A stretch of DNA of 64,000 bases from Arcobacter sp. (GTDB lineage Bacteria > Campylobacterota > Campylobacteria > Campylobacterales > Arcobacteraceae). The stretch covers positions 124,001 to 188,000 of the forward strand of contig PKUJ01000002.1 of the NCBI GenBank assembly GCA_002869565.1. Direction: 5' to 3'. Made by a program: the position numbers and the translations under genes. The notes below the pieces were generated by a model. The model was not told the DNA's origin, ran no database searches, and worked only from the letters and a program-made list of their open reading frames with translations. Positions 1 to 64,000 of this stretch are shown piece by piece (within the stretch, counting starts at the first letter, position 1; each line of letters starts with the position of its first letter).

Positions 1-494
1 TAGAAATAAATAGTGCTTTATCTTTAACGTACAATAGACTATATATTATTATCTTTGCTCTAATTGTATTTGCAAGTATTTTATTACTTTTAAATAAAAC
101 ATCTTTAGGCTTAAAGGTTCGAGCGGTAACACAAAATAGACAAATGGCACAAGCAATGGGTATAAAAACTTCTCTAATAGATGCTATGACTTTTGGTTTA
201 GGTTCAGGAATTGCAGGAATTGCTGGTGTTGCTTTATCTCAGCTTACAAATGTTGGACCAAATTTAGGACAAGCTTATATTGTAGATAGTTTTATGGTTG
301 TTGTATTTGGTGGAGTGGGTAATTTATGGGGAACACTTATTGGTGCAATTACACTTGGTGAAATCAATAAATTTATTGAACCAGTTGCTGGAGCAGTTCT
401 TGCTAAAGTTATCATACTTGTATTTATCATTTTATTTATACAAAAAAGACCTAGAGGATTATTTCCTCAAAAAGGTCGAGATGCACAGGATTAG
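1..494 (+). CDS. urtB: Urea ABC transporter permease UrtB, C-terminal part (5' end outside window)
   Basis: This is a membrane permease of the high-affinity urea importer UrtABCDE, a branched-chain amino acid (LivH) family member. The reading frame is open from base 3 and the start lies outside the window. The visible C-terminal part has the UrtB-specific stretches FGLGSGIAGIAGVALSQ, VFGGVGNLWGT and the ending IQKRPRGLFPQKGR, which distinguish UrtB from generic LivH. It lies 3 nt before urtC, in an urtBCDE operon whose urtA must lie to the left. Urea import fits the urease genes 27 kb downstream. Confidence 0.93.
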   Translation, partial: EINSALSLTYNRLYIIIFALIVFASILLLLNKTSLGLKVRAVTQNRQMAQAMGIKTSLIDAMTFGLGSGIAGIAGVALSQLTNVGPNLGQAYIVDSFMVVVFGGVGNLWGTLIGAITLGEINKFIEPVAGAVLAKVIILVFIILFIQKRPRGLFPQKGRDAQD

Positions 495-497
495 ATA

Positions 498-1661
498 ATG
501 GAAACAAACATGAAAAAAACAGAACAAAAGAGAAAACCTATAATATTACAGATTTTGGAAAATGACAAAGGAGGGAAAATAGTATTATCTATTTTAGCTC
601 TTGTTGTTGCATATGTTTCTTTTGCAAATTTATTTATTAGTCCTGATTCTGCATTTTATATTTCAACATATACAGTAACACTTTTAGGTAAATATTTAGC
701 CTTTGCACTTTTAGCACTTGCTCTTGATTTAGTTTGGGGATATATTGGTATTTTAAGTTTAGGTCACGGAGCATTCTTTGCTCTTGGCGGATATGCAATG
801 GGTATGTATCTGATGCGTCAAATTGGCGATCGTGGTGTTTATGGAAATCCTGAATTACCTGACTTTATGGTATTTATGAATTTAAAAGAATTGCCTTGGT
901 TTTGGTATGGATTTGATAATCCTATCTTTGCTTTAATAATGGTGATGTTTGTACCAGGACTTCTTGCTTTTGTATTTGGTTACTTGGCATTCAGATCTAG
1001 AGTTACAGGTGTTTATTTATCGATTATAACTCAAGCTATGACATATGCACTTATGTTAGCCTTTTTTAGAAATGACATGGGATTTGGTGGAAATAATGGT
1101 CTTACAGATTTTAAAGATATTTTAGGTTTTGATTTACAATCCGGGGGAACTAGAATCACTCTACTTATCATCTCTTTTTTAGCTTTATTTGCTGGATATT
1201 TAATTGCAAGATTTATTATGAATTCAAGACTTGGACGAGTATGTATTGCAATTAGAGATGGTGAAAGTAGAACAAGGTTTATTGGATATAGAGTTGAACA
1301 GTATAAACTATTTATTTTTATAGTTAGTGCTGCCATGGCTGGAATTGCAGGAGCTTTATATGTGCCACAAGTTGGGATTATAAATCCTGGAGTATTTTCT
1401 CCTTTGTTTTCAATTGAGCTTGTAATTTGGGTTGCTATTGGTGGAAGAGGGACTCTGTATGGAGCTATAGTTGGAGCATTTATTGTAAATTATGCAAGTA
1501 CATATTTTACTTCTGCTTTACCAGAAGTTTGGTTATATGCTTTAGGTGGATTATTTGTTTTTGTAACACTATTTTTACCCAAAGGTGTTGTTGGATTAAT
1601 TTCAAAAATTAACTTAAATATGAAAAAAGATAAAGTAGAGGTGCAAAATGTTAGTTCTTAA
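498..1661 (+). CDS. urtC: Urea ABC transporter permease UrtC
   Basis: This is the second inner-membrane permease of the urea importer (LivM family), 387 aa, with many hydrophobic segments. The conserved stretch LGHGAFFALGGYAMGMYLM lies near residue 90, and the end reads TLFLPKGVVGL, as in UrtC. The first ATG is chosen because AGGAT sits 6 nt upstream; a second ATG four codons later is less well placed. The 3' end overlaps urtD by 14 nt, indicating translational coupling. Length and topology are normal for UrtC. Confidence 0.92.
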   Translation: METNMKKTEQKRKPIILQILENDKGGKIVLSILALVVAYVSFANLFISPDSAFYISTYTVTLLGKYLAFALLALALDLVWGYIGILSLGHGAFFALGGYAMGMYLMRQIGDRGVYGNPELPDFMVFMNLKELPWFWYGFDNPIFALIMVMFVPGLLAFVFGYLAFRSRVTGVYLSIITQAMTYALMLAFFRNDMGFGGNNGLTDFKDILGFDLQSGGTRITLLIISFLALFAGYLIARFIMNSRLGRVCIAIRDGESRTRFIGYRVEQYKLFIFIVSAAMAGIAGALYVPQVGIINPGVFSPLFSIELVIWVAIGGRGTLYGAIVGAFIVNYASTYFTSALPEVWLYALGGLFVFVTLFLPKGVVGLISKINLNMKKDKVEVQNVSS

Positions 1662-2400
1662 GCACGAAAATGAACAAAATATAGGTGACTTAAAGCGTGG
1701 TGATAGAATTCTTTATCTTGATGATGTAACAGTTAGTTTTGATGGTTTTAAAGCTTTAAACTCTTTATCTCTTACAATAGAGTATGAAGAGTTAAGATGT
1801 ATCATTGGAGCAAATGGTGCAGGAAAATCTACTATGATGGATGTAATTACAGGAAAAACACAGCCAGACCAAGGTCATGTAGTATTTGGACAAGCAGTTG
1901 ATTTACTTCAAATGGATGAACCTTCAATTGCTGAAATTGGGATAGGAAGAAAATTTCAAAAACCAACTGTATTTGAAGGTCATTCAGTATTTGAAAATCT
2001 TGAACTTGCTATGAAAGATGATAAAAGATTTTTTAAAACTTTATTTGCAAAATTAAATGGTGAACAAAAAGATAAAATTGAAGAGACTATGAATTTGATT
2101 GGATTAAAAGATTTTTATAAAAGAGAAGCTGGAATATTATCCCATGGTCAAAAACAGTGGCTAGAGATTGGAATGCTTTTAATGCAAGATCCAAAACTTT
2201 TACTAGTAGATGAACCAGTTGCGGGTATGACACCAGGGGAAGTTGAAAAAACTGGACAAATTTTAACTGACCTTTCAAAAAATCACTCAGTTGTGGTAGT
2301 TGAACATGATATGGAATTTATTAGAAGTATTGCTAAAAAAGTGACTGTTTTACACGAAGGTTCAGTTTTAGCAGAAGGTTCAATGAAAGATGTTCAATAG
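1648..2400 (+). CDS. urtD: Urea ABC transporter ATPase UrtD, C-terminus cut by an in-frame TAG
   Basis: This is an ATP-binding subunit of the urea importer (LivG-like), 250 aa. Walker A (GANGAGKST, about residues 54-62), an ABC signature variant LSHGQ (164-168), Walker B LLLVDEP (184-190) and the H-loop VVVEHD are all visible. The reading frame stops at TAG 2398-2400, but the same frame continues for 11 codons, encoding NEKVRKVYLGE and then TAA. This is the usual C-terminal ending of the family; the LivG paralogue at 18046-18828 has NPKVIEAYLG at the same place. A nonsense change has therefore removed about 12 residues. The motor motifs are intact, so the protein may still work. Confidence 0.9.
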   Translation: MLVLKHENEQNIGDLKRGDRILYLDDVTVSFDGFKALNSLSLTIEYEELRCIIGANGAGKSTMMDVITGKTQPDQGHVVFGQAVDLLQMDEPSIAEIGIGRKFQKPTVFEGHSVFENLELAMKDDKRFFKTLFAKLNGEQKDKIEETMNLIGLKDFYKREAGILSHGQKQWLEIGMLLMQDPKLLLVDEPVAGMTPGEVEKTGQILTDLSKNHSVVVVEHDMEFIRSIAKKVTVLHEGSVLAEGSMKDVQ

Positions 2401-2436
2401 AATGAAAAAGTTAGAAAAGTATATTTAGGAGAATAA
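2401..2436 (+). other. In-frame continuation of urtD after the TAG stop
   Basis: Eleven sense codons in the urtD frame encode NEKVRKVYLGE and end at TAA 2434-2436, one base before the urtE ATG. The normal urtD-urtE spacing is thus preserved if the TAG is read as sense. The stretch also contains the urtE ribosome-binding site (AGGAG, 2427-2431), which explains why the DNA would stay conserved after the stop arose. Confidence 0.8.
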
Positions 2437-2437
2437 T

Positions 2438-3133
2438 ATGATTGAGATAAAAAATATAAATCAGTTTTATGGTCAAAGTCATACTCTTTGGGATTTAAGT
2501 TTAGAAATAAAAACTGCACGTTGTACTTGTCTTATGGGAAGAAATGGAGTTGGTAAAACAACTTTAACAAAATCTATTATGGGACTTGAGCCAATAAAAG
2601 ATGGCGAAATAATCTTTGAGGGCAAAGATATAAGTCGTTTAGGAAGTGAAAAAAGAGCAGGTCTTGGAATTGGTTATGTTCCACAAGGTAGAGAAATATT
2701 TTCACAATTAAGTGTAAAAGAGAATTTAGAGATTGGATTACTTGGAAATAGAAATGGTCTAAAGCAAGTACCTGATAAAATATATGAACTGTTTCCAGTT
2801 TTAAAAGAAATGTTAAAAAGAAAAGGTGGAGACCTTTCAGGTGGTCAGCAACAGCAGTTGGCAATTGCAAGAGCACTATGTTTAGAGCCAAAGCTTTTGA
2901 TACTTGATGAGCCTTCTGAGGGAATTCAACCAAACATCGTACAACAAATTGGAAGTGTAATTGACTATCTTACTAAAGAGGAGAAAATCACTGTAATACT
3001 AGTTGAACAAAAGTTGCCATTTGCAAGAAAACATGGAGATGACTTCTTCTTAATAGAAAGAGGAAAAGTTGTTGCAAATGGAGAGATAGAAGAACTTAAT
3101 GATGAAATAGTAGAGCAGTATTTATCAGTATAA
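2438..3133 (+). CDS. urtE: Urea ABC transporter ATPase UrtE
   Basis: This is the second ATPase of the urea importer (LivF-like), 231 aa, the usual length. Walker A GRNGVGKTT (about residues 34-42), signature LSGGQQQQ, Walker B LLILDEP and the following SEGIQPNIV are present; the last is typical of UrtE. AGGAG lies 6 nt before the ATG. It is the final gene of the operon, followed by a strong hairpin. Confidence 0.92.
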   Translation: MIEIKNINQFYGQSHTLWDLSLEIKTARCTCLMGRNGVGKTTLTKSIMGLEPIKDGEIIFEGKDISRLGSEKRAGLGIGYVPQGREIFSQLSVKENLEIGLLGNRNGLKQVPDKIYELFPVLKEMLKRKGGDLSGGQQQQLAIARALCLEPKLLILDEPSEGIQPNIVQQIGSVIDYLTKEEKITVILVEQKLPFARKHGDDFFLIERGKVVANGEIEELNDEIVEQYLSV

Positions 3134-3170
3134 AATAAAAAAATATCTATATCAAATATAACAATTAAAT

Positions 3171-3210
3171 TAATAAAGGAATTTTTTGATTAGAAATAAT
3201 TCCTTTATTA
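3171..3210. terminator. Bidirectional terminator between urtE and the TauE/SafE gene
   Basis: A perfect 13-bp inverted repeat (TAATAAAGGAATT at 3171-3183, its complement at 3198-3210) surrounds a 14-nt loop between two convergent genes. T-rich and A-rich flanks would serve either strand. Confidence 0.75.
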
Positions 3211-3240
3211 AATATAAACTACAATAAAACTTATATAGTT

Positions 3241-4047
3241 TCAAACAATAAGCATTTTTATACCCACACAAGTTAAAAAGATTGCAAAGGCAAGCTTTAA
3301 TTGTTTAACATTTAATTTATAAGCTAACTTCACTCCATAGGGAGCAAAAAACATAGTCATAGGTACAAGTACAGCAAATGCTAACCAGTTTACATATCCA
3401 GTTGAGGCAAAAGGTAGACTTTCTGCATTCCAGCCTACAATTATATAACCAATAGTTGCAGGAATACTAATAATAAGTCCAAATAATGAAGCTGTACTAA
3501 CTGCTCTGTGAATTGGAAAAGAATATAAAGATAATAAAGGAACCATAAGTGTTCCACCTCCAATTCCTAATAAAGAAGCAAATATTCCAAGAAGTGTAGC
3601 AAAAATAAATTGTCCAAACTTTCCAGGAAGAGATTTTGCTATAACTAAAGTTTTAAAGCTACTTATTATCATATTCATTGATACCAATAGAAGTAAAACA
3701 CCAAACATAAATTTTAAGCTATTTCCATCAATAAATTTTGATGAAAAAGCTCCAATTAATACACCTAAAATAACAAAAGGTATCCATTTTTTTGATAGTT
3801 CCCAATCAATCCCACCTTTTTTATGGTGAGATCTTGCAGAGATTATTGAGGTTACAACTATCGTAGATAAAGAGGTTCCAATGGCTAAAGGCATAGCAAT
3901 AGAAATGTCTATTTTCATGTATATAAAAATATGATAAAGCATTGGAACTATTACAATTCCTCCACCTACACCAAGAAGTCCTGCAAGTAATCCTGCAACA
4001 ACTCCACTTATTAATAAAATTGGCACTAAAATCAATAATTCATTCAT
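3241..4047 (-). CDS. TauE/SafE family anion permease (sulfite-exporter type)
   Basis: This inner-membrane protein of 268 aa belongs to the TauE/SafE family, which exports sulfite, sulfoacetate or other organic anions. Two family repeats are visible, GLLGVGGGIVIVPML near residue 25 and SLLGIGGGTLMVPLL near residue 160, each starting a bundle of hydrophobic helices. It ends the same-strand set TRAP-Ntn hydrolase-TauE with a 16-nt gap to the hydrolase, so it is probably co-transcribed. A role in exporting an acidic product of that pathway is inference; the substrate is unknown. Confidence 0.85.
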   Translation of the reverse strand: MNELLILVPILLISGVVAGLLAGLLGVGGGIVIVPMLYHIFIYMKIDISIAMPLAIGTSLSTIVVTSIISARSHHKKGGIDWELSKKWIPFVILGVLIGAFSSKFIDGNSLKFMFGVLLLLVSMNMIISSFKTLVIAKSLPGKFGQFIFATLLGIFASLLGIGGGTLMVPLLSLYSFPIHRAVSTASLFGLIISIPATIGYIIVGWNAESLPFASTGYVNWLAFAVLVPMTMFFAPYGVKLAYKLNVKQLKLAFAIFLTCVGIKMLIV

Positions 4048-4063
4048 ATAAATTTATCCTTGT

Positions 4064-5662
4064 TTAAAAGCTTGAAGCTTTTCCATCACTTCTTGGGTCA
4101 AATGCCCCCTCTATTTGTTTTGATGGCTTATAAACCAATGCTCCTGCATGACCAACTGCTGAATCCAAAGCAGATAAAATTTCAACATCATGACCTTTAT
4201 GTCTTAATTGTTTAATTATCTCTTCTTTAAATCTTGATTCTAGTTTTAAACTTTGAGATGAATTTCCCCATGTTCTTCCTAAAAGCCATCTTGGATTGTT
4301 AATTGAAGCTTGTAAATCTTCATTATAATAAGCATATCTTGAAAAAATAGCTGCTTGTGTTTGTGGCTGTCCATCTCCACCCATTGTTCCATAATCCATA
4401 ACCCTTCCATCATCAAAGAGTGCAATTGCAGGATTTAATGTATGGAAAGGTTTTTTATGTGCTTCTAAAGCTTGAATATGTGTTGAATCAAGAGCAAAAC
4501 TGCAACCTCTATTTTGCCATACAATTCCTGTCTTTGGGAGTGTTAGACCACTTCCAAATTCATGATAAATACTTTGAATAGCACTCACTACTCTGCCTTC
4601 TGAATCAATTGTCCCAAACCAAGTTGTATCGCCTGGTGCTGCATTTTCTCCCCACGGTAGAGCTTTTTCTAAATCAAGTTCTTGGCTTAACTTATCTAAA
4701 TATTCTGGTTCTAACCATGCTTGCAATTCTTCAGGGCTTGCTGAAGTATTCATTAGATCTCTATGTTTAAAAGCTATTTTTGTAGCTTCAACTAGTAAAT
4801 GAATATGATTTGTAGAATCTTTTTCTGGGAGTTTTTCAAGCCATCTATCAAAAAGTCCTAAAATCATAAGAGAAGCTATCCCTTGAGTTGGAGCTGAAGC
4901 ATTAAAAAGTTTTCCTTTACTCATTTTCATTTCTAAAGGTGAATTCCATGATGCATTATGCTCATTTAAATCTTTTATTGAAAGTAATCCCTCTCTTTTT
5001 TCAAAGTCATTAGCAATATCTTTTGCTAAATCACCTCTATAAAAATCATCAAAACCATTTTCCCCAAGGGTTTTAATAGTTTTTCCTAATTTTTCTTGAA
5101 TTAGTTTATCACCTTTTTTAGGAGTATTTCCATTCGGATAATAAATTTCTGAGAAATATTTATCGACTGACAGTTCTTCTTTTTTCTCTTCTAATGTTTG
5201 AGATAAAGAATCTGTTACAACAATACCATTTTTATCTGATAGGACTGCTTCTTCAACAAGTTTTGAAGAAGGAATATTACCCTTCCAATTATTTTTACTT
5301 TTTTTATAAGCTAAATCCCAAGCAGAAACAGCACCAGCGACTGTATTTGCTGCAAGTTTTCCTCTAAAAGGAATTGTTTTTAAACCTTCATATTGATTCA
5401 TCTTTACATCAAATCCAGAGTATCCAGAAGCTTCAATAAAACTAACTCCCTCTTTAGGGTCATAAATTAACCAAAAAGCATCACCACCAATTCCTGTCAT
5501 ATGAGGGTAGTGAATAGCCAAGGATGAAGCTACTGCAATTGTTGCTTCTATTGCATTTCCTCCTTGTTTTAAAATCTCTACTCCAGCATCTGACGCTGCA
5601 TAATGTGGTGAAACAACCATACCATTTTGGGAAATTTCTGTTTTAGGTAAATTATTATTCAT
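4064..5662 (-). CDS. Gamma-glutamyltransferase-family Ntn hydrolase, HpxW-like (probable oxamate amidohydrolase)
   Basis: This 532-aa protein is a full-length GGT-fold proenzyme. The self-cleavage site GDTTW places the nucleophile Thr near residue 346 at the start of the small subunit. There is no signal peptide, so it is cytoplasmic, unlike periplasmic GGTs. The small-subunit motifs IQSIYHEFGSG, IVWQNRG, PFHTLNPA, MGGDGQPQTQAA and RWLLGRTWG match my recollection of HpxW, the oxamate amidohydrolase of the Klebsiella purine (hpx) pathway, better than classical GGT. It lies just downstream of the TRAP transporter genes, and the purine-catabolism context supports HpxW. The other reading is a generic gamma-glutamyl hydrolase. 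Assignment to the GGT superfamily is secure; the oxamate substrate is an inference. Confidence 0.8.
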   Translation of the reverse strand: MNNNLPKTEISQNGMVVSPHYAASDAGVEILKQGGNAIEATIAVASSLAIHYPHMTGIGGDAFWLIYDPKEGVSFIEASGYSGFDVKMNQYEGLKTIPFRGKLAANTVAGAVSAWDLAYKKSKNNWKGNIPSSKLVEEAVLSDKNGIVVTDSLSQTLEEKKEELSVDKYFSEIYYPNGNTPKKGDKLIQEKLGKTIKTLGENGFDDFYRGDLAKDIANDFEKREGLLSIKDLNEHNASWNSPLEMKMSKGKLFNASAPTQGIASLMILGLFDRWLEKLPEKDSTNHIHLLVEATKIAFKHRDLMNTSASPEELQAWLEPEYLDKLSQELDLEKALPWGENAAPGDTTWFGTIDSEGRVVSAIQSIYHEFGSGLTLPKTGIVWQNRGCSFALDSTHIQALEAHKKPFHTLNPAIALFDDGRVMDYGTMGGDGQPQTQAAIFSRYAYYNEDLQASINNPRWLLGRTWGNSSQSLKLESRFKEEIIKQLRHKGHDVEILSALDSAVGHAGALVYKPSKQIEGAFDPRSDGKASSF

Positions 5663-5663
5663 T

Positions 5664-6989
5664 TTACATCCATCCTATTGATTTTGGTAGCCAAAGGGCT
5701 ATTTCTGGGAATATCATTACTAATGCAATTACAACAATTTGAATTGCAATAAAAGGTAATACTCCTTTATAAATTTCCATAGTTTTTATCTCTTTTGGAG
5801 CTACCCCTTTTAGAAAAAAGAGTGACCATCCAAAGGGTGGAGTTAAAAATGATGTTTGAAGGTTTAAGGCAACTAAAATACCTAACCAAATCATATTTAT
5901 ATCAAGTGTATGGAATATTGGCAATACCAATGGCAATACAATATATGATATTTCAATCCATTCTAAGAAAAAACCAAGAATAAATAAAACAAACATCATA
6001 AATAAAATTGAACCCCACATACCCCCTGGTATTGCTGCAAAAAGGTCTTCAACTAAATAATCTCCATCTAAACCTCTAAAACTAAGTCCGAAAACTTGTG
6101 AGGCGATAAGAACAAACATAATCATACCAGTGACTTTCATAGTTTCATATAAAGTTTCTTTTAAAATTGTTAAATTTAGTCTTTTACTTAAAAACACAAT
6201 AAGTAAAGCACCAATAGCACCCATTGAAGCAGCTTCAGTAGGAGCTGCAAGCCCGCCAATAATAGAACCTAATACGGCAAATATTAATAAAAATGGTGGA
6301 GCTACTGATTTGAAAAACTCTATCCATAAATCTTTTTGAGAATAAGAGTCTCTTTCCTCTTTATCAATAGGAGGCACATGATGTGGCGCAAATTTACTCA
6401 AAAGAATTATATATATGATATAACAAGTTGCTAAAAGTAATCCAGGCATTAATGCCGCAGCAAATAAAGGTCCAATAGCTTCTCCACTAATATCAGCTAA
6501 TAAAATCAAAACTAAACTAGGAGGCAAAATTTGTCCCAATGTTCCTGAAGCACAGATTGTTCCACAAGATATACTATGACTATAATTTCTTTTTAATAAA
6601 GTTGGTAAAGCAATCATTGTAAGAGTAACAACAGTAGCTCCAACAATACCTGTAGACGCACCCATTAAAATACCTACAACTATAATTGCAATAGCCATCC
6701 CTCCAGGTTTTTTACCTGATAATAATCCTAAAACATCCAACATCTTTTCTGCTAAGCGGGACTTTTCTAATAAAATACCCATAAAAACAAAAAGAGGGAC
6801 TGCTAAAAGTGTGTAATTTGTTAGTACCCCAAAAATTCTAGATGGAAGAAGATTGAATAGATTCATATCTACACCAATAACTCCAAATAATAGGCCAGCT
6901 CCAGCAATTGCAAAGGCAACAGGAACTCCAGCCAAAATAAGAATAAATAAGGATATAACCATCATTATTGCTAATATTTGTGGATCCAT
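5664..6989 (-). CDS. dctM: TRAP transporter large permease DctM
   Basis: This is the large membrane subunit (441 aa, about 12 hydrophobic segments) of a tripartite ATP-independent periplasmic transporter, driving substrate uptake with an ion gradient. Family motifs visible include GVPVAFAIAGAGLLFG near the N-terminus and ASGTLGQILPPSLVLIL near residue 150. It follows dctQ by 3 nt and precedes the Ntn hydrolase by 1 nt, so the four genes form one operon and the imported substrate probably feeds the hydrolase. Confidence 0.92.
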   Translation of the reverse strand: MDPQILAIMMVISLFILILAGVPVAFAIAGAGLLFGVIGVDMNLFNLLPSRIFGVLTNYTLLAVPLFVFMGILLEKSRLAEKMLDVLGLLSGKKPGGMAIAIIVVGILMGASTGIVGATVVTLTMIALPTLLKRNYSHSISCGTICASGTLGQILPPSLVLILLADISGEAIGPLFAAALMPGLLLATCYIIYIILLSKFAPHHVPPIDKEERDSYSQKDLWIEFFKSVAPPFLLIFAVLGSIIGGLAAPTEAASMGAIGALLIVFLSKRLNLTILKETLYETMKVTGMIMFVLIASQVFGLSFRGLDGDYLVEDLFAAIPGGMWGSILFMMFVLFILGFFLEWIEISYIVLPLVLPIFHTLDINMIWLGILVALNLQTSFLTPPFGWSLFFLKGVAPKEIKTMEIYKGVLPFIAIQIVVIALVMIFPEIALWLPKSIGWM

Positions 6990-6992
6990 AAA

Positions 6993-7502
6993 CTAGTTCT
7001 CCTCTTTTAATTGTGAAATAGCTTTAAATAGAACTGCTAATCCTTGTATAAAAATCAATGTAAATCCTAGAGGTATAAGTGATTTTACTAAATATCTATA
7101 TGGTAAACCTCCAGGATCGGGAGATACTTCCCCATTAACATAAGATTGCATTACATATTGGCTAGATAAATAGATGATAAATAGTGAAAAAGGGATAATG
7201 ATTAATAAAGGAATTAAAATATCCATCCATACTTTTATTTTTTTACTATAATGATGATAAAATAAATCAACTCTAACATGTTCACCTTGTTGAAATGTGA
7301 AGGCAGAACCAAACATTGTAATCGCAGCTAAAATATGCCATTGAAGCTCTTGTTCAGCAATTGAACTTAAGTGAAAGAAATATCTAAAAAGAACATCTCC
7401 TGAAACAAGAAGAACCAAAATAAAAATCAACCATGAACTTATTTGACCGATGCGTTCTATAAACGCATCAAGTCTATTTGAAATATTTAAAATTTTTATC
7501 AT
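6993..7502 (-). CDS. dctQ: TRAP transporter small permease DctQ
   Basis: This is the small membrane subunit (169 aa) of the TRAP transporter, with four hydrophobic helices, the usual DctQ plan. The stretch FTFQQGEHVRVDLFYHH matches the conserved region near the second helix. Its start overlaps the dctP stop by 4 nt (ATGA), indicating coupled translation. Small permeases diverge rapidly, so the assignment rests on topology and operon position as well as motif. Confidence 0.88.
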   Translation of the reverse strand: MIKILNISNRLDAFIERIGQISSWLIFILVLLVSGDVLFRYFFHLSSIAEQELQWHILAAITMFGSAFTFQQGEHVRVDLFYHHYSKKIKVWMDILIPLLIIIPFSLFIIYLSSQYVMQSYVNGEVSPDPGGLPYRYLVKSLIPLGFTLIFIQGLAVLFKAISQLKEEN

Positions 7503-8596
7503 GATGATAACTTAGTCATCACTACTTCTTCACTTTTATTTTGCCAATCGTCGTGCATTGCTTTAAAAGCAAAGTAGCTTTCGTGTACTTTTTTTACTAA
7601 TGGGTCTTTTTCTGTTAATTTATCGTATGTAGCAAATGTTACTTCTCTTAATTTTTTAATTACTGAGTCAGGCAGAGTTTTAGCCATCACTCCTTCGTTT
7701 TTAACTAAATCTTCTAAAGCTTCTGAATTATTTGCTTCTGACCAAGAAAGTCCCATGAGATTACATTCTGCTGCAACAGTTTTTACAATCGCTTGTAAAT
7801 CTTTTGGTAAAGATTCCCATGCATCTTTATTAATTAAACACTCACTTGTATTACTAGGTTCTCCCCAACCTGTTGTATAATAATATTTAGCAGCTTTATG
7901 TAATCCCATTCTTCTATCTTGAAAAGGTCCCACAAATTCTGCTGCATCAATAACACCTCTTTCTAATGCTGGGAAAATTTCACCACCAGGAAGAAGTTTA
8001 ACTCCAACACCTAATTGTTCTAAAACTTTTCCCGCAAGACCTGGAACTCTCATTCTAAGACCTTTTAAATCTTCAACAGAGTTAATCTCTTTTTTGAACC
8101 ATCCTGTCATTTGAACCCCAGTATTTCCTGCTGCAAGTCCAATTACATTAAATGGCTTATAGACTTCATCCCATAATTCTTGTCCCCCACCAAATTGTAA
8201 CCAAGCATTTGTTCCTTGGAAGTTCATCCCAAATGGAACCGCAGTAAAGTATTGAGCTGCAAATGTTTTTCCTGCCCAAAAGAATGAATTACCCCAGTTC
8301 ATTTGAATAGTACCATTTGATACTGCATCAAAACCTTCCATAGCTGGTATAAGTTCTCCTGCTGGATAGTGTTTAATTCTTAATCTACCATCTGATAATT
8401 CTTCAACTCTTTTACAAAAATAGCTAGCATTTCCTGGCCCTGTAGAATAAAATGGTGCTCCTGCCCCGTAACAATTTGTCATTTTCCATCTAAATGTTTT
8501 TTTTGAATCTGCACTTGCAATACTTGGTATAGCAATAGCTGCACCTAAACCTGCTAAACTTGTTTTTTTAATAAATTCTCTTCTATTTTTAGTCAT
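7499..8596 (-). CDS. dctP: TRAP transporter substrate-binding protein DctP (TakP-like), Tat-exported
   Basis: This is the periplasmic solute receptor (365 aa) of the TRAP system. The N-terminus carries a twin-arginine signal (NRREFIKK, then a hydrophobic stretch ending near ASA at residue 29), as in the TakP branch. A typical binding-site region includes LRMRVPGLAGKVLEQLG and GGEIFPALERGVIDAAEFVG. TakP-type receptors bind 2-oxo or hydroxy acids; the ligand here is unknown, but small ureido or oxamic acids would suit the hydrolase in the operon. It is the first gene of the operon, facing a 608-bp control region. Confidence 0.9.
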   Translation of the reverse strand: MTKNRREFIKKTSLAGLGAAIAIPSIASADSKKTFRWKMTNCYGAGAPFYSTGPGNASYFCKRVEELSDGRLRIKHYPAGELIPAMEGFDAVSNGTIQMNWGNSFFWAGKTFAAQYFTAVPFGMNFQGTNAWLQFGGGQELWDEVYKPFNVIGLAAGNTGVQMTGWFKKEINSVEDLKGLRMRVPGLAGKVLEQLGVGVKLLPGGEIFPALERGVIDAAEFVGPFQDRRMGLHKAAKYYYTTGWGEPSNTSECLINKDAWESLPKDLQAIVKTVAAECNLMGLSWSEANNSEALEDLVKNEGVMAKTLPDSVIKKLREVTFATYDKLTEKDPLVKKVHESYFAFKAMHDDWQNKSEEVVMTKLSS

Positions 8597-9204
8597 TTTT
8601 ATTTCCCTTGTTTTTTTATAATTGAGATTCAGTATGAATCCACCTAATGACTTTACTCTTGAAAATAAGAGCTAGTCTATTTAGTAGAAAGTAAAGTACA
8701 AAAAAATTATTTTTCACTTGTTTGTAATTTGAATATATTAATTTTAATTTATTTTCTTCTAAATAGAATTTAAAACATTAAAGAGTTACTTATACTTTCT
8801 AGATAATTGTCTTTTGTATAATTTTTTTTAAATAGACAATTTTTGTAAGCTTACCATTCTCAAAATCAAGAATTTTAGCAAGGTTCAGTACTTCAAATGT
8901 TTTCTAAATGTATTCTATAACTTGGGAAGATTTTTGTAAAGATATTTTTTGTCATTAACTGTACATCTATTGTGTATTTATTTTATACAGAGTATGTTTA
9001 AATTTTATACATAGTACAAAAATTATTTTTAATTTTATTTATGATACTATACTGATTATTGAAGCTTTGCATAAAAGCAATTGCCTTGAATTATTTATTC
9101 TATAAAAATATAAATAACAACAAAACAATAAATTACATCAATATAGTGGAATTTTAAAATTAAAATTTATATAAATTTATAAAAAAGATGAGTTAAAATA
9201 TAAT
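8597..9204. other. Divergent control region between the TRAP operon and allA copy 1
   Basis: These 608 bp are AT-rich and hold no plausible gene. They contain an 8-bp inverted repeat (ACTTTACT 8650-8657, AGTAAAGT 8690-8697) enclosing a smaller CTCTT/AAGAG stem in the dctP leader, an AATTGTCT/AGACAATT pair (8805-8812, 8834-8841), and two TGTAT-N7-ATACA type palindromes at 8973-9011. Promoters for both flanking operons must lie here; no single -10 box stands out enough to assign. Confidence 0.7.
8973..9011. promoter_or_regulatory. Two palindromic sites of the form TGTAT-N7-ATACA, 22 bp apart
   Basis: Site one (8973-8989) is TGTAT, seven bases, ATACA, with perfect half-sites. Site two (8995-9011) is TGTTT, seven bases, ATACA, one mismatch, and sits within a 21-bp near-palindrome (8993-9013). 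The centres are 22 bp apart, two helical turns. The same form recurs at 14754-14770 and, less well, at 14881-14897 and 21134-21150. The binding protein is unknown. Confidence 0.45.
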
Positions 9205-9720
9205 ATGAGAACAGAAATAAAACCAAAACCTCTGACAAGAGAATCTTTTAAAAAATTTGGTGAAGTAATAGAAAAAGAAGGTAGAGACTCTATGATTATA
9301 AATAGAGAATCTGCCCAAAAGTTTTATGAAGTTTGTAATATGGATGCAAATGAAAAAGGAGGAAGTTCAACTTTACATATATATATAGGAAAAAGTAGAG
9401 AATTTCCATTGCATATTAATATGTTAGAGAAACATCCTTTATTTTCTCAAACTTTTTTGCCAAGAAGTAAAGAACCATTTTATTGTGTCGTTGCATTAGG
9501 GGGTAGAGAACCAGACTTATCAACTCTTGAAATATTTGAAACAAACGGAGATCAAGGTATTCATTATAATAGAGGGACTTGGCATTTCCCTTTAATTTGT
9601 ATAAAAGATAAAGAGGAATTTTTTGTTTTAGACAGATCAGGTAAAAATGAAGAGGAAAGAAGAATAGTTGAACAAATAGAATATAATATGGTTGAAAAAC
9701 AAATATATTTAGTTCGATAA
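9205..9720 (+). CDS. allA: Ureidoglycolate lyase, copy 1
   Basis: This 171-aa cupin-type enzyme splits (S)-ureidoglycolate into glyoxylate and urea, the last step of allantoin breakdown. It resembles the copy at 23158-23676 over its whole length (about two thirds identical by eye), sharing KPKPLT, SSTLHIYIGK, FPLHINMLEKHP, FLPRSKEPF and GDQGIHYNRGTWHFPL, the last being the conserved AllA region. It is followed 58 nt later by ureD, so one transcript could carry a urea-releasing enzyme and a urease chaperone. No strong ribosome-binding site is visible before its ATG. Confidence 0.88.
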   Translation: MRTEIKPKPLTRESFKKFGEVIEKEGRDSMIINRESAQKFYEVCNMDANEKGGSSTLHIYIGKSREFPLHINMLEKHPLFSQTFLPRSKEPFYCVVALGGREPDLSTLEIFETNGDQGIHYNRGTWHFPLICIKDKEEFFVLDRSGKNEEERRIVEQIEYNMVEKQIYLVR

Positions 9721-9778
9721 TAGATTATGTATAATTATTAAATAAATAGAATAAAAATAAAAATTTGAAAAAGAGATA

Positions 9779-10528
9779 ATGAGTATATCAATAGATTTTA
9801 AAAATGAAATATTTTCACTAAACAAACTACAACTTCCTACTCGATACTATTATTTTAAAGAGACAGAAAATTATGTGAAACTTCTTAGTATCGGTGAAGG
9901 GATATTTCCCAAAGACAGACTAAAAACAAATATAAAACTAGTAGATTCTACTTGTATTGTTACAACTGAATCTGCTACAAAAGTTTATCCTTCTAAAAAA
10001 GAGTATGGAATAAATTATATAAATATAGATTTAAAAAACTCTAATTTTGAGTTTCTAAATGACGAACTTATTTTATATAAAAACTCAAAGCTTTTACAAA
10101 TCTTACGTTTAAAAGTAGATGAAAACTCAACTTTCTTTTATAGTGATATTTTAACACAAGGAAGAAGTTACGAACATTTTGATTTCGACTCTATGTTAGT
10201 TAGAAATAAATTTTACTGCAAAGAAGATTTAGAGTATTTTGAAAACTTTGAAGTTGAGGGAAAGGATTTAAAAAGTTACATAAAAAGACATGAGAATAAA
10301 AACTATATTTATTTAAAAATTTATATAAAAGCAAAAGAGAATAAAACTTTTTTAAAAACCTTACATAAAGAGGGTTTTGACTCTTTTTGTTTTACAAAAT
10401 CAAAAGAGATGATTATAGGTTCTATTTCTGCTTCTGATATGATAGAGATAAAAAGAAAACAAAAAGAGTTATGGAATATTTATAGAAAAGCTTTGGAGAA
10501 AAAAGAGTTTAATTTAGGAAAACAATAA
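9779..10528 (+). CDS. ureD: Urease accessory protein UreD (UreH), detached from the main urease cluster
   Basis: This 249-aa protein matches UreD, the scaffold that binds apo-urease with UreF and UreG for nickel insertion. Visible family marks are TTESATKVYPS near residue 62 (UreD proteins have TTQxATKVYR), the following region ending in LQILRLKVDENSTFFYSD, and QGRSYEHFDFDSM (family: GR...GExFxF). The main urease genes at 27568-31685 encode UreAB, C, E, F and G but no UreD, so this gene completes the set from 17 kb away. It is diverged and slightly short (family usually about 260-290 aa). An alternative of an unrelated hypothetical protein is unlikely given the motif order. Confidence 0.8.
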   Translation: MSISIDFKNEIFSLNKLQLPTRYYYFKETENYVKLLSIGEGIFPKDRLKTNIKLVDSTCIVTTESATKVYPSKKEYGINYINIDLKNSNFEFLNDELILYKNSKLLQILRLKVDENSTFFYSDILTQGRSYEHFDFDSMLVRNKFYCKEDLEYFENFEVEGKDLKSYIKRHENKNYIYLKIYIKAKENKTFLKTLHKEGFDSFCFTKSKEMIIGSISASDMIEIKRKQKELWNIYRKALEKKEFNLGKQ

Positions 10529-10541
10529 AGTATATTTCTCT

Positions 10542-10561
10542 TTAAATTAATATTAATTTAA
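10542..10561. terminator. 20-bp perfect AT palindrome after ureD
   Basis: TTAAATTAAT is followed directly by its complement, 14 nt after the ureD stop, with a short T-rich run a few bases later. It may act as a weak terminator; all pairs are A-T, so the stem would be unstable. Confidence 0.35.
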
Positions 10562-10615
10562 CACTTTTTGATTTAGAATAAGCCCTCGCAAAAATAAGAG
10601 AGTATGGAAATTTAA

Positions 10616-11773
10616 ATGCAGGTTTCAATAAGTAAAATATAGCTTATTCTTTTTTTTATAGTTTCTGTAATATTCTCTACAATCTATACCCCTCAAGCAA
10701 TACTTCCAGTATTAAAAGAAACTTTTCATATTAGTATTTTAGAGACTAACTTGTTACTCTCTGGCATGTTATTTGTTATGATGGTTTCAACACCTTTTTA
10801 TGCTCCTATATCAAATCGTTTTGCACACAAAAATATTATGTTATTTTCACTATTTTTTCTTTTTCTTTCTGTTTTTTTATCTTCTGTTACAACAAACTTT
10901 TATATTTTACTTTTTAGTAGATTTTTGCAAGGGATGTTTTTACCTGGGATTACGGCAATTATGCTTTCTTATGTTCAAGAAATTTATCCCAAATCTTATA
11001 GAGGTTTGGGTTTAGGTATTTATATGGCAGCAACTGGTTTTGGAGCTGTGATAGGGCGTTTATTAGCAGGTTGGATAACTTTCCTTTATTCATGGAAAAT
11101 GGCATTTTTATCATTTGCAGTTCTTTTATTTATAGCTTTTATTGCAATGCTTTTTACCTTGCCAAAACCTGAAAGAAATATTATCAAAAAAAATATAGCA
11201 ACTAAAAATGATATATTGCTTTATCTCTCAAATCCCAAAATTCTTTCTATCTTATTTATTCCAACGGTAGTATTTTTTTCCTTTATGGCTATATCAACTT
11301 TTGCAACATATCACTTAGCTCAAGAGCCATTTAATTTAAATACAAGGGAATTGGGTAATGTTTTTTTAGTTTTATTATTAGGTGTAATTGTAAGCCCCCT
11401 TGTAGGAAGATATTCTGATATTATTGGGCGAGTTAAAATAATGTTTTTTGGTATAAGTATTCTAATCTTTGGGATATTTTTGACACTTACTCAATCTTTT
11501 ACCTTGGTTATTATAGGAATGGGATTTGTCACGATTGCTATGTTTTCTGTGCAATCAGTTGCACCAGCATATTTAGGGGAAATAGTTTCAAATAATAAAT
11601 CAACAATATCCATTTTATATCAAAGCTTTTTTTACTTAGGTGGTTGTTTAGGAACTTTTATTCCATCAATTGTTTGGGAATATTATGAATATAGTGGTGT
11701 TGCAATATTTTGTATTATTTTACTTTTATTGGGAAGTAGCCCTTTTGCTTATTTGAAGTTTAAAGAAAAATAG
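10616..11773 (+). pseudogene. MFS transporter (YnfM-like) interrupted by TAG at codon 9
   Basis: An ATG at 10616 opens a frame reading MQVSISKI, then TAG at 10640-10642. The same frame continues without further stops to 11773 through LILFFIVSVIFSTIYTPQA, a normal first helix and loop of YnfM-type MFS transporters, then about eleven more hydrophobic segments. A shorter product of 340 aa could start at TTG 10751, but it would lack helix 1 and no ribosome-binding site precedes it. The likely state is a full-length gene of about 385 codons with one nonsense codon. The substrate is unknown. It lies between ureD and a convergent ABC operon. Confidence 0.7.
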
Positions 11774-11775
11774 AG

Positions 11776-11803
11776 TTTTTAGGGAAAACTTTTTCCCTAA
11801 AAA
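11776..11803. terminator. Bidirectional terminator between the MFS gene and ABC ATPase
   Basis: A perfect 13-bp inverted repeat (TTTTTAGGGAAAA at 11776-11788, its complement at 11791-11803) has flanking A and T runs in both directions and separates convergent genes. This is a classical intrinsic terminator shape on both strands. Confidence 0.85.
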
Positions 11804-11812
11804 TAAAAGATA

Positions 11813-12541
11813 CTATAATACAGAAGATAAAAAAGCTTGCAACTCTTTTGTTTGTGGATTTGCAAAAACTTCATCACTAGCTCCTGTTTCCCAAACTTTT
11901 CCATTATGCATAAAAATTACTCTATCTCCAATGTCCCTTGCAAAATTCATTTCGTGAGTTACTAAAATTAGGGTCATTCCTTCTTTTGCTAATTCTTCTA
12001 ATACTTTTAAAACTTCACCTACTAATTCAGGGTCAAGGGCAGATGTTATTTCATCACAAAGTAAAACTTTTGGTGACATTGCAAGTGATCTTGCGATTGC
12101 AACTCTTTGTTTTTGTCCACCTGATAAACTGCCAGGGTATTGATCAAAGAAATTTTCCATTCCTACTTTTTTTAGACATTTTAAAGCCAGTTCTCTTGCT
12201 TCTTTATCATTTTTTCCTAGAACTAATTTAGGAGATAACATAACATTTTCGCCAGTTGTTTTATGTGGATATAGATTAAATCCTTGGAAAATCATTCCAC
12301 AAACTTTACTTATCTTTTGAAGTTGTAAATCATTTGTAGTAACCTCTAAGTTTCCAACAATAATATTACCTTCTTGATGATTTTCCAATCCATTTATACA
12401 TCTAAGAAGCGTACTTTTCCCTGAACCTGAACGTCCAATGATAGAGATAACTTCTCCAGCTTTAACCTTCAAGTCTACACCTTTTAATACATGTTTCTCT
12501 CCATAGTATTTGTGTAAACCTTCAATACTAACTAGCGACAT
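11813..12541 (-). CDS. Polar amino acid-type ABC transporter ATPase (GlnQ-like)
   Basis: This ATPase subunit (242 aa) belongs to a polar amino acid uptake (PAAT) transporter. Walker A GRSGSGKST near residue 35, signature LSGGQKQR near residue 136, Walker B LLCDEITSALDPE and the H-loop LVTHEM are all present. It overlaps the upstream permease gene by 14 nt and is the last gene of a four-gene operon (receptor, permease, permease, ATPase). The operon promoter carries two palindromic operators shared with the allantoin genes, so the substrate may be a ureido compound rather than an amino acid (inference). Confidence 0.92.
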   Translation of the reverse strand: MSLVSIEGLHKYYGEKHVLKGVDLKVKAGEVISIIGRSGSGKSTLLRCINGLENHQEGNIIVGNLEVTTNDLQLQKISKVCGMIFQGFNLYPHKTTGENVMLSPKLVLGKNDKEARELALKCLKKVGMENFFDQYPGSLSGGQKQRVAIARSLAMSPKVLLCDEITSALDPELVGEVLKVLEELAKEGMTLILVTHEMNFARDIGDRVIFMHNGKVWETGASDEVFANPQTKELQAFLSSVL

Positions 12542-13178
12542 TTAATTTCCTTTCTAAATATTTACTATACCTTGTCAGAGGATAACAAATTAAAAAATAT
12601 AACAGTGCAACTAGTGCAAAAACTTTAAAGGGTTCAAATGTTACATTGTTTAACATTGTCCCAGCTTTTGTAAGTTCCACAAAACCAATAATAGAAGCCA
12701 GTGCAGTTCCTTTTACTACTTGAACTGAAAAGCCAATAGTAGGAGCAGTTGCTACTCTAATAGATTGAGGGATTATCACATGAATCATTGTTTGATAATA
12801 TGTTAGACCCATAGTTTTTGATGCTTCCCATTGTCCTTTTGGAACAGAGTCTAAACAACCTCTCCAAATTTCACATAAAAATGCGCTTGTAAAAAGGGTT
12901 AAAGCTAAACTTGCTGCACTCCAAGCCCCAATATCAATTCCAAGTAAAGACAAACCAAAAAATGCAAGGAAAAGTTGCATTAACAAAGGTGTTCCTTGAA
13001 ATACTTCTACATATATATTTATTAAAACTGTAAGAAATTTATTATTCATCATTCTTAATAAAATCAAAATTCCTGCAACAATACCACCACCAACAAAGGC
13101 AATTAAAGACAATAAAACTGTCCATCTTGCAGCTAATAGAAGATTTTGAAATATCTCTAAGGTTGTAAATTGTTCCAT
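12528..13178 (-). CDS. Polar amino acid-type ABC transporter permease (second)
   Basis: This HisM/GlnP-type inner-membrane permease (216 aa) has about five hydrophobic segments, an EVFQGTPLLMQLFLAFFG stretch typical of the N-terminal PAAT region, and the cytoplasmic ATPase-coupling loop near GQWEASKTMGLTYYQTM. It is separated from the first permease by no gap (12528-13178 against 13179-13859). It pairs with that permease as a heterodimer. Confidence 0.9.
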   Translation of the reverse strand: MEQFTTLEIFQNLLLAARWTVLLSLIAFVGGGIVAGILILLRMMNNKFLTVLINIYVEVFQGTPLLMQLFLAFFGLSLLGIDIGAWSAASLALTLFTSAFLCEIWRGCLDSVPKGQWEASKTMGLTYYQTMIHVIIPQSIRVATAPTIGFSVQVVKGTALASIIGFVELTKAGTMLNNVTFEPFKVFALVALLYFLICYPLTRYSKYLERKLNVAS

Positions 13179-13859
13179 CTATAGACTCTCTTTCATTTCA
13201 TTCATTTTAAATACTTTTTTACTTGTATATGTCAAAACATATCTAAGAAATATAGCAAGTACTAAATAAACAAATGTAATAATAAAATATGACTCAAAAC
13301 TCAAAAAAGTTCTTGACTGAATAAAGTTTGCAGTAAAAGTCAACTCTTCAACTGAAATTTGTGACAATACAGAAGAACCTAACATAACAATAATACACTG
13401 ACTTATAAGTGCTGGCGAAATTCTATTAAAAGCCTGAGGCAAGATAATATGTATAAATATCTGAGACCATCTTAAACCTAAAGTTTTTCCAGCTTCCCAT
13501 TGTCCACTACAAGTAGACTCAACACCTGCTCTAATTATTTCAGTAGAGTAAGCACCTAGATTAACTACCATTGCTATCATACCAGCTTCTAAAGCTGTCA
13601 ATTTTATGCCAATTGCAGGCAGACCAAAAAATATAAAAAACAGTTGAACAATAAAAGGAGTATTTCTAATAACTTCAACAAAAGCTCCGATAAGATTTTG
13701 TAAAAATTTATTTTTTCCTACTCTTAAAGCAGCTCCCATGATCCCTGCAGCTACTCCCAAAATAGTAGTAGCTGCTGTAATCTCAATTGTTAGTAAGATA
13801 CCGTTTAATATCTCTTTATAAAAAGGAAGAACACTAACAAAATCTAATTCGTAATCCAT
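13179..13859 (-). CDS. Polar amino acid-type ABC transporter permease (first)
   Basis: This PAAT-family permease (226 aa) has EVIRNTPFIVQLFFIFFG near residue 65 and the coupling loop GQWEAGKTLGLRWSQIF near residue 128, both diagnostic of the HisMQ/GlnP group. It follows the receptor gene by 11 nt. With its neighbour it forms the membrane channel. Paralogy between the two permeases is evident from the shared motifs in the same order. Confidence 0.9.
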   Translation of the reverse strand: MDYELDFVSVLPFYKEILNGILLTIEITAATTILGVAAGIMGAALRVGKNKFLQNLIGAFVEVIRNTPFIVQLFFIFFGLPAIGIKLTALEAGMIAMVVNLGAYSTEIIRAGVESTCSGQWEAGKTLGLRWSQIFIHIILPQAFNRISPALISQCIIVMLGSSVLSQISVEELTFTANFIQSRTFLSFESYFIITFVYLVLAIFLRYVLTYTSKKVFKMNEMKESL

Positions 13860-13870
13860 CTCTTTTGCTT

Positions 13871-14650
13871 CTATAAATCTTTTGGAAGATCAATTTTCAA
13901 CCATTTTTTAGATGTTTCGTTTAATTTTCCATTTGCTTTTAACTCACCAATTAAGTTATTTAAGAAAGTTTCAACTTCTGGTTGTTTTTTCTTAATACCA
14001 ATATAACAAGGAGAGTTTTTAATCGCAAATTTTGCTTCAGGAGCTGTATTTGGGAACTTACTAGCAATATCACTAATAATTACATTTCCAGTTGCGATAA
14101 GTTTAGTTTGACCAGATACAAATGCAGAAATAGTTGTACTATTATCTTCAAATCTTTTAATAGTAACATCAGATCCAACTAATTTACTTAATTCTAAATC
14201 TTCTACAGAACCTCTTGTTACACCAATAGTTTTACCTGATAAATCTTTTACAGATGAAACAGCTACATCTTTACTTCCAAATACTCCTAGGAAAAATGGT
14301 GCATAAGCATTAGTAAAATCAATAACTTTTGCTCTTTGTGCATTTTTACCTAAACTTGAAATAATTAAATCAGCTTTTCCTGTTTGTAAATAAGGAATTC
14401 TATTTGCACTAGTTACTGGAACTAATTTTAGTTTAACTCCTAATTTGTCTGCAATATATTTACCCATATCAACATCATAACCTTGAACACTCATATCTTT
14501 TGAAGCAGAACCAAATGGCGGAAAATCTTGAGGAACTGCAATTTTAACAACTCCTGAAGATTTAATATCATCCAATTGATTTGCACTCAATAAACTTGCA
14601 CTAACAAGTGCTCCTGTTGCTAAAACTTTTAGTAATGTTTTTTTAAACAT
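13871..14650 (-). CDS. Periplasmic substrate-binding protein of a PAAT-type ABC transporter
   Basis: This receptor (259 aa) has a Sec signal peptide ending near SANQ (residue 25) and a type II periplasmic binding fold. Marks include VKIAVPQDFPPFG, the GYDVDMGKYIADKLGV stretch, NRIPYLQTGKADLIIS and GVTRGSVEDLEL. It is first in its operon; the start has an AAGGA site a few bases upstream. Two tandem ATTGTNNACAAT palindromes end 26 bp before the ATG. The ligand is not predictable from sequence; the shared operators suggest an allantoin-pathway compound. Confidence 0.9.
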   Translation of the reverse strand: MFKKTLLKVLATGALVSASLLSANQLDDIKSSGVVKIAVPQDFPPFGSASKDMSVQGYDVDMGKYIADKLGVKLKLVPVTSANRIPYLQTGKADLIISSLGKNAQRAKVIDFTNAYAPFFLGVFGSKDVAVSSVKDLSGKTIGVTRGSVEDLELSKLVGSDVTIKRFEDNSTTISAFVSGQTKLIATGNVIISDIASKFPNTAPEAKFAIKNSPCYIGIKKKQPEVETFLNNLIGELKANGKLNETSKKWLKIDLPKDL

Positions 14651-14675
14651 TTTTTAATCCTTATATTTTATTAAA

Positions 14676-14700
14676 ATTGTCGACAATTATTGTATACAAT
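14676..14700. promoter_or_regulatory. Two tandem ATTGTNNACAAT operators upstream of the PAAT operon
   Basis: ATTGTCGACAAT (14676-14687) and ATTGTATACAAT (14689-14700) are each perfect 12-bp palindromes, one base apart, giving a 13-bp period. They lie 26 bp before the start codon of the receptor gene at 14650 and overlap its probable promoter or leader. The half-site TTGT...ACAA is the usual form for FCD-type GntR regulators; such a regulator is encoded at 20399. Confidence 0.75.
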
Positions 14701-14753
14701 TTTTTAACTTTGAGAATTTTAGATTAAAAATATTAAATAGTCAACATAAAATA

Positions 14754-14770
14754 TGTATATATTATATACA
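14754..14770. promoter_or_regulatory. 17-bp palindrome TGTAT-N7-ATACA
   Basis: The site TGTATATATTATATACA is a perfect palindrome around a central T. The same TGTAT-N7-ATACA layout occurs at 8973-8989. It is separate in sequence and spacing from the ATTGTNNACAAT sites and may bind a second regulator. Confidence 0.45.
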
Positions 14771-14887
14771 CACAATAATCTAAATAATCATATTATCAAT
14801 TATGTACATCCTAAAAATAGAAAATTTTACTTTTTAAAGAAAGTCTTATAAATTTAAGAAAAATTGTATTTTTTAAAGATTGTATAA

Positions 14888-14925
14888 ATTGTAGACAATT
14901 ATTGTGAACAATTATTGTCTACAAT
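14888..14925. promoter_or_regulatory. Three tandem ATTGTNNACAAT operators upstream of the LivKHMGF-type operon
   Basis: ATTGTAGACAAT (14888-14899), ATTGTGAACAAT (14901-14912) and ATTGTCTACAAT (14914-14925) follow one another with single-base spacers, an exact 13-bp period. TGATAAGAT, a plausible -10 region, follows at 14927-14935, so bound repressor would cover the -35 and spacer. The same arrangement (operators, then CTGATAA) precedes puuE at 21154-21185. Confidence 0.8.
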
Positions 14926-14987
14926 CTGATAAGATGATTTTCATAATTTATCAGTGATAAATATTACATATATTAAGGGAGAAAAAA

Positions 14988-16157
14988 ATGAAAAGATTTC
15001 TGAAAATAGGTTTAGCATTTGGGATGCTAAGTAGTGTACTTTTAGCTCAAGAGACTATAAAGATTGGTTTTGTAGGAACACTTTCAGGTGCAAATGCTGC
15101 CTGGGGAACTTCAAATGTAAGATCAATGGAAACATCAGCAGACATATATAATAAAAATGGAGGTGTTGAAATTGGTGGTAAAAAATATAAAGTTGAGATT
15201 GTACCATTTGATGATGCGTACGATCCAAAAATAGCAGTTGCTGGTATGGAAAAAATGGCTCAAGAACAAATTAAATATGTAATTGGACCAAATGATGATG
15301 CTCAAGCGATTGCAGTAAGACCAATTGCACAGAGAAATAAAATTGTATATTTCCCATATGCATTTAATAAAACTTTATACAAAAAACCTGCTAATTATGC
15401 TGTATTTGGAATGATTGCATCATATCAATGGGAACCAGCAGTTTATAAATGGCTACAAGATAATAAAGGTGTAAAAACTGTTGCATTTTTAGCTGCAAAT
15501 GCTTCTGATCCTCTTAACCAAAGAGACAATGGACTTAAAATTGCTAAAGATTTAGGCTTAGTTATTGTTGAAGCAAAAGCTACTTATAAAGCTGATACTA
15601 GAGATTTCTTTTCTGTAATTACGCCAATTATTAAAAAGAAACCAGATTTATTAGTTCTTTCAGGAGTATCTCCTGCAACTGCACCACTTATTATTAAAAC
15701 TGCTAGACAATTAGGATTTAAAGGTTTTATGGCTGCTGGTACTGCACTTGATGCTGGTATTTTAAAAGAGGGAGCGGGTGATGCTGCAAATGGGTTTATT
15801 TGTCAAGGTGGAGCTGATGCTTCAATTCAATCAAAAGTTATGAAAAACTGGGTTGAATACTATACTAAGAAATTTGGTGAGTACAATGATGAATCAAATA
15901 CAAAAGTATTTGCACTTGAATATATCTTAGAAGTTATGAAATCAAATCCAAAAGCGATTAATGATGCAGATGAATTCCTTAAAACTGTTGATTCAGGATG
16001 GGAAGCTCCAAATAAATTCTTTAAAGATAAAGATGCAAAACTTAAATTTGTAGGTAAAACAACATTTGGTCAAGATAGACAATTAGGTGTTCCTTTAACT
16101 CCAAAAATCTATAAAAATGGAAAGTTTGAAACATTATTCGTAGGTTCAGCAGACTAG
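14988..16157 (+). CDS. Substrate-binding protein of a branched-chain amino acid/amide-type ABC importer
   Basis: This periplasmic receptor (389 aa) has a signal peptide ending near LLAQ (residue 21) and a type I (LivK/UrtA/AmiC) fold. Marks include IKIGFVGTLSGANAAWG, VEIVPFDDAYDPK and YVIGPNDDAQAIAVRPIAQ. A clear AGGGAGA site precedes the ATG. It leads the operon receptor-permease-permease-ATPase-ATPase-racemase, under three tandem operators. Linkage to the racemase and allantoin genes suggests it captures allantoin, hydantoin or a related ureide; this is inference, and a branched amino acid cannot be excluded by sequence alone. Confidence 0.9.
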   Translation: MKRFLKIGLAFGMLSSVLLAQETIKIGFVGTLSGANAAWGTSNVRSMETSADIYNKNGGVEIGGKKYKVEIVPFDDAYDPKIAVAGMEKMAQEQIKYVIGPNDDAQAIAVRPIAQRNKIVYFPYAFNKTLYKKPANYAVFGMIASYQWEPAVYKWLQDNKGVKTVAFLAANASDPLNQRDNGLKIAKDLGLVIVEAKATYKADTRDFFSVITPIIKKKPDLLVLSGVSPATAPLIIKTARQLGFKGFMAAGTALDAGILKEGAGDAANGFICQGGADASIQSKVMKNWVEYYTKKFGEYNDESNTKVFALEYILEVMKSNPKAINDADEFLKTVDSGWEAPNKFFKDKDAKLKFVGKTTFGQDRQLGVPLTPKIYKNGKFETLFVGSAD

Positions 16158-16163
16158 TTATAT

Positions 16164-16183
16164 GAGGTATCTTTTGATACCTC
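16164..16183 (+). terminator. Intergenic hairpin after the receptor gene
   Basis: A perfect 8-bp stem (GAGGTATC and GATACCTC) with a TTTT tetraloop lies in the 50-nt gap between receptor and permease genes. Such hairpins commonly attenuate or stabilise transcripts so that the receptor is made in excess over membrane subunits; that role is inferred here. Confidence 0.55.
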
Positions 16184-16207
16184 TATTTTAAAATAGGAAA
16201 TGATTTA

Positions 16208-17080
16208 ATGGAACAGATATTACTTAATGGTTTAATTACAGGGGCGCAATATGCTTTAATCGCACTTGGTTTGACACTAATCTTCTCTTTAATGAGTATT
16301 TTAAATTTTGCTCATGGTCAGATGTACGTCTTAGGAGCATTTATTACTTACTATGTGTATGGTAAGTTAGGTATGCCTTTTATTGTAGCTATTGTTGCTT
16401 CAGGGTTAACATTAGCACTAATAGGTGCAATATTTGAAAAATATCTTTTTAACACCGTCTTGAAAAGATCTGTCAGGGAAGAGAGTTCAATGCTTCTTGC
16501 AGCTGGTACTGCATTTTTCTTAGACTCTTTGATTCTTATTGTATTTGGAGAGAAACAAAGAAGTGTTCCAGCACTTGTTGATGGAGTGTTTTTTGGTGAA
16601 GATTTTGGTTTAGATATTATCATTCCATATAACAGAGTTGTTATTGGTTTAATTGCAATTGTTATGATTGTATCATTTATTTTATTTATGCAATACTCAA
16701 AACCTGGGCGAGCTATGAGAGCTTTAGCTCAAGATAAAACAGCAGCTCAACTAATGGGTGTTGATTTGGATAGATATAGTTTAATTGGATTTGCTTTAGG
16801 AGCGATGCTTGCAGGTGTAGCAGGAAGTTTACTTGTTACTATTACGGGGGTTAATTCTGGTATTGGTGGAGGCATCTCAATACAAGCATTTACAATGATT
16901 ATGATTGGTGGAGCTGGAGTTATCTCTGGAGCTATCATAGGTGGATTTATTTTAGGACTTGTTGAAGCTTTTGGTTTATATTATTTGCCAGGAGATGTAA
17001 CTTATCTTACTATTTTTGTATGTCTGATGATATTTCTTACTTTACGTCCACAGGGACTTATGGGAAAACCTTGGGGGTGA
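16208..17080 (+). CDS. LivH-type ABC importer permease
   Basis: This inner-membrane permease (290 aa) starts with the family opening NGLITGAQYALIALGLTLIF and SILNFAHGQMYVLGAF, both typical of LivH. It has about eight hydrophobic segments and ends in LRPQGLMGKPWG. It differs from UrtB in lacking the VVVFGGVGNLWGT element, so this is a second importer and not a urea-transporter duplicate. A TAGGA ribosome site precedes the start. Confidence 0.91.
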   Translation: MEQILLNGLITGAQYALIALGLTLIFSLMSILNFAHGQMYVLGAFITYYVYGKLGMPFIVAIVASGLTLALIGAIFEKYLFNTVLKRSVREESSMLLAAGTAFFLDSLILIVFGEKQRSVPALVDGVFFGEDFGLDIIIPYNRVVIGLIAIVMIVSFILFMQYSKPGRAMRALAQDKTAAQLMGVDLDRYSLIGFALGAMLAGVAGSLLVTITGVNSGIGGGISIQAFTMIMIGGAGVISGAIIGGFILGLVEAFGLYYLPGDVTYLTIFVCLMIFLTLRPQGLMGKPWG

Positions 17081-17083
17081 TTT

Positions 17084-18049
17084 ATGGAAAATAAAAAATT
17101 TGTACTACAAGTATTAATAGCACTAGTTTTTTTACTAGTAGTTATTCCAACTGTTTTAATCAGTACTGGGAGAAATGACTACCTTTATGGCTTTACTTCA
17201 GTTGCTATCTTAGCAACTATTAGTTCAGGTGTTTGGTTGACATTTTATATGGGAAGAATTAATATTGGGCAAGGTGCATATGCATTAATTGGAGCATATA
17301 CAACAGCAGTTTTAGTTACAAGTGTAGGTTTATCTTTTTGGATATCTATTTTTTTAGCGGGAATTGTTGCAGCATTTTTTAGTATCTTAATTGGTTTACC
17401 AATTTTAAGATTAAAAGGGGTGTATTTTTCTATGATTACACTAACATTAACTGAAGTTGCAAAACTTTTGGCAATAGTGTTAGTCCCAATCACAAATGGA
17501 CCTAGAGGAATTACAAATATTCCTTTACCAGATGAATTAAACATATTTGGACTTACTATTATTCCAGATTTTGCAACTATGGAAAATAGTAAAATAGGAT
17601 TTTACTATTTAGGAACAATTGCAATGATTATCACATTTGCAATAATGTATAGATTAACAAAATCAAGAATGGGTATCTTATTAAGATCTCTTCAACAAAA
17701 TGAAGAATTAGCTTCATCTTTTGGAGTAAATATCGCTTATTTAAGGGTTATATCATATGCAATTGCTTCGTTTTTTGGTGGAGTTGGAGGAGCAATTTTT
17801 ATTAACCTAACCCAATCAGTTTATCCAACAACTTTTCAAGTAGCAGATTCGATTAATTATATGTTATATACTTTCTTGGGTGGATTGGCATATGTATTTG
17901 GACCAATTTTAGGAGCTTTTGTTTTATATTTTTCTTGGGATTTATTGTTTATATTTAAACAATATCAACTATTGATTTACTCAGGTATTATGATTTTATT
18001 AATGGTGTTTTTACCAAATGGAATATTAAGTTTAAGGTTTAAAAAATGA
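17084..18049 (+). CDS. LivM-type ABC importer permease
   Basis: This second permease subunit (321 aa) has the family element GRINIGQGAYALIGAYT near residue 58 and RLKGVYFSMITLTLTE near residue 110. It is preceded by a 3-nt gap and its stop overlaps the start of the ATPase gene by 4 nt (ATGA). The product is all hydrophobic helices except the coupling loop near residues 195-215. Confidence 0.91.
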   Translation: MENKKFVLQVLIALVFLLVVIPTVLISTGRNDYLYGFTSVAILATISSGVWLTFYMGRINIGQGAYALIGAYTTAVLVTSVGLSFWISIFLAGIVAAFFSILIGLPILRLKGVYFSMITLTLTEVAKLLAIVLVPITNGPRGITNIPLPDELNIFGLTIIPDFATMENSKIGFYYLGTIAMIITFAIMYRLTKSRMGILLRSLQQNEELASSFGVNIAYLRVISYAIASFFGGVGGAIFINLTQSVYPTTFQVADSINYMLYTFLGGLAYVFGPILGAFVLYFSWDLLFIFKQYQLLIYSGIMILLMVFLPNGILSLRFKK

Positions 18050-18828
18050 AAAAAAGAATTTTAGAAATAAACAACTTAACAAAGAAATTTGGTTCTTTAT
18101 ATGCTGTTAATGATGTTACCTTTGAAGTGTATGAAGGTGAGATTTTATCTGTAATTGGTCCAAATGGTGCAGGTAAATCAACTACTTTTAAATTGATTGC
18201 TTCATTTTTAAAACCATCATCAGGTGAAGTTATATTTAATAGAGAAAAAATATCAGGTCTAAAACCACATTTGGTTGCGAGGAAAGGTGTTGTTAGAACT
18301 TTTCAAGAGACTACAGTTTTTAAAAGTATGAGCGTTAGAGACAATATTATTATTGCACACCAATTACAAGCAAAATCAAATCTTTTAGGCTCTTTTTTTA
18401 ATACAAAACTTGCAAAAGAGGATAATGAAAGGTTTGGAAAATCAGCTGATGAGATTATAGATTTTTTAGGTTTATCTGATGTTAGAGATGAATTAGCCTC
18501 TAACTTACCACATGGTCTCTTAAGAGCTTTAGGTATAGCAAATGCTTTAGCGTGTAAGCCAAAAGTTTTATTATTGGATGAGCCATTTGCAGGTATGAAT
18601 CATGATGAAACAAGAAGATGTATGGATATGGTAAAACAGATAAAAAACTCAGGAGTTACAGTACTTTTAGTTGAGCATGATATGCCAGCTGTTATGGAGA
18701 TATCAGACAGAATTGTAGTAATTAGTTTTGGTGAAAAAATAGCAGAGGGGAAACCTGCTGAGATTCAAAAAAATCCTAAAGTAATTGAAGCTTACTTAGG
18801 TGTAGAAGATGAAGAGTTAGGAATTTAA
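18046..18828 (+). CDS. LivG-type ABC importer ATPase
   Basis: This ATPase (260 aa) has Walker A GPNGAGKST near residue 38, Walker B LLLDEPFAGMN and H-loop VEHDMP. The signature region reads LPHGLLRALGIANAL, where most relatives have LSYGQQR; the LSGGQ serine-glycine pair is degenerate here. The C-terminus NPKVIEAYLG is complete, unlike UrtD in this window. It overlaps the permease gene by 4 nt and lies 1 nt before the next ATPase gene. Confidence 0.9.
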   Translation: MKKRILEINNLTKKFGSLYAVNDVTFEVYEGEILSVIGPNGAGKSTTFKLIASFLKPSSGEVIFNREKISGLKPHLVARKGVVRTFQETTVFKSMSVRDNIIIAHQLQAKSNLLGSFFNTKLAKEDNERFGKSADEIIDFLGLSDVRDELASNLPHGLLRALGIANALACKPKVLLLDEPFAGMNHDETRRCMDMVKQIKNSGVTVLLVEHDMPAVMEISDRIVVISFGEKIAEGKPAEIQKNPKVIEAYLGVEDEELGI

Positions 18829-18829
18829 T

Positions 18830-19549
18830 ATGGCATTATTAGAGTGTAAAAATTTAGAGATAAACTATGACCAAGTAAGAGCAGTAAGAAATGTTAACAT
18901 CTCTTTAGAAGAGGGTGAGACTATTACTTTAATTGGAGCAAATGGTGCAGGAAAATCTTCTATTCTAAAAGCAATAACAGGACTTAAAAAACCAAGTTCT
19001 GGTGAAGTGATTTTCAATGGTGAAAGTTTAAATGGAGTAAGTCCATCTAAAATAGTTGAAAAAGGTATTGCAATGACTCCAGAGGGAAGAAGAGTATTCC
19101 CTTATATGAGTGTAAAAGACAATCTTCTAATGGGTGCTTTTACCAGAAAAGATAAAGATGGAATTAGAGAGGATTTAGAAAAAATTTTAGAAAAGTTTCC
19201 AAGACTTAAAGAGAGATATAAACAACAAGCAAGCACTATGAGTGGAGGGGAGCAACAAATGATGGTTATTGGGCGTGCTTTAATGTCAAGACCAAAAATA
19301 CTTCTTATGGATGAACCCAGTCTTGGTATTGCACCAAAACTAGTTCAAGATATAGCAAGATCAATTGTACAAATTAATAAAGAGGATAAAGTCTCTGTTA
19401 TCTTAGTTGAACAAAACTCAAGAATGGCACTTAAGGTTTCAAATAGAGCCTATGCAATGCAACTTGGCGAAGTATTATTAAGTGGAAACTCAAAAGATTT
19501 AATGCACGATGAGCGAATAATTGAACTATATTTAGGAGGAACTCACTAA
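18830..19549 (+). CDS. LivF-type ABC importer ATPase
   Basis: This ATPase (239 aa) has Walker A GANGAGKSS near residue 38, a canonical signature MSGGEQQM and Walker B LLMDEPSLGIAPK, as in LivF. It ends YLGGTH. The TAA stop shares one base with the ATG of the racemase gene (TAATG), so the racemase is co-translated with the transporter. That coupling is the best clue to the transporter substrate. Confidence 0.92.
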   Translation: MALLECKNLEINYDQVRAVRNVNISLEEGETITLIGANGAGKSSILKAITGLKKPSSGEVIFNGESLNGVSPSKIVEKGIAMTPEGRRVFPYMSVKDNLLMGAFTRKDKDGIREDLEKILEKFPRLKERYKQQASTMSGGEQQMMVIGRALMSRPKILLMDEPSLGIAPKLVQDIARSIVQINKEDKVSVILVEQNSRMALKVSNRAYAMQLGEVLLSGNSKDLMHDERIIELYLGGTH

Positions 19550-20247
19550 TGAAACTTGCAATTATAAATCCAAACTCTACAGAATCTATGACAAAAAAGT
19601 GTGAAGAGGTAGCTTTAAAATTTAAAAATCCTGATACCCAAGTTTGGGCTTCTAATCCTACACATACTCCAAAAAGTATTGAAGGGCATTTTGATGAAGT
19701 GAAAAGTTTAATGGGGCTTATGGATGAAATTAAAAAAGCAAAAGAGTGGGGTGCAGATGCATATGTGGTTGCTTGCTTTGATGACCCAGGATTAGAAGCT
19801 GCAAGGGAGCTTGTAGATGGTCCTGTTATAGGTATTTGTGAAGCAGCTATGCATATGACTTCAATTGTTTCTTCTAGTTTTTCCGTGGTAACTACTTTAA
19901 ATAGAGCCATTCCAATTGTAGAAGAGTTATCCCACAAATATGGTATGGATAAATTTTGTAGAAAAGTAAGAGCAGCTGATATTCCAGTTCTTTCTTTAGA
20001 AGATGGCACTTGTAATGCAATGGAAAAAATAGAGAGTGAAATTTTAAAGGCAGTTAAAGAAGATAATTGTGAAGCAATTATTTTAGGGTGTGCGGGAATG
20101 GCTGATTTAACGATTGAGTTATCAAAAAGGTGTAATATCCCAGTTGTTGATGGTGTATTGTGTGCAATTAAGATGGCTGAATCAATGGTTGGGGCAAAAC
20201 TAATGACAAGCAAAATAAATGCATATGCCTATCCTATTGAAAAGTGA
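19549..20247 (+). CDS. Asp/Glu/hydantoin racemase family protein, probable allantoin racemase
   Basis: This 232-aa enzyme belongs to the two-cysteine racemase superfamily. The N-terminal INPNSTESMT, the first catalytic Cys in VVACFDDPGLEAARE and the second in ILGCAGMADLT mark the hydantoin/allantoin racemase branch (HpxA in Klebsiella). Racemisation would supply (S)-allantoin to allantoinase. It is fused in transcription with the ABC importer and lies immediately upstream of the gntR, puuE, alc and allA genes, which supports allantoin as substrate. Confidence 0.87.
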   Translation: MKLAIINPNSTESMTKKCEEVALKFKNPDTQVWASNPTHTPKSIEGHFDEVKSLMGLMDEIKKAKEWGADAYVVACFDDPGLEAARELVDGPVIGICEAAMHMTSIVSSSFSVVTTLNRAIPIVEELSHKYGMDKFCRKVRAADIPVLSLEDGTCNAMEKIESEILKAVKEDNCEAIILGCAGMADLTIELSKRCNIPVVDGVLCAIKMAESMVGAKLMTSKINAYAYPIEK

Positions 20248-20321
20248 TAAACATTAGCTTTATATGAGATAGTTTTAACGTAAAATTTTGGTGTGCTGTT
20301 TATATTAATTGCATTCTGGTT

Positions 20322-20359
20322 ATTGTTTACAGAAACTAGAATGTAAATTATAATATAAT
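20322..20359 (+). promoter_or_regulatory. Probable gntR promoter with a degenerate operator
   Basis: ATTGTTTACAGA (20322-20333) matches ten of the twelve positions of ATTGTNNACAAT and sits inside a wider CATTCT/AGAATG inverted repeat (20312-20317, 20338-20343). Two overlapping TATAAT hexamers follow (20349-20354, 20354-20359), about 40 bp before the gntR ATG. Weak autoregulation is plausible. Confidence 0.5.
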
Positions 20360-20398
20360 AAACTAGCACAAAATGGAAAAAAGTGGGAGAAACTTTTA

Positions 20399-21082
20399 AT
20401 GGATAAAAAAGATTTATTTACTTTAGAGGATAATATTGTAAATTTTATATTTGATGCAATTTTTACAAAAAATCTTCAACCAGGTACTAAATTATCAGAA
20501 AGTGTTTTAGCAAAAGAGTTAAACACAAGTAGAGATGTTGTAAGAAAAGCCTTTAGTAAACTACAAACTATGGGAATTTTAAGTTATAAAAAAAATCAAG
20601 GTTTTAATGTCGTCTGGATTAGTGAAGAGAATGCAAAAGATATTTTTACAACAAGAAAAATAATTGAAGCAGGTATTGTTGAAATTGTAACAAAAAGACA
20701 TTCAAAGGAAAATTTAGACCTATCATCAATTTTAGAAAATATTGATACAGAAGAGTACTTGAAACTATCCAATAGAAATGGGGAATATGTTAAATCATCT
20801 TGTGATTTTCATCTAAATTTGGCTGCATTAAGTGAAAATGAGTTTTTAATTAATGCCCTAAAACCTTTAATCCCTTTAAGTATCCTTGCAGCTTTAATTT
20901 ATGAAGATGAAAATACAGAGTTTTCTTCATATGATGAACATAGAGTTTTAATTGAGACAATTCAAAGTAATAATGTTACAAATGCAAAAAATGTTATGTC
21001 AGAACATTTAGATCATTGTCTTAATGTTTTAGATTTTGATTTAGATACAATTAATAAAAAGAATAAATTTCTTTTTGCCTAA
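20399..21082 (+). CDS. GntR-family regulator with FCD domain, likely repressor of the allantoin genes
   Basis: This 227-aa protein has an N-terminal winged helix (KLSESVLAKELNTSRDVVRKAF, residues about 32-53, recognition helix at its end) and a C-terminal FCD ligand-binding bundle with the usual metal-binding Asp/His residues (CDFHLNL near residue 140, DEHR near 180, SEHLDHC near 203). FCD regulators bind palindromes of the type TTGT-ACAA, which fits the seven strong sites in this window. Position and role resemble HpxS of Klebsiella. The ligand is probably a pathway intermediate (inference). GGGAG precedes its start. Confidence 0.88.
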   Translation: MDKKDLFTLEDNIVNFIFDAIFTKNLQPGTKLSESVLAKELNTSRDVVRKAFSKLQTMGILSYKKNQGFNVVWISEENAKDIFTTRKIIEAGIVEIVTKRHSKENLDLSSILENIDTEEYLKLSNRNGEYVKSSCDFHLNLAALSENEFLINALKPLIPLSILAALIYEDENTEFSSYDEHRVLIETIQSNNVTNAKNVMSEHLDHCLNVLDFDLDTINKKNKFLFA

Positions 21083-21103
21083 CTAAGTTATATAACTTAG
21101 TTA
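21080..21103. terminator. 24-bp perfect palindrome after gntR
   Basis: TAACTAAGTTAT is followed directly by its complement, and the left arm overlaps the gntR stop codon. It can form a hairpin on the gntR transcript; a T-rich stretch follows. It is probably the gntR terminator, insulating the puuE promoter. Confidence 0.65.
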
Positions 21104-21153
21104 ATCTTACATTTCCTTTATTTTAAAAACAATTGTATAAAAAATAAACACAG

Positions 21154-21178
21154 ATTGTAGACAATTATTGTAGACAAT
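21154..21178. promoter_or_regulatory. Two tandem ATTGTAGACAAT operators upstream of puuE
   Basis: Two identical near-palindromes (21154-21165 and 21167-21178) are spaced by one base, the same 13-bp period as upstream of the ABC operons. CTGATAAAAT follows at 21179-21188 as a likely -10 region. A weaker TGTAT-N7-AAACA site lies just upstream (21134-21150). Confidence 0.8.
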
Positions 21179-21228
21179 CTGATAAAATACTCTCATATAT
21201 AAATTTATAAAGCAGTTTTTGCTTTTTT

Positions 21229-22161
21229 ATGATAGAGAAAATGATTAATTATAACTACCCAAGAGATTTAATTGGTTACTCAAATAAACCAATAAATCCA
21301 AAATGGCCAAACAATGCAAAAGTAGCTTTACAATTTGTTTTAAACTATGAAGAGGGATCCGAAAACTGCATCTTACATGGTGATGAAGCAAGTGAAATAT
21401 TTTTATCAGAGATGAACAATCCCCAAGCTTTTTATAATCAAAGACACAAATCAATGGAATCATTGTATGAATATGGTTCTAGAGTTGGGGTTTGGAGAAT
21501 CTTAGAACTTTTCAAAGATTTTGATATTCCTGTAACAATTTTCGCTGTTGCTATGGCTGTAGCTAGAAACCCTAAACTTGCTGAATACCTTGCCCTTAAC
21601 AATTATGATATATGCTCCCACGGATATAGATGGATAAACTACCAAACAATTGAAGAATCTATTGAAAGGGATCACCTTTATAAAAGTATTGAGGTATTAG
21701 AGAAAATGATTGGTACAAGACCACTTGGTTGGTACACAGGGCGTGATAGTGAAAATACAAGAAAACTAGTAGTTCAAGAGGGTGGTTTTTTATATGATAG
21801 TGATGCATATAATGATGATTTACCATATTTTGCACCAGAAATTACAACAAAAGAACACCTAGTAATTCCATATACAATGGATAATAATGATATGAGATTT
21901 GTTTTTGGAGGATTTTCTTACAGTGACCAGTTTTATAACTACTTAAAAGATAGTTTTGATGCCTTATACCTTGAGGGAAGTAAAACTCCTAAAATGATGT
22001 CTGTAGGGATGCATTGTAGAATTTTAGGGAAACCTGGAAGAATTATGGCTATGAGAAGATTTTTAGAGTATGTAAAAGGTTTTGATGATGTTTGGTTTGC
22101 AACAAGAGGTGATATTGCAAACCATTGGATAGAGAATTTTAGTAATAAGGGATCAAAATGA
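21229..22161 (+). CDS. puuE: Allantoinase PuuE (polysaccharide deacetylase fold)
   Basis: This 310-aa enzyme hydrolyses allantoin to allantoate. It belongs to the metal-independent PuuE class with a polysaccharide-deacetylase barrel, not the amidohydrolase AllB. Family marks are YPRDLIGY at the N-terminus, FVLNYEEGSE, SHGYRWINYQ, WYTGRDSENTR and the C-terminal GMHCRILGKPGR. A second ATG four codons downstream (21241) is an equally possible start. It is the first gene of the puuE-alc-allA operon under tandem operators and its stop overlaps alc by 4 nt. Confidence 0.92.
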   Translation: MIEKMINYNYPRDLIGYSNKPINPKWPNNAKVALQFVLNYEEGSENCILHGDEASEIFLSEMNNPQAFYNQRHKSMESLYEYGSRVGVWRILELFKDFDIPVTIFAVAMAVARNPKLAEYLALNNYDICSHGYRWINYQTIEESIERDHLYKSIEVLEKMIGTRPLGWYTGRDSENTRKLVVQEGGFLYDSDAYNDDLPYFAPEITTKEHLVIPYTMDNNDMRFVFGGFSYSDQFYNYLKDSFDALYLEGSKTPKMMSVGMHCRILGKPGRIMAMRRFLEYVKGFDDVWFATRGDIANHWIENFSNKGSK

Positions 22162-23156
22162 TAAATGTTGCAAGTTGTGAATTAGGTGCAGAAGTAGTAT
22201 ATACAACAGATGAATTTTTTGCAAGTGCAAATAGAATGTTAGCTGAAACAGAAGCTGTATTTAAAGATGAGTTTGATGATAACGGTCATTGGATGGATGG
22301 TTGGGAGACTAGAAGAAGAAGAGATGGTGGAAATGACCATTGTATTATAAAGCTAGGAAACTTATCAAAAATCAACTCATTTTTAGTTGATACCTCGCAC
22401 TTTAGAGGGAACTATCCTTTAGCAGTATCTATAAAAGGATGTTGTGTAAAAAATAAAGATGATAAAGCATTTTTAGAAGAGATTGATAGTGTTGAATGGA
22501 TTGAGCTTTTAGCTCAAAGTGATTTAGAAGGTCATACAAAACACGATTTTAATTCCCTTTCTCAAACTGAATTAAGCCATTTAAGAGTAGATATTTACCC
22601 AGATGGAGGAATAGCAAGACTTAAAGCCTTTGGTGAAATCTGTTTTGATGAAAAACTATATGAACAAGAAAATATCAATGTATCATCTATGAGAAATGCG
22701 GCACGGGCAGTTTATACAAACAATGAGTTTTTTGGTCCTTTAAAAAATATATTAAAAGATGAAGAAGCTATTAATATGGGTGATGGTTGGGAGACTAGAA
22801 GAAGAAGAGAACCAGGATTTGACTGGGGGATTATTGAGTTAGCTAAGCCTGCAATTATTGATAATATCATGATTGATACAAACTTTTTCAAAGGAAACTT
22901 TGCAGATAAGTTCTCAATTAGTGCAGCTTATTTAGAAGAAACAACAGATAATTCAGTTGTAACACAAAGTATGTTTTGGGAAGAGTTAATTGCACCTCAA
23001 AAATTAGAGATGCACAACAAACACTATTTTGATAAAAGTTTTTTAAACTATCAAAAACCAATTACACATATTAGAATAAATATTTTCCCAGATGGTGGAG
23101 TTTCAAGACTTAAACTATTTGGAAAATTTGTTAAAAAAGAAGAGATAAAGGCTTAA
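22158..23156 (+). CDS. alc: Allantoicase
   Basis: This 332-aa enzyme hydrolyses allantoate to (S)-ureidoglycolate and urea. It consists of two homologous domains, each with the same core motif: DGWETRRRRDGGNDH in the first half and DGWETRRRREPGFDWG in the second, plus DTSHFRGNYP and DTNFFKGNF. IYPDGG and IFPDGG stretches close each domain. The start overlaps puuE by 4 nt and it is followed 1 nt later by allA. Full length and both domains are intact. Confidence 0.94.
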   Translation: MINVASCELGAEVVYTTDEFFASANRMLAETEAVFKDEFDDNGHWMDGWETRRRRDGGNDHCIIKLGNLSKINSFLVDTSHFRGNYPLAVSIKGCCVKNKDDKAFLEEIDSVEWIELLAQSDLEGHTKHDFNSLSQTELSHLRVDIYPDGGIARLKAFGEICFDEKLYEQENINVSSMRNAARAVYTNNEFFGPLKNILKDEEAINMGDGWETRRRREPGFDWGIIELAKPAIIDNIMIDTNFFKGNFADKFSISAAYLEETTDNSVVTQSMFWEELIAPQKLEMHNKHYFDKSFLNYQKPITHIRINIFPDGGVSRLKLFGKFVKKEEIKA

Positions 23157-23157
23157 G

Positions 23158-23676
23158 ATGAGAATGGAACTTAAGCCAAAACCTCTTACAAAAGAGGCTT
23201 TTGAAAAGTTTGGAGAAGTTGTAAGTTGTGAAAACAGAGATTCAAAAATCATAAATAATGGTTATGCCCAAAAATTTTATGAACTTTGTACTATGGATGC
23301 AAATGAAAAAGATGGAAGTTCAACTTTACATATCTATATAGGAAAAAATAGGGAGTTTCCTTTACACATCAATATGTTAGAGAAACACCCATACTTTTCC
23401 CAAACCTTTATGCCAAGAAGTAAAGAGCCATTTTTATGTGTTGTTGCTTTAGGTGAGGAAAAGCCTAACTTTTCAACAATAGAGGCTTTTGTAACAAACG
23501 GAGATCAAGGGGTTCATTACAATAGAGGGGTTTGGCATTTTCCATTAATTTGTCTTAAAGATAAAGAGGAGTTCATCGTAATTGATAGAACAGATAAGAA
23601 TCAAGAAACTAACAAAATTGTTGAGTGCATTGAATATGAGATTAAAGAAAAAGAGATTTTTCTAATAAAAGAGTGA
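23158..23676 (+). CDS. allA: Ureidoglycolate lyase, copy 2
   Basis: This 172-aa enzyme converts (S)-ureidoglycolate to glyoxylate and urea. Conserved marks are SSTLHIYIGKNREFPLHI, PRSKEPFLCVVA and GDQGVHYNRGVWHFPL. It completes allantoin-to-glyoxylate conversion directly after allantoinase and allantoicase, whereas the paralogue at 9205-9720 stands apart next to ureD. It starts 1 nt after the alc stop. Confidence 0.93.
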   Translation: MRMELKPKPLTKEAFEKFGEVVSCENRDSKIINNGYAQKFYELCTMDANEKDGSSTLHIYIGKNREFPLHINMLEKHPYFSQTFMPRSKEPFLCVVALGEEKPNFSTIEAFVTNGDQGVHYNRGVWHFPLICLKDKEEFIVIDRTDKNQETNKIVECIEYEIKEKEIFLIKE

Positions 23677-23711
23677 TTTATGAGTGATATTAATATTAAA
23701 CCACCATAAGT

Positions 23712-23751
23712 GACTTTTTTATTTCAATTTTTATATATCTATAAAAAAGTC
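23712..23751 (+). terminator. Hairpin after allA copy 2
   Basis: A perfect 11-bp inverted repeat (GACTTTTTTAT at 23712-23722, complement at 23741-23751) with an 18-nt loop lies 35 nt after the allA stop. The stem is A-T rich, so termination would be partial. Confidence 0.5.
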
Positions 23752-23823
23752 CCTTTCGCCAGAGTGATTATAAATAAAGATATATTAAAAAGAAGAATTA
23801 TGAGAGACAAAATGCTTTAGTTT

Positions 23824-23862
23824 GCACTACAAAACAATATTTTATTGCCTTTTTTGTAGTGC
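23824..23862 (+). promoter_or_regulatory. Leader hairpin upstream of the NCS1 permease
   Basis: A perfect 11-bp stem (GCACTACAAAA at 23824-23834, complement at 23852-23862) precedes the NCS1 start. The CCCT at its right edge (23862-23865) can instead pair with AGGG (23880-23883), which is the ribosome-binding site, so the two folds are mutually exclusive at one base. A terminator/attenuator or translational switch is possible; no known riboswitch is recognised. Confidence 0.45.
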
Positions 23863-23889
23863 CCTTGAAAAAAATATATAGGGATGATT

Positions 23890-25314
23890 ATGATACAAGA
23901 TGTAAATAGTGACTCGCTGTCACCCACAAAAAAGAGTGAAAAAAGTTGGAAATGGTTTGAAGTGTCAAATATATGGGCAAATGATATACAAAGTCTTTTT
24001 GGATATACGCTAGTTGCCTCGCTATTCATAAATTATGGAGTAACAGGATGGACTGCATTTTTTGCACTAATCGTTGCAGGATTGTTGGTTACATTTTTAG
24101 TAAATATTTCAGGTAAAGCTGGGGTTGATTATGGGATTCCATATCCAGTATTAGCAAGATCTAGTATGGGTGTAAATGGGGCAAAAGTATCAGCTATTAT
24201 TAGGGCTGTTGTTGCAGTGTTTTGGTTTGGGGTACAAACATATTTTGCTTCAACTGCACTACATCTTTTAATTACAGCTTTAACAGGTATTCACCTTGAA
24301 ACAAAGTTCTTTGGAATAGATGCAATTGGTTGGTTATCTTTCTTTGTTGTATGGATACTTCAAATGGTAATTTTCTCAAAAGGGATGTCTTGGGTATCTA
24401 AATTCTTAAACTTTGCAGCACCTTTTGTTTATATAATTATGATTGGTCTATTAGTTGTTTTATGGAGTAAATCTGGGGGAGATTTATTTAATGTGGCAAA
24501 CAATATTTTTTCAAATACAGGCTCAGATTTAAGTAGTGAAATCAATGGTTTCTTTGCAATTTTGGGAACTATGATTGCTTATTTTGCTGCTGTAATGATT
24601 AACTTTAGTGATTTCTCAAGATATGCAAAAGATAATAAATCTATGGTTGTAGGAAATCTAGTTGGACTACCATTTAATATGGTATTTTTTTCTGCTTTAG
24701 CACTTTTGATTACTGCTGGTTCTGTTGTAGTATTTGGAGAAAAATTAACAAATCCTATGGATATTGTTGAAAGAGCTGATAGTACGATTTTAAGTTTAAT
24801 TGCTGCAATTACATTTTTTACAGCAACTGTTGGTATTAACCTTGTTGCAAACTTTATTCCTGCTGTTAATGGTATCTCAAATCTTGCACCCAAAAAACTT
24901 TCTTTTAAAAAATCTGGAGTTATTACGTCACTATTTGCACTTATAATTGGTGCATTTTGGGTTAGTTTTATTAGTCAAGTTGGAATTAGTCCAATAGTGA
25001 ACACTCTTGGTGCAACACTAGCTCCTTTATATGGAATTTTAGTTGTTGATTACTATTTTATAAAAAAACAAAAATTAAATATAGATGCTTTATATGATGA
25101 AAGTGAAAATAGTGAATATTATTATGATAAGGGTTGGAATAAAAATACAATCATTGCATTTTCAATTGGTGCAATCTTCTCAATATGTACGGTATGGGTT
25201 GACGCATTAAGTTCACTAAATGGTTATGGTTGGATTATTGGTGCAATTCTAGGTGGGATAATTCATCTAGGATTAGCAAAAAATGTAACAGAAGAACAAT
25301 TAGCATTTAACTAA
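23890..25314 (+). CDS. NCS1-family permease, probable allantoin or related purine-derivative transporter
   Basis: This inner-membrane permease (474 aa from this start, about 12 hydrophobic segments) is of the nucleobase-cation-symport-1 family, which moves allantoin, cytosine, hydantoins and uracil. GIPYPVLARSSMGV, the following RAVVAVFWFGVQT, and NFIPAVNGISNL are family-typical. An ATG at 23884 is six bases earlier, but the AGGG ribosome site at 23880-23883 is correctly spaced only for 23890. Its place between the allantoin enzymes and malate synthase/urease suggests allantoin uptake (PucI-like); substrate not proven. Confidence 0.87.
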   Translation: MIQDVNSDSLSPTKKSEKSWKWFEVSNIWANDIQSLFGYTLVASLFINYGVTGWTAFFALIVAGLLVTFLVNISGKAGVDYGIPYPVLARSSMGVNGAKVSAIIRAVVAVFWFGVQTYFASTALHLLITALTGIHLETKFFGIDAIGWLSFFVVWILQMVIFSKGMSWVSKFLNFAAPFVYIIMIGLLVVLWSKSGGDLFNVANNIFSNTGSDLSSEINGFFAILGTMIAYFAAVMINFSDFSRYAKDNKSMVVGNLVGLPFNMVFFSALALLITAGSVVVFGEKLTNPMDIVERADSTILSLIAAITFFTATVGINLVANFIPAVNGISNLAPKKLSFKKSGVITSLFALIIGAFWVSFISQVGISPIVNTLGATLAPLYGILVVDYYFIKKQKLNIDALYDESENSEYYYDKGWNKNTIIAFSIGAIFSICTVWVDALSSLNGYGWIIGAILGGIIHLGLAKNVTEEQLAFN

Positions 25315-25325
25315 AAAGGGAAATT

Positions 25326-27491
25326 ATGGAATATAAAGTATTAGAGGGAAATTTAACTGTAAATAAATCTCTTTATGAATTAATCAATGAAGAGATTTTA
25401 CCAATAACAACAATTTCTAAAGAGCTTTTTTGGAAAAACTTTGAAAATATTATTGAGGAATTGACACCTGAAAATAAAGCTTTATTAAAAAAAAGAGATG
25501 CTTTTCAAACACTAATTGATTCATGGCATATAAATAATATATATGATGAAAATAGTTTTAGTGAATATAAAAACTTTTTAAAGCAGATTGCTTATTTAGT
25601 TGAGGAAAAAGAGGATTTCAAAGTTGAAACTTCAAATGTAGATGAAGAGATAAAACTTCAAGCGGGACCACAACTTGTGGTACCTATAAAAAATGCTAGA
25701 TTTGCTTTAAATGCTGCAAATGCTAGATGGGGAAGTTTATACGATGCTTTATATGGAACAGATGTAATCCCTACAAATGGTGAATTAGCCATCACAAAAG
25801 AGTACAATAAAAAAAGAGGAGAATCAGTTGTAAATTATGCAAAAGAGCATTTAGATACAGTTGCACCTTTAAAAGAGGGAAGTCACAAAGATGCAAGATC
25901 TTATAAAATTGTAGATAACAAATTAGAAATTGTTCTTAAAAATATCACAAGCACTTTAAAAGATGATTTAAAATTTGTTGCATATGAAGGGGAAAAAGAA
26001 AATCCTAGATCAATAGTTTTTAAAAACAACAACCTTCATGTAATAGTTGAGTTTGATAAAGATAGTTTTATTGGAAAACTTGATATTGCAGGGGTAAAAG
26101 ATATAGTTGCAGAAGCTGCTGTTTCTACTATCATGGATTGTGAAGATTCTATTGCTGCAGTTGATGCACAAGATAAAGTTGAAGTTTATAGAAACTGGTT
26201 TGGTCTTATGAAAGGTGATTTAGAAGATAGCTTTGAAAAGGGTGGAAAAACAGTTATTAGAAAACTAAATAGTGATAAAAAATATAAAACTTTGGATGAC
26301 AAAGAGTTAACTTTGCATGGAAGAAGTCTACTTTTCATTAGAAATGTTGGTCATCTTATGACAAATCCAGCTATTTTGGATAAAGATGGAAATGAAATTT
26401 TTGAGGGAATTATGGATTGTATGATTACAACTTTAGCTGCGATTACTGATTTAACTAATAAAAATGAAAAGAAAAATAGTAGAACAAAGTCTATTTATAT
26501 AGTTAAACCAAAAATGCATGGACCAGAGGAAGTTGCTTTTGCAGTTAAACTATTTGATAAAGTAGAAAAAGCTTTAAATCTTCCAGAAAACACTATAAAA
26601 ATTGGTATTATGGATGAGGAGAGAAGAACAACAATAAACCTAAAAGAGTGTATTAGACAAGCTACTAAAAGAGTTGTATTTATCAACACAGGATTCTTAG
26701 ATAGAACAGGTGATGAGATTCATACTTCTATGTTAGCAGGGGCAATGACACCAAAAACAAAAATGAAAAGTGAGGCTTGGATAAAAGCTTATGAAACTTG
26801 GAATGTTGATATTGGTTTGGAGTGTGGATTGCAAGGTTTCTCTCAAATTGGGAAAGGGATGTGGGCTATGCCAGATGAAATGGCTAAAATGATGGATGAA
26901 AAAATATCTCACCCAAAATCAGGAGCAAATACTGCTTGGGTACCATCTCCTACAGCTGCAACTTTACACTCAATTCACTACCATAAAGTTGATGTATTTA
27001 GTATCCAAAATGAACTTAAAGGGAAAAGAAGAGCAAGTGTAGATGAGCTTTTAACTATTCCATTACTAAAAGAAACTTTATCAAAAGAGACAATCAAAAA
27101 TGAGATTGATAACAACTGCCAAAGTATCTTAGGGTATGTTGTAAGATGGATTGATGCTGGAATTGGATGTTCAAAAGTTCCAGATATAAATAATGTAGCA
27201 CTTATGGAAGATAGGGCAACACTTAGAATCTCTTCTCAACATTTAGCAAACTGGATTGAACATAAAATCACTTCAAAAGAGGAAGTGTTGGAATCTTTAA
27301 AACAGATGGCAGTTGTTGTTGACAAACAAAATAAAAATGATGCAACATATAAAAATATTGCTCCATCTTTTAATGGAATTGCTTTCAAAGCTGCTTGTGA
27401 TTTAATATTTAAAGGAAAAGAACAGCCTTCTGGATATACAGAACCTTTACTTCATAAATATAGAAGAGAATATAAAGAATTAACTGATTAA
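25326..27491 (+). CDS. glcB: Malate synthase G
   Basis: This 721-aa enzyme condenses glyoxylate with acetyl-CoA to malate. Length and motifs match isoform G: TIMDCEDSIAAVDA, KPKMHGPEEVAFA, TGFLDRTGDEIHTSM and GANTAWVPSPTAATLHSIHY. It is 11 nt behind the NCS1 gene and likely co-transcribed. In this setting it removes the glyoxylate released by ureidoglycolate lyase and feeds its carbon into the TCA cycle, without need for isocitrate lyase. Confidence 0.95.
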   Translation: MEYKVLEGNLTVNKSLYELINEEILPITTISKELFWKNFENIIEELTPENKALLKKRDAFQTLIDSWHINNIYDENSFSEYKNFLKQIAYLVEEKEDFKVETSNVDEEIKLQAGPQLVVPIKNARFALNAANARWGSLYDALYGTDVIPTNGELAITKEYNKKRGESVVNYAKEHLDTVAPLKEGSHKDARSYKIVDNKLEIVLKNITSTLKDDLKFVAYEGEKENPRSIVFKNNNLHVIVEFDKDSFIGKLDIAGVKDIVAEAAVSTIMDCEDSIAAVDAQDKVEVYRNWFGLMKGDLEDSFEKGGKTVIRKLNSDKKYKTLDDKELTLHGRSLLFIRNVGHLMTNPAILDKDGNEIFEGIMDCMITTLAAITDLTNKNEKKNSRTKSIYIVKPKMHGPEEVAFAVKLFDKVEKALNLPENTIKIGIMDEERRTTINLKECIRQATKRVVFINTGFLDRTGDEIHTSMLAGAMTPKTKMKSEAWIKAYETWNVDIGLECGLQGFSQIGKGMWAMPDEMAKMMDEKISHPKSGANTAWVPSPTAATLHSIHYHKVDVFSIQNELKGKRRASVDELLTIPLLKETLSKETIKNEIDNNCQSILGYVVRWIDAGIGCSKVPDINNVALMEDRATLRISSQHLANWIEHKITSKEEVLESLKQMAVVVDKQNKNDATYKNIAPSFNGIAFKAACDLIFKGKEQPSGYTEPLLHKYRREYKELTD

Positions 27492-27567
27492 ATAATAGAC
27501 AAGTGAAGAAAAATAATACAGTGTTATTTAGATAGACTTATTAGAATAAATTTAAAAGGAGAGCTAG

Positions 27568-28251
27568 ATGTTCTTAACAAATCGTGAGCAAGAGAAACTG
27601 ATGATTTATACAGCTTCAAAACTAGCACTAGAAAGAAAAGAAAAAGGCTTAAAATTAAACTATCCAGAAGCGGTGGCAATTATAAGTTCTTTTATACTTG
27701 AAGGTGCAAGAGAAGGGAAAAGTGTTGCCCAACTTATGGTTAGTGCTACAAAGGTATTAGGTGCGGAAGATGTTTTACCTGGTGTGGCTTCCATGATGGA
27801 TATGGTTCAAACAGAAGCTACTTTTGATGATGGTACAAAACTTGTTACTGTTCATAATCCAATACCTGTACTTAAAACTGAAATTATTCCTGGAGAATAT
27901 TTTATTGATGAAGGTGAAATTGAGTTAAATGAGTCCTTAGATGTAATTACTCTTGAAGTTGAAAATATTGGAGATAGACCTATTCAAGTAGGTTCCCATT
28001 ATCACTTCTTTGAGACAAATGCTTTTTTAGATTTCAATAGAGAAATAGCCTATGGCAAAAGATTAAATATCCCTGCTGGAACTTCAGTTAGATTTGAACC
28101 TGGAAGTAAAAAAAAGATTGAATTAGTTGATTATACTGGACAGAGGTATATTGCTGGATTTAATGGTTTAGTAAATGGCTATTTAGACGTTAATGAAACT
28201 AAAATTAAAGCAATGGAAAATTTAGAGACTTTTTTAGGGAGTAGATCATGA
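27568..28251 (+). CDS. ureA: Urease gamma-beta fusion subunit UreAB
   Basis: This 227-aa structural subunit joins UreA (gamma, residues 1 to about 100, with [14 protein letters not shown] and [19 protein letters not shown]) to UreB (beta, about 105 onwards, with [26 protein letters not shown] and [11 protein letters not shown]). This fusion is typical of Helicobacter and related Campylobacterota. AAGGAGAG precedes the ATG, and the stop overlaps ureC by 4 nt. A 76-nt gap separates it from malate synthase; TAGAAT at 27542-27547 could be a local promoter. Confidence 0.95.
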
Positions 28252-29951
28252 AGATTTCAAAAGCAAAATATGCCTCAATGTATGGACCAACTACAGGTGA
28301 TAGATTTAGACTAGCTGATACTTCATTAATTGCAAAAATTGAAAAAGATTATACAACTTATGGTGAAGAGTCAAAATTTGGTGGAGGGAAAACTATTCGT
28401 GATGGGATGGCACAATCTCCCCTTGCTGTTGATGTGGCTGATTTAATTATTACAAATGCAACAATTATCGATTATACAGGTATTTACAAGGCAGATATTG
28501 GTATTAAAAATGGAAAAATATCTGCTATTGGAAAAAGTGGAAATCCATATAACTGTGATGGGATAACTGAAGGCTTAGAGATTGGTGCAAATACAGAGAT
28601 ACTTTCAGCAGAAGGTAAAATTATAACTGCTGGTGGTATAGATGCTCATATCCATTTTATCTCTCCAGGACAAATAGATGAAGCACTAAGTTCAGGAGTT
28701 ACTACTATGATAGGTGGAGGAACTGGTCCTAATACTGGAACTAATGCCACAACCTGTACTCCAGGGGAATTTCATATTCATAAGATGATGGAAGCCGTTG
28801 ATGATTTACCTTTAAACTTTGGATTTATGGGAAAAGGGAATAGTTCAAACTATGAGGCACTAAAAGTTCAAGTGGAAGCAGGAGCTATGGGTCTTAAACT
28901 TCATGAAGATTGGGGGACTACTCCAAATGCTGTTGATACTTGTCTAAAAGTTGCCGAGGATTTAGATGTTCAAGTTGCTATTCATACTGATACTTTAAAC
29001 GAATCAGGATTTGTGGATAGTACTGTAAATGCTTTTGCTGGAAGAACTATTCATACGTTCCATAGTGAAGGAGCAGGGGGTGGTCATGCCCCTGATATTA
29101 TGAAAGTTGCAGGTTTAGAAAATATCTTACCTTCAAGTACAAATCCAACCCTACCATATACAAAAAATACAATAGAAGAACACCTTGATATGCTTATGGT
29201 TTGTCACCATTTAAGTCCCAAAATTCCAGAAGATGTAAGTTTTGCTGAGAGTAGAATTAGAGGTAAAACTATTGCTGCTGAAGATGTGTTACATGATATA
29301 GGTGCTATTTCAATGACAAGTTCAGATTCTCAAGCTATGGGAAGAGTTGGTGAAGTTGTAATAAGAACTTGGCAAGTAGCTGATTCTATGAAAAAACAAA
29401 GAGGTACATTGGATTTAGATGATGAACGTTGTGATAATGAAAGAATTAAAAGATATATTGCCAAATATACAATAAATCCTGCAATTGCTTGTGGTATTGA
29501 TGAACATATTGGAAGTGTTGAAGTTGGAAAAATGGCAGATTTAGTTCTTTGGACTCCTGCATTTTTTGGAGTAAAGCCAGAAATTATTATCAAAGGTGGT
29601 TTTATAGCGTTAAGTATGATGGGTGATTCAAATGCTTCAATTCCAACACCAGAACCAAATATGTATAGACCAATGTTTGGAAGTATGGGAAAAGCAGCCT
29701 CTAATATAAGTGCAATGTTTGTTTCTCAAGCTTCAATCGATAAAGGGATTGAAGAACACTTAGATATAAATAAAGTAATGATTCCCGTTAAAAATACAAG
29801 AAATATTACAAAAAAAGATATGAAGTTGAATGATTTTATAGGTGATATTGAAGTTGATCCTGAAACATATGATGTAAAAGTAAATGGTGAAATTATAGAA
29901 TCAGATTTCCAAACAGAATTGCCAATGGCTAAGAGATATTTCTTATTTTAA
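28248..29951 (+). CDS. ureC: Urease alpha (catalytic) subunit
   Basis: This 567-aa nickel enzyme hydrolyses urea to ammonia and carbamate. All active-site residues are present at canonical positions: His134 and His136 (AHIHFI), carbamylated Lys217 and His219 (GLKLHEDWG), His246, His272, flap Cys319 and His320 (MVCHHLS), and Asp360. The protein is full length and ends KRYFLF, as usual for UreC. It should assemble with UreAB and needs UreD/E/F/G and nickel. Helicobacter calls this subunit UreB. Confidence 0.96.
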
Positions 29952-29967
29952 AACTAGGACAAACATA

Positions 29968-30402
29968 ATGATTAAAAAAGCAATTACAATTACACGAGAT
30001 ATAGAATCAGATGATGAGGTATTATTAGATTGGTTTGATATGCAAAAACCAAATCTTTGTGCTCTTACAAAAGAGGGTGTAGAGTTTATTATAAAAGCAA
30101 AATATACACATCTTCATGAAAATGATATTTTAGAGTGTGAAGATGGTTATAAGATTAAGATTTTAAAATCAGAAGATAATATCTATACTTTAACATTTTG
30201 TGATCATATTACATTTGCAAGAATTGCTTATGAAATAGGAAATCGTCATCAACCCGTTTGTATAGAAGATTATAAGATTACTATCTTAGAAGATATTTCA
30301 ACTGCGGATATTATCAAAGCTTGTGAATCTATTGATAAAGTTGAAATTAAAAAGCATAGGGGTATTTTCAAACCAAATGGAAATGCACATCACTCACACT
30401 AA
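29968..30402 (+). CDS. ureE: Urease accessory protein UreE (nickel metallochaperone)
   Basis: This 144-aa chaperone delivers nickel to the urease maturation complex. The C-terminal domain motif GNRHQPVCIEDYKI holds the conserved interfacial nickel-binding His, and the C-terminus ends AHHSH, a short His tail that can bind additional nickel. An AGGAC site precedes the start. It sits 16 nt after ureC and 4 nt before the chosen ureF start. Confidence 0.93.
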   Translation: MIKKAITITRDIESDDEVLLDWFDMQKPNLCALTKEGVEFIIKAKYTHLHENDILECEDGYKIKILKSEDNIYTLTFCDHITFARIAYEIGNRHQPVCIEDYKITILEDISTADIIKACESIDKVEIKKHRGIFKPNGNAHHSH

Positions 30403-30406
30403 TAAA

Positions 30407-31084
30407 ATGAATGATGCAAAAGCTTTAAGTAGATTTTTACAGCTTCTTGATGGGGTTTTTCCATCAGGGGCTTTTGTACACTCTTTTGGTCTTGAACCAC
30501 ATATTGTTCTTGGTTTTGTAAAAGATAAAAAGAGTTTAAAAAGGTATTTAGAAAATATAATTTGTGACCAGTATCAGAGATTAGAGTTTGTTGCAGTAAA
30601 AAAAGCATTTGAACTTTTTCAAGAAGATAAGTTGAGTTTTATTATAAAAGAAGACAAAAAATATGCTTCAATGCTAAGTTTTGAGTATGCAAAAGCCTCA
30701 AAAGACTTAGGTGAGAATTATTTAAAACATATAAACTTTGATATAAAAAAAGAGATAGTTAAAAAATATTTTGAAAAAGTTAAATCTAAACAAAGTGTAG
30801 GAAATGAACTTTTTATTTTAAGTGCTTATGCTTTTGAATTGGATTTAGATGCAGATACTTTTCTTCTACTTTGGTGCAAGAAGTCTTTGATAAATATTGC
30901 AAGTGCGAGTTTGAAAATATCAAGAATAAAACCCTCAGAAATACAACAAGTTTTGTTTGCATTTGATGAGGTAATTGAAGAATCAATAAACAAAAGTTCT
31001 AAAAATATCAGTAACTTTAATCCTTTGTTTGAAGAGGTGATTTTTTCACATCTGAATTTAGAACCAAAAATGTTTACAACATAA
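30407..31084 (+). CDS. ureF: Urease accessory protein UreF
   Basis: This 225-aa protein is the GTPase-regulating partner of UreG in the activation complex. Marks are FLQLLDGVFPSGAFVHSFGL at the N-terminus (family: P.GaF.yS.GLE) and a helical body. The start ATG at 30407 gives the family-typical N-terminus MNDAKALSRF. The frame stays open for 28 more codons upstream inside ureE, but that part looks like ureE DNA read out of frame. No clear ribosome site is seen, so translation is probably coupled to ureE, which ends 4 nt earlier. Confidence 0.88.
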   Translation: MNDAKALSRFLQLLDGVFPSGAFVHSFGLEPHIVLGFVKDKKSLKRYLENIICDQYQRLEFVAVKKAFELFQEDKLSFIIKEDKKYASMLSFEYAKASKDLGENYLKHINFDIKKEIVKKYFEKVKSKQSVGNELFILSAYAFELDLDADTFLLLWCKKSLINIASASLKISRIKPSEIQQVLFAFDEVIEESINKSSKNISNFNPLFEEVIFSHLNLEPKMFTT

Positions 31085-31097
31085 AAGGAGTTAAAAT

Positions 31098-31685
31098 ATG
31101 TCAATTAAGATTGGAATAGCAGGACCTGTAGGCAGTGGTAAAACTTCTATAATAGAAAAACTAACTAATATGTTAAAAGACGAATACATTTTAGGTATTG
31201 TTACAAATGATATCTACACAACAGAAGATGCCAACTATTTAAAAAATAAACTTGATTTAAACCCTGAGCAAATTATTGGGGTTGAAACAGGTGGTTGCCC
31301 TCATACAGCAATTCGTGATGATATATCAATGAATCAAAAGGCAGTAGAAGAACTTGAAGAGAAATTTAATCCTGAAATTATTTTTGTAGAGAGTGGAGGA
31401 GATAATCTATCTGCAACTTTCTCTTATGAATTAGTTGATTACTATCTTTATGTAATTGATGTTGCACAAGGTGGTGATATTCCTAGAAAAAAAGGTGCAG
31501 GTTTACTATTTTCTGATCTTTTAGTTATCAACAAAACAGACTTATGCCCCTATGTTAATGTAGAATTAGAACAGATGAAAGAGGATGTAAAAAATAATAG
31601 AAAAAATAAACCAAGTCTTTTTCTAACAAACAAGGACGAAGAAAGTTTTAAAAAGTTAAAAGAGTGGATTCTCGCACTATTATAA
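31098..31685 (+). CDS. ureG: Urease accessory GTPase UreG
   Basis: This 195-aa SIMIBI GTPase powers nickel transfer into urease. P-loop GPVGSGKTS is at residues 9-17, the metal-binding Cys-Pro-His is in ETGGCPHTAIRDD near residue 64, and guanine-specificity NKTDL is near residue 147. AAGGAG lies 8 nt before the ATG. It is the last gene of the urease operon; no ureD/ureH follows. It stops 2 nt before the end of the convergent histidine kinase gene. Confidence 0.96.
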   Translation: MSIKIGIAGPVGSGKTSIIEKLTNMLKDEYILGIVTNDIYTTEDANYLKNKLDLNPEQIIGVETGGCPHTAIRDDISMNQKAVEELEEKFNPEIIFVESGGDNLSATFSYELVDYYLYVIDVAQGGDIPRKKGAGLLFSDLLVINKTDLCPYVNVELEQMKEDVKNNRKNKPSLFLTNKDEESFKKLKEWILALL

Positions 31686-31687
31686 AT

Positions 31688-33628
31688 TTAAATTTTTTTT
31701 GGAAGTGAAATTGTAAATTCAGCCCCTGCGTAACTTTCCCCTTTATATGTATAAGTTACATTTGAAACTAGAATTTCACCGTGCATTTTTTCTATTATCT
31801 GCTTACACATATGAAGGCCAATTCCTGTTCCTTCATTATCATTTTTTGTAGTAAAATAAGCTTTAAATACCTTATCTATAATATCTCTTGGAATACCTCC
31901 TGCGTTATCTTTTATTTTTATAATTATTTTATTTTTTTCTCTTTTTGTCGTTATAAATAAAAGTCTATTTTCATCAGAACCTTTTTTTATAAGTTCATCT
32001 TTGGCATTTTTAAAAATATTGATTAAAACTTGTAAAAGTTCATTTTGATAACCAAATAGTTCTATATTTAATATCTCTTTTATAACTTTTATATTGTTAT
32101 TTTTAAATTGAGAATTTATGAGTTTACACGTTTTGTCAAAAGTATCTTGCAAATTAAAATATTGTTCTTCTTTATAAGGTTTAAAAAAACTTCTAAAATC
32201 ATCGATTGTATCAGATAAATGTTTTACTGAATTATCTATATTATCAATTGCTTCATCTATTTCTTTTTTAGTACTAAAATCTTTTTCATCTTGATTCATT
32301 CTCATCAGACCATTTGATAAACTGATTAAGTTTAAAGGTTGCTTCCATTGATGTGCAATATTTCCAATCATTTCACCCATTGATGCCATCTTAGATTGTT
32401 GAATTAAGAGTTTTTCTTTTTCTAATACATTAGACATCTCTTTTTGAATTTGTATTTTGTAATTTGTAAATATATTTTCAATTAACTTTGATACATAAAA
32501 TGAACTTAAAATTAGGATGAATGTAATTAATAAACTAATAATAATTATTTTATTAATAGTTTTTTCAGTTGATTTCTCTAGTGATAATCTTTTTTCTTCA
32601 ATCTCAGCATTTAATTCTTCTAAATAAAATCCACTACCAATAACCCATCCCCAATCTTCAAATAGTTTTAAAAAAGAAATTTTTTCGTTAGATTTTAAAT
32701 TTTCATTTAATTTTACACTCGCTTTGTATCTAATAAATCCTTCTTTATTTTTTTTTGAATAATCTATCATATCTCGTAAAAGATGATTACCATCTTTATT
32801 TTTAACGTTATATCTATTAATACCAATTAATTCTTTTTTTGGATTTACTAAACATAAACCTTTTAGGTCATAGATGAAAATATGATCTGGCTTCTTAAAT
32901 TTAATACTATTTATTTTATGTAGTATTTTTTCTTTAATTTGTTTTTCATAATCAACTAGATAATCTCCAGTTCCAATAAAGATATCATAAGTTTCAAATT
33001 TTTTAAAAAAACCTATTTTTTTATATTCCCTATCTTTTTCATATGGTTTTCTCCAATACCATTCATAAAATGTTTCATCTTTATTATTTAATATGACATT
33101 CATCTCTTTTAGAAGAGATATACCTTTTGAATCTTTATATTCCCAAAAGTTTTTTCCCTCAATTTCTGGAAATTGGGCATTTAAAATATTAGTACCATTC
33201 ATCTCATATATAAATATATATCCCAGTTCATTACTGAATCTAATATTTCTTAAAGCAACTTTTATTAGATTGATTGTCTCTTCTTTTGAATAATTAGGCT
33301 TTTTAATATTTTCGTTATAAATTGAGTTAACAATAGCATATGCTTGATAAACTTGCTGTTTTATTTGTTTTTTTAGATTTTCATTTTCTGTTTTTTTTTC
33401 TATGTTAATAATTTCATAAATACTATTTACTAGGTTTTCAACTTTTATTTTATTTTGTTCAATATATTTTTCTTTTAATTGTTTTATATCATTTTCTAAG
33501 TCTACATTTTTTTGGTGAATAAAAATTTCCATAATTGAGAAAGAAAAAATTATAAGAAAACTTATTGCTCCATATTTAACAAAAGAAGTTAAGTTTTTTT
33601 CATCATTTAGTAGTTTTGTTAGGATCAA
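31688..33628 (-). CDS. Membrane sensor histidine kinase with double Cache domain
   Basis: This 646-aa sensor kinase has an N-terminal membrane helix, a periplasmic double-Cache (dCache_2-like) region with two similar halves (GYIFIYEMNGTNILN; HIFIYDLKGLCLVNP with LFEDWGWVIGSGFY), a second membrane helix near residue 355, an HisKA helix with the phospho-accepting His in IGNIAHQWKQPLN (about 427), and an HATPase domain (DNAGGIPRDII, GTGIGLHMCK). The start is TTG 33628, supported by AAGGAG 6 nt upstream on this strand. No response regulator is adjacent. Ligand unknown; Cache domains usually sense small carboxylates or amino acids. Confidence 0.9.
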   Translation of the reverse strand: MILTKLLNDEKNLTSFVKYGAISFLIIFSFSIMEIFIHQKNVDLENDIKQLKEKYIEQNKIKVENLVNSIYEIINIEKKTENENLKKQIKQQVYQAYAIVNSIYNENIKKPNYSKEETINLIKVALRNIRFSNELGYIFIYEMNGTNILNAQFPEIEGKNFWEYKDSKGISLLKEMNVILNNKDETFYEWYWRKPYEKDREYKKIGFFKKFETYDIFIGTGDYLVDYEKQIKEKILHKINSIKFKKPDHIFIYDLKGLCLVNPKKELIGINRYNVKNKDGNHLLRDMIDYSKKNKEGFIRYKASVKLNENLKSNEKISFLKLFEDWGWVIGSGFYLEELNAEIEEKRLSLEKSTEKTINKIIIISLLITFILILSSFYVSKLIENIFTNYKIQIQKEMSNVLEKEKLLIQQSKMASMGEMIGNIAHQWKQPLNLISLSNGLMRMNQDEKDFSTKKEIDEAIDNIDNSVKHLSDTIDDFRSFFKPYKEEQYFNLQDTFDKTCKLINSQFKNNNIKVIKEILNIELFGYQNELLQVLINIFKNAKDELIKKGSDENRLLFITTKREKNKIIIKIKDNAGGIPRDIIDKVFKAYFTTKNDNEGTGIGLHMCKQIIEKMHGEILVSNVTYTYKGESYAGAEFTISLPKKI

Positions 33629-33832
33629 GTGAAGCTCCTTTTATCTCAAGTTTACGAATATATTATAGAATAAAAATATAATTTCAAAATAAATTTTTTT
33701 ATTTAGTTATTTATAAAACTTATAAATTTTTGAATCTATTTATACGTTCATGCTACTTTGATAGTGTAGACTTTAAGGGATTAAAAGGATAAAATATCTT
33801 TATTAATACAAATAAGTAAGGAGAAGTTTTTA

Positions 33833-36800
33833 ATGTACAATAAATATAAAATACTCTCTATTTGTTTTTTATTATTTTGTACGACTTTTCTTTCTTCTAA
33901 TGAAAAAGTTGTTTTACAACTTAAATGGCTACATCAGTTCCAATTTGCAGGATATTATGCTGCAAAAGAAAAAGGTTTTTACAATGATCTTGGACTTGAT
34001 GTAGAAATAAAACAACGAAATCTTGCTACAAATAATATACAAGAAGTAATTGATGGCAAAGCACAATATGGAATTGCTGATTCGGTCTTATTGTTATATA
34101 AAGCAAAAAATGAACCAGTTGTAATAATTTCACCTATTTTTCAGCACTCTCCTAGCGTACTACTATTTACAAAAAGTAGTGGAATAAATTCGGTATATGA
34201 TTTAACTGGCAAAAACATAATTTTTTATAAAAATGATACTGATGGTTTTTCTCTTCTTTCTATGTTGAAAAAATTTGATGTCAGACCAAATTTGATTAGA
34301 AAAAGATCAAAAGATGATTATTTAAAATTAGTAAATAATGAAGTCGATTCAATGGCTGCTTATTTAACAAATGAACCTTTTTATTTAAAAGAAAAAAATA
34401 TTGAAACTACGGTTATTGATCCTATGAATTATGGTTTTGATTTATATGGAGATATGTTATTTACAAATAAAGATGAAGCAGTAAATCATCCAAAAAGAGT
34501 TGAAAAATTTAAGAAAGCAACTCTAAAAGGTTGGGAATATGCTTTGAATAATAAAGAAGAAATTATTAAACTTATTAATGAAAAGTATACAAAAAAATCA
34601 ATAGAACATCTTAGATATGAGGCTAATGCAATTGATAAAATGATTAATAAAGATATTATGCCAATTGGTAGTATGGATAAAGGTAGACTTCAATATATAT
34701 ATAGTCTATATAAGGATTATGGTTTATCAAGTGGAAATTTAGATGTAAAAGATTTTATTTTTGAAGAGTATAAAAGTAATAAAGGACTAATAAAATTATC
34801 AAAAGAAGAAAAAGCGTATCTTGAAAAACATCCTGTATTGACAATTCCAAGTTTAAATACTTTTCCGCCATTTAATTTTTATGAAAATAATCAAATAAAG
34901 GGTTATTCTATTGATTTTATGAAACTAGTAGGTCAATATATGGATGTTGAAATAAAGGCTTTAAAAAATAAATCTTGGAAAGAATATTTATCTATGCTAA
35001 AAAATGGCACTTTAGATATTATGCCACATTTAGCTTTAAGTGAAGAACGAAAAAAATTTGCTGAATTTACTAACTTTGTTCATATAAAATATACGATAGG
35101 ATTGGTAATCAGAAAAGATGATGATATTAAATCTATGAAAGATTTAGAAAATAAAACTCTTGCTGTTACAGAAAAAACCTTTATACATACATATATAAAG
35201 AAAAATTTTCCTAAACAAAAATTGCTTTTAGCCTCTTCAACTGAGAATGCTCTTGAGGCTGTTTCTAGAGGAAGTGCTGATGCCGTTGTCGGCAGTATTC
35301 CTACTTTTAGTTATTATATTCAAAATAGCTGGTTGAGTAATCTCAAAACAATGCCTATTAATGATTTGGGTTTATCCGATTATACTGAACTTTTTATGGC
35401 AGTATCTAAAGGTAATACCCTTTTAAAATCTATTTTAGAAAAAGTTATTTCTTCTATTCCTCCAAGTGAAATAGCATATTTAAAAGAAAAATGGATGAAT
35501 GTTAAGCCAAGTTCAAAAGAAATCTTTACTAAAGAACAAAAGAGTTATTTAAAAGACAAAAAAAGTATAAATATTTGTGTTAATCCAAATCGGATGCCAT
35601 ATGAAGAGATTAAGAATGGAAAACATAATGGAATTACATCAGAATATATAAGACATTTTTCACAATATCTTCATATCCCAATAAAATTAATTTCAACTAA
35701 AAACTGGTTGCAGACAATTGAATATGCTAAACAAAGAAAATGTGATTTAATTACAATTATGATAGAAACGGAAGAGCAAAAAAAATATTTTAATTTTTCA
35801 ACAAAATATATAAAATCACCACTTATCCTTTCAACAAAAATTAATGAGCCATTTATAAATAATATTACAGATGTCCTTGATAGAAAAATTGGTATTGTCA
35901 AAGGTTATGCTTATAAAGAAAATTTAAAAAAGAAATATCCCTCAATAAATATAATCGATGTTGCTGATATTGAAGATGGACTGAAAAAAGTCAGTGAGGG
36001 TAAATTATTTGGTTATATTGATACCCTTCCTGCTGTAGGCCTTACAATACAAAAAAAATACATTGGAGAATTAAAAATAACGGGAACAATTAACAATGAT
36101 TCTATCTTTTCAATAGCAACAAGAAATGATGAACCACTTTTGAATGATATATTTAATATTTTAATAAAAAATATTCCAGTAGAAGAGAGTGATAGAATCT
36201 TAAATAAATGGATTTCAGTGAAATATCAAGAGGAAATAGATTACAAAAAAATCCTAAGCTTAAGCATAATATTTTTATTAATACTCTTAATAGTTATGTA
36301 TAAAAACAATGCTATTAAAAAAATCAATAAAAAGATGAAAAAATATATCGCTTTAGTAGATGAAAATATTATTAGTTCTTCAACTGATATTCATGGAAAT
36401 ATAACTGCCGTTTCTAAGGCTTTTTGTGAAATCTCTGGATACGAAAAATATGAATTACTTGGAAAAAACCATAATATTATTAGACATCCCGATATATCAA
36501 AAGAAGTATTTAAAGAATTATGGAATGACATAAGCTCTGGAAAAACTTGGAAAGGTGAATTAAAAAATAAAAAGAAAAATGGCGATTATTATTGGGTTGA
36601 TGTAACAATTTCTCCTATTTATGATGAAAGAAAAAAAATTATTGGATATACCTCTCTTAGGCAAGATATTACAAATAAAAAAGTAATTGAAGAAATCTCA
36701 ATAAAAGATGCATTAACAAATATATTTAATAGAAGACATTTTAATGATACTTTTCCTAAGTATGTTTCTGGTGCAAAAAGAAAAAATGATATGGTTTCAT

Positions 36801-37204
36801 TTATAATCATGGATGTTGATTTCTTTAAACAGTTTAATGATAATTATGGTCATCAAAAAGGTGATGAAGCTTTAATTGCAATAGCAAGTACCTTAAATGA
36901 AATATTACATAGAGTAGATGATTATTGTTTTAGATTAGGTGGGGAAGAATTTGGGGTTCTATTTAAAGTAAAAGATAGAAAACATGCTTTAGCGTTTGCA
37001 GAAATTATTCGTAAAAATATTGAGAATTTGAGTATGGAACATAAATATAGTGAGGTCTCAAAATATATCACAGTTTCAATGGGGCTGTATTGTAATTATG
37101 CAAATGAATTTGAAGAGATGGATAAAGTATATAAAGCAACTGATGATTTACTTTATGAAGCAAAAAGAACTGGAAGAAACAAAATCATTATGAATGATAT
37201 ATAA
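33833..37204 (+). CDS. Periplasmic-sensing diguanylate cyclase: NMT1 + two SBP_3 domains + PAS + GGDEF
   Basis: This 1123-aa multidomain sensor starts with a signal peptide (to about residue 22). It has an NMT1/THI5-like domain (KWLHQFQFAGYYAAKEKGFY, about 25-320), two type 3 solute-binding domains (about 335-560 and 565-795), a membrane helix (about 805-823), a PAS domain (about 835-945, SGYEKYELLGKNHNIIRHPD) and a GGDEF domain (about 955-1120). The active-site GGEEF is preceded by RVDD five residues upstream, the product-inhibition site. It should make cyclic di-GMP in response to periplasmic solutes. Stacking three receptor modules on one cyclase is unusual. GGAG supports the ATG. Confidence 0.9.
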   Translation: MYNKYKILSICFLLFCTTFLSSNEKVVLQLKWLHQFQFAGYYAAKEKGFYNDLGLDVEIKQRNLATNNIQEVIDGKAQYGIADSVLLLYKAKNEPVVIISPIFQHSPSVLLFTKSSGINSVYDLTGKNIIFYKNDTDGFSLLSMLKKFDVRPNLIRKRSKDDYLKLVNNEVDSMAAYLTNEPFYLKEKNIETTVIDPMNYGFDLYGDMLFTNKDEAVNHPKRVEKFKKATLKGWEYALNNKEEIIKLINEKYTKKSIEHLRYEANAIDKMINKDIMPIGSMDKGRLQYIYSLYKDYGLSSGNLDVKDFIFEEYKSNKGLIKLSKEEKAYLEKHPVLTIPSLNTFPPFNFYENNQIKGYSIDFMKLVGQYMDVEIKALKNKSWKEYLSMLKNGTLDIMPHLALSEERKKFAEFTNFVHIKYTIGLVIRKDDDIKSMKDLENKTLAVTEKTFIHTYIKKNFPKQKLLLASSTENALEAVSRGSADAVVGSIPTFSYYIQNSWLSNLKTMPINDLGLSDYTELFMAVSKGNTLLKSILEKVISSIPPSEIAYLKEKWMNVKPSSKEIFTKEQKSYLKDKKSINICVNPNRMPYEEIKNGKHNGITSEYIRHFSQYLHIPIKLISTKNWLQTIEYAKQRKCDLITIMIETEEQKKYFNFSTKYIKSPLILSTKINEPFINNITDVLDRKIGIVKGYAYKENLKKKYPSINIIDVADIEDGLKKVSEGKLFGYIDTLPAVGLTIQKKYIGELKITGTINNDSIFSIATRNDEPLLNDIFNILIKNIPVEESDRILNKWISVKYQEEIDYKKILSLSIIFLLILLIVMYKNNAIKKINKKMKKYIALVDENIISSSTDIHGNITAVSKAFCEISGYEKYELLGKNHNIIRHPDISKEVFKELWNDISSGKTWKGELKNKKKNGDYYWVDVTISPIYDERKKIIGYTSLRQDITNKKVIEEISIKDALTNIFNRRHFNDTFPKYVSGAKRKNDMVSFIIMDVDFFKQFNDNYGHQKGDEALIAIASTLNEILHRVDDYCFRLGGEEFGVLFKVKDRKHALAFAEIIRKNIENLSMEHKYSEVSKYITVSMGLYCNYANEFEEMDKVYKATDDLLYEAKRTGRNKIIMNDI

Positions 37205-37276
37205 ATAATGAACATATATTCATAATTTGTTCTAAAAATACATAAGATAATTAAAAATTTAGTATTATATAAAAGC

Positions 37277-37290
37277 TATAATTTTATAAT
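37277..37290 (+). promoter_or_regulatory. Probable promoter of the nickel transporter operon
   Basis: Two overlapping TATAAT hexamers (37277-37282 and 37285-37290) lie 30-43 bp before the nikK start in a 115-bp AT-rich gap. No convincing -35 box is seen, which is usual for Campylobacterota sigma-70 promoters. I found no clear NikR-type palindrome. Confidence 0.5.
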
Positions 37291-37319
37291 CTCTAAAATT
37301 AATAATTTAGGAGTATAAA

Positions 37320-38042
37320 TTGAAAAAGTTTTTATATTTAATTTTATTGTCTGTTTTTGCAAATGCGCATTTCCTTACCTTTATCCCTTCAAGTGATAAT
37401 GTTTCAGATCAAAAAAACACAACAATAAACTTTGAGGCAATGTTCATTCATCCTTTTGAACAAACAGGTATGACTATGGAAAAGCCAGTTGGATTGTTTT
37501 TAGAAAACAAAAAAAATAGTTTAGATTTAGTGAAAACTGAAAAGTTAGCTCATCAAGCTTGGAATAGTTCTTATAAAATAAAAAGACCTGGAGTATATAA
37601 ATTTTTTGTAGAACCAAAACCTTATTTTGAAATTAATGAAGAAAAATTTATTTCTCATGTTCCAAAAGTTATAATCTCTGCTTTCGGAAGAGAAGATAAT
37701 TGGGATAAGCCTTTGGGTTTAAAATATGAAATTATTCCTATGGTTAAACCTTTTGGACTTTATTCTGGAAATTTATTTCAAGGAAAAGTTTTACATAATG
37801 GAAAAGCCGCTTCAGATGTAGAAGTTGAAGTAGAGTTATACAATACTTTTGGACTTAAAGCACCAAGTGATACTCATATTACACAAGTTGTAAAAACAGA
37901 TGATAATGGAATTTTTTCTTTTGTTATGAACCACAAAGGATGGTGGGGATTTGCTGCATTAATTGAAGAAGGCACAAAAAAGTTTGAAGGAAAAGATTAT
38001 CCAATAGAAAATGGTGCTTTACTTTGGATAAAAGCTTACTAA
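37320..38042 (+). CDS. nikK: Nickel ECF-type transporter component NikK (DUF4198 periplasmic protein)
   Basis: This 240-aa secreted DUF4198 protein has a signal peptide ending ANA, so the mature chain would start with His (HFLTFIP). DUF4198 proteins accompany Nik/Cbi transporters and are thought to bind nickel outside the membrane. The start is TTG at 37320, with AGGAG six nt upstream. It leads nikK-nikM-nikL-nikQ-nikO. The function as nickel uptake is inferred from the operon and from the urease genes nearby; cobalt is the main alternative. Confidence 0.82.
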   Translation: MKKFLYLILLSVFANAHFLTFIPSSDNVSDQKNTTINFEAMFIHPFEQTGMTMEKPVGLFLENKKNSLDLVKTEKLAHQAWNSSYKIKRPGVYKFFVEPKPYFEINEEKFISHVPKVIISAFGREDNWDKPLGLKYEIIPMVKPFGLYSGNLFQGKVLHNGKAASDVEVEVELYNTFGLKAPSDTHITQVVKTDDNGIFSFVMNHKGWWGFAALIEEGTKKFEGKDYPIENGALLWIKAY

Positions 38043-38055
38043 ATAGGAGAAGAAA

Positions 38056-38658
38056 GTGCATATTTCTGATGGAATCTTATCTAGTGAAGTTATAATCTCA
38101 ACATCAATTATTGGTGTTGGGTTTGTTTTATATTCATTAAAAACTATAAAAAATAAAAATATTGCAATTGTATCTGCTATGAGTGCAATATTTTTTATAG
38201 CCTCTTTTATTCATATTCCTTTAGGACCAACACAAATACATCTAGTTCTTATTGGGGTTATTGGTATTATTTTAGGTTCTTCTGTTTTCCTTGCACTTTT
38301 AATAGCTCTTTTATTACAAGCCACACTTTTGGGATATGGAGGATTAACTTCCCTTGGCGCTAATTTATTTATTATGGCCTTACCTTCATATTTAATTTAT
38401 TTGTTAGTGAAAAATAGATTTTTAGATTTTTTATCTTCTAAATTAAAATATTTTTTTATAGGTTTTTTACCTGTTCTTTTATCAACAATATTTTTAGCAT
38501 TGATTTTATCTTTATCTAAAGAAGAATATTTGTATGCTTCTTATACGATAATATTTGTGAATATCCCAGCCATGATAATAGAAGGTCTAATAACACTATT
38601 TTTGATTAATTATTTAAACAAAGCAATGCCTGAACTTTTAGGAGATATAAATCTATGA
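38056..38658 (+). CDS. nikM: Nickel ECF-type transporter substrate-specific subunit NikM
   Basis: This 200-aa membrane protein is the CbiM/NikM S-component. The start is GTG at 38056 because it yields the obligatory N-terminus MHISDGIL, whose free amino group and His2 bind the metal in this family; GGAGAAGA precedes it. FIHIPLGPTQIHL near residue 55 and the GLTSLGANLFIMA region near 97 are further family marks. NikL and NikM overlap by 4 nt. Confidence 0.93.
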   Translation: MHISDGILSSEVIISTSIIGVGFVLYSLKTIKNKNIAIVSAMSAIFFIASFIHIPLGPTQIHLVLIGVIGIILGSSVFLALLIALLLQATLLGYGGLTSLGANLFIMALPSYLIYLLVKNRFLDFLSSKLKYFFIGFLPVLLSTIFLALILSLSKEEYLYASYTIIFVNIPAMIIEGLITLFLINYLNKAMPELLGDINL

Positions 38659-39062
38659 AAAGCATAATTTTTCTTTTACTTATAATAAATTCTCTTTTTG
38701 CACATAAACTAAATATTTTTATATCAGAAGAAAATAATAAACTATTTATTAGTTCATATTTTGCATCAGGGGCTTCTTGTAGAAATTGTAAAATTGAAAT
38801 ATCAACTTTGGAAAATAAATTGATAAAAGAATCAAAAACTGATGAAAATGGCGAATATATAATGCCTAGGCCTGAAGAATCTTTTTTAATTAAAGTTGAG
38901 GCAATTGGTGGACATGCAGTTCAAACAAAATATGAAGTGAATAAAAAAGTTAAAGAAACGACTGTTAAAAGAAATACTATAACTGATAATTTGCTTCAAT
39001 CATTACTTGCAATTTTATTAATTGCTGGGATTTTTATTTTTCTAAAAAAAGTTAAAAAATGA
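38655..39062 (+). CDS. nikL: Nickel transporter auxiliary protein NikL
   Basis: This 135-aa protein has an N-terminal signal peptide (ending near LFA, so the mature N-terminus would be HKLNIF), an extracytoplasmic domain with two closely spaced cysteines (CRNC), and one C-terminal membrane helix. This plan matches NikL of Nik(K)MLQO systems. It overlaps nikM by 4 nt and nikQ by 4 nt. Assignment rests on position and topology more than on strong motifs. Confidence 0.78.
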   Translation: MKSIIFLLLIINSLFAHKLNIFISEENNKLFISSYFASGASCRNCKIEISTLENKLIKESKTDENGEYIMPRPEESFLIKVEAIGGHAVQTKYEVNKKVKETTVKRNTITDNLLQSLLAILLIAGIFIFLKKVKK

Positions 39063-39706
39063 GTAAATTTAATTCTTCTATTTTATTAATATCTGCTTTT
39101 TTATATTCTATATTTATTAGCTTTAATCAAATAGAGATTATTTATATTTTACCAATTTTATTTGCTATTTATTGTGAATATACAAATATTATTTCTATAA
39201 TAAAAAAATTACTTTTTTTAAATCTTTTTATTTTAATGATTTTTATTGTTCTTCTAATTCAAGATACATTTGAAGAGGCTTTAAATATCTATCTTCGTAC
39301 AAATATGATAATATTTTTTAATCTACTTCTCTTCTCTCATTCTAGTGGTTACGATGTAGTAAGAGCTTTAAATGAATTAAGATTTCCAAAAAAGTTTGTA
39401 AGTTCTGTTTATTTTACATTGAAAATGATATAAACTTTAAATGATGAATTTAAGAAAATAAAAACAACATTGAAAGCTAGGGGTTTTAATGCAAGTTCTT
39501 CTATGTTTACATATGAAACTTATGGAAATCTATTTGGACATATATTTGTAAAGTCCATAAAAAAAGCAAATGCAATGCAAGACTCTTTTAGATTAAGAGG
39601 TTTTCATGGGAGAATTTATTTAATTAACAATTCAAAACTTTCCTACTATGATGTCATTTTAATGTTTTTAGTATGTATGTTATTTGTTAAAAAGGTCATA
39701 GTATGA
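39059..39706 (+). pseudogene. nikQ: NikQ/CbiQ-type ECF transmembrane (T) component, split by an in-frame TAA
   Basis: The first part (39059-39433) encodes 124 aa of hydrophobic helices, then stops at TAA 39431-39433. The same frame continues directly to 39706 through TLNDEFKKIKTTLKARGF, the conserved coupling-helix region of CbiQ, and a last membrane helix. Without the stop the product would be 215 aa, normal for NikQ. The interruption lies just before the ATPase-coupling region, so the truncated product should be inactive. The TTG at 39470 is not a credible separate start. Flanking nikL and nikO are intact and overlap the gene ends by 4 nt, so decay looks recent or is a sequence error. Confidence 0.85.
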
Positions 39707-40365
39707 GTTGTTCTATTAATTTAAAAGAGGTTTCTTATGAAACAACTTCTAAAGAGGTATTCAAAAATGTTACTTTAAATGTTTCCCACGAAGAAAAAGT
39801 TGCAATAATCGGATCAAATGGAAGTGGAAAGAGTTCTCTTCTAAAAATTGTTGCAGGATTAATAAAACAAAAAGATGGAGATGTTTTTCTTTTTCATAAT
39901 GAAATGACTACATTAAAAGATTTTAAAGAGTATAGAAGTGATATAGGGTATCTTCCTCAAGATGTAAGCGATCATTTTTTATGTCCTACCGTTATAGAAG
40001 ATGTAATGTTTGCTCTTCGCGCTAAAGGAGCTAAAAAAGATGAATCATATACAAAAGCTTTAGAAGTTTTAGATGAATTAGGAATCTTACATTTAGAAAA
40101 CAGGAATATATATGATTTAAGTGGAGGAGAACAAAAGATTGTTGCTCTTGCAGGTATACTAATTACAAAACCAAAAATACTTCTTTTAGATGAACCAACC
40201 AATGCATTAGATGAAGATGCTGAAAATCGAATTATAAATATTTTAAATTCAATAAAAAAATCTATGATAATAGTTTCCCATCATAAGACATTTATTGATA
40301 GTTTAGTTCCCACTATATATAGACTTACAAAAGATGGATTGAATAAAATTAATCAATCAAAATAA
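39703..40365 (+). CDS. nikO: Nickel ECF-type transporter ATPase NikO
   Basis: This 220-aa ATPase energises the nickel transporter. Walker A GSNGSGKSSLL near residue 37, Q-loop YLPQDVSDHF, signature LSGGEQK and Walker B LLLDEPTNALDED are all intact. It overlaps the end of the nikQ frame by 4 nt. It is shorter than CbiO proteins with C-terminal extensions but within range. Confidence 0.9.
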   Translation: MSCSINLKEVSYETTSKEVFKNVTLNVSHEEKVAIIGSNGSGKSSLLKIVAGLIKQKDGDVFLFHNEMTTLKDFKEYRSDIGYLPQDVSDHFLCPTVIEDVMFALRAKGAKKDESYTKALEVLDELGILHLENRNIYDLSGGEQKIVALAGILITKPKILLLDEPTNALDEDAENRIINILNSIKKSMIIVSHHKTFIDSLVPTIYRLTKDGLNKINQSK

Positions 40366-40383
40366 TCTATTATTTTGATTGAT
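40352..40383 (+). terminator. Terminator hairpin overlapping the nikO stop
   Basis: A perfect 15-bp inverted repeat (40352-40366 and 40369-40383) with a minimal loop lies across the nikO stop codon. It lacks a clear U-run but is the only strong hairpin at the operon end. Confidence 0.6.
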
Positions 40384-40596
40384 AAATCAATACTAAATAA
40401 AAATAAATAACTTTTATATATTTCACAAATCTTATACAATTTGGGGCTATAAATAGCAATAGAGTAGCAAAAAAACGATATTTGAGAAAAACATTTATAA
40501 ATCTTAAATATAGATAAAAATAACATAATTTCTTAAGATAAAATTAATTATTTTTATGTAAAACTGCTTCTATAACAAAATACTTAAGGAGTGAAA

Positions 40597-41043
40597 ATGA
40601 GTAAATTGATTAGATTGGGGATGACATTACTACTTTGTGGGACTACTTATGCTTTCGCATTAACAGCTGATGAAGTAAAGGCACATGTAATGGAAGGTAA
40701 AGCTTACTGTGATAAAGTAGGTGTTGCAAAATGTGTTGAAGAAATTGGTAAAACAGGTGGAATGTTTGATAAAGGTGAATTGTATATTTGGGCAAATGAC
40801 TTTGACGGTATAATCACTGCACATCCTAAAAAACCATTAAAAGGTAAAAATCTTTATAGATATAAAGACAAAGCTGGAAATCAATTATTTAAAAATTTTA
40901 TTGATAAAGTAAAAGCTGACGGTGAAGGTTGGGTTGATTATGTATGGGCTCATCCAACTACAAAAAAACAAACTCCAAAATCATCATTTGTAATTGGTAT
41001 TGGAGAAAACAAACTAATTGGTGCTGGATACTATAAAGAATAA
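40597..41043 (+). CDS. Secreted single-Cache domain protein
   Basis: This 148-aa protein has a signal peptide (MSKLIRLGMTLLLCG... to about residue 20) and a single Cache_2-like domain (MFDKGELYIWANDFDGIITA, LKGKNLYRYKDKAGNQLF, GWVDYVWAHPTTK, SFVIGIGENKLIGAGYY). It has no membrane anchor or output domain. ATG 40597 is preferred over GTG 40591, which lies inside the AAGGAG ribosome site. It lies 110 nt upstream of a chemoreceptor lacking a Cache domain, so it may be a soluble ligand-binding partner (inference). Confidence 0.85.
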   Translation: MSKLIRLGMTLLLCGTTYAFALTADEVKAHVMEGKAYCDKVGVAKCVEEIGKTGGMFDKGELYIWANDFDGIITAHPKKPLKGKNLYRYKDKAGNQLFKNFIDKVKADGEGWVDYVWAHPTTKKQTPKSSFVIGIGENKLIGAGYYKE

Positions 41044-41153
41044 TCTTTTATAAATCCTTGATTTTATATCAAGGATTTATCTTAGTATTAATAAAAATAA
41101 ACTTATTTTGTGAATTTATTTTTATTAATACCACCTAAGACGTAGGAGCCTTT

Positions 41154-43022
41154 ATGTTAAATAATATGAAAATTGGTACAAGATTAATAATAGCTCCCGC
41201 TATTGCTGTTTTGTTTTTAGTAGTTTTAGCAATATTTTCAAATAATGCTTTAAAATCTGATAAAGAAACTCTTAATGAAATAGTTCAAGTAAAATTTGAA
41301 TTGTACAAAGCAAGTAGTAAATTATTAGTTGATGTTGAATTATATAATTCTGTTTTATATAAGGTATTTAGTTTTGCAACAGGTGGATATGAACAATCTC
41401 AAATTGATGAACAACTTGCAATTTTAGAGGATATTAAAAAACAAATGCAAAAAGATTTAGTAGTTTTATCAAAAGCAAAAGGTCTTGATTCAAAAACAAA
41501 AAAAATAGTAAAAGAAGTTCAAAAAAATGAGAAAGAATATTTATTAACTGTTCTTGATGCGATTGATATGCTTAGTGTTGATGTTGGAATGGCAACACCA
41601 ATGTTATCAGTTACAGATGAAGTATTTTTGATGTTAAATAAAGATCTTAAAACTATTAATGAAATTGCTGATAAACAAAATAAAATTAGTTATGAAAATG
41701 CTTTAAAAAAGATTGATAATACCTTATATACTTTATATACATTGATAGTAATTGCTTTTATTTTATCCTTTGGAATTATTATAATTGTTACCAATTCTAT
41801 AAAAAAACCTTTACAAAAATTTCAATCTGGTTTATTAGATTTTTTTAAATATATGAATAAAGAAAAAGATGATGCAGAACTAATTCATCTTGGTACAAAA
41901 GATGAACTTGGAGAGATGGCAGAAGCTGTAAATTCAAGTATTACTTCAATTAAAGTTGGAATAGAAGAAGACAGAAAATTAGTTGATAGTGCAATCTCTT
42001 GTGCAAATGAAGCTAAAAAAGGTCATCTAAGTGTAAGAATAGAAGGTTCTGCTTCTAATCCTTATTTAAATGAATTAAAAGATGTTATTAATGAAATGCT
42101 TACTGCTATTAATTCAAATGTAAAAAGTGCTATGGATGTATTATCTCATTTTGCACAATATGATTATAGACCAAATATTGATGTAAGTTCAATGCAAGGG
42201 GATTTAAAAGCTCTTTGTAGTGATGTTAACACATTGGGAAGTGCAATTACAACTATGCTTGTAGAAAATAAACAGATAGGATTAGTACTTTCATCAAATT
42301 CAGATAATTTATCAAGAAATGTAGATAGTTTAACAAATTCAGCAAATAATCAAGCTGCTTCATTAGAAGAAACAGCCGCTGCAATTGAAGAGATTACTTC
42401 AAATATGCAAAATAGTTCTCAAAATATTGCAAAAATGACTTCTTTTGCAAATGAAGTTTCAAGTTCAGTATCTATAGGACAAGAGTTAGCTTCTAAAACT
42501 GCATCTTCAATGGATGAAATTAATGAACAAACACAAGCAATTGCTGATTCAATTACGGTTATTGATCAAATTGCCTTCCAAACAAATATTCTATCTTTAA
42601 ATGCAGCTGTTGAAGCAGCAACTGCAGGTGAAGCAGGAAAAGGTTTTGCAGTAGTTGCACAAGAAGTAAGAAATCTTGCTTCAAGATCAGCTGAGGCGGC
42701 AAAAGAGATTAAAGATTTAGTTGAAAATGCAACGGCAAAAGCAAATGGTGGAAAAACAATCTCAACTGAAATGATTGCAGGATATGAAAAATTAAATACA
42801 AATATTCATAATACACTAGAACTAATTAATGATGTATCAACTTCTTCAAAAGAACAGTTTTCTGCTATGGAACAAATTAATGATACAGTTAATAATTTAG
42901 ACAGAGTAACTCAAGAAAACGCCCAAGCAGCAGCTGAAGCTAATAAAGTTGCAAGAGAAGTAAATGATATTGCAGTGCAAGTTGTTCAAAAAACTGATGA
43001 AAAAGAGTTTAATGGTAAATAG
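41154..43022 (+). CDS. Methyl-accepting chemotaxis protein (helical-bundle sensor)
   Basis: This 622-aa transmembrane chemoreceptor has membrane helices at about 10-30 and 190-212, an all-helical periplasmic region (four-helix-bundle type), a HAMP segment, and a C-terminal coiled-coil signalling domain. Its tip, reading [20 protein letters not shown], binds CheA/CheW. The tip is identical in protein sequence to that of the chemoreceptor at 59356-61479, although codons differ. TAGGAG supports the ATG. Ligand unknown. Confidence 0.92.
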
Positions 43023-43051
43023 CATTTAACTTCTATATAACTATATTTTAT

Positions 43052-43057
43052 TATAAT
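43052..43057 (+). promoter_or_regulatory. -10 box of the acetyltransferase-LysE-racemase operon
   Basis: TATAAT lies 23 bp before the ATG of the acetyltransferase gene, followed by an AAGGA ribosome site. This would give a very short leader. Confidence 0.5.
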
Positions 43058-43079
43058 CTACTTTTTAAAAGGATAGATT

Positions 43080-43643
43080 ATGATAAATTATACTTTAGCT
43101 ACACCTGATAATATTGAAGGCATTTTAAAACTTCAAGCAAAAAATTTAGTCTCAAACCTTAACGAGGATGAAAAAGAGGATGGTTTTGTAACGACTCCTT
43201 TTTCTCCTGAACAAATTGAAAATTTAATAAAACTTGATGGTGTATTTATCGCTTTGGATGATACTGAGGTAGTTTCTTATGTAATGTGTGCTTCATGGCA
43301 ATATTGGGTTGCATGGCCAATGTTTGAATATATGGCAAGTTTTCTTGAAACTTTGGAATATAAAGGACAAAAACTTACTTTAGATAATTCATATCAATAT
43401 GGTCCAATATGTGTTGCAAAAGAGTATAGAGGGAATAAGATATTTGAAAATATTTTTGAGTTCGCAAGAAAAGAAATGAATAAAAGATATCCAATATTAG
43501 TTACCTTTATCAATAAAATTAATATGAGATCTTATGAAGCTCATGTAAGAAAACTTGGACTTGAAGTAATATGCGAATTTGAATTTAACAATAATAATTT
43601 TTATGAATTGGTTTATGATACATCAAAGCCTGTATCTATATAA
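43080..43643 (+). CDS. GNAT-family N-acetyltransferase
   Basis: This 187-aa protein has the GNAT acyl-CoA-binding region QYGPICVAKEYRGNKIFENI near residue 110 and a C-terminal part with NMRSYEAHVRKLGLEVI, as in aminoacid or ribosomal-protein acetyltransferases. The acceptor substrate is not predictable. It starts a same-strand series (acetyltransferase, LysE exporter, racemase, SGNH hydrolase, hypothetical) with gaps below 15 nt, suggesting one operon. Confidence 0.8.
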   Translation: MINYTLATPDNIEGILKLQAKNLVSNLNEDEKEDGFVTTPFSPEQIENLIKLDGVFIALDDTEVVSYVMCASWQYWVAWPMFEYMASFLETLEYKGQKLTLDNSYQYGPICVAKEYRGNKIFENIFEFARKEMNKRYPILVTFINKINMRSYEAHVRKLGLEVICEFEFNNNNFYELVYDTSKPVSI

Positions 43644-43655
43644 ATAGGATATTTA

Positions 43656-44285
43656 ATGCATGGTATTACAGATTTATATATATTTATAATTGCAGGACTA
43701 CTTTTAAATATAACTCCTGGTTCTGATATGTTATATATATTAAGTAGTGCTTTTCAAAAAGGATTTAAATCCTCAATTATTGCAACTCTAGGAATAAGTA
43801 CAGGTTGTTTATTTCATGTATTTCTGGCAGTAGTTGGGCTTAGTGCAATTTTACAAAGTTCTCATACGGCTTTTTTAGTAGTAAAATATATAGGAGCAAT
43901 TTATCTTATTTATTTAGGGATAACAATGCTTTTAAATAAAAATAAAAAAGTAAATGATAGTCCAAATCTAAAAGAAAATAGTCTTAAAAAAGTTTTTTGG
44001 AATGGAGTTTTTATAAATGCTTTAAATACAAAAGTTGCGCTTTTTTTTATAACTTTTTTACCTCAGTTTGTTGATGTAAATAGTGATAATAAAAGTTTTA
44101 TATTATTGTTACTTGGATTAATATTTATATTTTTTGGTACGATTGTTAATATCCTAATTGCTTTTACTGCTTTGAAACTTACTGTAAATTTATCAATAGG
44201 TCAAATATTTGCTAGATTTATAAAAAGAATAGTTGGAATTCTATTTATTGGATTTGGAATAAAATTAGCATTGGAGAAATTTTGA
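43656..44285 (+). CDS. LysE/RhtB-family amino acid exporter
   Basis: This 209-aa inner-membrane protein has six hydrophobic segments and the RhtB opening NITPGSDMLYILSSAFQKG, with KYIGAIYLIYLGITML near residue 78. It exports amino acids or homoserine-type compounds. Its stop overlaps the TTG start of the Asp/Glu racemase, which suggests a linked role with that enzyme. Confidence 0.9.
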   Translation: MHGITDLYIFIIAGLLLNITPGSDMLYILSSAFQKGFKSSIIATLGISTGCLFHVFLAVVGLSAILQSSHTAFLVVKYIGAIYLIYLGITMLLNKNKKVNDSPNLKENSLKKVFWNGVFINALNTKVALFFITFLPQFVDVNSDNKSFILLLLGLIFIFFGTIVNILIAFTALKLTVNLSIGQIFARFIKRIVGILFIGFGIKLALEKF

Positions 44286-44977
44286 AAAAAATAGTAATGT
44301 TAGGTGGAATGTCTTGGGAATCAACAGCTACTTATTATAAACTTTTAAATGAAGAGATAAAGAATAGGTTAGGTGGTTTACATAGCGCTAAAATAATTCT
44401 TTCAAGTGTTGATTTTGAAGAGATTGAAAAATTTCAACATAGTTCTCTATGGGATGAAACGGCAGATATTTTATCCAAAGAAGCAAAATCAATTGAAAAT
44501 GCAGACGCAGATTTTTTAATAATTTGTACAAATACAATGCATAAAGTAGTACCACAAATTGAAGAGAATATCAATATTCCTATTTTACATATTGCAGATG
44601 CTACAGCTAAAGCTTTGGTAAAAGATGGTATAAGCAGAGTTGCATTGTTAGGTACAAAATTTACTATGACGGAAGATTTTTATAAAAATAGGATTAATGA
44701 GAAATTTGGAATAGAAGTTATAGTTCCAAATGAACATGAACAAGATATTATTCATGAAGTTATTTATAAAGAGCTTTGTTTAGGAAAATGTAATCGTAAT
44801 TCAAGAGATGAATACATTAAAATTATAAAGCGTTTAGAAGAAGAGGAAAATTGTGAAGCTGTTATTTTAGGCTGTACAGAAATTTCTATGCTCATTAAAC
44901 AAGGTTATGTAGATATTCCTTTATATGATACAACAAAACTTCATGCAATAAGTGCAATTGATTTGGCTTTAGAATAA
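44282..44977 (+). CDS. Aspartate/glutamate racemase family protein
   Basis: This 231-aa enzyme has the aspartate-racemase opening MLGGMSWESTATYYKLLNE and the two catalytic cysteines in ICTNTMHKV near residue 81 and GCTEISML near residue 196. It is a different branch from the hydantoin-type racemase at 19549. The start is TTG at 44282, with GGAGAAA immediately upstream. Likely product: D-aspartate, used in cell wall or secreted with the LysE partner (inference). Confidence 0.9.
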   Translation: MKKIVMLGGMSWESTATYYKLLNEEIKNRLGGLHSAKIILSSVDFEEIEKFQHSSLWDETADILSKEAKSIENADADFLIICTNTMHKVVPQIEENINIPILHIADATAKALVKDGISRVALLGTKFTMTEDFYKNRINEKFGIEVIVPNEHEQDIIHEVIYKELCLGKCNRNSRDEYIKIIKRLEEEENCEAVILGCTEISMLIKQGYVDIPLYDTTKLHAISAIDLALE

Positions 44978-44978
44978 T

Positions 44979-45500
44979 ATGAAAAAAAATATTCAGATAG
45001 TAATGTTAGGCGATTCAATTACAGGTCGTGGTGATTGGAAAAAACTATTAGAAAATGAATATTTAATTAATCTTGGAGTAGATGGTGATACGACATCTGG
45101 TATTTTAAATAGAGTACATATTGTTGTTGATCTTGAACCAGAATTTGTTTTTCTAATGGCTGGAATAAATGATTTATGTATGTCAATTCCACTTGAAGAT
45201 ATATTTAGTAATTATAAAAAAATATTAGAGATTTTAAAAGAAAAAAACATAAACTTGACTGTGCAAGCTACTTTAATTACGCAAATGCCTAGTGTGAATA
45301 AAAAAGTTGAAAGTTTTAATAAACTTTTAGCAGAGTATTGTGAAAAAGAAGAAATTAAATTTATAGATTTAAATAGTTTTTTTTCAAATGAGGATAATCT
45401 TCTAAAAGAAGATTTAACCACAGATGGTTTACATCTTGGACAAAAAGCCTATAAAGTTTGGGCATATAAATTAAAACAATTGGAGAATTATGGATTTTAA
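44979..45500 (+). CDS. SGNH/GDSL-family esterase
   Basis: This 173-aa hydrolase has block I MLGDSITGRGDW (catalytic Ser), block III AGINDL (oxyanion Asn) and the catalytic Asp-x-x-His in TDGLHLGQKAY. No signal peptide is seen, so it is cytoplasmic. It resembles TesA-like lysophospholipase/esterase proteins of similar length. It starts 1 nt after the racemase and overlaps the next gene by 11 nt. Confidence 0.87.
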   Translation: MKKNIQIVMLGDSITGRGDWKKLLENEYLINLGVDGDTTSGILNRVHIVVDLEPEFVFLMAGINDLCMSIPLEDIFSNYKKILEILKEKNINLTVQATLITQMPSVNKKVESFNKLLAEYCEKEEIKFIDLNSFFSNEDNLLKEDLTTDGLHLGQKAYKVWAYKLKQLENYGF

Positions 45501-45978
45501 TAAATTAGACACAGCTAGAAAAGAAGAGTTACACTCTCAAATTACACAATATGCTAATAGTGTAGGTGGTAAAAACTTCTTTTTAAAAATGATTGAAGAT
45601 ATAAGAGCCGAGAAACCAAATCCAATTTTAAATAAAAGTGGAGCTTTCCATACTTCAAGGGTAAAAGTAACATTAAGCAAAGCAATGTTTAAAGACTCGT
45701 TTACAACACTTTTTGAAGCAATTAGACGAGAAGAAAAAAAAGGTGATATGCTTGATGGAATTGCTCCAAAAGAGTACAAAGCTACAATGAATATGATGAG
45801 AGCTTTAGGAAATGTAACTGTAAGTATTCAATCTAAAAAAGAAGAAGATGGAGAAGGTTTCCAATTTTCAATTTTAGACAAAAGCGAAGAGAAAAAAACT
45901 AAAGTTACATTTATATTTAAAGCTATTTTCTTTTATCATTTAGATGAAGCTAAAAAAGCATTAAATTATAAAGCATAG
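45490..45978 (+). CDS. Hypothetical protein, 162 aa
   Basis: I do not recognise this family. The product is soluble and charged, with no signal peptide or membrane segment. Visible features are a helical N-terminal half, a Lys-rich middle (KGDMLDGIAPKEYKATMNMM) and a C-terminal FKAIFFYHLDEAKKAL. GGAG precedes the ATG and the gene overlaps the SGNH hydrolase by 11 nt, so it is translated. Function unknown. Confidence 0.7.
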   Translation: MDFNKLDTARKEELHSQITQYANSVGGKNFFLKMIEDIRAEKPNPILNKSGAFHTSRVKVTLSKAMFKDSFTTLFEAIRREEKKGDMLDGIAPKEYKATMNMMRALGNVTVSIQSKKEEDGEGFQFSILDKSEEKKTKVTFIFKAIFFYHLDEAKKALNYKA

Positions 45979-46007
45979 ACTTTAATTAAAAAATATTAGG
46001 ACATAAC

Positions 46008-46208
46008 TTGATACGAGACCATAGAGAACGTGATGATATTCACCCTGGATTAAAAGTAAAAATTGTATTAAAAAAAGATCAAAGAACATCTAAACGTACT
46101 TTGGGAGTAGTAAAAAAACTTTTGACAAGTTCTAAGTACCATCCAAGAGGAATAAAAGTAATGCTTGAAGATGGACAAGTAGGAAGAGTACAGGAAATTG
46201 TAGTTTAA
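46008..46208 (+). CDS. YwbE family protein
   Basis: This 66-aa protein matches the YwbE/DUF2196 family (IHPGLKVKIVLKKDQRT, HPRGIKVMLEDGQVGRVQEI), a small conserved bacterial protein of unknown function. The start is TTG 46008 with TAGGA upstream. It precedes yaiI-like gene with no gap. Confidence 0.9.
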   Translation: MIRDHRERDDIHPGLKVKIVLKKDQRTSKRTLGVVKKLLTSSKYHPRGIKVMLEDGQVGRVQEIVV

Positions 46209-46655
46209 ATGACACTTTATGTAGATGGAGATGCTTTTCCAAATTTGTTAAAACCTATACTTTTTAGAGCAATTGAAAGATTAAATTTAAAAACTTTTGT
46301 AATTGCAAATAAAAAAATAAATATTGGTCAATCCAATCTGATAACCTATATGGTTGTTGACCAAGGTGCAGATGAAGCTGATAATAAAATTGTAGAATTA
46401 TTAGAAGAGAATGATTTAGTAATTACTGCTGATATTCCTTTAGCTGATAGAACTATTTCAAAAAGTGCCTATGCAATAGACCATCGAGGGGAACTTTATA
46501 CTGAAGATAACATAAAACAATATCTAGCGATGAGAAATTTAATGCAAGAAATACGAGATAGTGGAGAAATTACAAAAGGTCCTGCTCCTTTTTCTCAAAA
46601 AGATGCTCAGAGTTTTGCAAATCAGTTAAATAAGTTTTTACAAAAAATTAATTAA
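46209..46655 (+). CDS. YaiI/YqxD family protein (UPF0178)
   Basis: This 148-aa protein matches UPF0178: MTLYVDGDAFPNLLKP, VVDQGADEADNKIVELL, DLVITADIPLADR and KGPAPFSQKDAQSFANQL are the conserved blocks. The acidic residues suggest a PIN-like or metal-binding fold, but the function is unknown. Its 3' end overlaps the convergent nuclease gene by 4 nt. Confidence 0.93.
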   Translation: MTLYVDGDAFPNLLKPILFRAIERLNLKTFVIANKKINIGQSNLITYMVVDQGADEADNKIVELLEENDLVITADIPLADRTISKSAYAIDHRGELYTEDNIKQYLAMRNLMQEIRDSGEITKGPAPFSQKDAQSFANQLNKFLQKIN

Positions 46656-47650
46656 TTAAATTCCAGTTCGCAAACTATTTGGGCATGGTCACTTTCTAAA
46701 AGTGAGCCGTGTGGATTTTTTTGAAGATGTTTATCAAATATCTCATATGAATTAACTTTTCCTATAGAGCCTTTTTCTTTTTTATTAAACTCTTTTGAGA
46801 CAAAAATATAATCAATAACATTCCCATATCCTTGATAATAACTCGAAGGAGTTCTTTTAATCTCTTTTTGTTCGGGATGTGGATTATAAATTTTTTTATC
46901 ATATAAATAATATGCATCATGTAAAAGGTAAGAGTTTTTCTTTTTATTCTCATGATAAGCTCTATTAGTAAGAGCTTCAATGGATAATGAAAATTCTTTG
47001 TCATTTAAATCACAAACACAAATTATTGGAGTAGTAATTTTTTTGAAATCGTAAAAAAGTGATGAAGTTTCACACAGTCTTTGTTTCAATGCTTTTGAAT
47101 AATTATTTTCTAAAGCCTCTTTTGATTGTTCTTTTTTCTCTTCCAAAGTATGATTTTTATTAAAAATATATTCAAATTCATTTAAACGATTTGATTTAAA
47201 ATGATTTACATATACAGTGATTTTTTCTTTATTGGGAAGCTCAATTAGAGCTTTTATTGGTATTCTTGAAAACTTGAAGTGACCTTTAAACTTATGTTTT
47301 AAAATACTTTTTCCATGTACTAATACTTTTTGAATTTCTAAAATAGGGTATTTTGACGCAAGGGCGACAGTTGTGCTTATAAATACATTTGGATTTTTTT
47401 TATCAAGTTTAGCTTTATCTACAGCGACAAAATAATTAAAACCAAGCTCTTTTGTAAGTTTTTCTAGCTCATCACTTGAGAAGACTTCTTGAAATCCAAT
47501 AATGTCACAGTTCATTTCTTGAATTTGTTTTTTTATCCAAGAGCTTTTTTCTTGCCATTGTTCTTCTGTAAAATGGTCTTTTTTTATATACCAAGAGTAG
47601 GGAGGTTTTACAAATTGAAAGAGATTAAAAGTTCCAATACGTAATTTCAT
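46652..47650 (-). CDS. Endonuclease/exonuclease/phosphatase family protein
   Basis: This 332-aa protein has the EEP fold: the metal-binding Glu in GFQEVFSSDEL near residue 57, VNHFKSNRL near 168, CDLNDKEF near 215 and the catalytic His in LLESDHAQI near the C-terminus. It starts MKLRIGTFNLFQF, as in DNase I-like phosphodiesterases. No signal peptide. The substrate may be nucleic acid or a phospholipid; not resolved. Confidence 0.88.
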   Translation of the reverse strand: MKLRIGTFNLFQFVKPPYSWYIKKDHFTEEQWQEKSSWIKKQIQEMNCDIIGFQEVFSSDELEKLTKELGFNYFVAVDKAKLDKKNPNVFISTTVALASKYPILEIQKVLVHGKSILKHKFKGHFKFSRIPIKALIELPNKEKITVYVNHFKSNRLNEFEYIFNKNHTLEEKKEQSKEALENNYSKALKQRLCETSSLFYDFKKITTPIICVCDLNDKEFSLSIEALTNRAYHENKKKNSYLLHDAYYLYDKKIYNPHPEQKEIKRTPSSYYQGYGNVIDYIFVSKEFNKKEKGSIGKVNSYEIFDKHLQKNPHGSLLESDHAQIVCELEFN

Positions 47651-47653
47651 TAT

Positions 47654-49018
47654 CTATTTTTCGGTGCTCCAATTCATTTTCTTTTTGAAGTTTTCAACTT
47701 TTGCCTTACTTTTTACACTAAGATCAATATTACTTTGATCAATATTCTCTCCAAATTCTATATTTAACATATCTGATTTTGACATTTTTAAAATTTGAGA
47801 TTGGAATACACTTCTATGCCCTGTAATTAAAAAACTTATTACAACACTAATGGCTGCATACTGAGCAATATCAACTCCAAAAAGTTCAACTGCCATAATT
47901 GTCGCAGCTATTGGTGCATTGGTTGCACCTGCTAGAACACTTACAAAACCTAGTGCTGCAAATAGGCCTATATGGTCACCTATTAAAGTTCCAAACAGAT
48001 GTCCACTTGAAGCTCCAACATAGAAAATAGGGGTAATTACTCCACCACTTCCACCTGCACCCAATGTAACGGAAGTAAAAACAGTTTTTGCAATAAAAGC
48101 ATACCAAGGTAATTGTTCAACTAAGTTTTGATCACTATAAAAAAGTGTGGAAATTGTATCTAATCCTAAACCAAAATATTTATCTACTACAAGAAAAGAT
48201 AATAGAACTAAAAAAGTACCACCTAAAAAAGCTTTTAGATATACATTTATTTTAATTTTCTTGATTGTCATTTCTGATCTTCTTAGAAATGTAACCATAA
48301 AATCTGAAACAAGTCCAAAAAATAATCCAGCTAGAATAACTTCTGCAATTAATACTGGGTCAAAATTAAAGCCATTGTAAAACTCCATAGAATAATAGTA
48401 ATAATGAACGCCCAAAAGTTTAGAAGTAGTGTATGCTGCAAATCCAGCAATAAAAGAGGGAAGTAGTACATCATACATTATGATTCCTACTATTAAAACC
48501 TCTACTCCAAATATTGCACCTGAAATAGGTGTTCCAAATACTGATGCAAATCCAGCACTAATTCCACAAATTACAAGCTTTTTTCTATCTTTTGCAGAAA
48601 ATTTGAAAATTTGGGAGATAAAAGATGCTGCACCTGCTCCTATTTGTGCACCAGGTCCCTCTTTCCCTACAGAACCACCTGTAAACATAGTTATAACGGT
48701 TGCAACAAGTTTTACAGGTATTACTGCAACATCAATTTTTCCATCTCTTCTATGTACTGCTTCAATTACTTTTTCAGTTCCATGACCTGTTGCATTTGGT
48801 GCAAAGGTTCTAACTAAATAGACTGTTATTACAAGACCAATTGGTAATAAGTAATAAGATTCAAAAGGTAAAAATTCTTTCGCTTCTTCTGATTTATGAA
48901 TAGTATTTAAGAAAAAAGTTACAATGGCTCCAATTATTACTCCAATTGAGGATGATAAAAGTACCCATTTTGTGACACTAAAAAAGATAAGAGATTGTTC
49001 TATAAAATGTTTTTTCAT
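47654..49018 (-). CDS. CLC-family chloride channel/antiporter
   Basis: This 454-aa membrane protein of the CLC family has the gating-glutamate motif GSVGKEGPGAQIG, a second filter region GGVITPIFYVGASSG and the N-terminal selectivity element GHGTEK (GSGIP in E. coli ClcA). The gating Glu suggests H+/anion exchange rather than a pure channel. A third helix pair, NAPIAATIMAVELFG, is also typical. It may exchange chloride or fluoride; not distinguishable here. It is separated from the downstream nuclease gene by 3 nt. Confidence 0.92.
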   Translation of the reverse strand: MKKHFIEQSLIFFSVTKWVLLSSSIGVIIGAIVTFFLNTIHKSEEAKEFLPFESYYLLPIGLVITVYLVRTFAPNATGHGTEKVIEAVHRRDGKIDVAVIPVKLVATVITMFTGGSVGKEGPGAQIGAGAASFISQIFKFSAKDRKKLVICGISAGFASVFGTPISGAIFGVEVLIVGIIMYDVLLPSFIAGFAAYTTSKLLGVHYYYYSMEFYNGFNFDPVLIAEVILAGLFFGLVSDFMVTFLRRSEMTIKKIKINVYLKAFLGGTFLVLLSFLVVDKYFGLGLDTISTLFYSDQNLVEQLPWYAFIAKTVFTSVTLGAGGSGGVITPIFYVGASSGHLFGTLIGDHIGLFAALGFVSVLAGATNAPIAATIMAVELFGVDIAQYAAISVVISFLITGHRSVFQSQILKMSKSDMLNIEFGENIDQSNIDLSVKSKAKVENFKKKMNWSTEK

Positions 49019-49081
49019 ATTATGTCTTAGGTTCGAAGATATGTTTTTGATTGTATCTAAATAATATTGAAGTTATTATGC

Positions 49082-49087
49082 TATAAT
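49082..49087 (+). promoter_or_regulatory. -10 box upstream of the DUF234 gene
   Basis: TATAAT lies 36 bp before an ATG at 49123, with TTGCGG just after it. Its position suggests that translation begins near 49123 rather than at 49202. Confidence 0.5.
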
Positions 49088-49122
49088 TGCGGAATTTGGA
49101 AAAAATAACAAAATTTTTAAAA

Positions 49123-50017
49123 ATGCTTTACCATCATTTTAAATAATAAAACATTATTAGAACAGTTTCAAACTTTTTGTGAAAAAAATAATCCTAAGGA
49201 TATGGAAACTGCTGTAAATTATTTTGCAGTTTTTGGAGGACTTGATATCAAAATTGATATGACAAAACCTCTACGAACATTGATAATAAGACATATCTTA
49301 AGTGAATATTATGAGATTCAAGAATATATAGGAAAACTTACAAAAAATTCAGCTCCTTTTCATAAAGTGCTAACTGGAATTGCTTTAGGAGATAGACGTA
49401 CAAACTCTGCTTTTAAAAGAGCGGACATTGATTACGAAGAAGGAATTAAAGCTGTATATGATCTTGAAGAATTAGAAGTGATTAGAACTGAAACATCTAT
49501 GGATCATCTTACAAAGAGTTTTGAAGAAAATGATGTTGCAGATAAACTTCTTTTTACAACACCATTTTTAAGATTTTGGTTTGCTTTTGTCTCTCCTCTT
49601 TATAGAGGTATAAAAAGAGAAGAATATAACGAATGTATTGAAAGATTTAACAATTATCAAGCAGAATTCATGGGTCTAATTTTTGAACAACTTTGTCATG
49701 AATATATAAAAGTTATATTCAAAGATGATGAAATAGAAGAGATTGGAAGATATTGGGATGAAGATAAAAATGAACTTGATATTCTTGCTGAAACAACTTC
49801 GGGTAGAGTTATAATTGGTTCATGTAGATATACTAATTCTAAGATGAAGAAAACAGAAATTAGTAGATTAAAAGATCTTTGTGAAAAACTTGAAATAGTT
49901 CCAGATTATGTAATTTTATTTTCAAAAAAAGGTTTTACAAATGAACTTAAGTCAGAAAAAGGTGAAAGTCTAAAGCTTTATACTGCTAAAAGTTTAAAAG
50001 CACTTTTAAATAAATAA
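49123..50017 (+). pseudogene. DUF234-type (archaeal ATPase C-terminal-like) protein with probable frameshift near the start
   Basis: The continuous frame 49202-50017 encodes 271 aa containing a DUF234-like C-terminal domain with a nuclease-like core (IGRYWDEDKNELDILAET then GRVIIGSCRY). Its ATG lacks a properly spaced ribosome site. The same frame is open upstream and reads LLEQFQTFCEKNNPKDMETA, which looks like protein. ATG 49123, just after the -10 box, reads MLYHHF in another frame; removing one T from the run at 49137-49140 would join the two into one N-terminus (MLYHHLNNKTLLEQF). Either one base is extra or the gene starts at 49202. Function unknown; the ATPase half of this family is absent. 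Confidence 0.6.
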
Positions 50018-50038
50018 TATAATTAGCATTTTCATATA

Positions 50039-50062
50039 AGGTTAAATATTTTTATTTAACCT
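50039..50062 (+). terminator. Terminator after the DUF234 gene
   Basis: A perfect 10-bp stem (AGGTTAAATA and TATTTAACCT) with a TTTT loop lies 22 nt after the stop codon. No U-run follows, so efficiency is uncertain. Confidence 0.55.
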
Positions 50063-50201
50063 ATAATGAAGCTTCAATCCGGAAATTACTAATTATCGTT
50101 TAAGTTGTATATTACAATTTACTAGCCATTTTGGCTAAACTCTTGCTTTTTTATAAATATAAAAATCGTTGGATTTACTTTGATTAAACCAAAGCAATAA
50201 A

Positions 50202-50213
50202 GTGTTTAAACAC
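50202..50213. promoter_or_regulatory. 12-bp palindrome before the methyltransferase gene
   Basis: GTGTTTAAACAC is a perfect palindrome immediately upstream of the AAGG ribosome site. It could be an operator or be chance in AT-rich DNA. The 207-bp gap otherwise holds only small hairpins (for example TAGCC/GGCTA at 50123-50137). Confidence 0.3.
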
Positions 50214-50224
50214 AAGGTTTTTAT

Positions 50225-50896
50225 ATGACAAACTTACAATTTCGTTATCAAACAATTGAATTTAATACTATGGATATTCATATCCGAACTTTAAAAGATA
50301 ATCAACAATATGATATGAGTTACGATAAAAAAGATATAGAAGGACTGTCAAGTGCAAATTGGTCACTTTTTGGAGTATTATGGCCTTCTAGTCAAGTATT
50401 AGCAAATATTATGCAAGATTACAATATTGAAGGTATTCGTATTTTAGAAGTAGGTTGTGGAGTAGGATTATCTAGTTTAATACTTAACCATCGTGATGCA
50501 AATATTACAGCTACTGATTTTAATCCTGCCGCTAAAATTTTTTTAGATGAAAACACGCGTATTAATAGTGATGAAAGAATCCCCTTTGAGTGTGCAAATT
50601 GGAAAAATAGTGACGATGATTTAGGAATATTTGATTTAATTATTGCTAGTGATGTATTATACGAACAGTTTCATTTAGAAGATTTAGCTAATTTTTTAGA
50701 AGAGCATACTAAAGAGAATTCTGAAGTAATTATAGTTGATCCTGGACGTGGTAATCACGCTAAGTTTACAAAGATGATGCTACCTTTAGGTTTCTCTCAT
50801 AATCAAGTCAAACCTCTAAATACCCAAGAGTATTTAGAAGAAGCATTTAAGGGAGTGGTTATTACTTACACTCGAAAAACTATTTTAAATAAATAA
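50225..50896 (+). CDS. Class I SAM-dependent methyltransferase (Methyltransf_16-like)
   Basis: This 223-aa enzyme has SAM motif I ILEVGCGVGLSSLILN near residue 75, an acidic motif II ATDFNPAAK and FDLIIASDVLYE (motif IV). The preceding NWSLFGVLWPSSQVLANIM resembles the protein-lysine methyltransferase (METTL/nicotinamide N-methyltransferase-like) family, in which a protein is the substrate. The target is unknown. AAGG supports the ATG. Confidence 0.85.
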   Translation: MTNLQFRYQTIEFNTMDIHIRTLKDNQQYDMSYDKKDIEGLSSANWSLFGVLWPSSQVLANIMQDYNIEGIRILEVGCGVGLSSLILNHRDANITATDFNPAAKIFLDENTRINSDERIPFECANWKNSDDDLGIFDLIIASDVLYEQFHLEDLANFLEEHTKENSEVIIVDPGRGNHAKFTKMMLPLGFSHNQVKPLNTQEYLEEAFKGVVITYTRKTILNK

Positions 50897-50906
50897 TAGT
50901 AAGTGA

Positions 50907-51662
50907 CTATTTACAAAATTCTTCAATCTTACTTGCAAAAAATACAGGACATTCTATCATAGGGTAGTGTCCTGATTCTTGGCACTCAACCGTTTCTAAA
51001 TTTTCATATGAGGGTTCAAATAATCTTTTTACACTTTTTAGAGAAAATATAGGAAAGTCATATTTCCCTACAATTATTTTTACGGGAATTTTTATATTTT
51101 TTACTTCATCTAAAAAATCTGTATTTAAATACATCGACATATAACCCACTCTAGCTTCTACAGTAGAAGCATCATATGCTAATTTAATTCTTTTATCTCT
51201 CCATGTTTGGTTATATCTTTTACTTGAATCATTCACAATCTCTTCAATCTTTCCACTATTTTCTTTCATCTCTTTTAATAATTGATTTTTAGCTAAGGAG
51301 GCTATCTTTATTCCACAAGCAGGAACTGGAGTTATTAGTATTAATGATTTAATGCGATTGTCAATTAAAGCAATTTTTTGAGCAATCATAGTAGACATAG
51401 AGTGAGATATAAGATAAACATCTTTTAAATTTAGTTTTGTAATTAAATTTTTTACATCATTTGAAGCTTCTTCACAAGAATATGTGCCTTTTATATCTTT
51501 TGATAAACCATAACCTCTGTGGTCTACAAATATATAAGTATAATTAATTGTATCTAGATATGGAATAATAGGTTCATAATTTCTGTGGTCTCCCATAAGT
51601 TCATGTAGTAGTATTATTATCTTTTTTCCTGAACCTATAGTTTTGTAACCTAGTTCTACCAT
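50907..51662 (-). CDS. Alpha/beta hydrolase with substituted nucleophile elbow
   Basis: This 251-aa protein has an alpha/beta hydrolase fold with HELMGDHRNYE (oxyanion region), DHRGYGLS, the catalytic Asp in GKYDFPIF and the catalytic His in ESGHYPMIE. The nucleophile elbow reads SHSMS, where GxSxG would be expected, so both glycines are serines around the nucleophile. The start at 51662 is chosen because AGGAG lies 5 nt upstream; an ATG 21 nt earlier overlaps that site. Substrate unknown. Confidence 0.85.
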   Translation of the reverse strand: MVELGYKTIGSGKKIIILLHELMGDHRNYEPIIPYLDTINYTYIFVDHRGYGLSKDIKGTYSCEEASNDVKNLITKLNLKDVYLISHSMSTMIAQKIALIDNRIKSLILITPVPACGIKIASLAKNQLLKEMKENSGKIEEIVNDSSKRYNQTWRDKRIKLAYDASTVEARVGYMSMYLNTDFLDEVKNIKIPVKIIVGKYDFPIFSLKSVKRLFEPSYENLETVECQESGHYPMIECPVFFASKIEEFCK

Positions 51663-51786
51663 TTTTTCTCCTGAAACTTGCATTTAAATATATTCTAGGA
51701 TTTTATCAAAAATTTCTTAATAATTTTAGATATTTTAATATTTGAAAAACTGTATAATGCTTTGATTATTTAAAAAAGGATTTTTA

Positions 51787-52662
51787 TTGCCATATATTTT
51801 AAAACAATTTGATGTTATTAGTGGAAAAAAAGTTGAAGACTTTTTGGTTGGTATTGTAAAATTACCTGAAAACTTGGCTTTTAAACTTTTGCAAAAAGGT
51901 AGAATTATTGATGACAAAAAAAAGCGTTTACAAAAGGGCTATGTTCTAAAATCTGGTTTTATAGAAGTTTCCATTTATGAAGCAATAACAAAAGGTCTAA
52001 AGCCTATGTTTCAAACAGAGCATTTTGCAATATTTGATAAACCTTCTGGTTTAATAGTTCACCCAAGTGCAAGATCAACCCAATACACACTTTTAGATGA
52101 AATTAGATTTCACTTTGGAGACGAAGCTAGTTTAGTTCATAGAATTGATGCCGAAACTTCAGGACTTGTTCTAGTATCTAAAAATAAATATTCTGAAATG
52201 GTTTTAAGTGCTATGTTTGAAGAAAAAAAGTTTATTAAAAAATATAAGGCTCTTGTTCAAAATGAGTTAAAAGAAGAAGTTTTAATAGATAAAAATATTT
52301 CAAACTCAAAAGGTTTAATAAAACTAAAAATGCAATTAAGTGAAGATGGAAAAGAGTCCCTTACAAAAATAAAACCTATATTATATGATAAAACAAAAAA
52401 TCAAACTTTAGTTGAAGCTACTCCTTATACAGGAAGACAACATCAAATTCGAGTACATTTAGATGCAATTAACCACACAATAGTTGGTGACCCAATATAT
52501 GGACTTGATGAAAAATTTGTTGATAATTTTTTAAAAGGTAATATTTCTAAAGAAGAAAGAGAAAAAATTACAAAAGAAAAAAGATTAATGCTACATGCTA
52601 ACTATTTAGAATTTACTTTTTTAAATAGGACTTATAAGTTTTTTTCTAAATCTACATTATAA
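51787..52662 (+). CDS. RluA-family pseudouridine synthase
   Basis: This 291-aa enzyme isomerises uridines in rRNA or tRNA. An N-terminal S4-like segment (residues 1-65) precedes the catalytic domain. The catalytic Asp is in HRIDAETSGLVLVSKN near residue 119 and TGRQHQIRVHLDAI near residue 217 is the other family hallmark. The start is TTG 51787 with AAGGA six nt upstream. Target uridine not predictable. Confidence 0.91.
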   Translation: MPYILKQFDVISGKKVEDFLVGIVKLPENLAFKLLQKGRIIDDKKKRLQKGYVLKSGFIEVSIYEAITKGLKPMFQTEHFAIFDKPSGLIVHPSARSTQYTLLDEIRFHFGDEASLVHRIDAETSGLVLVSKNKYSEMVLSAMFEEKKFIKKYKALVQNELKEEVLIDKNISNSKGLIKLKMQLSEDGKESLTKIKPILYDKTKNQTLVEATPYTGRQHQIRVHLDAINHTIVGDPIYGLDEKFVDNFLKGNISKEEREKITKEKRLMLHANYLEFTFLNRTYKFFSKSTL

Positions 52663-52733
52663 AAGGTATATATTATATATATTAAAAATTTATAATTATT
52701 ATAAATTTGAACAATCATTCATTTATTTCAAAT

Positions 52734-52754
52734 ATCTCACATTTAATCTCACAT
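52734..52754 (+). promoter_or_regulatory. Direct repeat ATCTCACAT upstream of the flavocytochrome operon
   Basis: ATCTCACAT occurs twice (52734-52742 and 52746-52754) with start-to-start spacing of 12 bp. Direct repeats of similar spacing are bound by OmpR-type dimers, and such a regulator is encoded at 55453 in this operon. The pairing of site and regulator is a guess. Confidence 0.35.
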
Positions 52755-52844
52755 ACTGTCGTTATACTTTTATTATAAGAAATAAATATTAATTATCTTA
52801 ACTAAGTTAAAATTTATAATTAAAATACACTAAGGAGTATTATT

Positions 52845-54401
52845 ATGGAAAAAGAAGTTTTATCAAGAAGAAGTGCCCTTAAATTTGGTGCTATAGGAAC
52901 TGGTTTAGCAATGATTGGTGCAGCAACAAATGCCCTTGGAGCTATAACACTTGAAAAAGATGTTAAGTTTGATGAAGAGTACGATGTAATTGTAATTGGT
53001 TCTGGATTTGCAGGCCTTTCTGCTGCTGCAAAAGCTTCAGAAAGAGGTTATAAAGTACTTGTAGTAGAAAAAATGGGACGTATTGGTGGTAACTCAGTTA
53101 TCAATGGTGGTGCATTTGCAGTTCCTAATAATGCTGACCAAAAGAAATTTGGAATTAAAGATTCTGGAGAATTATTTATTAAAGATTGTTTAAAAGCAGG
53201 ACTTGGTATTAATCATGTTGAACTTTTAGAAACTATTGTAGCAAGAGCTAATGATACGCTGGAATTCGCTATAAAATGTGGAGCAGAATTTAAACTTGGA
53301 CAAAAACCATCTTGGTTTGGAGGACATTCAGTTCCACGAACTCTAGTTACTGGCAACATGAGTGGTTCAGGTATTATTAAACCAATGACAAAATTTGTAC
53401 AAGCACTTCCTGGTTGTAAAATTGTTAGAAGAACTAAATTTGATGATTTTGTGATGGGTGATGATGGTAGCGTTGTTGGAGTTGTAGTCAGAAAAGACTA
53501 TAGATTTGATAAGAAACTTTTAAGTGATGATATTGAAAATACTACAGGTAAAAAAATGGTTTTAAAGGCTAGAAAAGGAGTAATCTTAGCTTCTGGAGGT
53601 TTTAGTGCTGATAAAGTTTATCGTAAGCTTCAAGATCCACGTATCCCTGAAGATGCAGATGCAACGAACCATTTAGGTGCAACAGCCGGCGCATTATTAA
53701 AAGCATTTCAAATTGGTGCAATGCCAATTCATATAGGTTGGATTCAACAAGGTCCTTGGGCTAGTCCTGATGAAAGAGGTTTTGGTGTAGGACCACAACT
53801 AACTCAACAAGGGCTATTTAAATTTGGTATGGCTGTAGATGTTAGAAATGGTAAACGTTTTATGAATGAGTTAGCAGATAGAAAAACAAGAGCAGATGCA
53901 GAATGGAAAATTTTGAGAAAAAATCCTGAATCTAATCCTGTTGCTATTGGTACTTATAATACATTTGATCCTCAAATTTTATCTTTGGTTGAAAAAGGTC
54001 TTGCAACTGGTGTTATGAAACAATATGACACGGTGGATGCTGCAGCAAAAGCTAATGGAATACCGGTAAAAGCTTTAAAAGCAAGTATAAAAAAATATAA
54101 TGCTGGTGTTAAAAAAGGGAAAGATGAGTTTGGTAAACCAGTAAAAGCATTTGATGGTCAAGGTATAGAAGATAAGGGCCCTTATTATTGTGTTCGATTA
54201 CAACCAAAACCTCACCATACTATGGGCGGTGTTAAAATTAATACAAAAGCACAAGTTATTTCTGGTAATACCCAAAAACCAATTGCTGGTCTTTTCGCTG
54301 CAGGTGAAATTACAGGTGGAACTCATGGTGCAAGTAGATTAGGAAGTGTGGCAGTAACAGATTGTCTTACATTTGGTATGATTGCAGGAGAAAATATTTA
54401 A
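52845..54401 (+). CDS. Periplasmic flavocytochrome c-type reductase, flavoprotein subunit (Tat-exported)
   Basis: This 518-aa fumarate-reductase-superfamily flavoprotein starts with a Tat signal (SRRSALKFG, then a hydrophobic run ending about residue 33). It has an FAD site VIGSGFAGLSAAAKASERG near residue 51 and active-site elements HHTMGGVKIN and SRLGSVAVTD near the C-terminus (as in FccA, urocanate and methacrylate reductases). No haem-binding CxxCH is present; electrons should come from the next two genes. The substrate (fumarate, methacrylate, urocanate or another enoate) cannot be named from sequence. AAGGAG supports the ATG. Confidence 0.9.
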   Translation: MEKEVLSRRSALKFGAIGTGLAMIGAATNALGAITLEKDVKFDEEYDVIVIGSGFAGLSAAAKASERGYKVLVVEKMGRIGGNSVINGGAFAVPNNADQKKFGIKDSGELFIKDCLKAGLGINHVELLETIVARANDTLEFAIKCGAEFKLGQKPSWFGGHSVPRTLVTGNMSGSGIIKPMTKFVQALPGCKIVRRTKFDDFVMGDDGSVVGVVVRKDYRFDKKLLSDDIENTTGKKMVLKARKGVILASGGFSADKVYRKLQDPRIPEDADATNHLGATAGALLKAFQIGAMPIHIGWIQQGPWASPDERGFGVGPQLTQQGLFKFGMAVDVRNGKRFMNELADRKTRADAEWKILRKNPESNPVAIGTYNTFDPQILSLVEKGLATGVMKQYDTVDAAAKANGIPVKALKASIKKYNAGVKKGKDEFGKPVKAFDGQGIEDKGPYYCVRLQPKPHHTMGGVKINTKAQVISGNTQKPIAGLFAAGEITGGTHGASRLGSVAVTDCLTFGMIAGENI

Positions 54402-54403
54402 TT

Positions 54404-54838
54404 ATGAAAACTAAAAAAACTCTTTTAATATTAGGGTTTTTTTTCATTTTTAGTGTGATTTATTTGTTTGGGGGTAATGATAATATTACCCTTGAACAGA
54501 TTGTGGTTACACCTGAACTTAAAAAAGAATTTCCTATAAAATCTCATCATGATAGTCTTTCTTTGGAATGTATTCACTGTCATGATGGTCAAGGAAACAA
54601 CCCTAGAGAATTTGAAACACCAGGTGATAAAGGATGTTTATCTTGCCATAAAAATAAAGAATATTTGGCAAATAGATTGGTGTTTATGGATGATTTACAC
54701 GCTAATCCCCATAATTCAATTCATGATGGACCAAATCTTTTTTGTGATGAGTGTCATAATGAACACAAACCATCAATTAATATGTGTGCAGAATGTCATG
54801 AACATGATATTAAAATTTGGATGAAGGAAACGCCATGA
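54404..54838 (+). CDS. Tetrahaem cytochrome c (flavocytochrome c haem subunit)
   Basis: This 144-aa protein has an N-terminal signal/anchor and four CxxCH haem sites (CIHCH, CLSCH, CDECH, CAECH), like the haem domain that is fused to FccA in Shewanella. The ATG at 54404 is chosen; an upstream TTG in frame lies inside the flavoprotein gene and would give no signal peptide start. It starts 2 nt after the flavoprotein stop and overlaps the NapC gene by 4 nt, so it is the electron carrier to the flavoprotein. Confidence 0.91.
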   Translation: MKTKKTLLILGFFFIFSVIYLFGGNDNITLEQIVVTPELKKEFPIKSHHDSLSLECIHCHDGQGNNPREFETPGDKGCLSCHKNKEYLANRLVFMDDLHANPHNSIHDGPNLFCDECHNEHKPSINMCAECHEHDIKIWMKETP

Positions 54839-55449
54839 AAAAAAATATTTTCTTAATTGGATTAGGTGGCGTTTTTGTAGGACTTCTATTTGCTTTGGCA
54901 ACTTATGATGGAATACATAGAACTAGTACAGATAAATTCTGTAGTGTTTGTCATGAAATGCGACCTATGACTGCTGCATATGAAAATGATGTGCACGGTG
55001 GAAAAGGAAAAACAGGAATAAAAGTTGCATGTGTAAATTGTCATTTACCACAAGGAAATATTCTTAGTTATATTGGTACAAAAGCAAAAAATGGAGCTCT
55101 TGAAGTTGGAATTCATTTTCTCGGAGATCCAGATGCTATTGATTGGCAAGAGAAACGTAAACATAGAAAAGATTTTGTTTATGATAAAGGTTGTATAAAT
55201 TGTCATACAACTTACAAAACGAATGAAGCTATCAGTAAAAAAGGTAAGGAAATGCATCTACACTATGAAAAACTTTTAAATACTGAGAAAAAAATTGGAT
55301 GTGCATCTTGTCATGCTGAGGTGGGACATACTGGATTAAGAAGTACTCTTAACTATTATAAACCTGAATATAAATTTTATGATGGTAAACTTGACAAAAA
55401 AAGAGACGAAGTAGATAAAAAATTAACTGAGGAATTAGAAAAGGACTAG
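54835..55449 (+). CDS. NapC/NirT-type tetrahaem quinol dehydrogenase
   Basis: This 204-aa protein has one N-terminal membrane anchor (about residues 5-24) and four CxxCH sites (CSVCH, CVNCH, CINCH, CASCH). CSVCHEMRPM is typical of NapC/NirT. It oxidises membrane quinol and passes electrons to periplasmic cytochromes, here the tetrahaem subunit. ATG 54835 overlaps the previous stop and has AAGGA six nt upstream. The three genes form a quinol-to-substrate electron path. Confidence 0.93.
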   Translation: MKKNIFLIGLGGVFVGLLFALATYDGIHRTSTDKFCSVCHEMRPMTAAYENDVHGGKGKTGIKVACVNCHLPQGNILSYIGTKAKNGALEVGIHFLGDPDAIDWQEKRKHRKDFVYDKGCINCHTTYKTNEAISKKGKEMHLHYEKLLNTEKKIGCASCHAEVGHTGLRSTLNYYKPEYKFYDGKLDKKRDEVDKKLTEELEKD

Positions 55450-55452
55450 GAT

Positions 55453-56109
55453 ATGAAAATCCTTCTTTGTGAACCAGATAGAGAGTTAAGAAAAGAGATT
55501 GTAGATCAACTAAATAAATATCGTTTAAAGATTAACATAAAAGATATAGGAGATGAAAAAAAGATTTTTGAAGAAGAAGTATCTTCTTTAAATCTTTTTT
55601 CTCTTTTTGTTCTTAATTTAAGTGATCCAGAGGATACTAAGATTTTAAATTTTATAAGAAGATCTGGAGCAACTGTCCCCATTCTTCTTATATTAGAAAA
55701 AGATGTTAGTCCTCATATATTTAGAAAAATTTATTATCTTTCATATGACGATGTAATTAGAAAAGATTTTTATCCTCAAGAGATAATATTTCATATTTAT
55801 AAACTATGTGATATTTGGAATGATGATGTTTTCTTCATATCCAAAAATGTATATTTTGATTACAAAAATTCTATTTTTGTTTACAATGATTCCGACATTC
55901 ATTTAGGAAGAAAAGAGGCCTTATTGTTGAAATTTTTATTTGTAAAAAATTCACATGTTGTTTCATTTGATGAAATTATCTATTATGTATATGATAATGA
56001 AGTTATTAAAGAAGAGAGAATTAGATCTTTAGTGAGACAACTTAGAGCAAAACTTCCTACAAGCATTATTCAAACTGTCAAAGGTGAGGGATATAGGATA
56101 AAAAATTAA
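55453..56109 (+). CDS. OmpR-type response regulator lacking the phospho-acceptor Asp
   Basis: This 218-aa protein has a receiver domain (1 to about 115) and a winged-helix DNA-binding domain (about 125-218, ending LPTSIIQTVKGEGYRIKN). In the receiver, the acceptor position after beta-3 reads LFVLNLSDPED, placing Asn55 where Asp is expected; the conserved Thr/Ser after beta-4 is also absent (ILLILEKD). It is therefore an atypical, probably phosphorylation-independent regulator. It is 3 nt behind the NapC gene and no kinase is adjacent, so it probably regulates the reductase genes by another signal. Confidence 0.88.
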   Translation: MKILLCEPDRELRKEIVDQLNKYRLKINIKDIGDEKKIFEEEVSSLNLFSLFVLNLSDPEDTKILNFIRRSGATVPILLILEKDVSPHIFRKIYYLSYDDVIRKDFYPQEIIFHIYKLCDIWNDDVFFISKNVYFDYKNSIFVYNDSDIHLGRKEALLLKFLFVKNSHVVSFDEIIYYVYDNEVIKEERIRSLVRQLRAKLPTSIIQTVKGEGYRIKN

Positions 56110-56267
56110 ATAGAAATATTCTTTAATTAAGATAGCTAAAAACAATTAAAAATATTTAAAAAAGGTGAGAGGAAAAATGAAATTTATTTTTCTCTTATAA
56201 AATAGTTTTGTGTTTATTAATGATAATAATACTTAAAACTAATATTATTATAATTTAAGGAAAAATT

Positions 56268-57518
56268 ATGAAATTCGCAAAAGTTTCGTTAATGGCGTTG
56301 TTAGCAATTGGTACATCTTCTTTTGCAGCAGATTCGTTAGAAGATGCATTTAAAAATGGTAAGTTTAGTGGCGAGTTTAGATTTTTATACACTACAGGAA
56401 GTAAATCTGATGTAGCGGCTACAAACCCAGCGAATAATTCAAAAACAGGTTCTATAGCTGTTGAAATGAATTATTTAACGGATAGTTTTTATGGATTTAA
56501 TTTAGGTCTTGGTGCTCAATCAGCTCATGATTTAGGTTTCCATGATAGAGATGGTTCAACTGAGGATGATTCTAGAAATACAGTTAGTTCATCTCATTTA
56601 AATAATTTATATTTAAAATATTCAATGCTAAAGTCTAATATCATTGTTGGTAGACAAACTATAAAATTACCAATATTAATGAGCAGTGGGGCTTTCCCTC
56701 TTGAAGATTCATTTGATGCAGTATCTTTAAATATAAAAGAGATACCAAATACATTTGTAAATGCTACATATGTTAAAAAATGGAATAAGAGATATGGTAG
56801 TGATTCTAGTGGTTCTGTAGTTCAAGAAGATACAGATTATAAAAAACCTTTATACTCTTTATATATTAGAAATAAAAGTATTGAAAATCTAACTTTAGAC
56901 GGGCAATATTTAATGACAAATGAAAATAGTAATAATGGTGATGCACCAGTACTTATTTCAGGTGGATATGATGAATATTTTCTAAGAGCAAATTATAAGT
57001 TTCCAATTGATTTTCCATTATCATTAGGAATAACATATGGTGGCGCTGATTTTGATGCCACAGGAGCAAAAGATACGTCATTCTATGGTCTTAAATTAGG
57101 AACAAAAGTAGGTGATTTTAAATTAAATTTAGCCTATACATCAGTTGATGATGACAATAGTTTCCCTGGAACTTTAGGACATGTACCTGATACAATACTT
57201 TATACTAATATGCTAACTAATAATGGAATATTTGCAGGTACAGAAGCAGTATCTCTTGAAGCTATATATGATTTCGGAATTGAAAACTTATATACATCAG
57301 CTAAGGTTGCACATTTTGATCAAAGTAATGAAGGAATGTTAAATTCATCAGTAGATTTATACAAATCAGATGAAATTAATATTGATATACGATATAAATT
57401 TTCTGGAGCATTAAAAGGATTTAGTACTCGTCTTTATGCTGGATATGGAGATTATGATGAGAATGTACCAAAAGATACTTTCTCTTATGCAAGATTATAT
57501 ATAAATTATAAATTTTAG
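56268..57518 (+). CDS. Outer-membrane porin
   Basis: This 416-aa protein has a signal peptide ending FAADS (residue about 22), alternating amphipathic strands throughout and a C-terminal Phe (ARLYINYKF), the signature of outer-membrane beta-barrels. EFRFLYTTGS and GRQTIKLPILMSS resemble Campylobacterota OprD-like porins. An AAGGA site precedes the ATG. It follows the regulator by 158 nt and may admit the substrate of the periplasmic reductase (inference). Confidence 0.88.
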   Translation: MKFAKVSLMALLAIGTSSFAADSLEDAFKNGKFSGEFRFLYTTGSKSDVAATNPANNSKTGSIAVEMNYLTDSFYGFNLGLGAQSAHDLGFHDRDGSTEDDSRNTVSSSHLNNLYLKYSMLKSNIIVGRQTIKLPILMSSGAFPLEDSFDAVSLNIKEIPNTFVNATYVKKWNKRYGSDSSGSVVQEDTDYKKPLYSLYIRNKSIENLTLDGQYLMTNENSNNGDAPVLISGGYDEYFLRANYKFPIDFPLSLGITYGGADFDATGAKDTSFYGLKLGTKVGDFKLNLAYTSVDDDNSFPGTLGHVPDTILYTNMLTNNGIFAGTEAVSLEAIYDFGIENLYTSAKVAHFDQSNEGMLNSSVDLYKSDEINIDIRYKFSGALKGFSTRLYAGYGDYDENVPKDTFSYARLYINYKF

Positions 57519-57558
57519 TACTATGTAAATTTATGGCAAGGGAATAAAAGGATAAATT

Positions 57559-58122
57559 ATGAAAATAAATATATCAAAAATTGCTAATCTTCCTTCCCAG
57601 TTTGGAAATTTTAAAATCCAAGCATTTCAAGAAGGAATAAAAGAGCATTTGGTAATTTACAAAAAACCTTTTGGAAAAATTCCCTTAGTCAGGATTCATA
57701 GTGAATGTTTAACCGGAGATAGTTTAGGCTCATTGAAGTGCGATTGTGGTGCACAGTTGGAGTATTCATTGTCAAATATCTCAAAATTAGGTGGCTTAGT
57801 AATATATCTTCGTCAAGAGGGAAGGAATATTGGTCTTTTTAATAAAGTCAATGCTTACTCTTTACAAGATAAAGGACTTGACACAATTGAAGCTAATCAT
57901 CAGTTAGGTTTTAAGATGGATGAACGCAGTTATGAAATCACAGACACTATTTTTGAATATTTCCAGATAGATAAAATACGATTATTAACAAACAATCCCA
58001 AAAAAATTAATTCTCTTAAAAGTGTTAAGATTATAGAAAGGTGTCCAATTGTTATGCCTTCTAATAAATACAATGTAGATTATCTAAAAACAAAAAAAGA
58101 GATAATGGGACATATGATATAG
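57559..58122 (+). CDS. ribA: GTP cyclohydrolase II (RibA)
   Basis: This 187-aa enzyme opens GTP to start riboflavin synthesis. The zinc motif is visible in RIHSECLTGDSLGSLKCDCG near residue 54-73 and catalytic residues lie in RQEGRNIGLFNKVNAY. It is the active GTP cyclohydrolase, in contrast to the degenerate domain of its neighbour. AAGGA supports the start. It follows the porin by 40 nt. Confidence 0.93.
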   Translation: MKINISKIANLPSQFGNFKIQAFQEGIKEHLVIYKKPFGKIPLVRIHSECLTGDSLGSLKCDCGAQLEYSLSNISKLGGLVIYLRQEGRNIGLFNKVNAYSLQDKGLDTIEANHQLGFKMDERSYEITDTIFEYFQIDKIRLLTNNPKKINSLKSVKIIERCPIVMPSNKYNVDYLKTKKEIMGHMI

Positions 58123-58134
58123 AGGAATGAAAAA

Positions 58135-59196
58135 ATGAATGCAATAATTAATGATCAAAAAACAATAGAAACAATAGCTAGAGTAAAACAAGCTATTAAA
58201 GATATTAGTGAAGGGAAAATGGTTGTTATGGTTGATGATGAAGATAGGGAAAATGAAGGGGATTTAGTTTATTCAGCTTCATTTTCAAGTGCTCAAAAAG
58301 TCAATTTTATGGCAAGTCAAGCTAAAGGTCTTATTTGTGTATCTGTTTCAAAGAATATTGCACATAGATTAAACTTAGTACCAATGGTAAAAAATAATGA
58401 CTCTTCATATGAAACTGCTTTTACTATTTCTGTAGATGCTAAACATGCAGCAACAGGTATATCTGCATTAGAACGTGATATGACAATTAAAATTCTTGCA
58501 GATGGAACATCTACTTCATTAGAACTTGTTAGACCAGGACATATTTTTCCTCTTATTGCAAAAGAGGGCGGTTCATTAGTTCGTACAGGTCACACGGAAG
58601 GTTCAGTTGATTTATGTAAATTAGCAGGATTATCGGAGTCAAGTGTTATTTGTGAAATTATGAAAGAAGATGGAACTATGGCAAGAAGACCTGATCTTGA
58701 TATTTTTTGTAAAAAACATGATTTAAACATAGTATATATTTCAGATATTATTGAATATCGTATGATGAATGAATCTCTTGTAAGATTAATTTCTAAAGAA
58801 AATGTTGAGTTTATGGATGAAAAAGCAAAAAGACTTGAATTTACAGATCATTTAGATAATCGACATATTGTTTATACTTTTGGGAAACTTCATCAAGAAT
58901 CAGCTATAAAATTTCATAGAGTAACTGATGATGAAAAACTTTTTGCAGATACAATTAGATATAAAAGTTTACAAAATAGTATTACATATTTGCAAAAACA
59001 TGGGGGAGCTCTTGTTTTTATGAAAAATGATTTAAAAAATATGAAAAAGATTCGTGAATATGGGATTGGTGCGCAGATTATCAATCAACTTGGAATTGAA
59101 AAAATAAATTTACTTAGTGATAATAAAGAAAAAGAATTTTTAGGTATCACTGGTTTTGGTTTAGAAATTAATAAATATATAAAAACATTGAGTTAA
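58135..59196 (+). CDS. ribB: 3,4-dihydroxy-2-butanone-4-phosphate synthase with degenerate GTP cyclohydrolase-like C-terminus
   Basis: This 353-aa protein has a complete DHBP synthase domain (1 to about 220: MVVMVDDEDRENEGDLVY, MASQAKGLICV, RTGHTEGSVDLCKLAG). The C-terminal half has RibA-like layout but lacks the zinc-binding cysteines and the catalytic RQEGRGIG-type motif, so it is likely inactive. Bifunctional RibBA with a decayed RibA half is common in Campylobacterota. It lies 12 nt after ribA. Together they would raise flavin supply for the flavoprotein upstream (inference). Confidence 0.9.
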   Translation: MNAIINDQKTIETIARVKQAIKDISEGKMVVMVDDEDRENEGDLVYSASFSSAQKVNFMASQAKGLICVSVSKNIAHRLNLVPMVKNNDSSYETAFTISVDAKHAATGISALERDMTIKILADGTSTSLELVRPGHIFPLIAKEGGSLVRTGHTEGSVDLCKLAGLSESSVICEIMKEDGTMARRPDLDIFCKKHDLNIVYISDIIEYRMMNESLVRLISKENVEFMDEKAKRLEFTDHLDNRHIVYTFGKLHQESAIKFHRVTDDEKLFADTIRYKSLQNSITYLQKHGGALVFMKNDLKNMKKIREYGIGAQIINQLGIEKINLLSDNKEKEFLGITGFGLEINKYIKTLS

Positions 59197-59355
59197 GTTT
59201 TTTTTATTTTTTAATGATAAAAATATGATAAATGAATAGGTTATTTAATTTTTTAATAGAATATTTTAAGTAAAATTTAAGAATTAGAAACCTGATGACA
59301 TAATAAAGACATTTTGTTATGGTAAAATTAGTGATTTTATAACAAAAGGAAAATA

Positions 59356-61479
59356 ATGAAGACTGTAAGTATAAAATCAAAGCTTTTAATATTTTTATTT
59401 ATTAGTATCTCTTGTTCGTTTTTTATTCTTGGATTTTTTAACGCATCTAATGAATATGAGTCTGAGTACAATTTAGTAAAATTAGATCAAACAAATTTAT
59501 CTGCTCAAACATCAAAATTTATTGATGGTTACCTAGCCTCTAAGATTACAATAGTTTCGTCTGTAGCTGACATGATAGAGAATCAAAATCTTAATATAGA
59601 AAATAAAGTGCTAATTAATCAATTGATGTCAGGTAAAAAAGCGGGTAACTTTGCAAGTATGTATTTAGGGTTAGAAGATAGTGGTGACTTGATTAAATTT
59701 AATGGTGTACTAAAAAGTATAGCAACTATGAATTATGATGCAAGAATTAGGCCTTGGTATAAAAAAGCTATGAAAATAAAAAAAGCTGGTGTTTCTGAAC
59801 CCTTTGTTGATAATACTACAAAAAGATTAGTTATTACCGTTTTTGCTCCTTATAAAAAAGATGATAAGTTAATTGGAGTTGTTGGGGCAAATATTTTTTT
59901 AGATACTGTTGTTAACACTATCTTAAATTTAAAATTACCTAATGGTGGATTTGCATATATGTTATCTAGCGATGGAAAAGTATTAATTCATAAAGATAAA
60001 AAGTTATTAAAAAAAGAGAGTTCTTTATTTAAAAAAGCTAAAACAGATAAAGATATTGATTTTGCAGAAGTTAGTGAAAATGGAATAAGTAAATTAATTT
60101 CATATAGTAAAATAAAAATTTCATCTTGGTACTTAGCTGTTGAAGTAGATAAAGATACTATTTTTAATAAAATAAAAGCAAATATTTTAAAAGAGGTTGT
60201 TCTTTACTTAGTATTGCTAGCGGCAATTTTGGGATTTGTATATTTTATGCTGAAAAAGTTACTAAATCCAATAGCTACACTTGAAAATGGACTAAATGAT
60301 TTCTTTGAATATTTGCAAGGAAAAAAAGATACAGTTTCTGTTCTAAATATTAATACAAATGATGAATTTGGAAATATGGCTCGTAAGATTGATATGGAAA
60401 TTGAGATTGTTAGAGTTGGTATTGATAAGGATAGATTATTAATTGAAAATGTTAAAGATGTTGTTAATAAAATCAAAGAAGGAAATTTAGATGTGCAGGT
60501 TGTAGGTGAAACTTCGACTCAATCCCTAAATGAATTAAAAATCATATTAAATGATATGATTAAAACAATTAGTGAAAATGTTCATAATGATATAAATACT
60601 ATTTTATTTGCACTTGAAAAATACTCAAAATTAGATTTTGTAAATAATATAGAAAATCCTAATGGAAAAATATCAAAAGGTTTAAATGGTTTATGTGACA
60701 TTATTAATGAAATGTTGAGAGAAAACTATACTTTAGGTATGACTTTAGAAAATAATGCAAAACTGTTATTAGGAAACGTGGATATTCTTAATAAATCTTC
60801 AAATGAAACAGCGGTTTCTTTAGAAGAAACATCTGCTTCATTAGAAGAAATTACAACAACAATTATTGATACGACTGAAAATATTTCTAAAATGGTTGGT
60901 TATTCTGAAAATTTAGTTAATTCAATTAGCAATGGACAGGAGTTAGCAAAAAATACTGCACAATCAATGAATGAAATCAATGAACAGACAACTTCAATAG
61001 CCGATGCCATTACAGTTATTGATCAAATCGCTTTCCAAACAAATATTCTTTCTTTAAATGCGGCAGTTGAAGCTGCAACAGCAGGTGAAGCTGGGAAAGG
61101 TTTTGCAGTAGTTGCCCAAGAAGTAAGAAATCTTGCATCAAGATCAGCGGAAGCTGCCAAAGAAATAAAAAATCTAGTAGAAAATGCAACACATAAAACA
61201 AACGCAGGTAAAATAAATGCAGATAAAATGATTGATGGTTATACTGAATTAAATGAAAATATAAAAAAAACCACAGAAATTATCAATCATATTGAAATAG
61301 CATCAAATGAACAACGTGTTGGAATTGAACAGATTAACGACGCTGTAACAAAATTAGATCACAGAACACAAGAAAATGCGAGTGTTGCTAGTCAGACTCA
61401 TGAAATTTCTACTGATACGTCTAATATTGCTAAGAATATTATTCAGAATGTTAGTACTAAGAAGTTTAGACGGGATTAA
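59356..61479 (+). CDS. Methyl-accepting chemotaxis protein with double-Cache sensor
   Basis: This 707-aa chemoreceptor has a membrane helix near residue 15, a periplasmic double-Cache domain (about 40-270; [52 protein letters not shown]), a second helix near 285, HAMP, and a C-terminal signalling coiled coil with the same tip as the receptor at 41154. RPWYKKA is the dCache_1 motif that often binds amines or amino acids. AAAGGAA supports the ATG. Confidence 0.92.
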
Positions 61480-62008
61480 TATTTTAGGAGTGAAGAGATA
61501 TCTCTCTTTGCTCTTTTTTCTTGAAGAACTGGCCTTTTTCGCTTTCTTTACTTTTATCCTTCGGGATTTAGTCCCTAAGTTCCTTCATGGTGGCAAAGTA
61601 AAACCTCGCGATTGTACTCTCTTTTAGAAAAAAAACCATCCGAGTTGAAAGCAAAAGTTCCCTACAGTTTATAAATAAGTTTTGCCTGCAAGCAATATTT
61701 CCTCTGCCTTTCGCACCTTTTTTCAGTCAAATATATTCAGGCTTTTCCGAAAATTATTTTAAAAACTTCCGTCTTTGACAAAGGCTGGATATATGAAGTA
61801 TATAAGAGCCTGATTAAATTAACACATTTGCCGAAACTTCAGGCTTAGTTTCACTTTAAATAAATCTATATTTTTATTTAGTATTTCTTTAATTTTATGA
61901 CATAGTATAATCATAATCAATTAATATGCCTATAAATAACCTAAAAATTAATAGTCATCCTAACAATATTCATATAGATATATAAGCACTTTATAAGAAA
62001 ACTTTAAG

Positions 62009-62014
62009 TATAAT
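62009..62014 (+). promoter_or_regulatory. -10 box of the rpsL-rpsG-fusA operon
   Basis: TATAAT at 62009-62014 is followed by CGCATAC, giving a start site near 62021 and a leader of roughly 195 nt before rpsL. Another TATAAT at 61906-61911 is a second candidate. Confidence 0.6.
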
Positions 62015-62043
62015 CGCATACTTTTTTAGAAAACACTCAACGT

Positions 62044-62156
62044 TTCTCTAGAATGGTAGTATCGTTTTGATTATGATTCTTATCATATGTCATGGCACCG
62101 TGAGGGTGTAACGAGAAGCCTGAGCCGCTTTACAGCTCAAACCAAGAAATAGAGAA
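62044..62156 (+). ncRNA. Structured leader upstream of rpsL (candidate cis-regulatory RNA)
   Basis: TTCTCTA (62044-62050) can pair with TAGAGAA (62150-62156), closing a domain of about 100 nt. Inside lie CACC/GGTG (hairpin near 62095-62107) and TGAGC/GCTCA (near 62121-62139) stems. The enclosed segment is much richer in G and C than normal intergenic DNA here. Placement suggests autoregulation by a ribosomal protein, as S7 does in E. coli, but the fold does not match any leader I know. Confidence 0.45.
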
Positions 62157-62216
62157 TCTTTAACTGATTCACACAATTAATTAATAGATTACTCTAAATA
62201 TAAATAAAGGGAAAGA

Positions 62217-62591
62217 ATGCCTACAATCAATCAGCTTGTAAGAAAAGAGCGAAAAAGAGTGATTAAAAAATCAAAATCACCAGCTTTAGAAAAATGTCCA
62301 CAAAGAAGAGGAGTATGTACAAGAGTATATACTACAACTCCTAAAAAACCTAACTCGGCTTTAAGAAAAGTTGCAAAAGTTAGATTAACAACTGGGTTTG
62401 AAGTAATTTCATACATCGGTGGTGAGGGTCACAACCTTCAAGAACACTCTATCGTATTAGTTAGAGGGGGAAGAGTTAAAGATTTACCTGGTGTAAAATA
62501 TCACATCGTTAGAGGTGCTTTAGATACTGCTGGTGTTGCAAACAGAACTGTTGCAAGATCTAAATACGGTACTAAAAGACCAAAGAAATAA
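62217..62591 (+). CDS. rpsL: 30S ribosomal protein S12
   Basis: This 124-aa protein is the S12 decoding-centre protein. It is full length and has [13 protein letters not shown] with Lys43 and Lys88 intact (the residues changed in streptomycin-resistant mutants), and [24 protein letters not shown] precedes the ATG. It leads the str operon with rpsG and fusA. Confidence 0.98.
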
Positions 62592-62595
62592 GTAG

Positions 62596-63075
<480 letters not shown>

Positions 63076-63084
63076 GAAATTAAA

Positions 63085-64000
63085 ATGGCAAGAGAAACAC
63101 CACTTAACAGACTTAGAAATATCGGTATTGCTGCACACATTGATGCAGGTAAAACAACAACAACTGAAAGAATTTTATTCTATACAGGTGTTGAGCATAA
63201 AATTGGTGAGGTTCATGATGGTGCTGCTACTATGGACTGGATGGAACAAGAGCAAGAAAGAGGTATTACAATTACTTCTGCTGCTACTACTTGTCACTGG
63301 AAACACCCAAAAACTAATGACGATTTAATGATTAACATCATTGACACTCCAGGTCACGTTGACTTTACAATTGAAGTTGAGAGATCTATGAGAGTTCTTG
63401 ATGGTGCTGTAGCTGTATTTTGTTCAGTTGGTGGGGTTCAACCACAATCTGAAACTGTTTGGAGACAAGCAAACAAATATAGAGTTCCAAGAATGATTTT
63501 TGTTAACAAAATGGATAGAACTGGTGCAGATTTCTTTAATGTTGAAGAGCAAGTTAATACTAGACTTAAATCAAATGCCATTCCTATTCAAATTCCTATT
63601 GGAGCTGAAGAAAACTTCCAAGGTGTAGTTGATTTAGTAACAATGAAAGCTGTTGTATGGGATATTGATGCTGCAATGGGTTCTAACTATCATATCGAAG
63701 ATATTCCTGCTGACTTACAAGAGTTAGCTGAAGAATATAGAGAAAAAATGGTAGAGGCTGCTGCTGAACAAGTTGACGAATATATGGAAAAATACCTTGA
63801 AGGTGAAGAACTTACTGAAGAGGAAATTGTTATCGGTCTTAAAAAAGGTTGTTTAGCAATGGAAATTACTCCAATGACTTGTGGTACTGCATTTAAAAAT
63901 AAAGGTGTTCAAACTTTACTTGACGCTGTTGCTATGTACTTACCTTCTCCATTAGAAGTTGAAGATATCAAAGGTGAAACTCAAGACGGTGAAGCTGTTG
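63085..64000 (+). CDS. fusA: Elongation factor G, N-terminal part (3' end outside window)
   Basis: This is the translational GTPase that drives ribosome translocation. The visible 305 codons cover the G domain: P-loop [11 protein letters not shown] near residue 18, switch-region [11 protein letters not shown]3 DTPGHVDF and G4 [10 protein letters not shown]. The complete protein should be about 700 aa. The start is ATG at 63085 with TAGGA upstream. The frame runs open to the window end. Confidence 0.97.

Follow-up and report, generated by a model that had tools for sequence, protein, structure and literature searches.

Where is the ureD of a urease cluster that appears to lack one, does it still serve that cluster, and how did the two come to be parted? 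UreD is the helper that loads nickel into urease. In the 64,000-nucleotide stretch of Arcobacter sp. DNA analysed here (the window), ureAB, ureC, ureE, ureF and ureG lie together without ureD (Table 1), while ureD is found upstream, its stop 17,039 bp away from the start of ureAB, an interval that contains about 17 genes; the first-pass annotation was right on both the missing gene and the distance of 17 kb. The full urease set (ureAB, C, E, F, G and ureD) is thus held in one genome, in an order that departs from the ureDABCEFG type in that ureD is not immediately upstream of ureAB. The window contains no Ns, and relatives sequenced independently show the same arrangement, which excludes an assembly artefact. 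We consider it very probable that this ureD codes for a working UreD and that the split was produced by insertions around ureD and not by movement of ureD, with ureD now most likely read together with allA2, the gene ahead of it.

The ureD open reading frame (plus strand, ATG start, 249 aa) scored 77.7 bits against the Pfam UreD family PF01774, for which the cut-off is 27 (E 1.8e-21), and the protein carries both motifs that had been put forward for it, TTESATKVY at residues 62-70 and the GR...F region, here GRSYEHF, at residues 128-134. It had been expected that automated annotation could easily call this gene hypothetical; with Pfam at 50 bits above the cut-off this is not supported, and only NCBIfam has no model matching it. 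A search of the whole genome (3.49 Mb, 99.7% complete) returned no second UreD. A single-sequence search against solved structures gave chance matches only; structure matches needed a family profile, built from 37 family sequences, which retrieved H. pylori UreH (3sf5, 4hi0, 8hc1) with E ~1e-6 to 5e-7. An AlphaFold2 model of the protein (mean pLDDT 71.7) matched these structures and Klebsiella UreD (8hcn) in a fold search with E 1e-12 to 1e-11, the best matches being 4hi0_B (E 1.3e-12), 8hc1_C and 8hcn_D, and among other folds nothing was significant, the next unrelated match having E 0.78. The fold is therefore common to the H. pylori, Klebsiella and Arcobacter proteins, although identity is ~15%. 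Mutagenesis of the H. pylori protein has shown the importance of D61, which contacts urease, and of S81 and E140 in the nickel tunnel (PMC10121161). These key residues are kept: in the profile alignment they correspond to D46, S65 and D123, the last a conservative acid, and all three are invariant across the 37 family members. The H. pylori gate Phe112, which we take as a feature of that protein and not as defining the UreD family, is not kept, the aligned position being D95; H. pylori also differs in that its ureH ends its operon. We infer that the product is a functional UreD active in urease maturation, where it would supply urease with nickel together with UreF, UreG and UreE, whose genes lie 17 kb downstream.

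Table 1. Features of the window around ureD and the urease cluster (positions within the window).
Feature	Coordinates	Strand	Evidence
urtC, urtD, urtE (urea ABC transporter)	498..3133	+	NCBIfam TIGR03408, TIGR03411, TIGR03410 over cut-off; synteny
First insertion: TauE-like permease, gamma-glutamyltransferase (GGT)-family enzyme, TRAP transporter (M, Q, P)	3241..8596	-	
Divergent intergenic region, probable promoter of allA2(-ureD)	8597..9204		alignment of G000, G054, G067, G068, G058, G010
allA2, second ureidoglycolate lyase	9205..9720	+	PF04115, 147 bits
ureD (UreD/UreH urease accessory protein), only copy	9779..10528	+	Pfam PF01774, profile, fold, dN/dS
MFS transporter gene, early in-frame TAG after codon 8, downstream ORF 10751-11773	10616..11773	+	
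Amino-acid-type ABC transporter (ATPase, two permeases, binding protein), second insertion	11813..14650	-	
Tandem palindromic operators ATTGTNNACAAT between two divergent transporter operons	14676..14925		
Branched-chain-type ABC transporter (binding protein, two permeases, two ATPases)	14988..19549	+	
Segment recently exchanged with G068 lineage	18900..27300		nucleotide identity, dS
Asp/Glu/hydantoin racemase family, probable allantoin racemase	19549..20247	+	PF01177, 192 bits
GntR-family regulator, probable ureide regulator	20399..21082	+	family scan
Tandem ATTGTNNACAAT operator before puuE	21154..21178		
puuE allantoinase, allantoicase, allA1 ureidoglycolate lyase	21229..23676	+	TIGR03212, TIGR02961 over cut-off; PF04115
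NCS1-family allantoin permease and malate synthase G (consumes glyoxylate)	23884..27491	+	
Probable degraded copy of urease promoter element	27496..27541	+	E = 0.53 alone, weak
ureAB, ureC, ureE, ureF, ureG	27568..31685	+	family scans
Probable nickel/cobalt ECF transporter genes (DUF4198 protein, CbiM-like, ATPase)	37320..40365	+	

The description of ureD as a displaced gene standing alone is not supported by what lies to its left. The urea transporter genes urtCDE lie to the left of ureD, with urtA and urtB just upstream of the window's left end (urtB runs into the window; UrtA was over the TIGR03407 cut-off and UrtB was matched with a truncated query). Synteny of related genomes gives urtABCDE-ureD-ureAB-C-E-F-G as the background order in Arcobacteraceae, and in six members of the genus urtE and ureD abut with zero gap. 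Judged by this order ureD still occupies the ancestral slot that follows urtCDE, and insertions flank it on both sides. The ancestral operon would have been opened on the left of ureD by a TRAP/allA2 module and on the right by a block of genes leading from allantoin to glyoxylate and urea, together with transporters.

On the left stand TauE, a GGT-family enzyme, the TRAP transporter and allA2, the first three reading divergently from allA2; TauE was identified by PF01925 and the GGT by its family match, and the TRAP subunits were named from sequence reading and synteny. The TauE/GGT/TRAP module is found between urtE and ureD also in the relatives G058, G063, G067 and G068, and in G054 it sits between ureD and allA2. 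The substrate handled by the GGT-family enzyme and its TRAP transporter (4064-8596) is perhaps oxamate- or ureide-like. On the right follow the MFS gene, two ABC transporters, the racemase, GntR, allantoinase, allantoicase, allA1, the allantoin permease and malate synthase G. For the first of the ABC transporters the name comes from reading the sequence and from synteny rather than from a family scan. The second was tried as a urea transporter and rejected: with 37.6 bits it falls short of the UrtA cut-off of 492, and the real urtABCDE lies at and before the window's left end. The MFS gene is a ~387-aa open frame in relatives, and the copy in the window may be a pseudogene or may use a later start (10751).

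Allantoin is, from context, the probable substrate of the racemase. No PuuD-type urate hydroxylase was found in the genome when a urate start of the pathway was considered, so that the pathway here probably begins at allantoin. In the relative G010 the cargo contains xanthine-dehydrogenase-type subunits, urate hydroxylase, HIU hydrolase and OHCU decarboxylase, which places a purine-to-urea route between ureD and ureAB; the gene order of G074 and G090 is similar to that of G010 by length and homology.

The same junction has been opened elsewhere in the family. Among 104 Arcobacteraceae genomes 40 carry ureD and 41 a true ureC, and clusters were compared for 38 relatives plus the window, one of the 39 (G034) having a broken ureD. 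Fourteen of the 39, window included, have the junction between ureD and ureAB opened by 3-23 kb, and the other 25 are compact. Twelve of the 14 split clusters contain an allantoicase gene, each time within the ureD-ureAB gap. Allantoicase was present in 16 genomes, all of them urease-positive: besides the 12 with the gene in the gap, two have it on the upstream side of ureD within the cluster and two at another place. The association of allantoicase with the split gives p 3e-5 in a Fisher test, a value inflated by kinship; the figure to quote is that of seven phylogenetically independent contrasts, of which 6.4 on average were concordant (median p 0.03). Opening of an operon by insertions is a known kind of event; the pattern in Arcobacteraceae is clear and apparently undescribed, a search of the open-access literature having found no description of the split-ureD arrangement in this family.

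The alternative that keeps most ground is that the split is an old, vertically inherited state, the compact clusters of the genus being secondary deletions; it has a real chance of being right, without being the reading we favour. The order of the cargo is nearly identical in seven members of the genus, the two split clusters without allantoicase look like remnants (G057, and G067 with glnQ and glcB but without the middle), and the urease/urt tree, on which at least seven changes between the compact and split states are required in the family, demands only those seven. The insertion reading for its part has against it that the ancestral state within the genus is ambiguous, since the sisters of this genome, G059 and G065, are compact. 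Against old inheritance of the split, G060, which branches off first in the genus, has the compact order, and at least part of the block has moved between lineages by recombination. A sharp-edged segment at ~18.9-27.3 kb is ~94-99% identical in nucleotides between this genome (G000) and G068, with one 250-bp bin at 92%, in flanks of ~78-88%, and dS between the two is 0.08-0.34 inside the segment and ~0.8-1.1 in ureD, ureAB and ureC. The high identity and low dS indicate a recent exchange of the allantoin segment by recombination within the genus, in which, by these dS values, ureD and the urease genes had no part.

Insertion around a stationary ureD leaves the matter of how the two separated parts are read. 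Relatives share a conserved urease promoter element, TATACAnnTGnARAAAWARTAATCT followed by TTTTTTGATAAAAT. It is placed ~60-80 bp ahead of ureD in 15 compact genomes and ahead of ureAB in 10 genomes with the split, two of the ten (G055 and G030) having copies before both genes. The 24-base pattern with 0-1 mismatches has a sole genome-wide match in G011 and in G068, and the genome of G030 has none beyond its two copies. Before the ureD of the window there is no such element. A probable degraded copy precedes ureAB at a distance that agrees with the relatives. After the split ureAB-C-E-F-G would be read from the element now before ureAB, a reading against which the degraded state of the copy counts. 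For ureD itself, the 58-bp gap that separates its start from allA2 holds no terminator-like site, and the region upstream of allA2 is conserved even where ureD is not behind allA2 (G054, G010), which indicates a promoter proper to the allA2 module. A sigma-70 promoter scan of this AT-rich region gave no more matches than in shuffled sequence and was not used. Most likely ureD has been captured by the allA2 transcription unit and is co-transcribed from the allA2 promoter; the earlier proposal of a promoter other than that of the urease cluster is thus supported by inference, from the element missing before ureD and from allA2 lying 58 bp ahead.

The neighbour of ureD had been read as a second ureidoglycolate lyase gene, and the genome contains exactly two, allA1 and allA2, which are clear paralogues in alignment. 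The pairing of a urea-releasing enzyme with the urease chaperone could be taken as an adaptive checkpoint, in which urease is activated only while urea is being released from ureides. Adjacency of allA2 and ureD, with gaps of 2-58 bp, in G000, G058, G063, G067 and G068, and the conserved region upstream of allA2, speak for such a coupling. However, ureD is still fused to urtE in G054, G057 and G062, the order in G055 is ureD-allA2, G067 retains allA2-ureD without allantoicase, and the allantoin operon has a lyase of its own in allA1 (23158-23676). The operators point the same way. Tandem ATTGTNNACAAT sites occur genome-wide only at the two places listed in Table 1 (a reversed-pattern control gave 0), and the ureide genes of relatives are preceded by the same tandem sites, so the tandem operator probably marks the allantoin regulon; the GntR protein would bind it, with ATTGTNNACAATNATTGTNNACAAT as candidate target. 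No tandem site was found before allA2-ureD (8597-9204) or before ureAB, and its absence before allA2-ureD argues against one regulator common to allantoin catabolism and ureD. The functional meaning of the pairing is weakened by allA1 and by the missing operator, and we regard the checkpoint as quite unlikely. The weakest proposal holds ureD for a stray or decaying copy and urease for inactive or able to mature without UreD. It can point to a gene apart from its partners whose product is one of the more variable in the urease set, but is highly improbable for an intact frame that keeps the key residues, in a genome that has no other ureD. With a dN/dS of ~0.07-0.20 against genus relatives, comparable to that of other chaperone genes, ureD is like them under purifying selection.

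The proposed capture of a functional, stationary ureD by a neighbouring unit may be compared with known urease loci. Arcobacter butzleri RM4018 has a ureD(AB)CEFG locus, just before which its gene numbers place another cluster, ab0802-ab0806 (PMC2147049). It shares with the window the gene families, the fused ureAB and the order, whereas its ureD is part of a compact locus; in the window genes for ureide catabolism and transport fill the 17 kb between ureD and ureAB, and the TRAP/allA2 module parts urtE from ureD. In Synechocystis PCC 6803 the urease genes are scattered and ureD is unlinked to ureABC (PMC6737895), a precedent showing that linkage is not required. Because cyanobacterial urease genes can be fully scattered, a split ureD is not new in itself; there, however, all genes are dispersed, whereas here ureD alone is split off, by pathway-related cargo and in its ancestral slot.

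The split explains a urease cluster that seems incomplete, and the relatives offer a natural series of operon remodelling, from compact, through opened with a duplicated promoter, to ureD recaptured by a neighbouring unit. Allantoin-breakdown genes tend in this family to settle within the urea operon whose substrate they make, a tendency that aids annotation and predicts allantoin as a nitrogen source. A further suggestion, which we think unlikely although somewhat less so than the checkpoint, is that the urease operon of Arcobacteraceae has been opened repeatedly at ureD for ureide and purine genes and that ureD has thereby become a separately controlled switch setting the activation of apo-urease; the variants of this switch would then be urt-coupled, allA2-coupled or under an own promoter.

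Some minor observations concern urease loci more generally. The genes for a DUF4198 protein, a CbiM-like permease and an ATPase downstream of ureG (37320-40365) encode a probable nickel ECF transporter serving urease, and in G058 their homologues come directly after ureG. In G034 (L066) an in-frame TAA interrupts ureD though the urease cluster is compact, and its urease may be inactive. Five genomes, G043, G076, G090, G093 and G094 (L076, L068, L054, L071 and L072), have a ~212-aa gene directly behind ureD, overlapping it or 1 bp apart, which is possibly a urease-related membrane protein. Outside Arcobacteraceae, the urease locus of Candidatus Thiovulum imperiosus (L083) is rearranged, with ureD 2.2 kb from ureAB-ureC and with ureE, ureF and ureG ~8 kb off in the opposite orientation.
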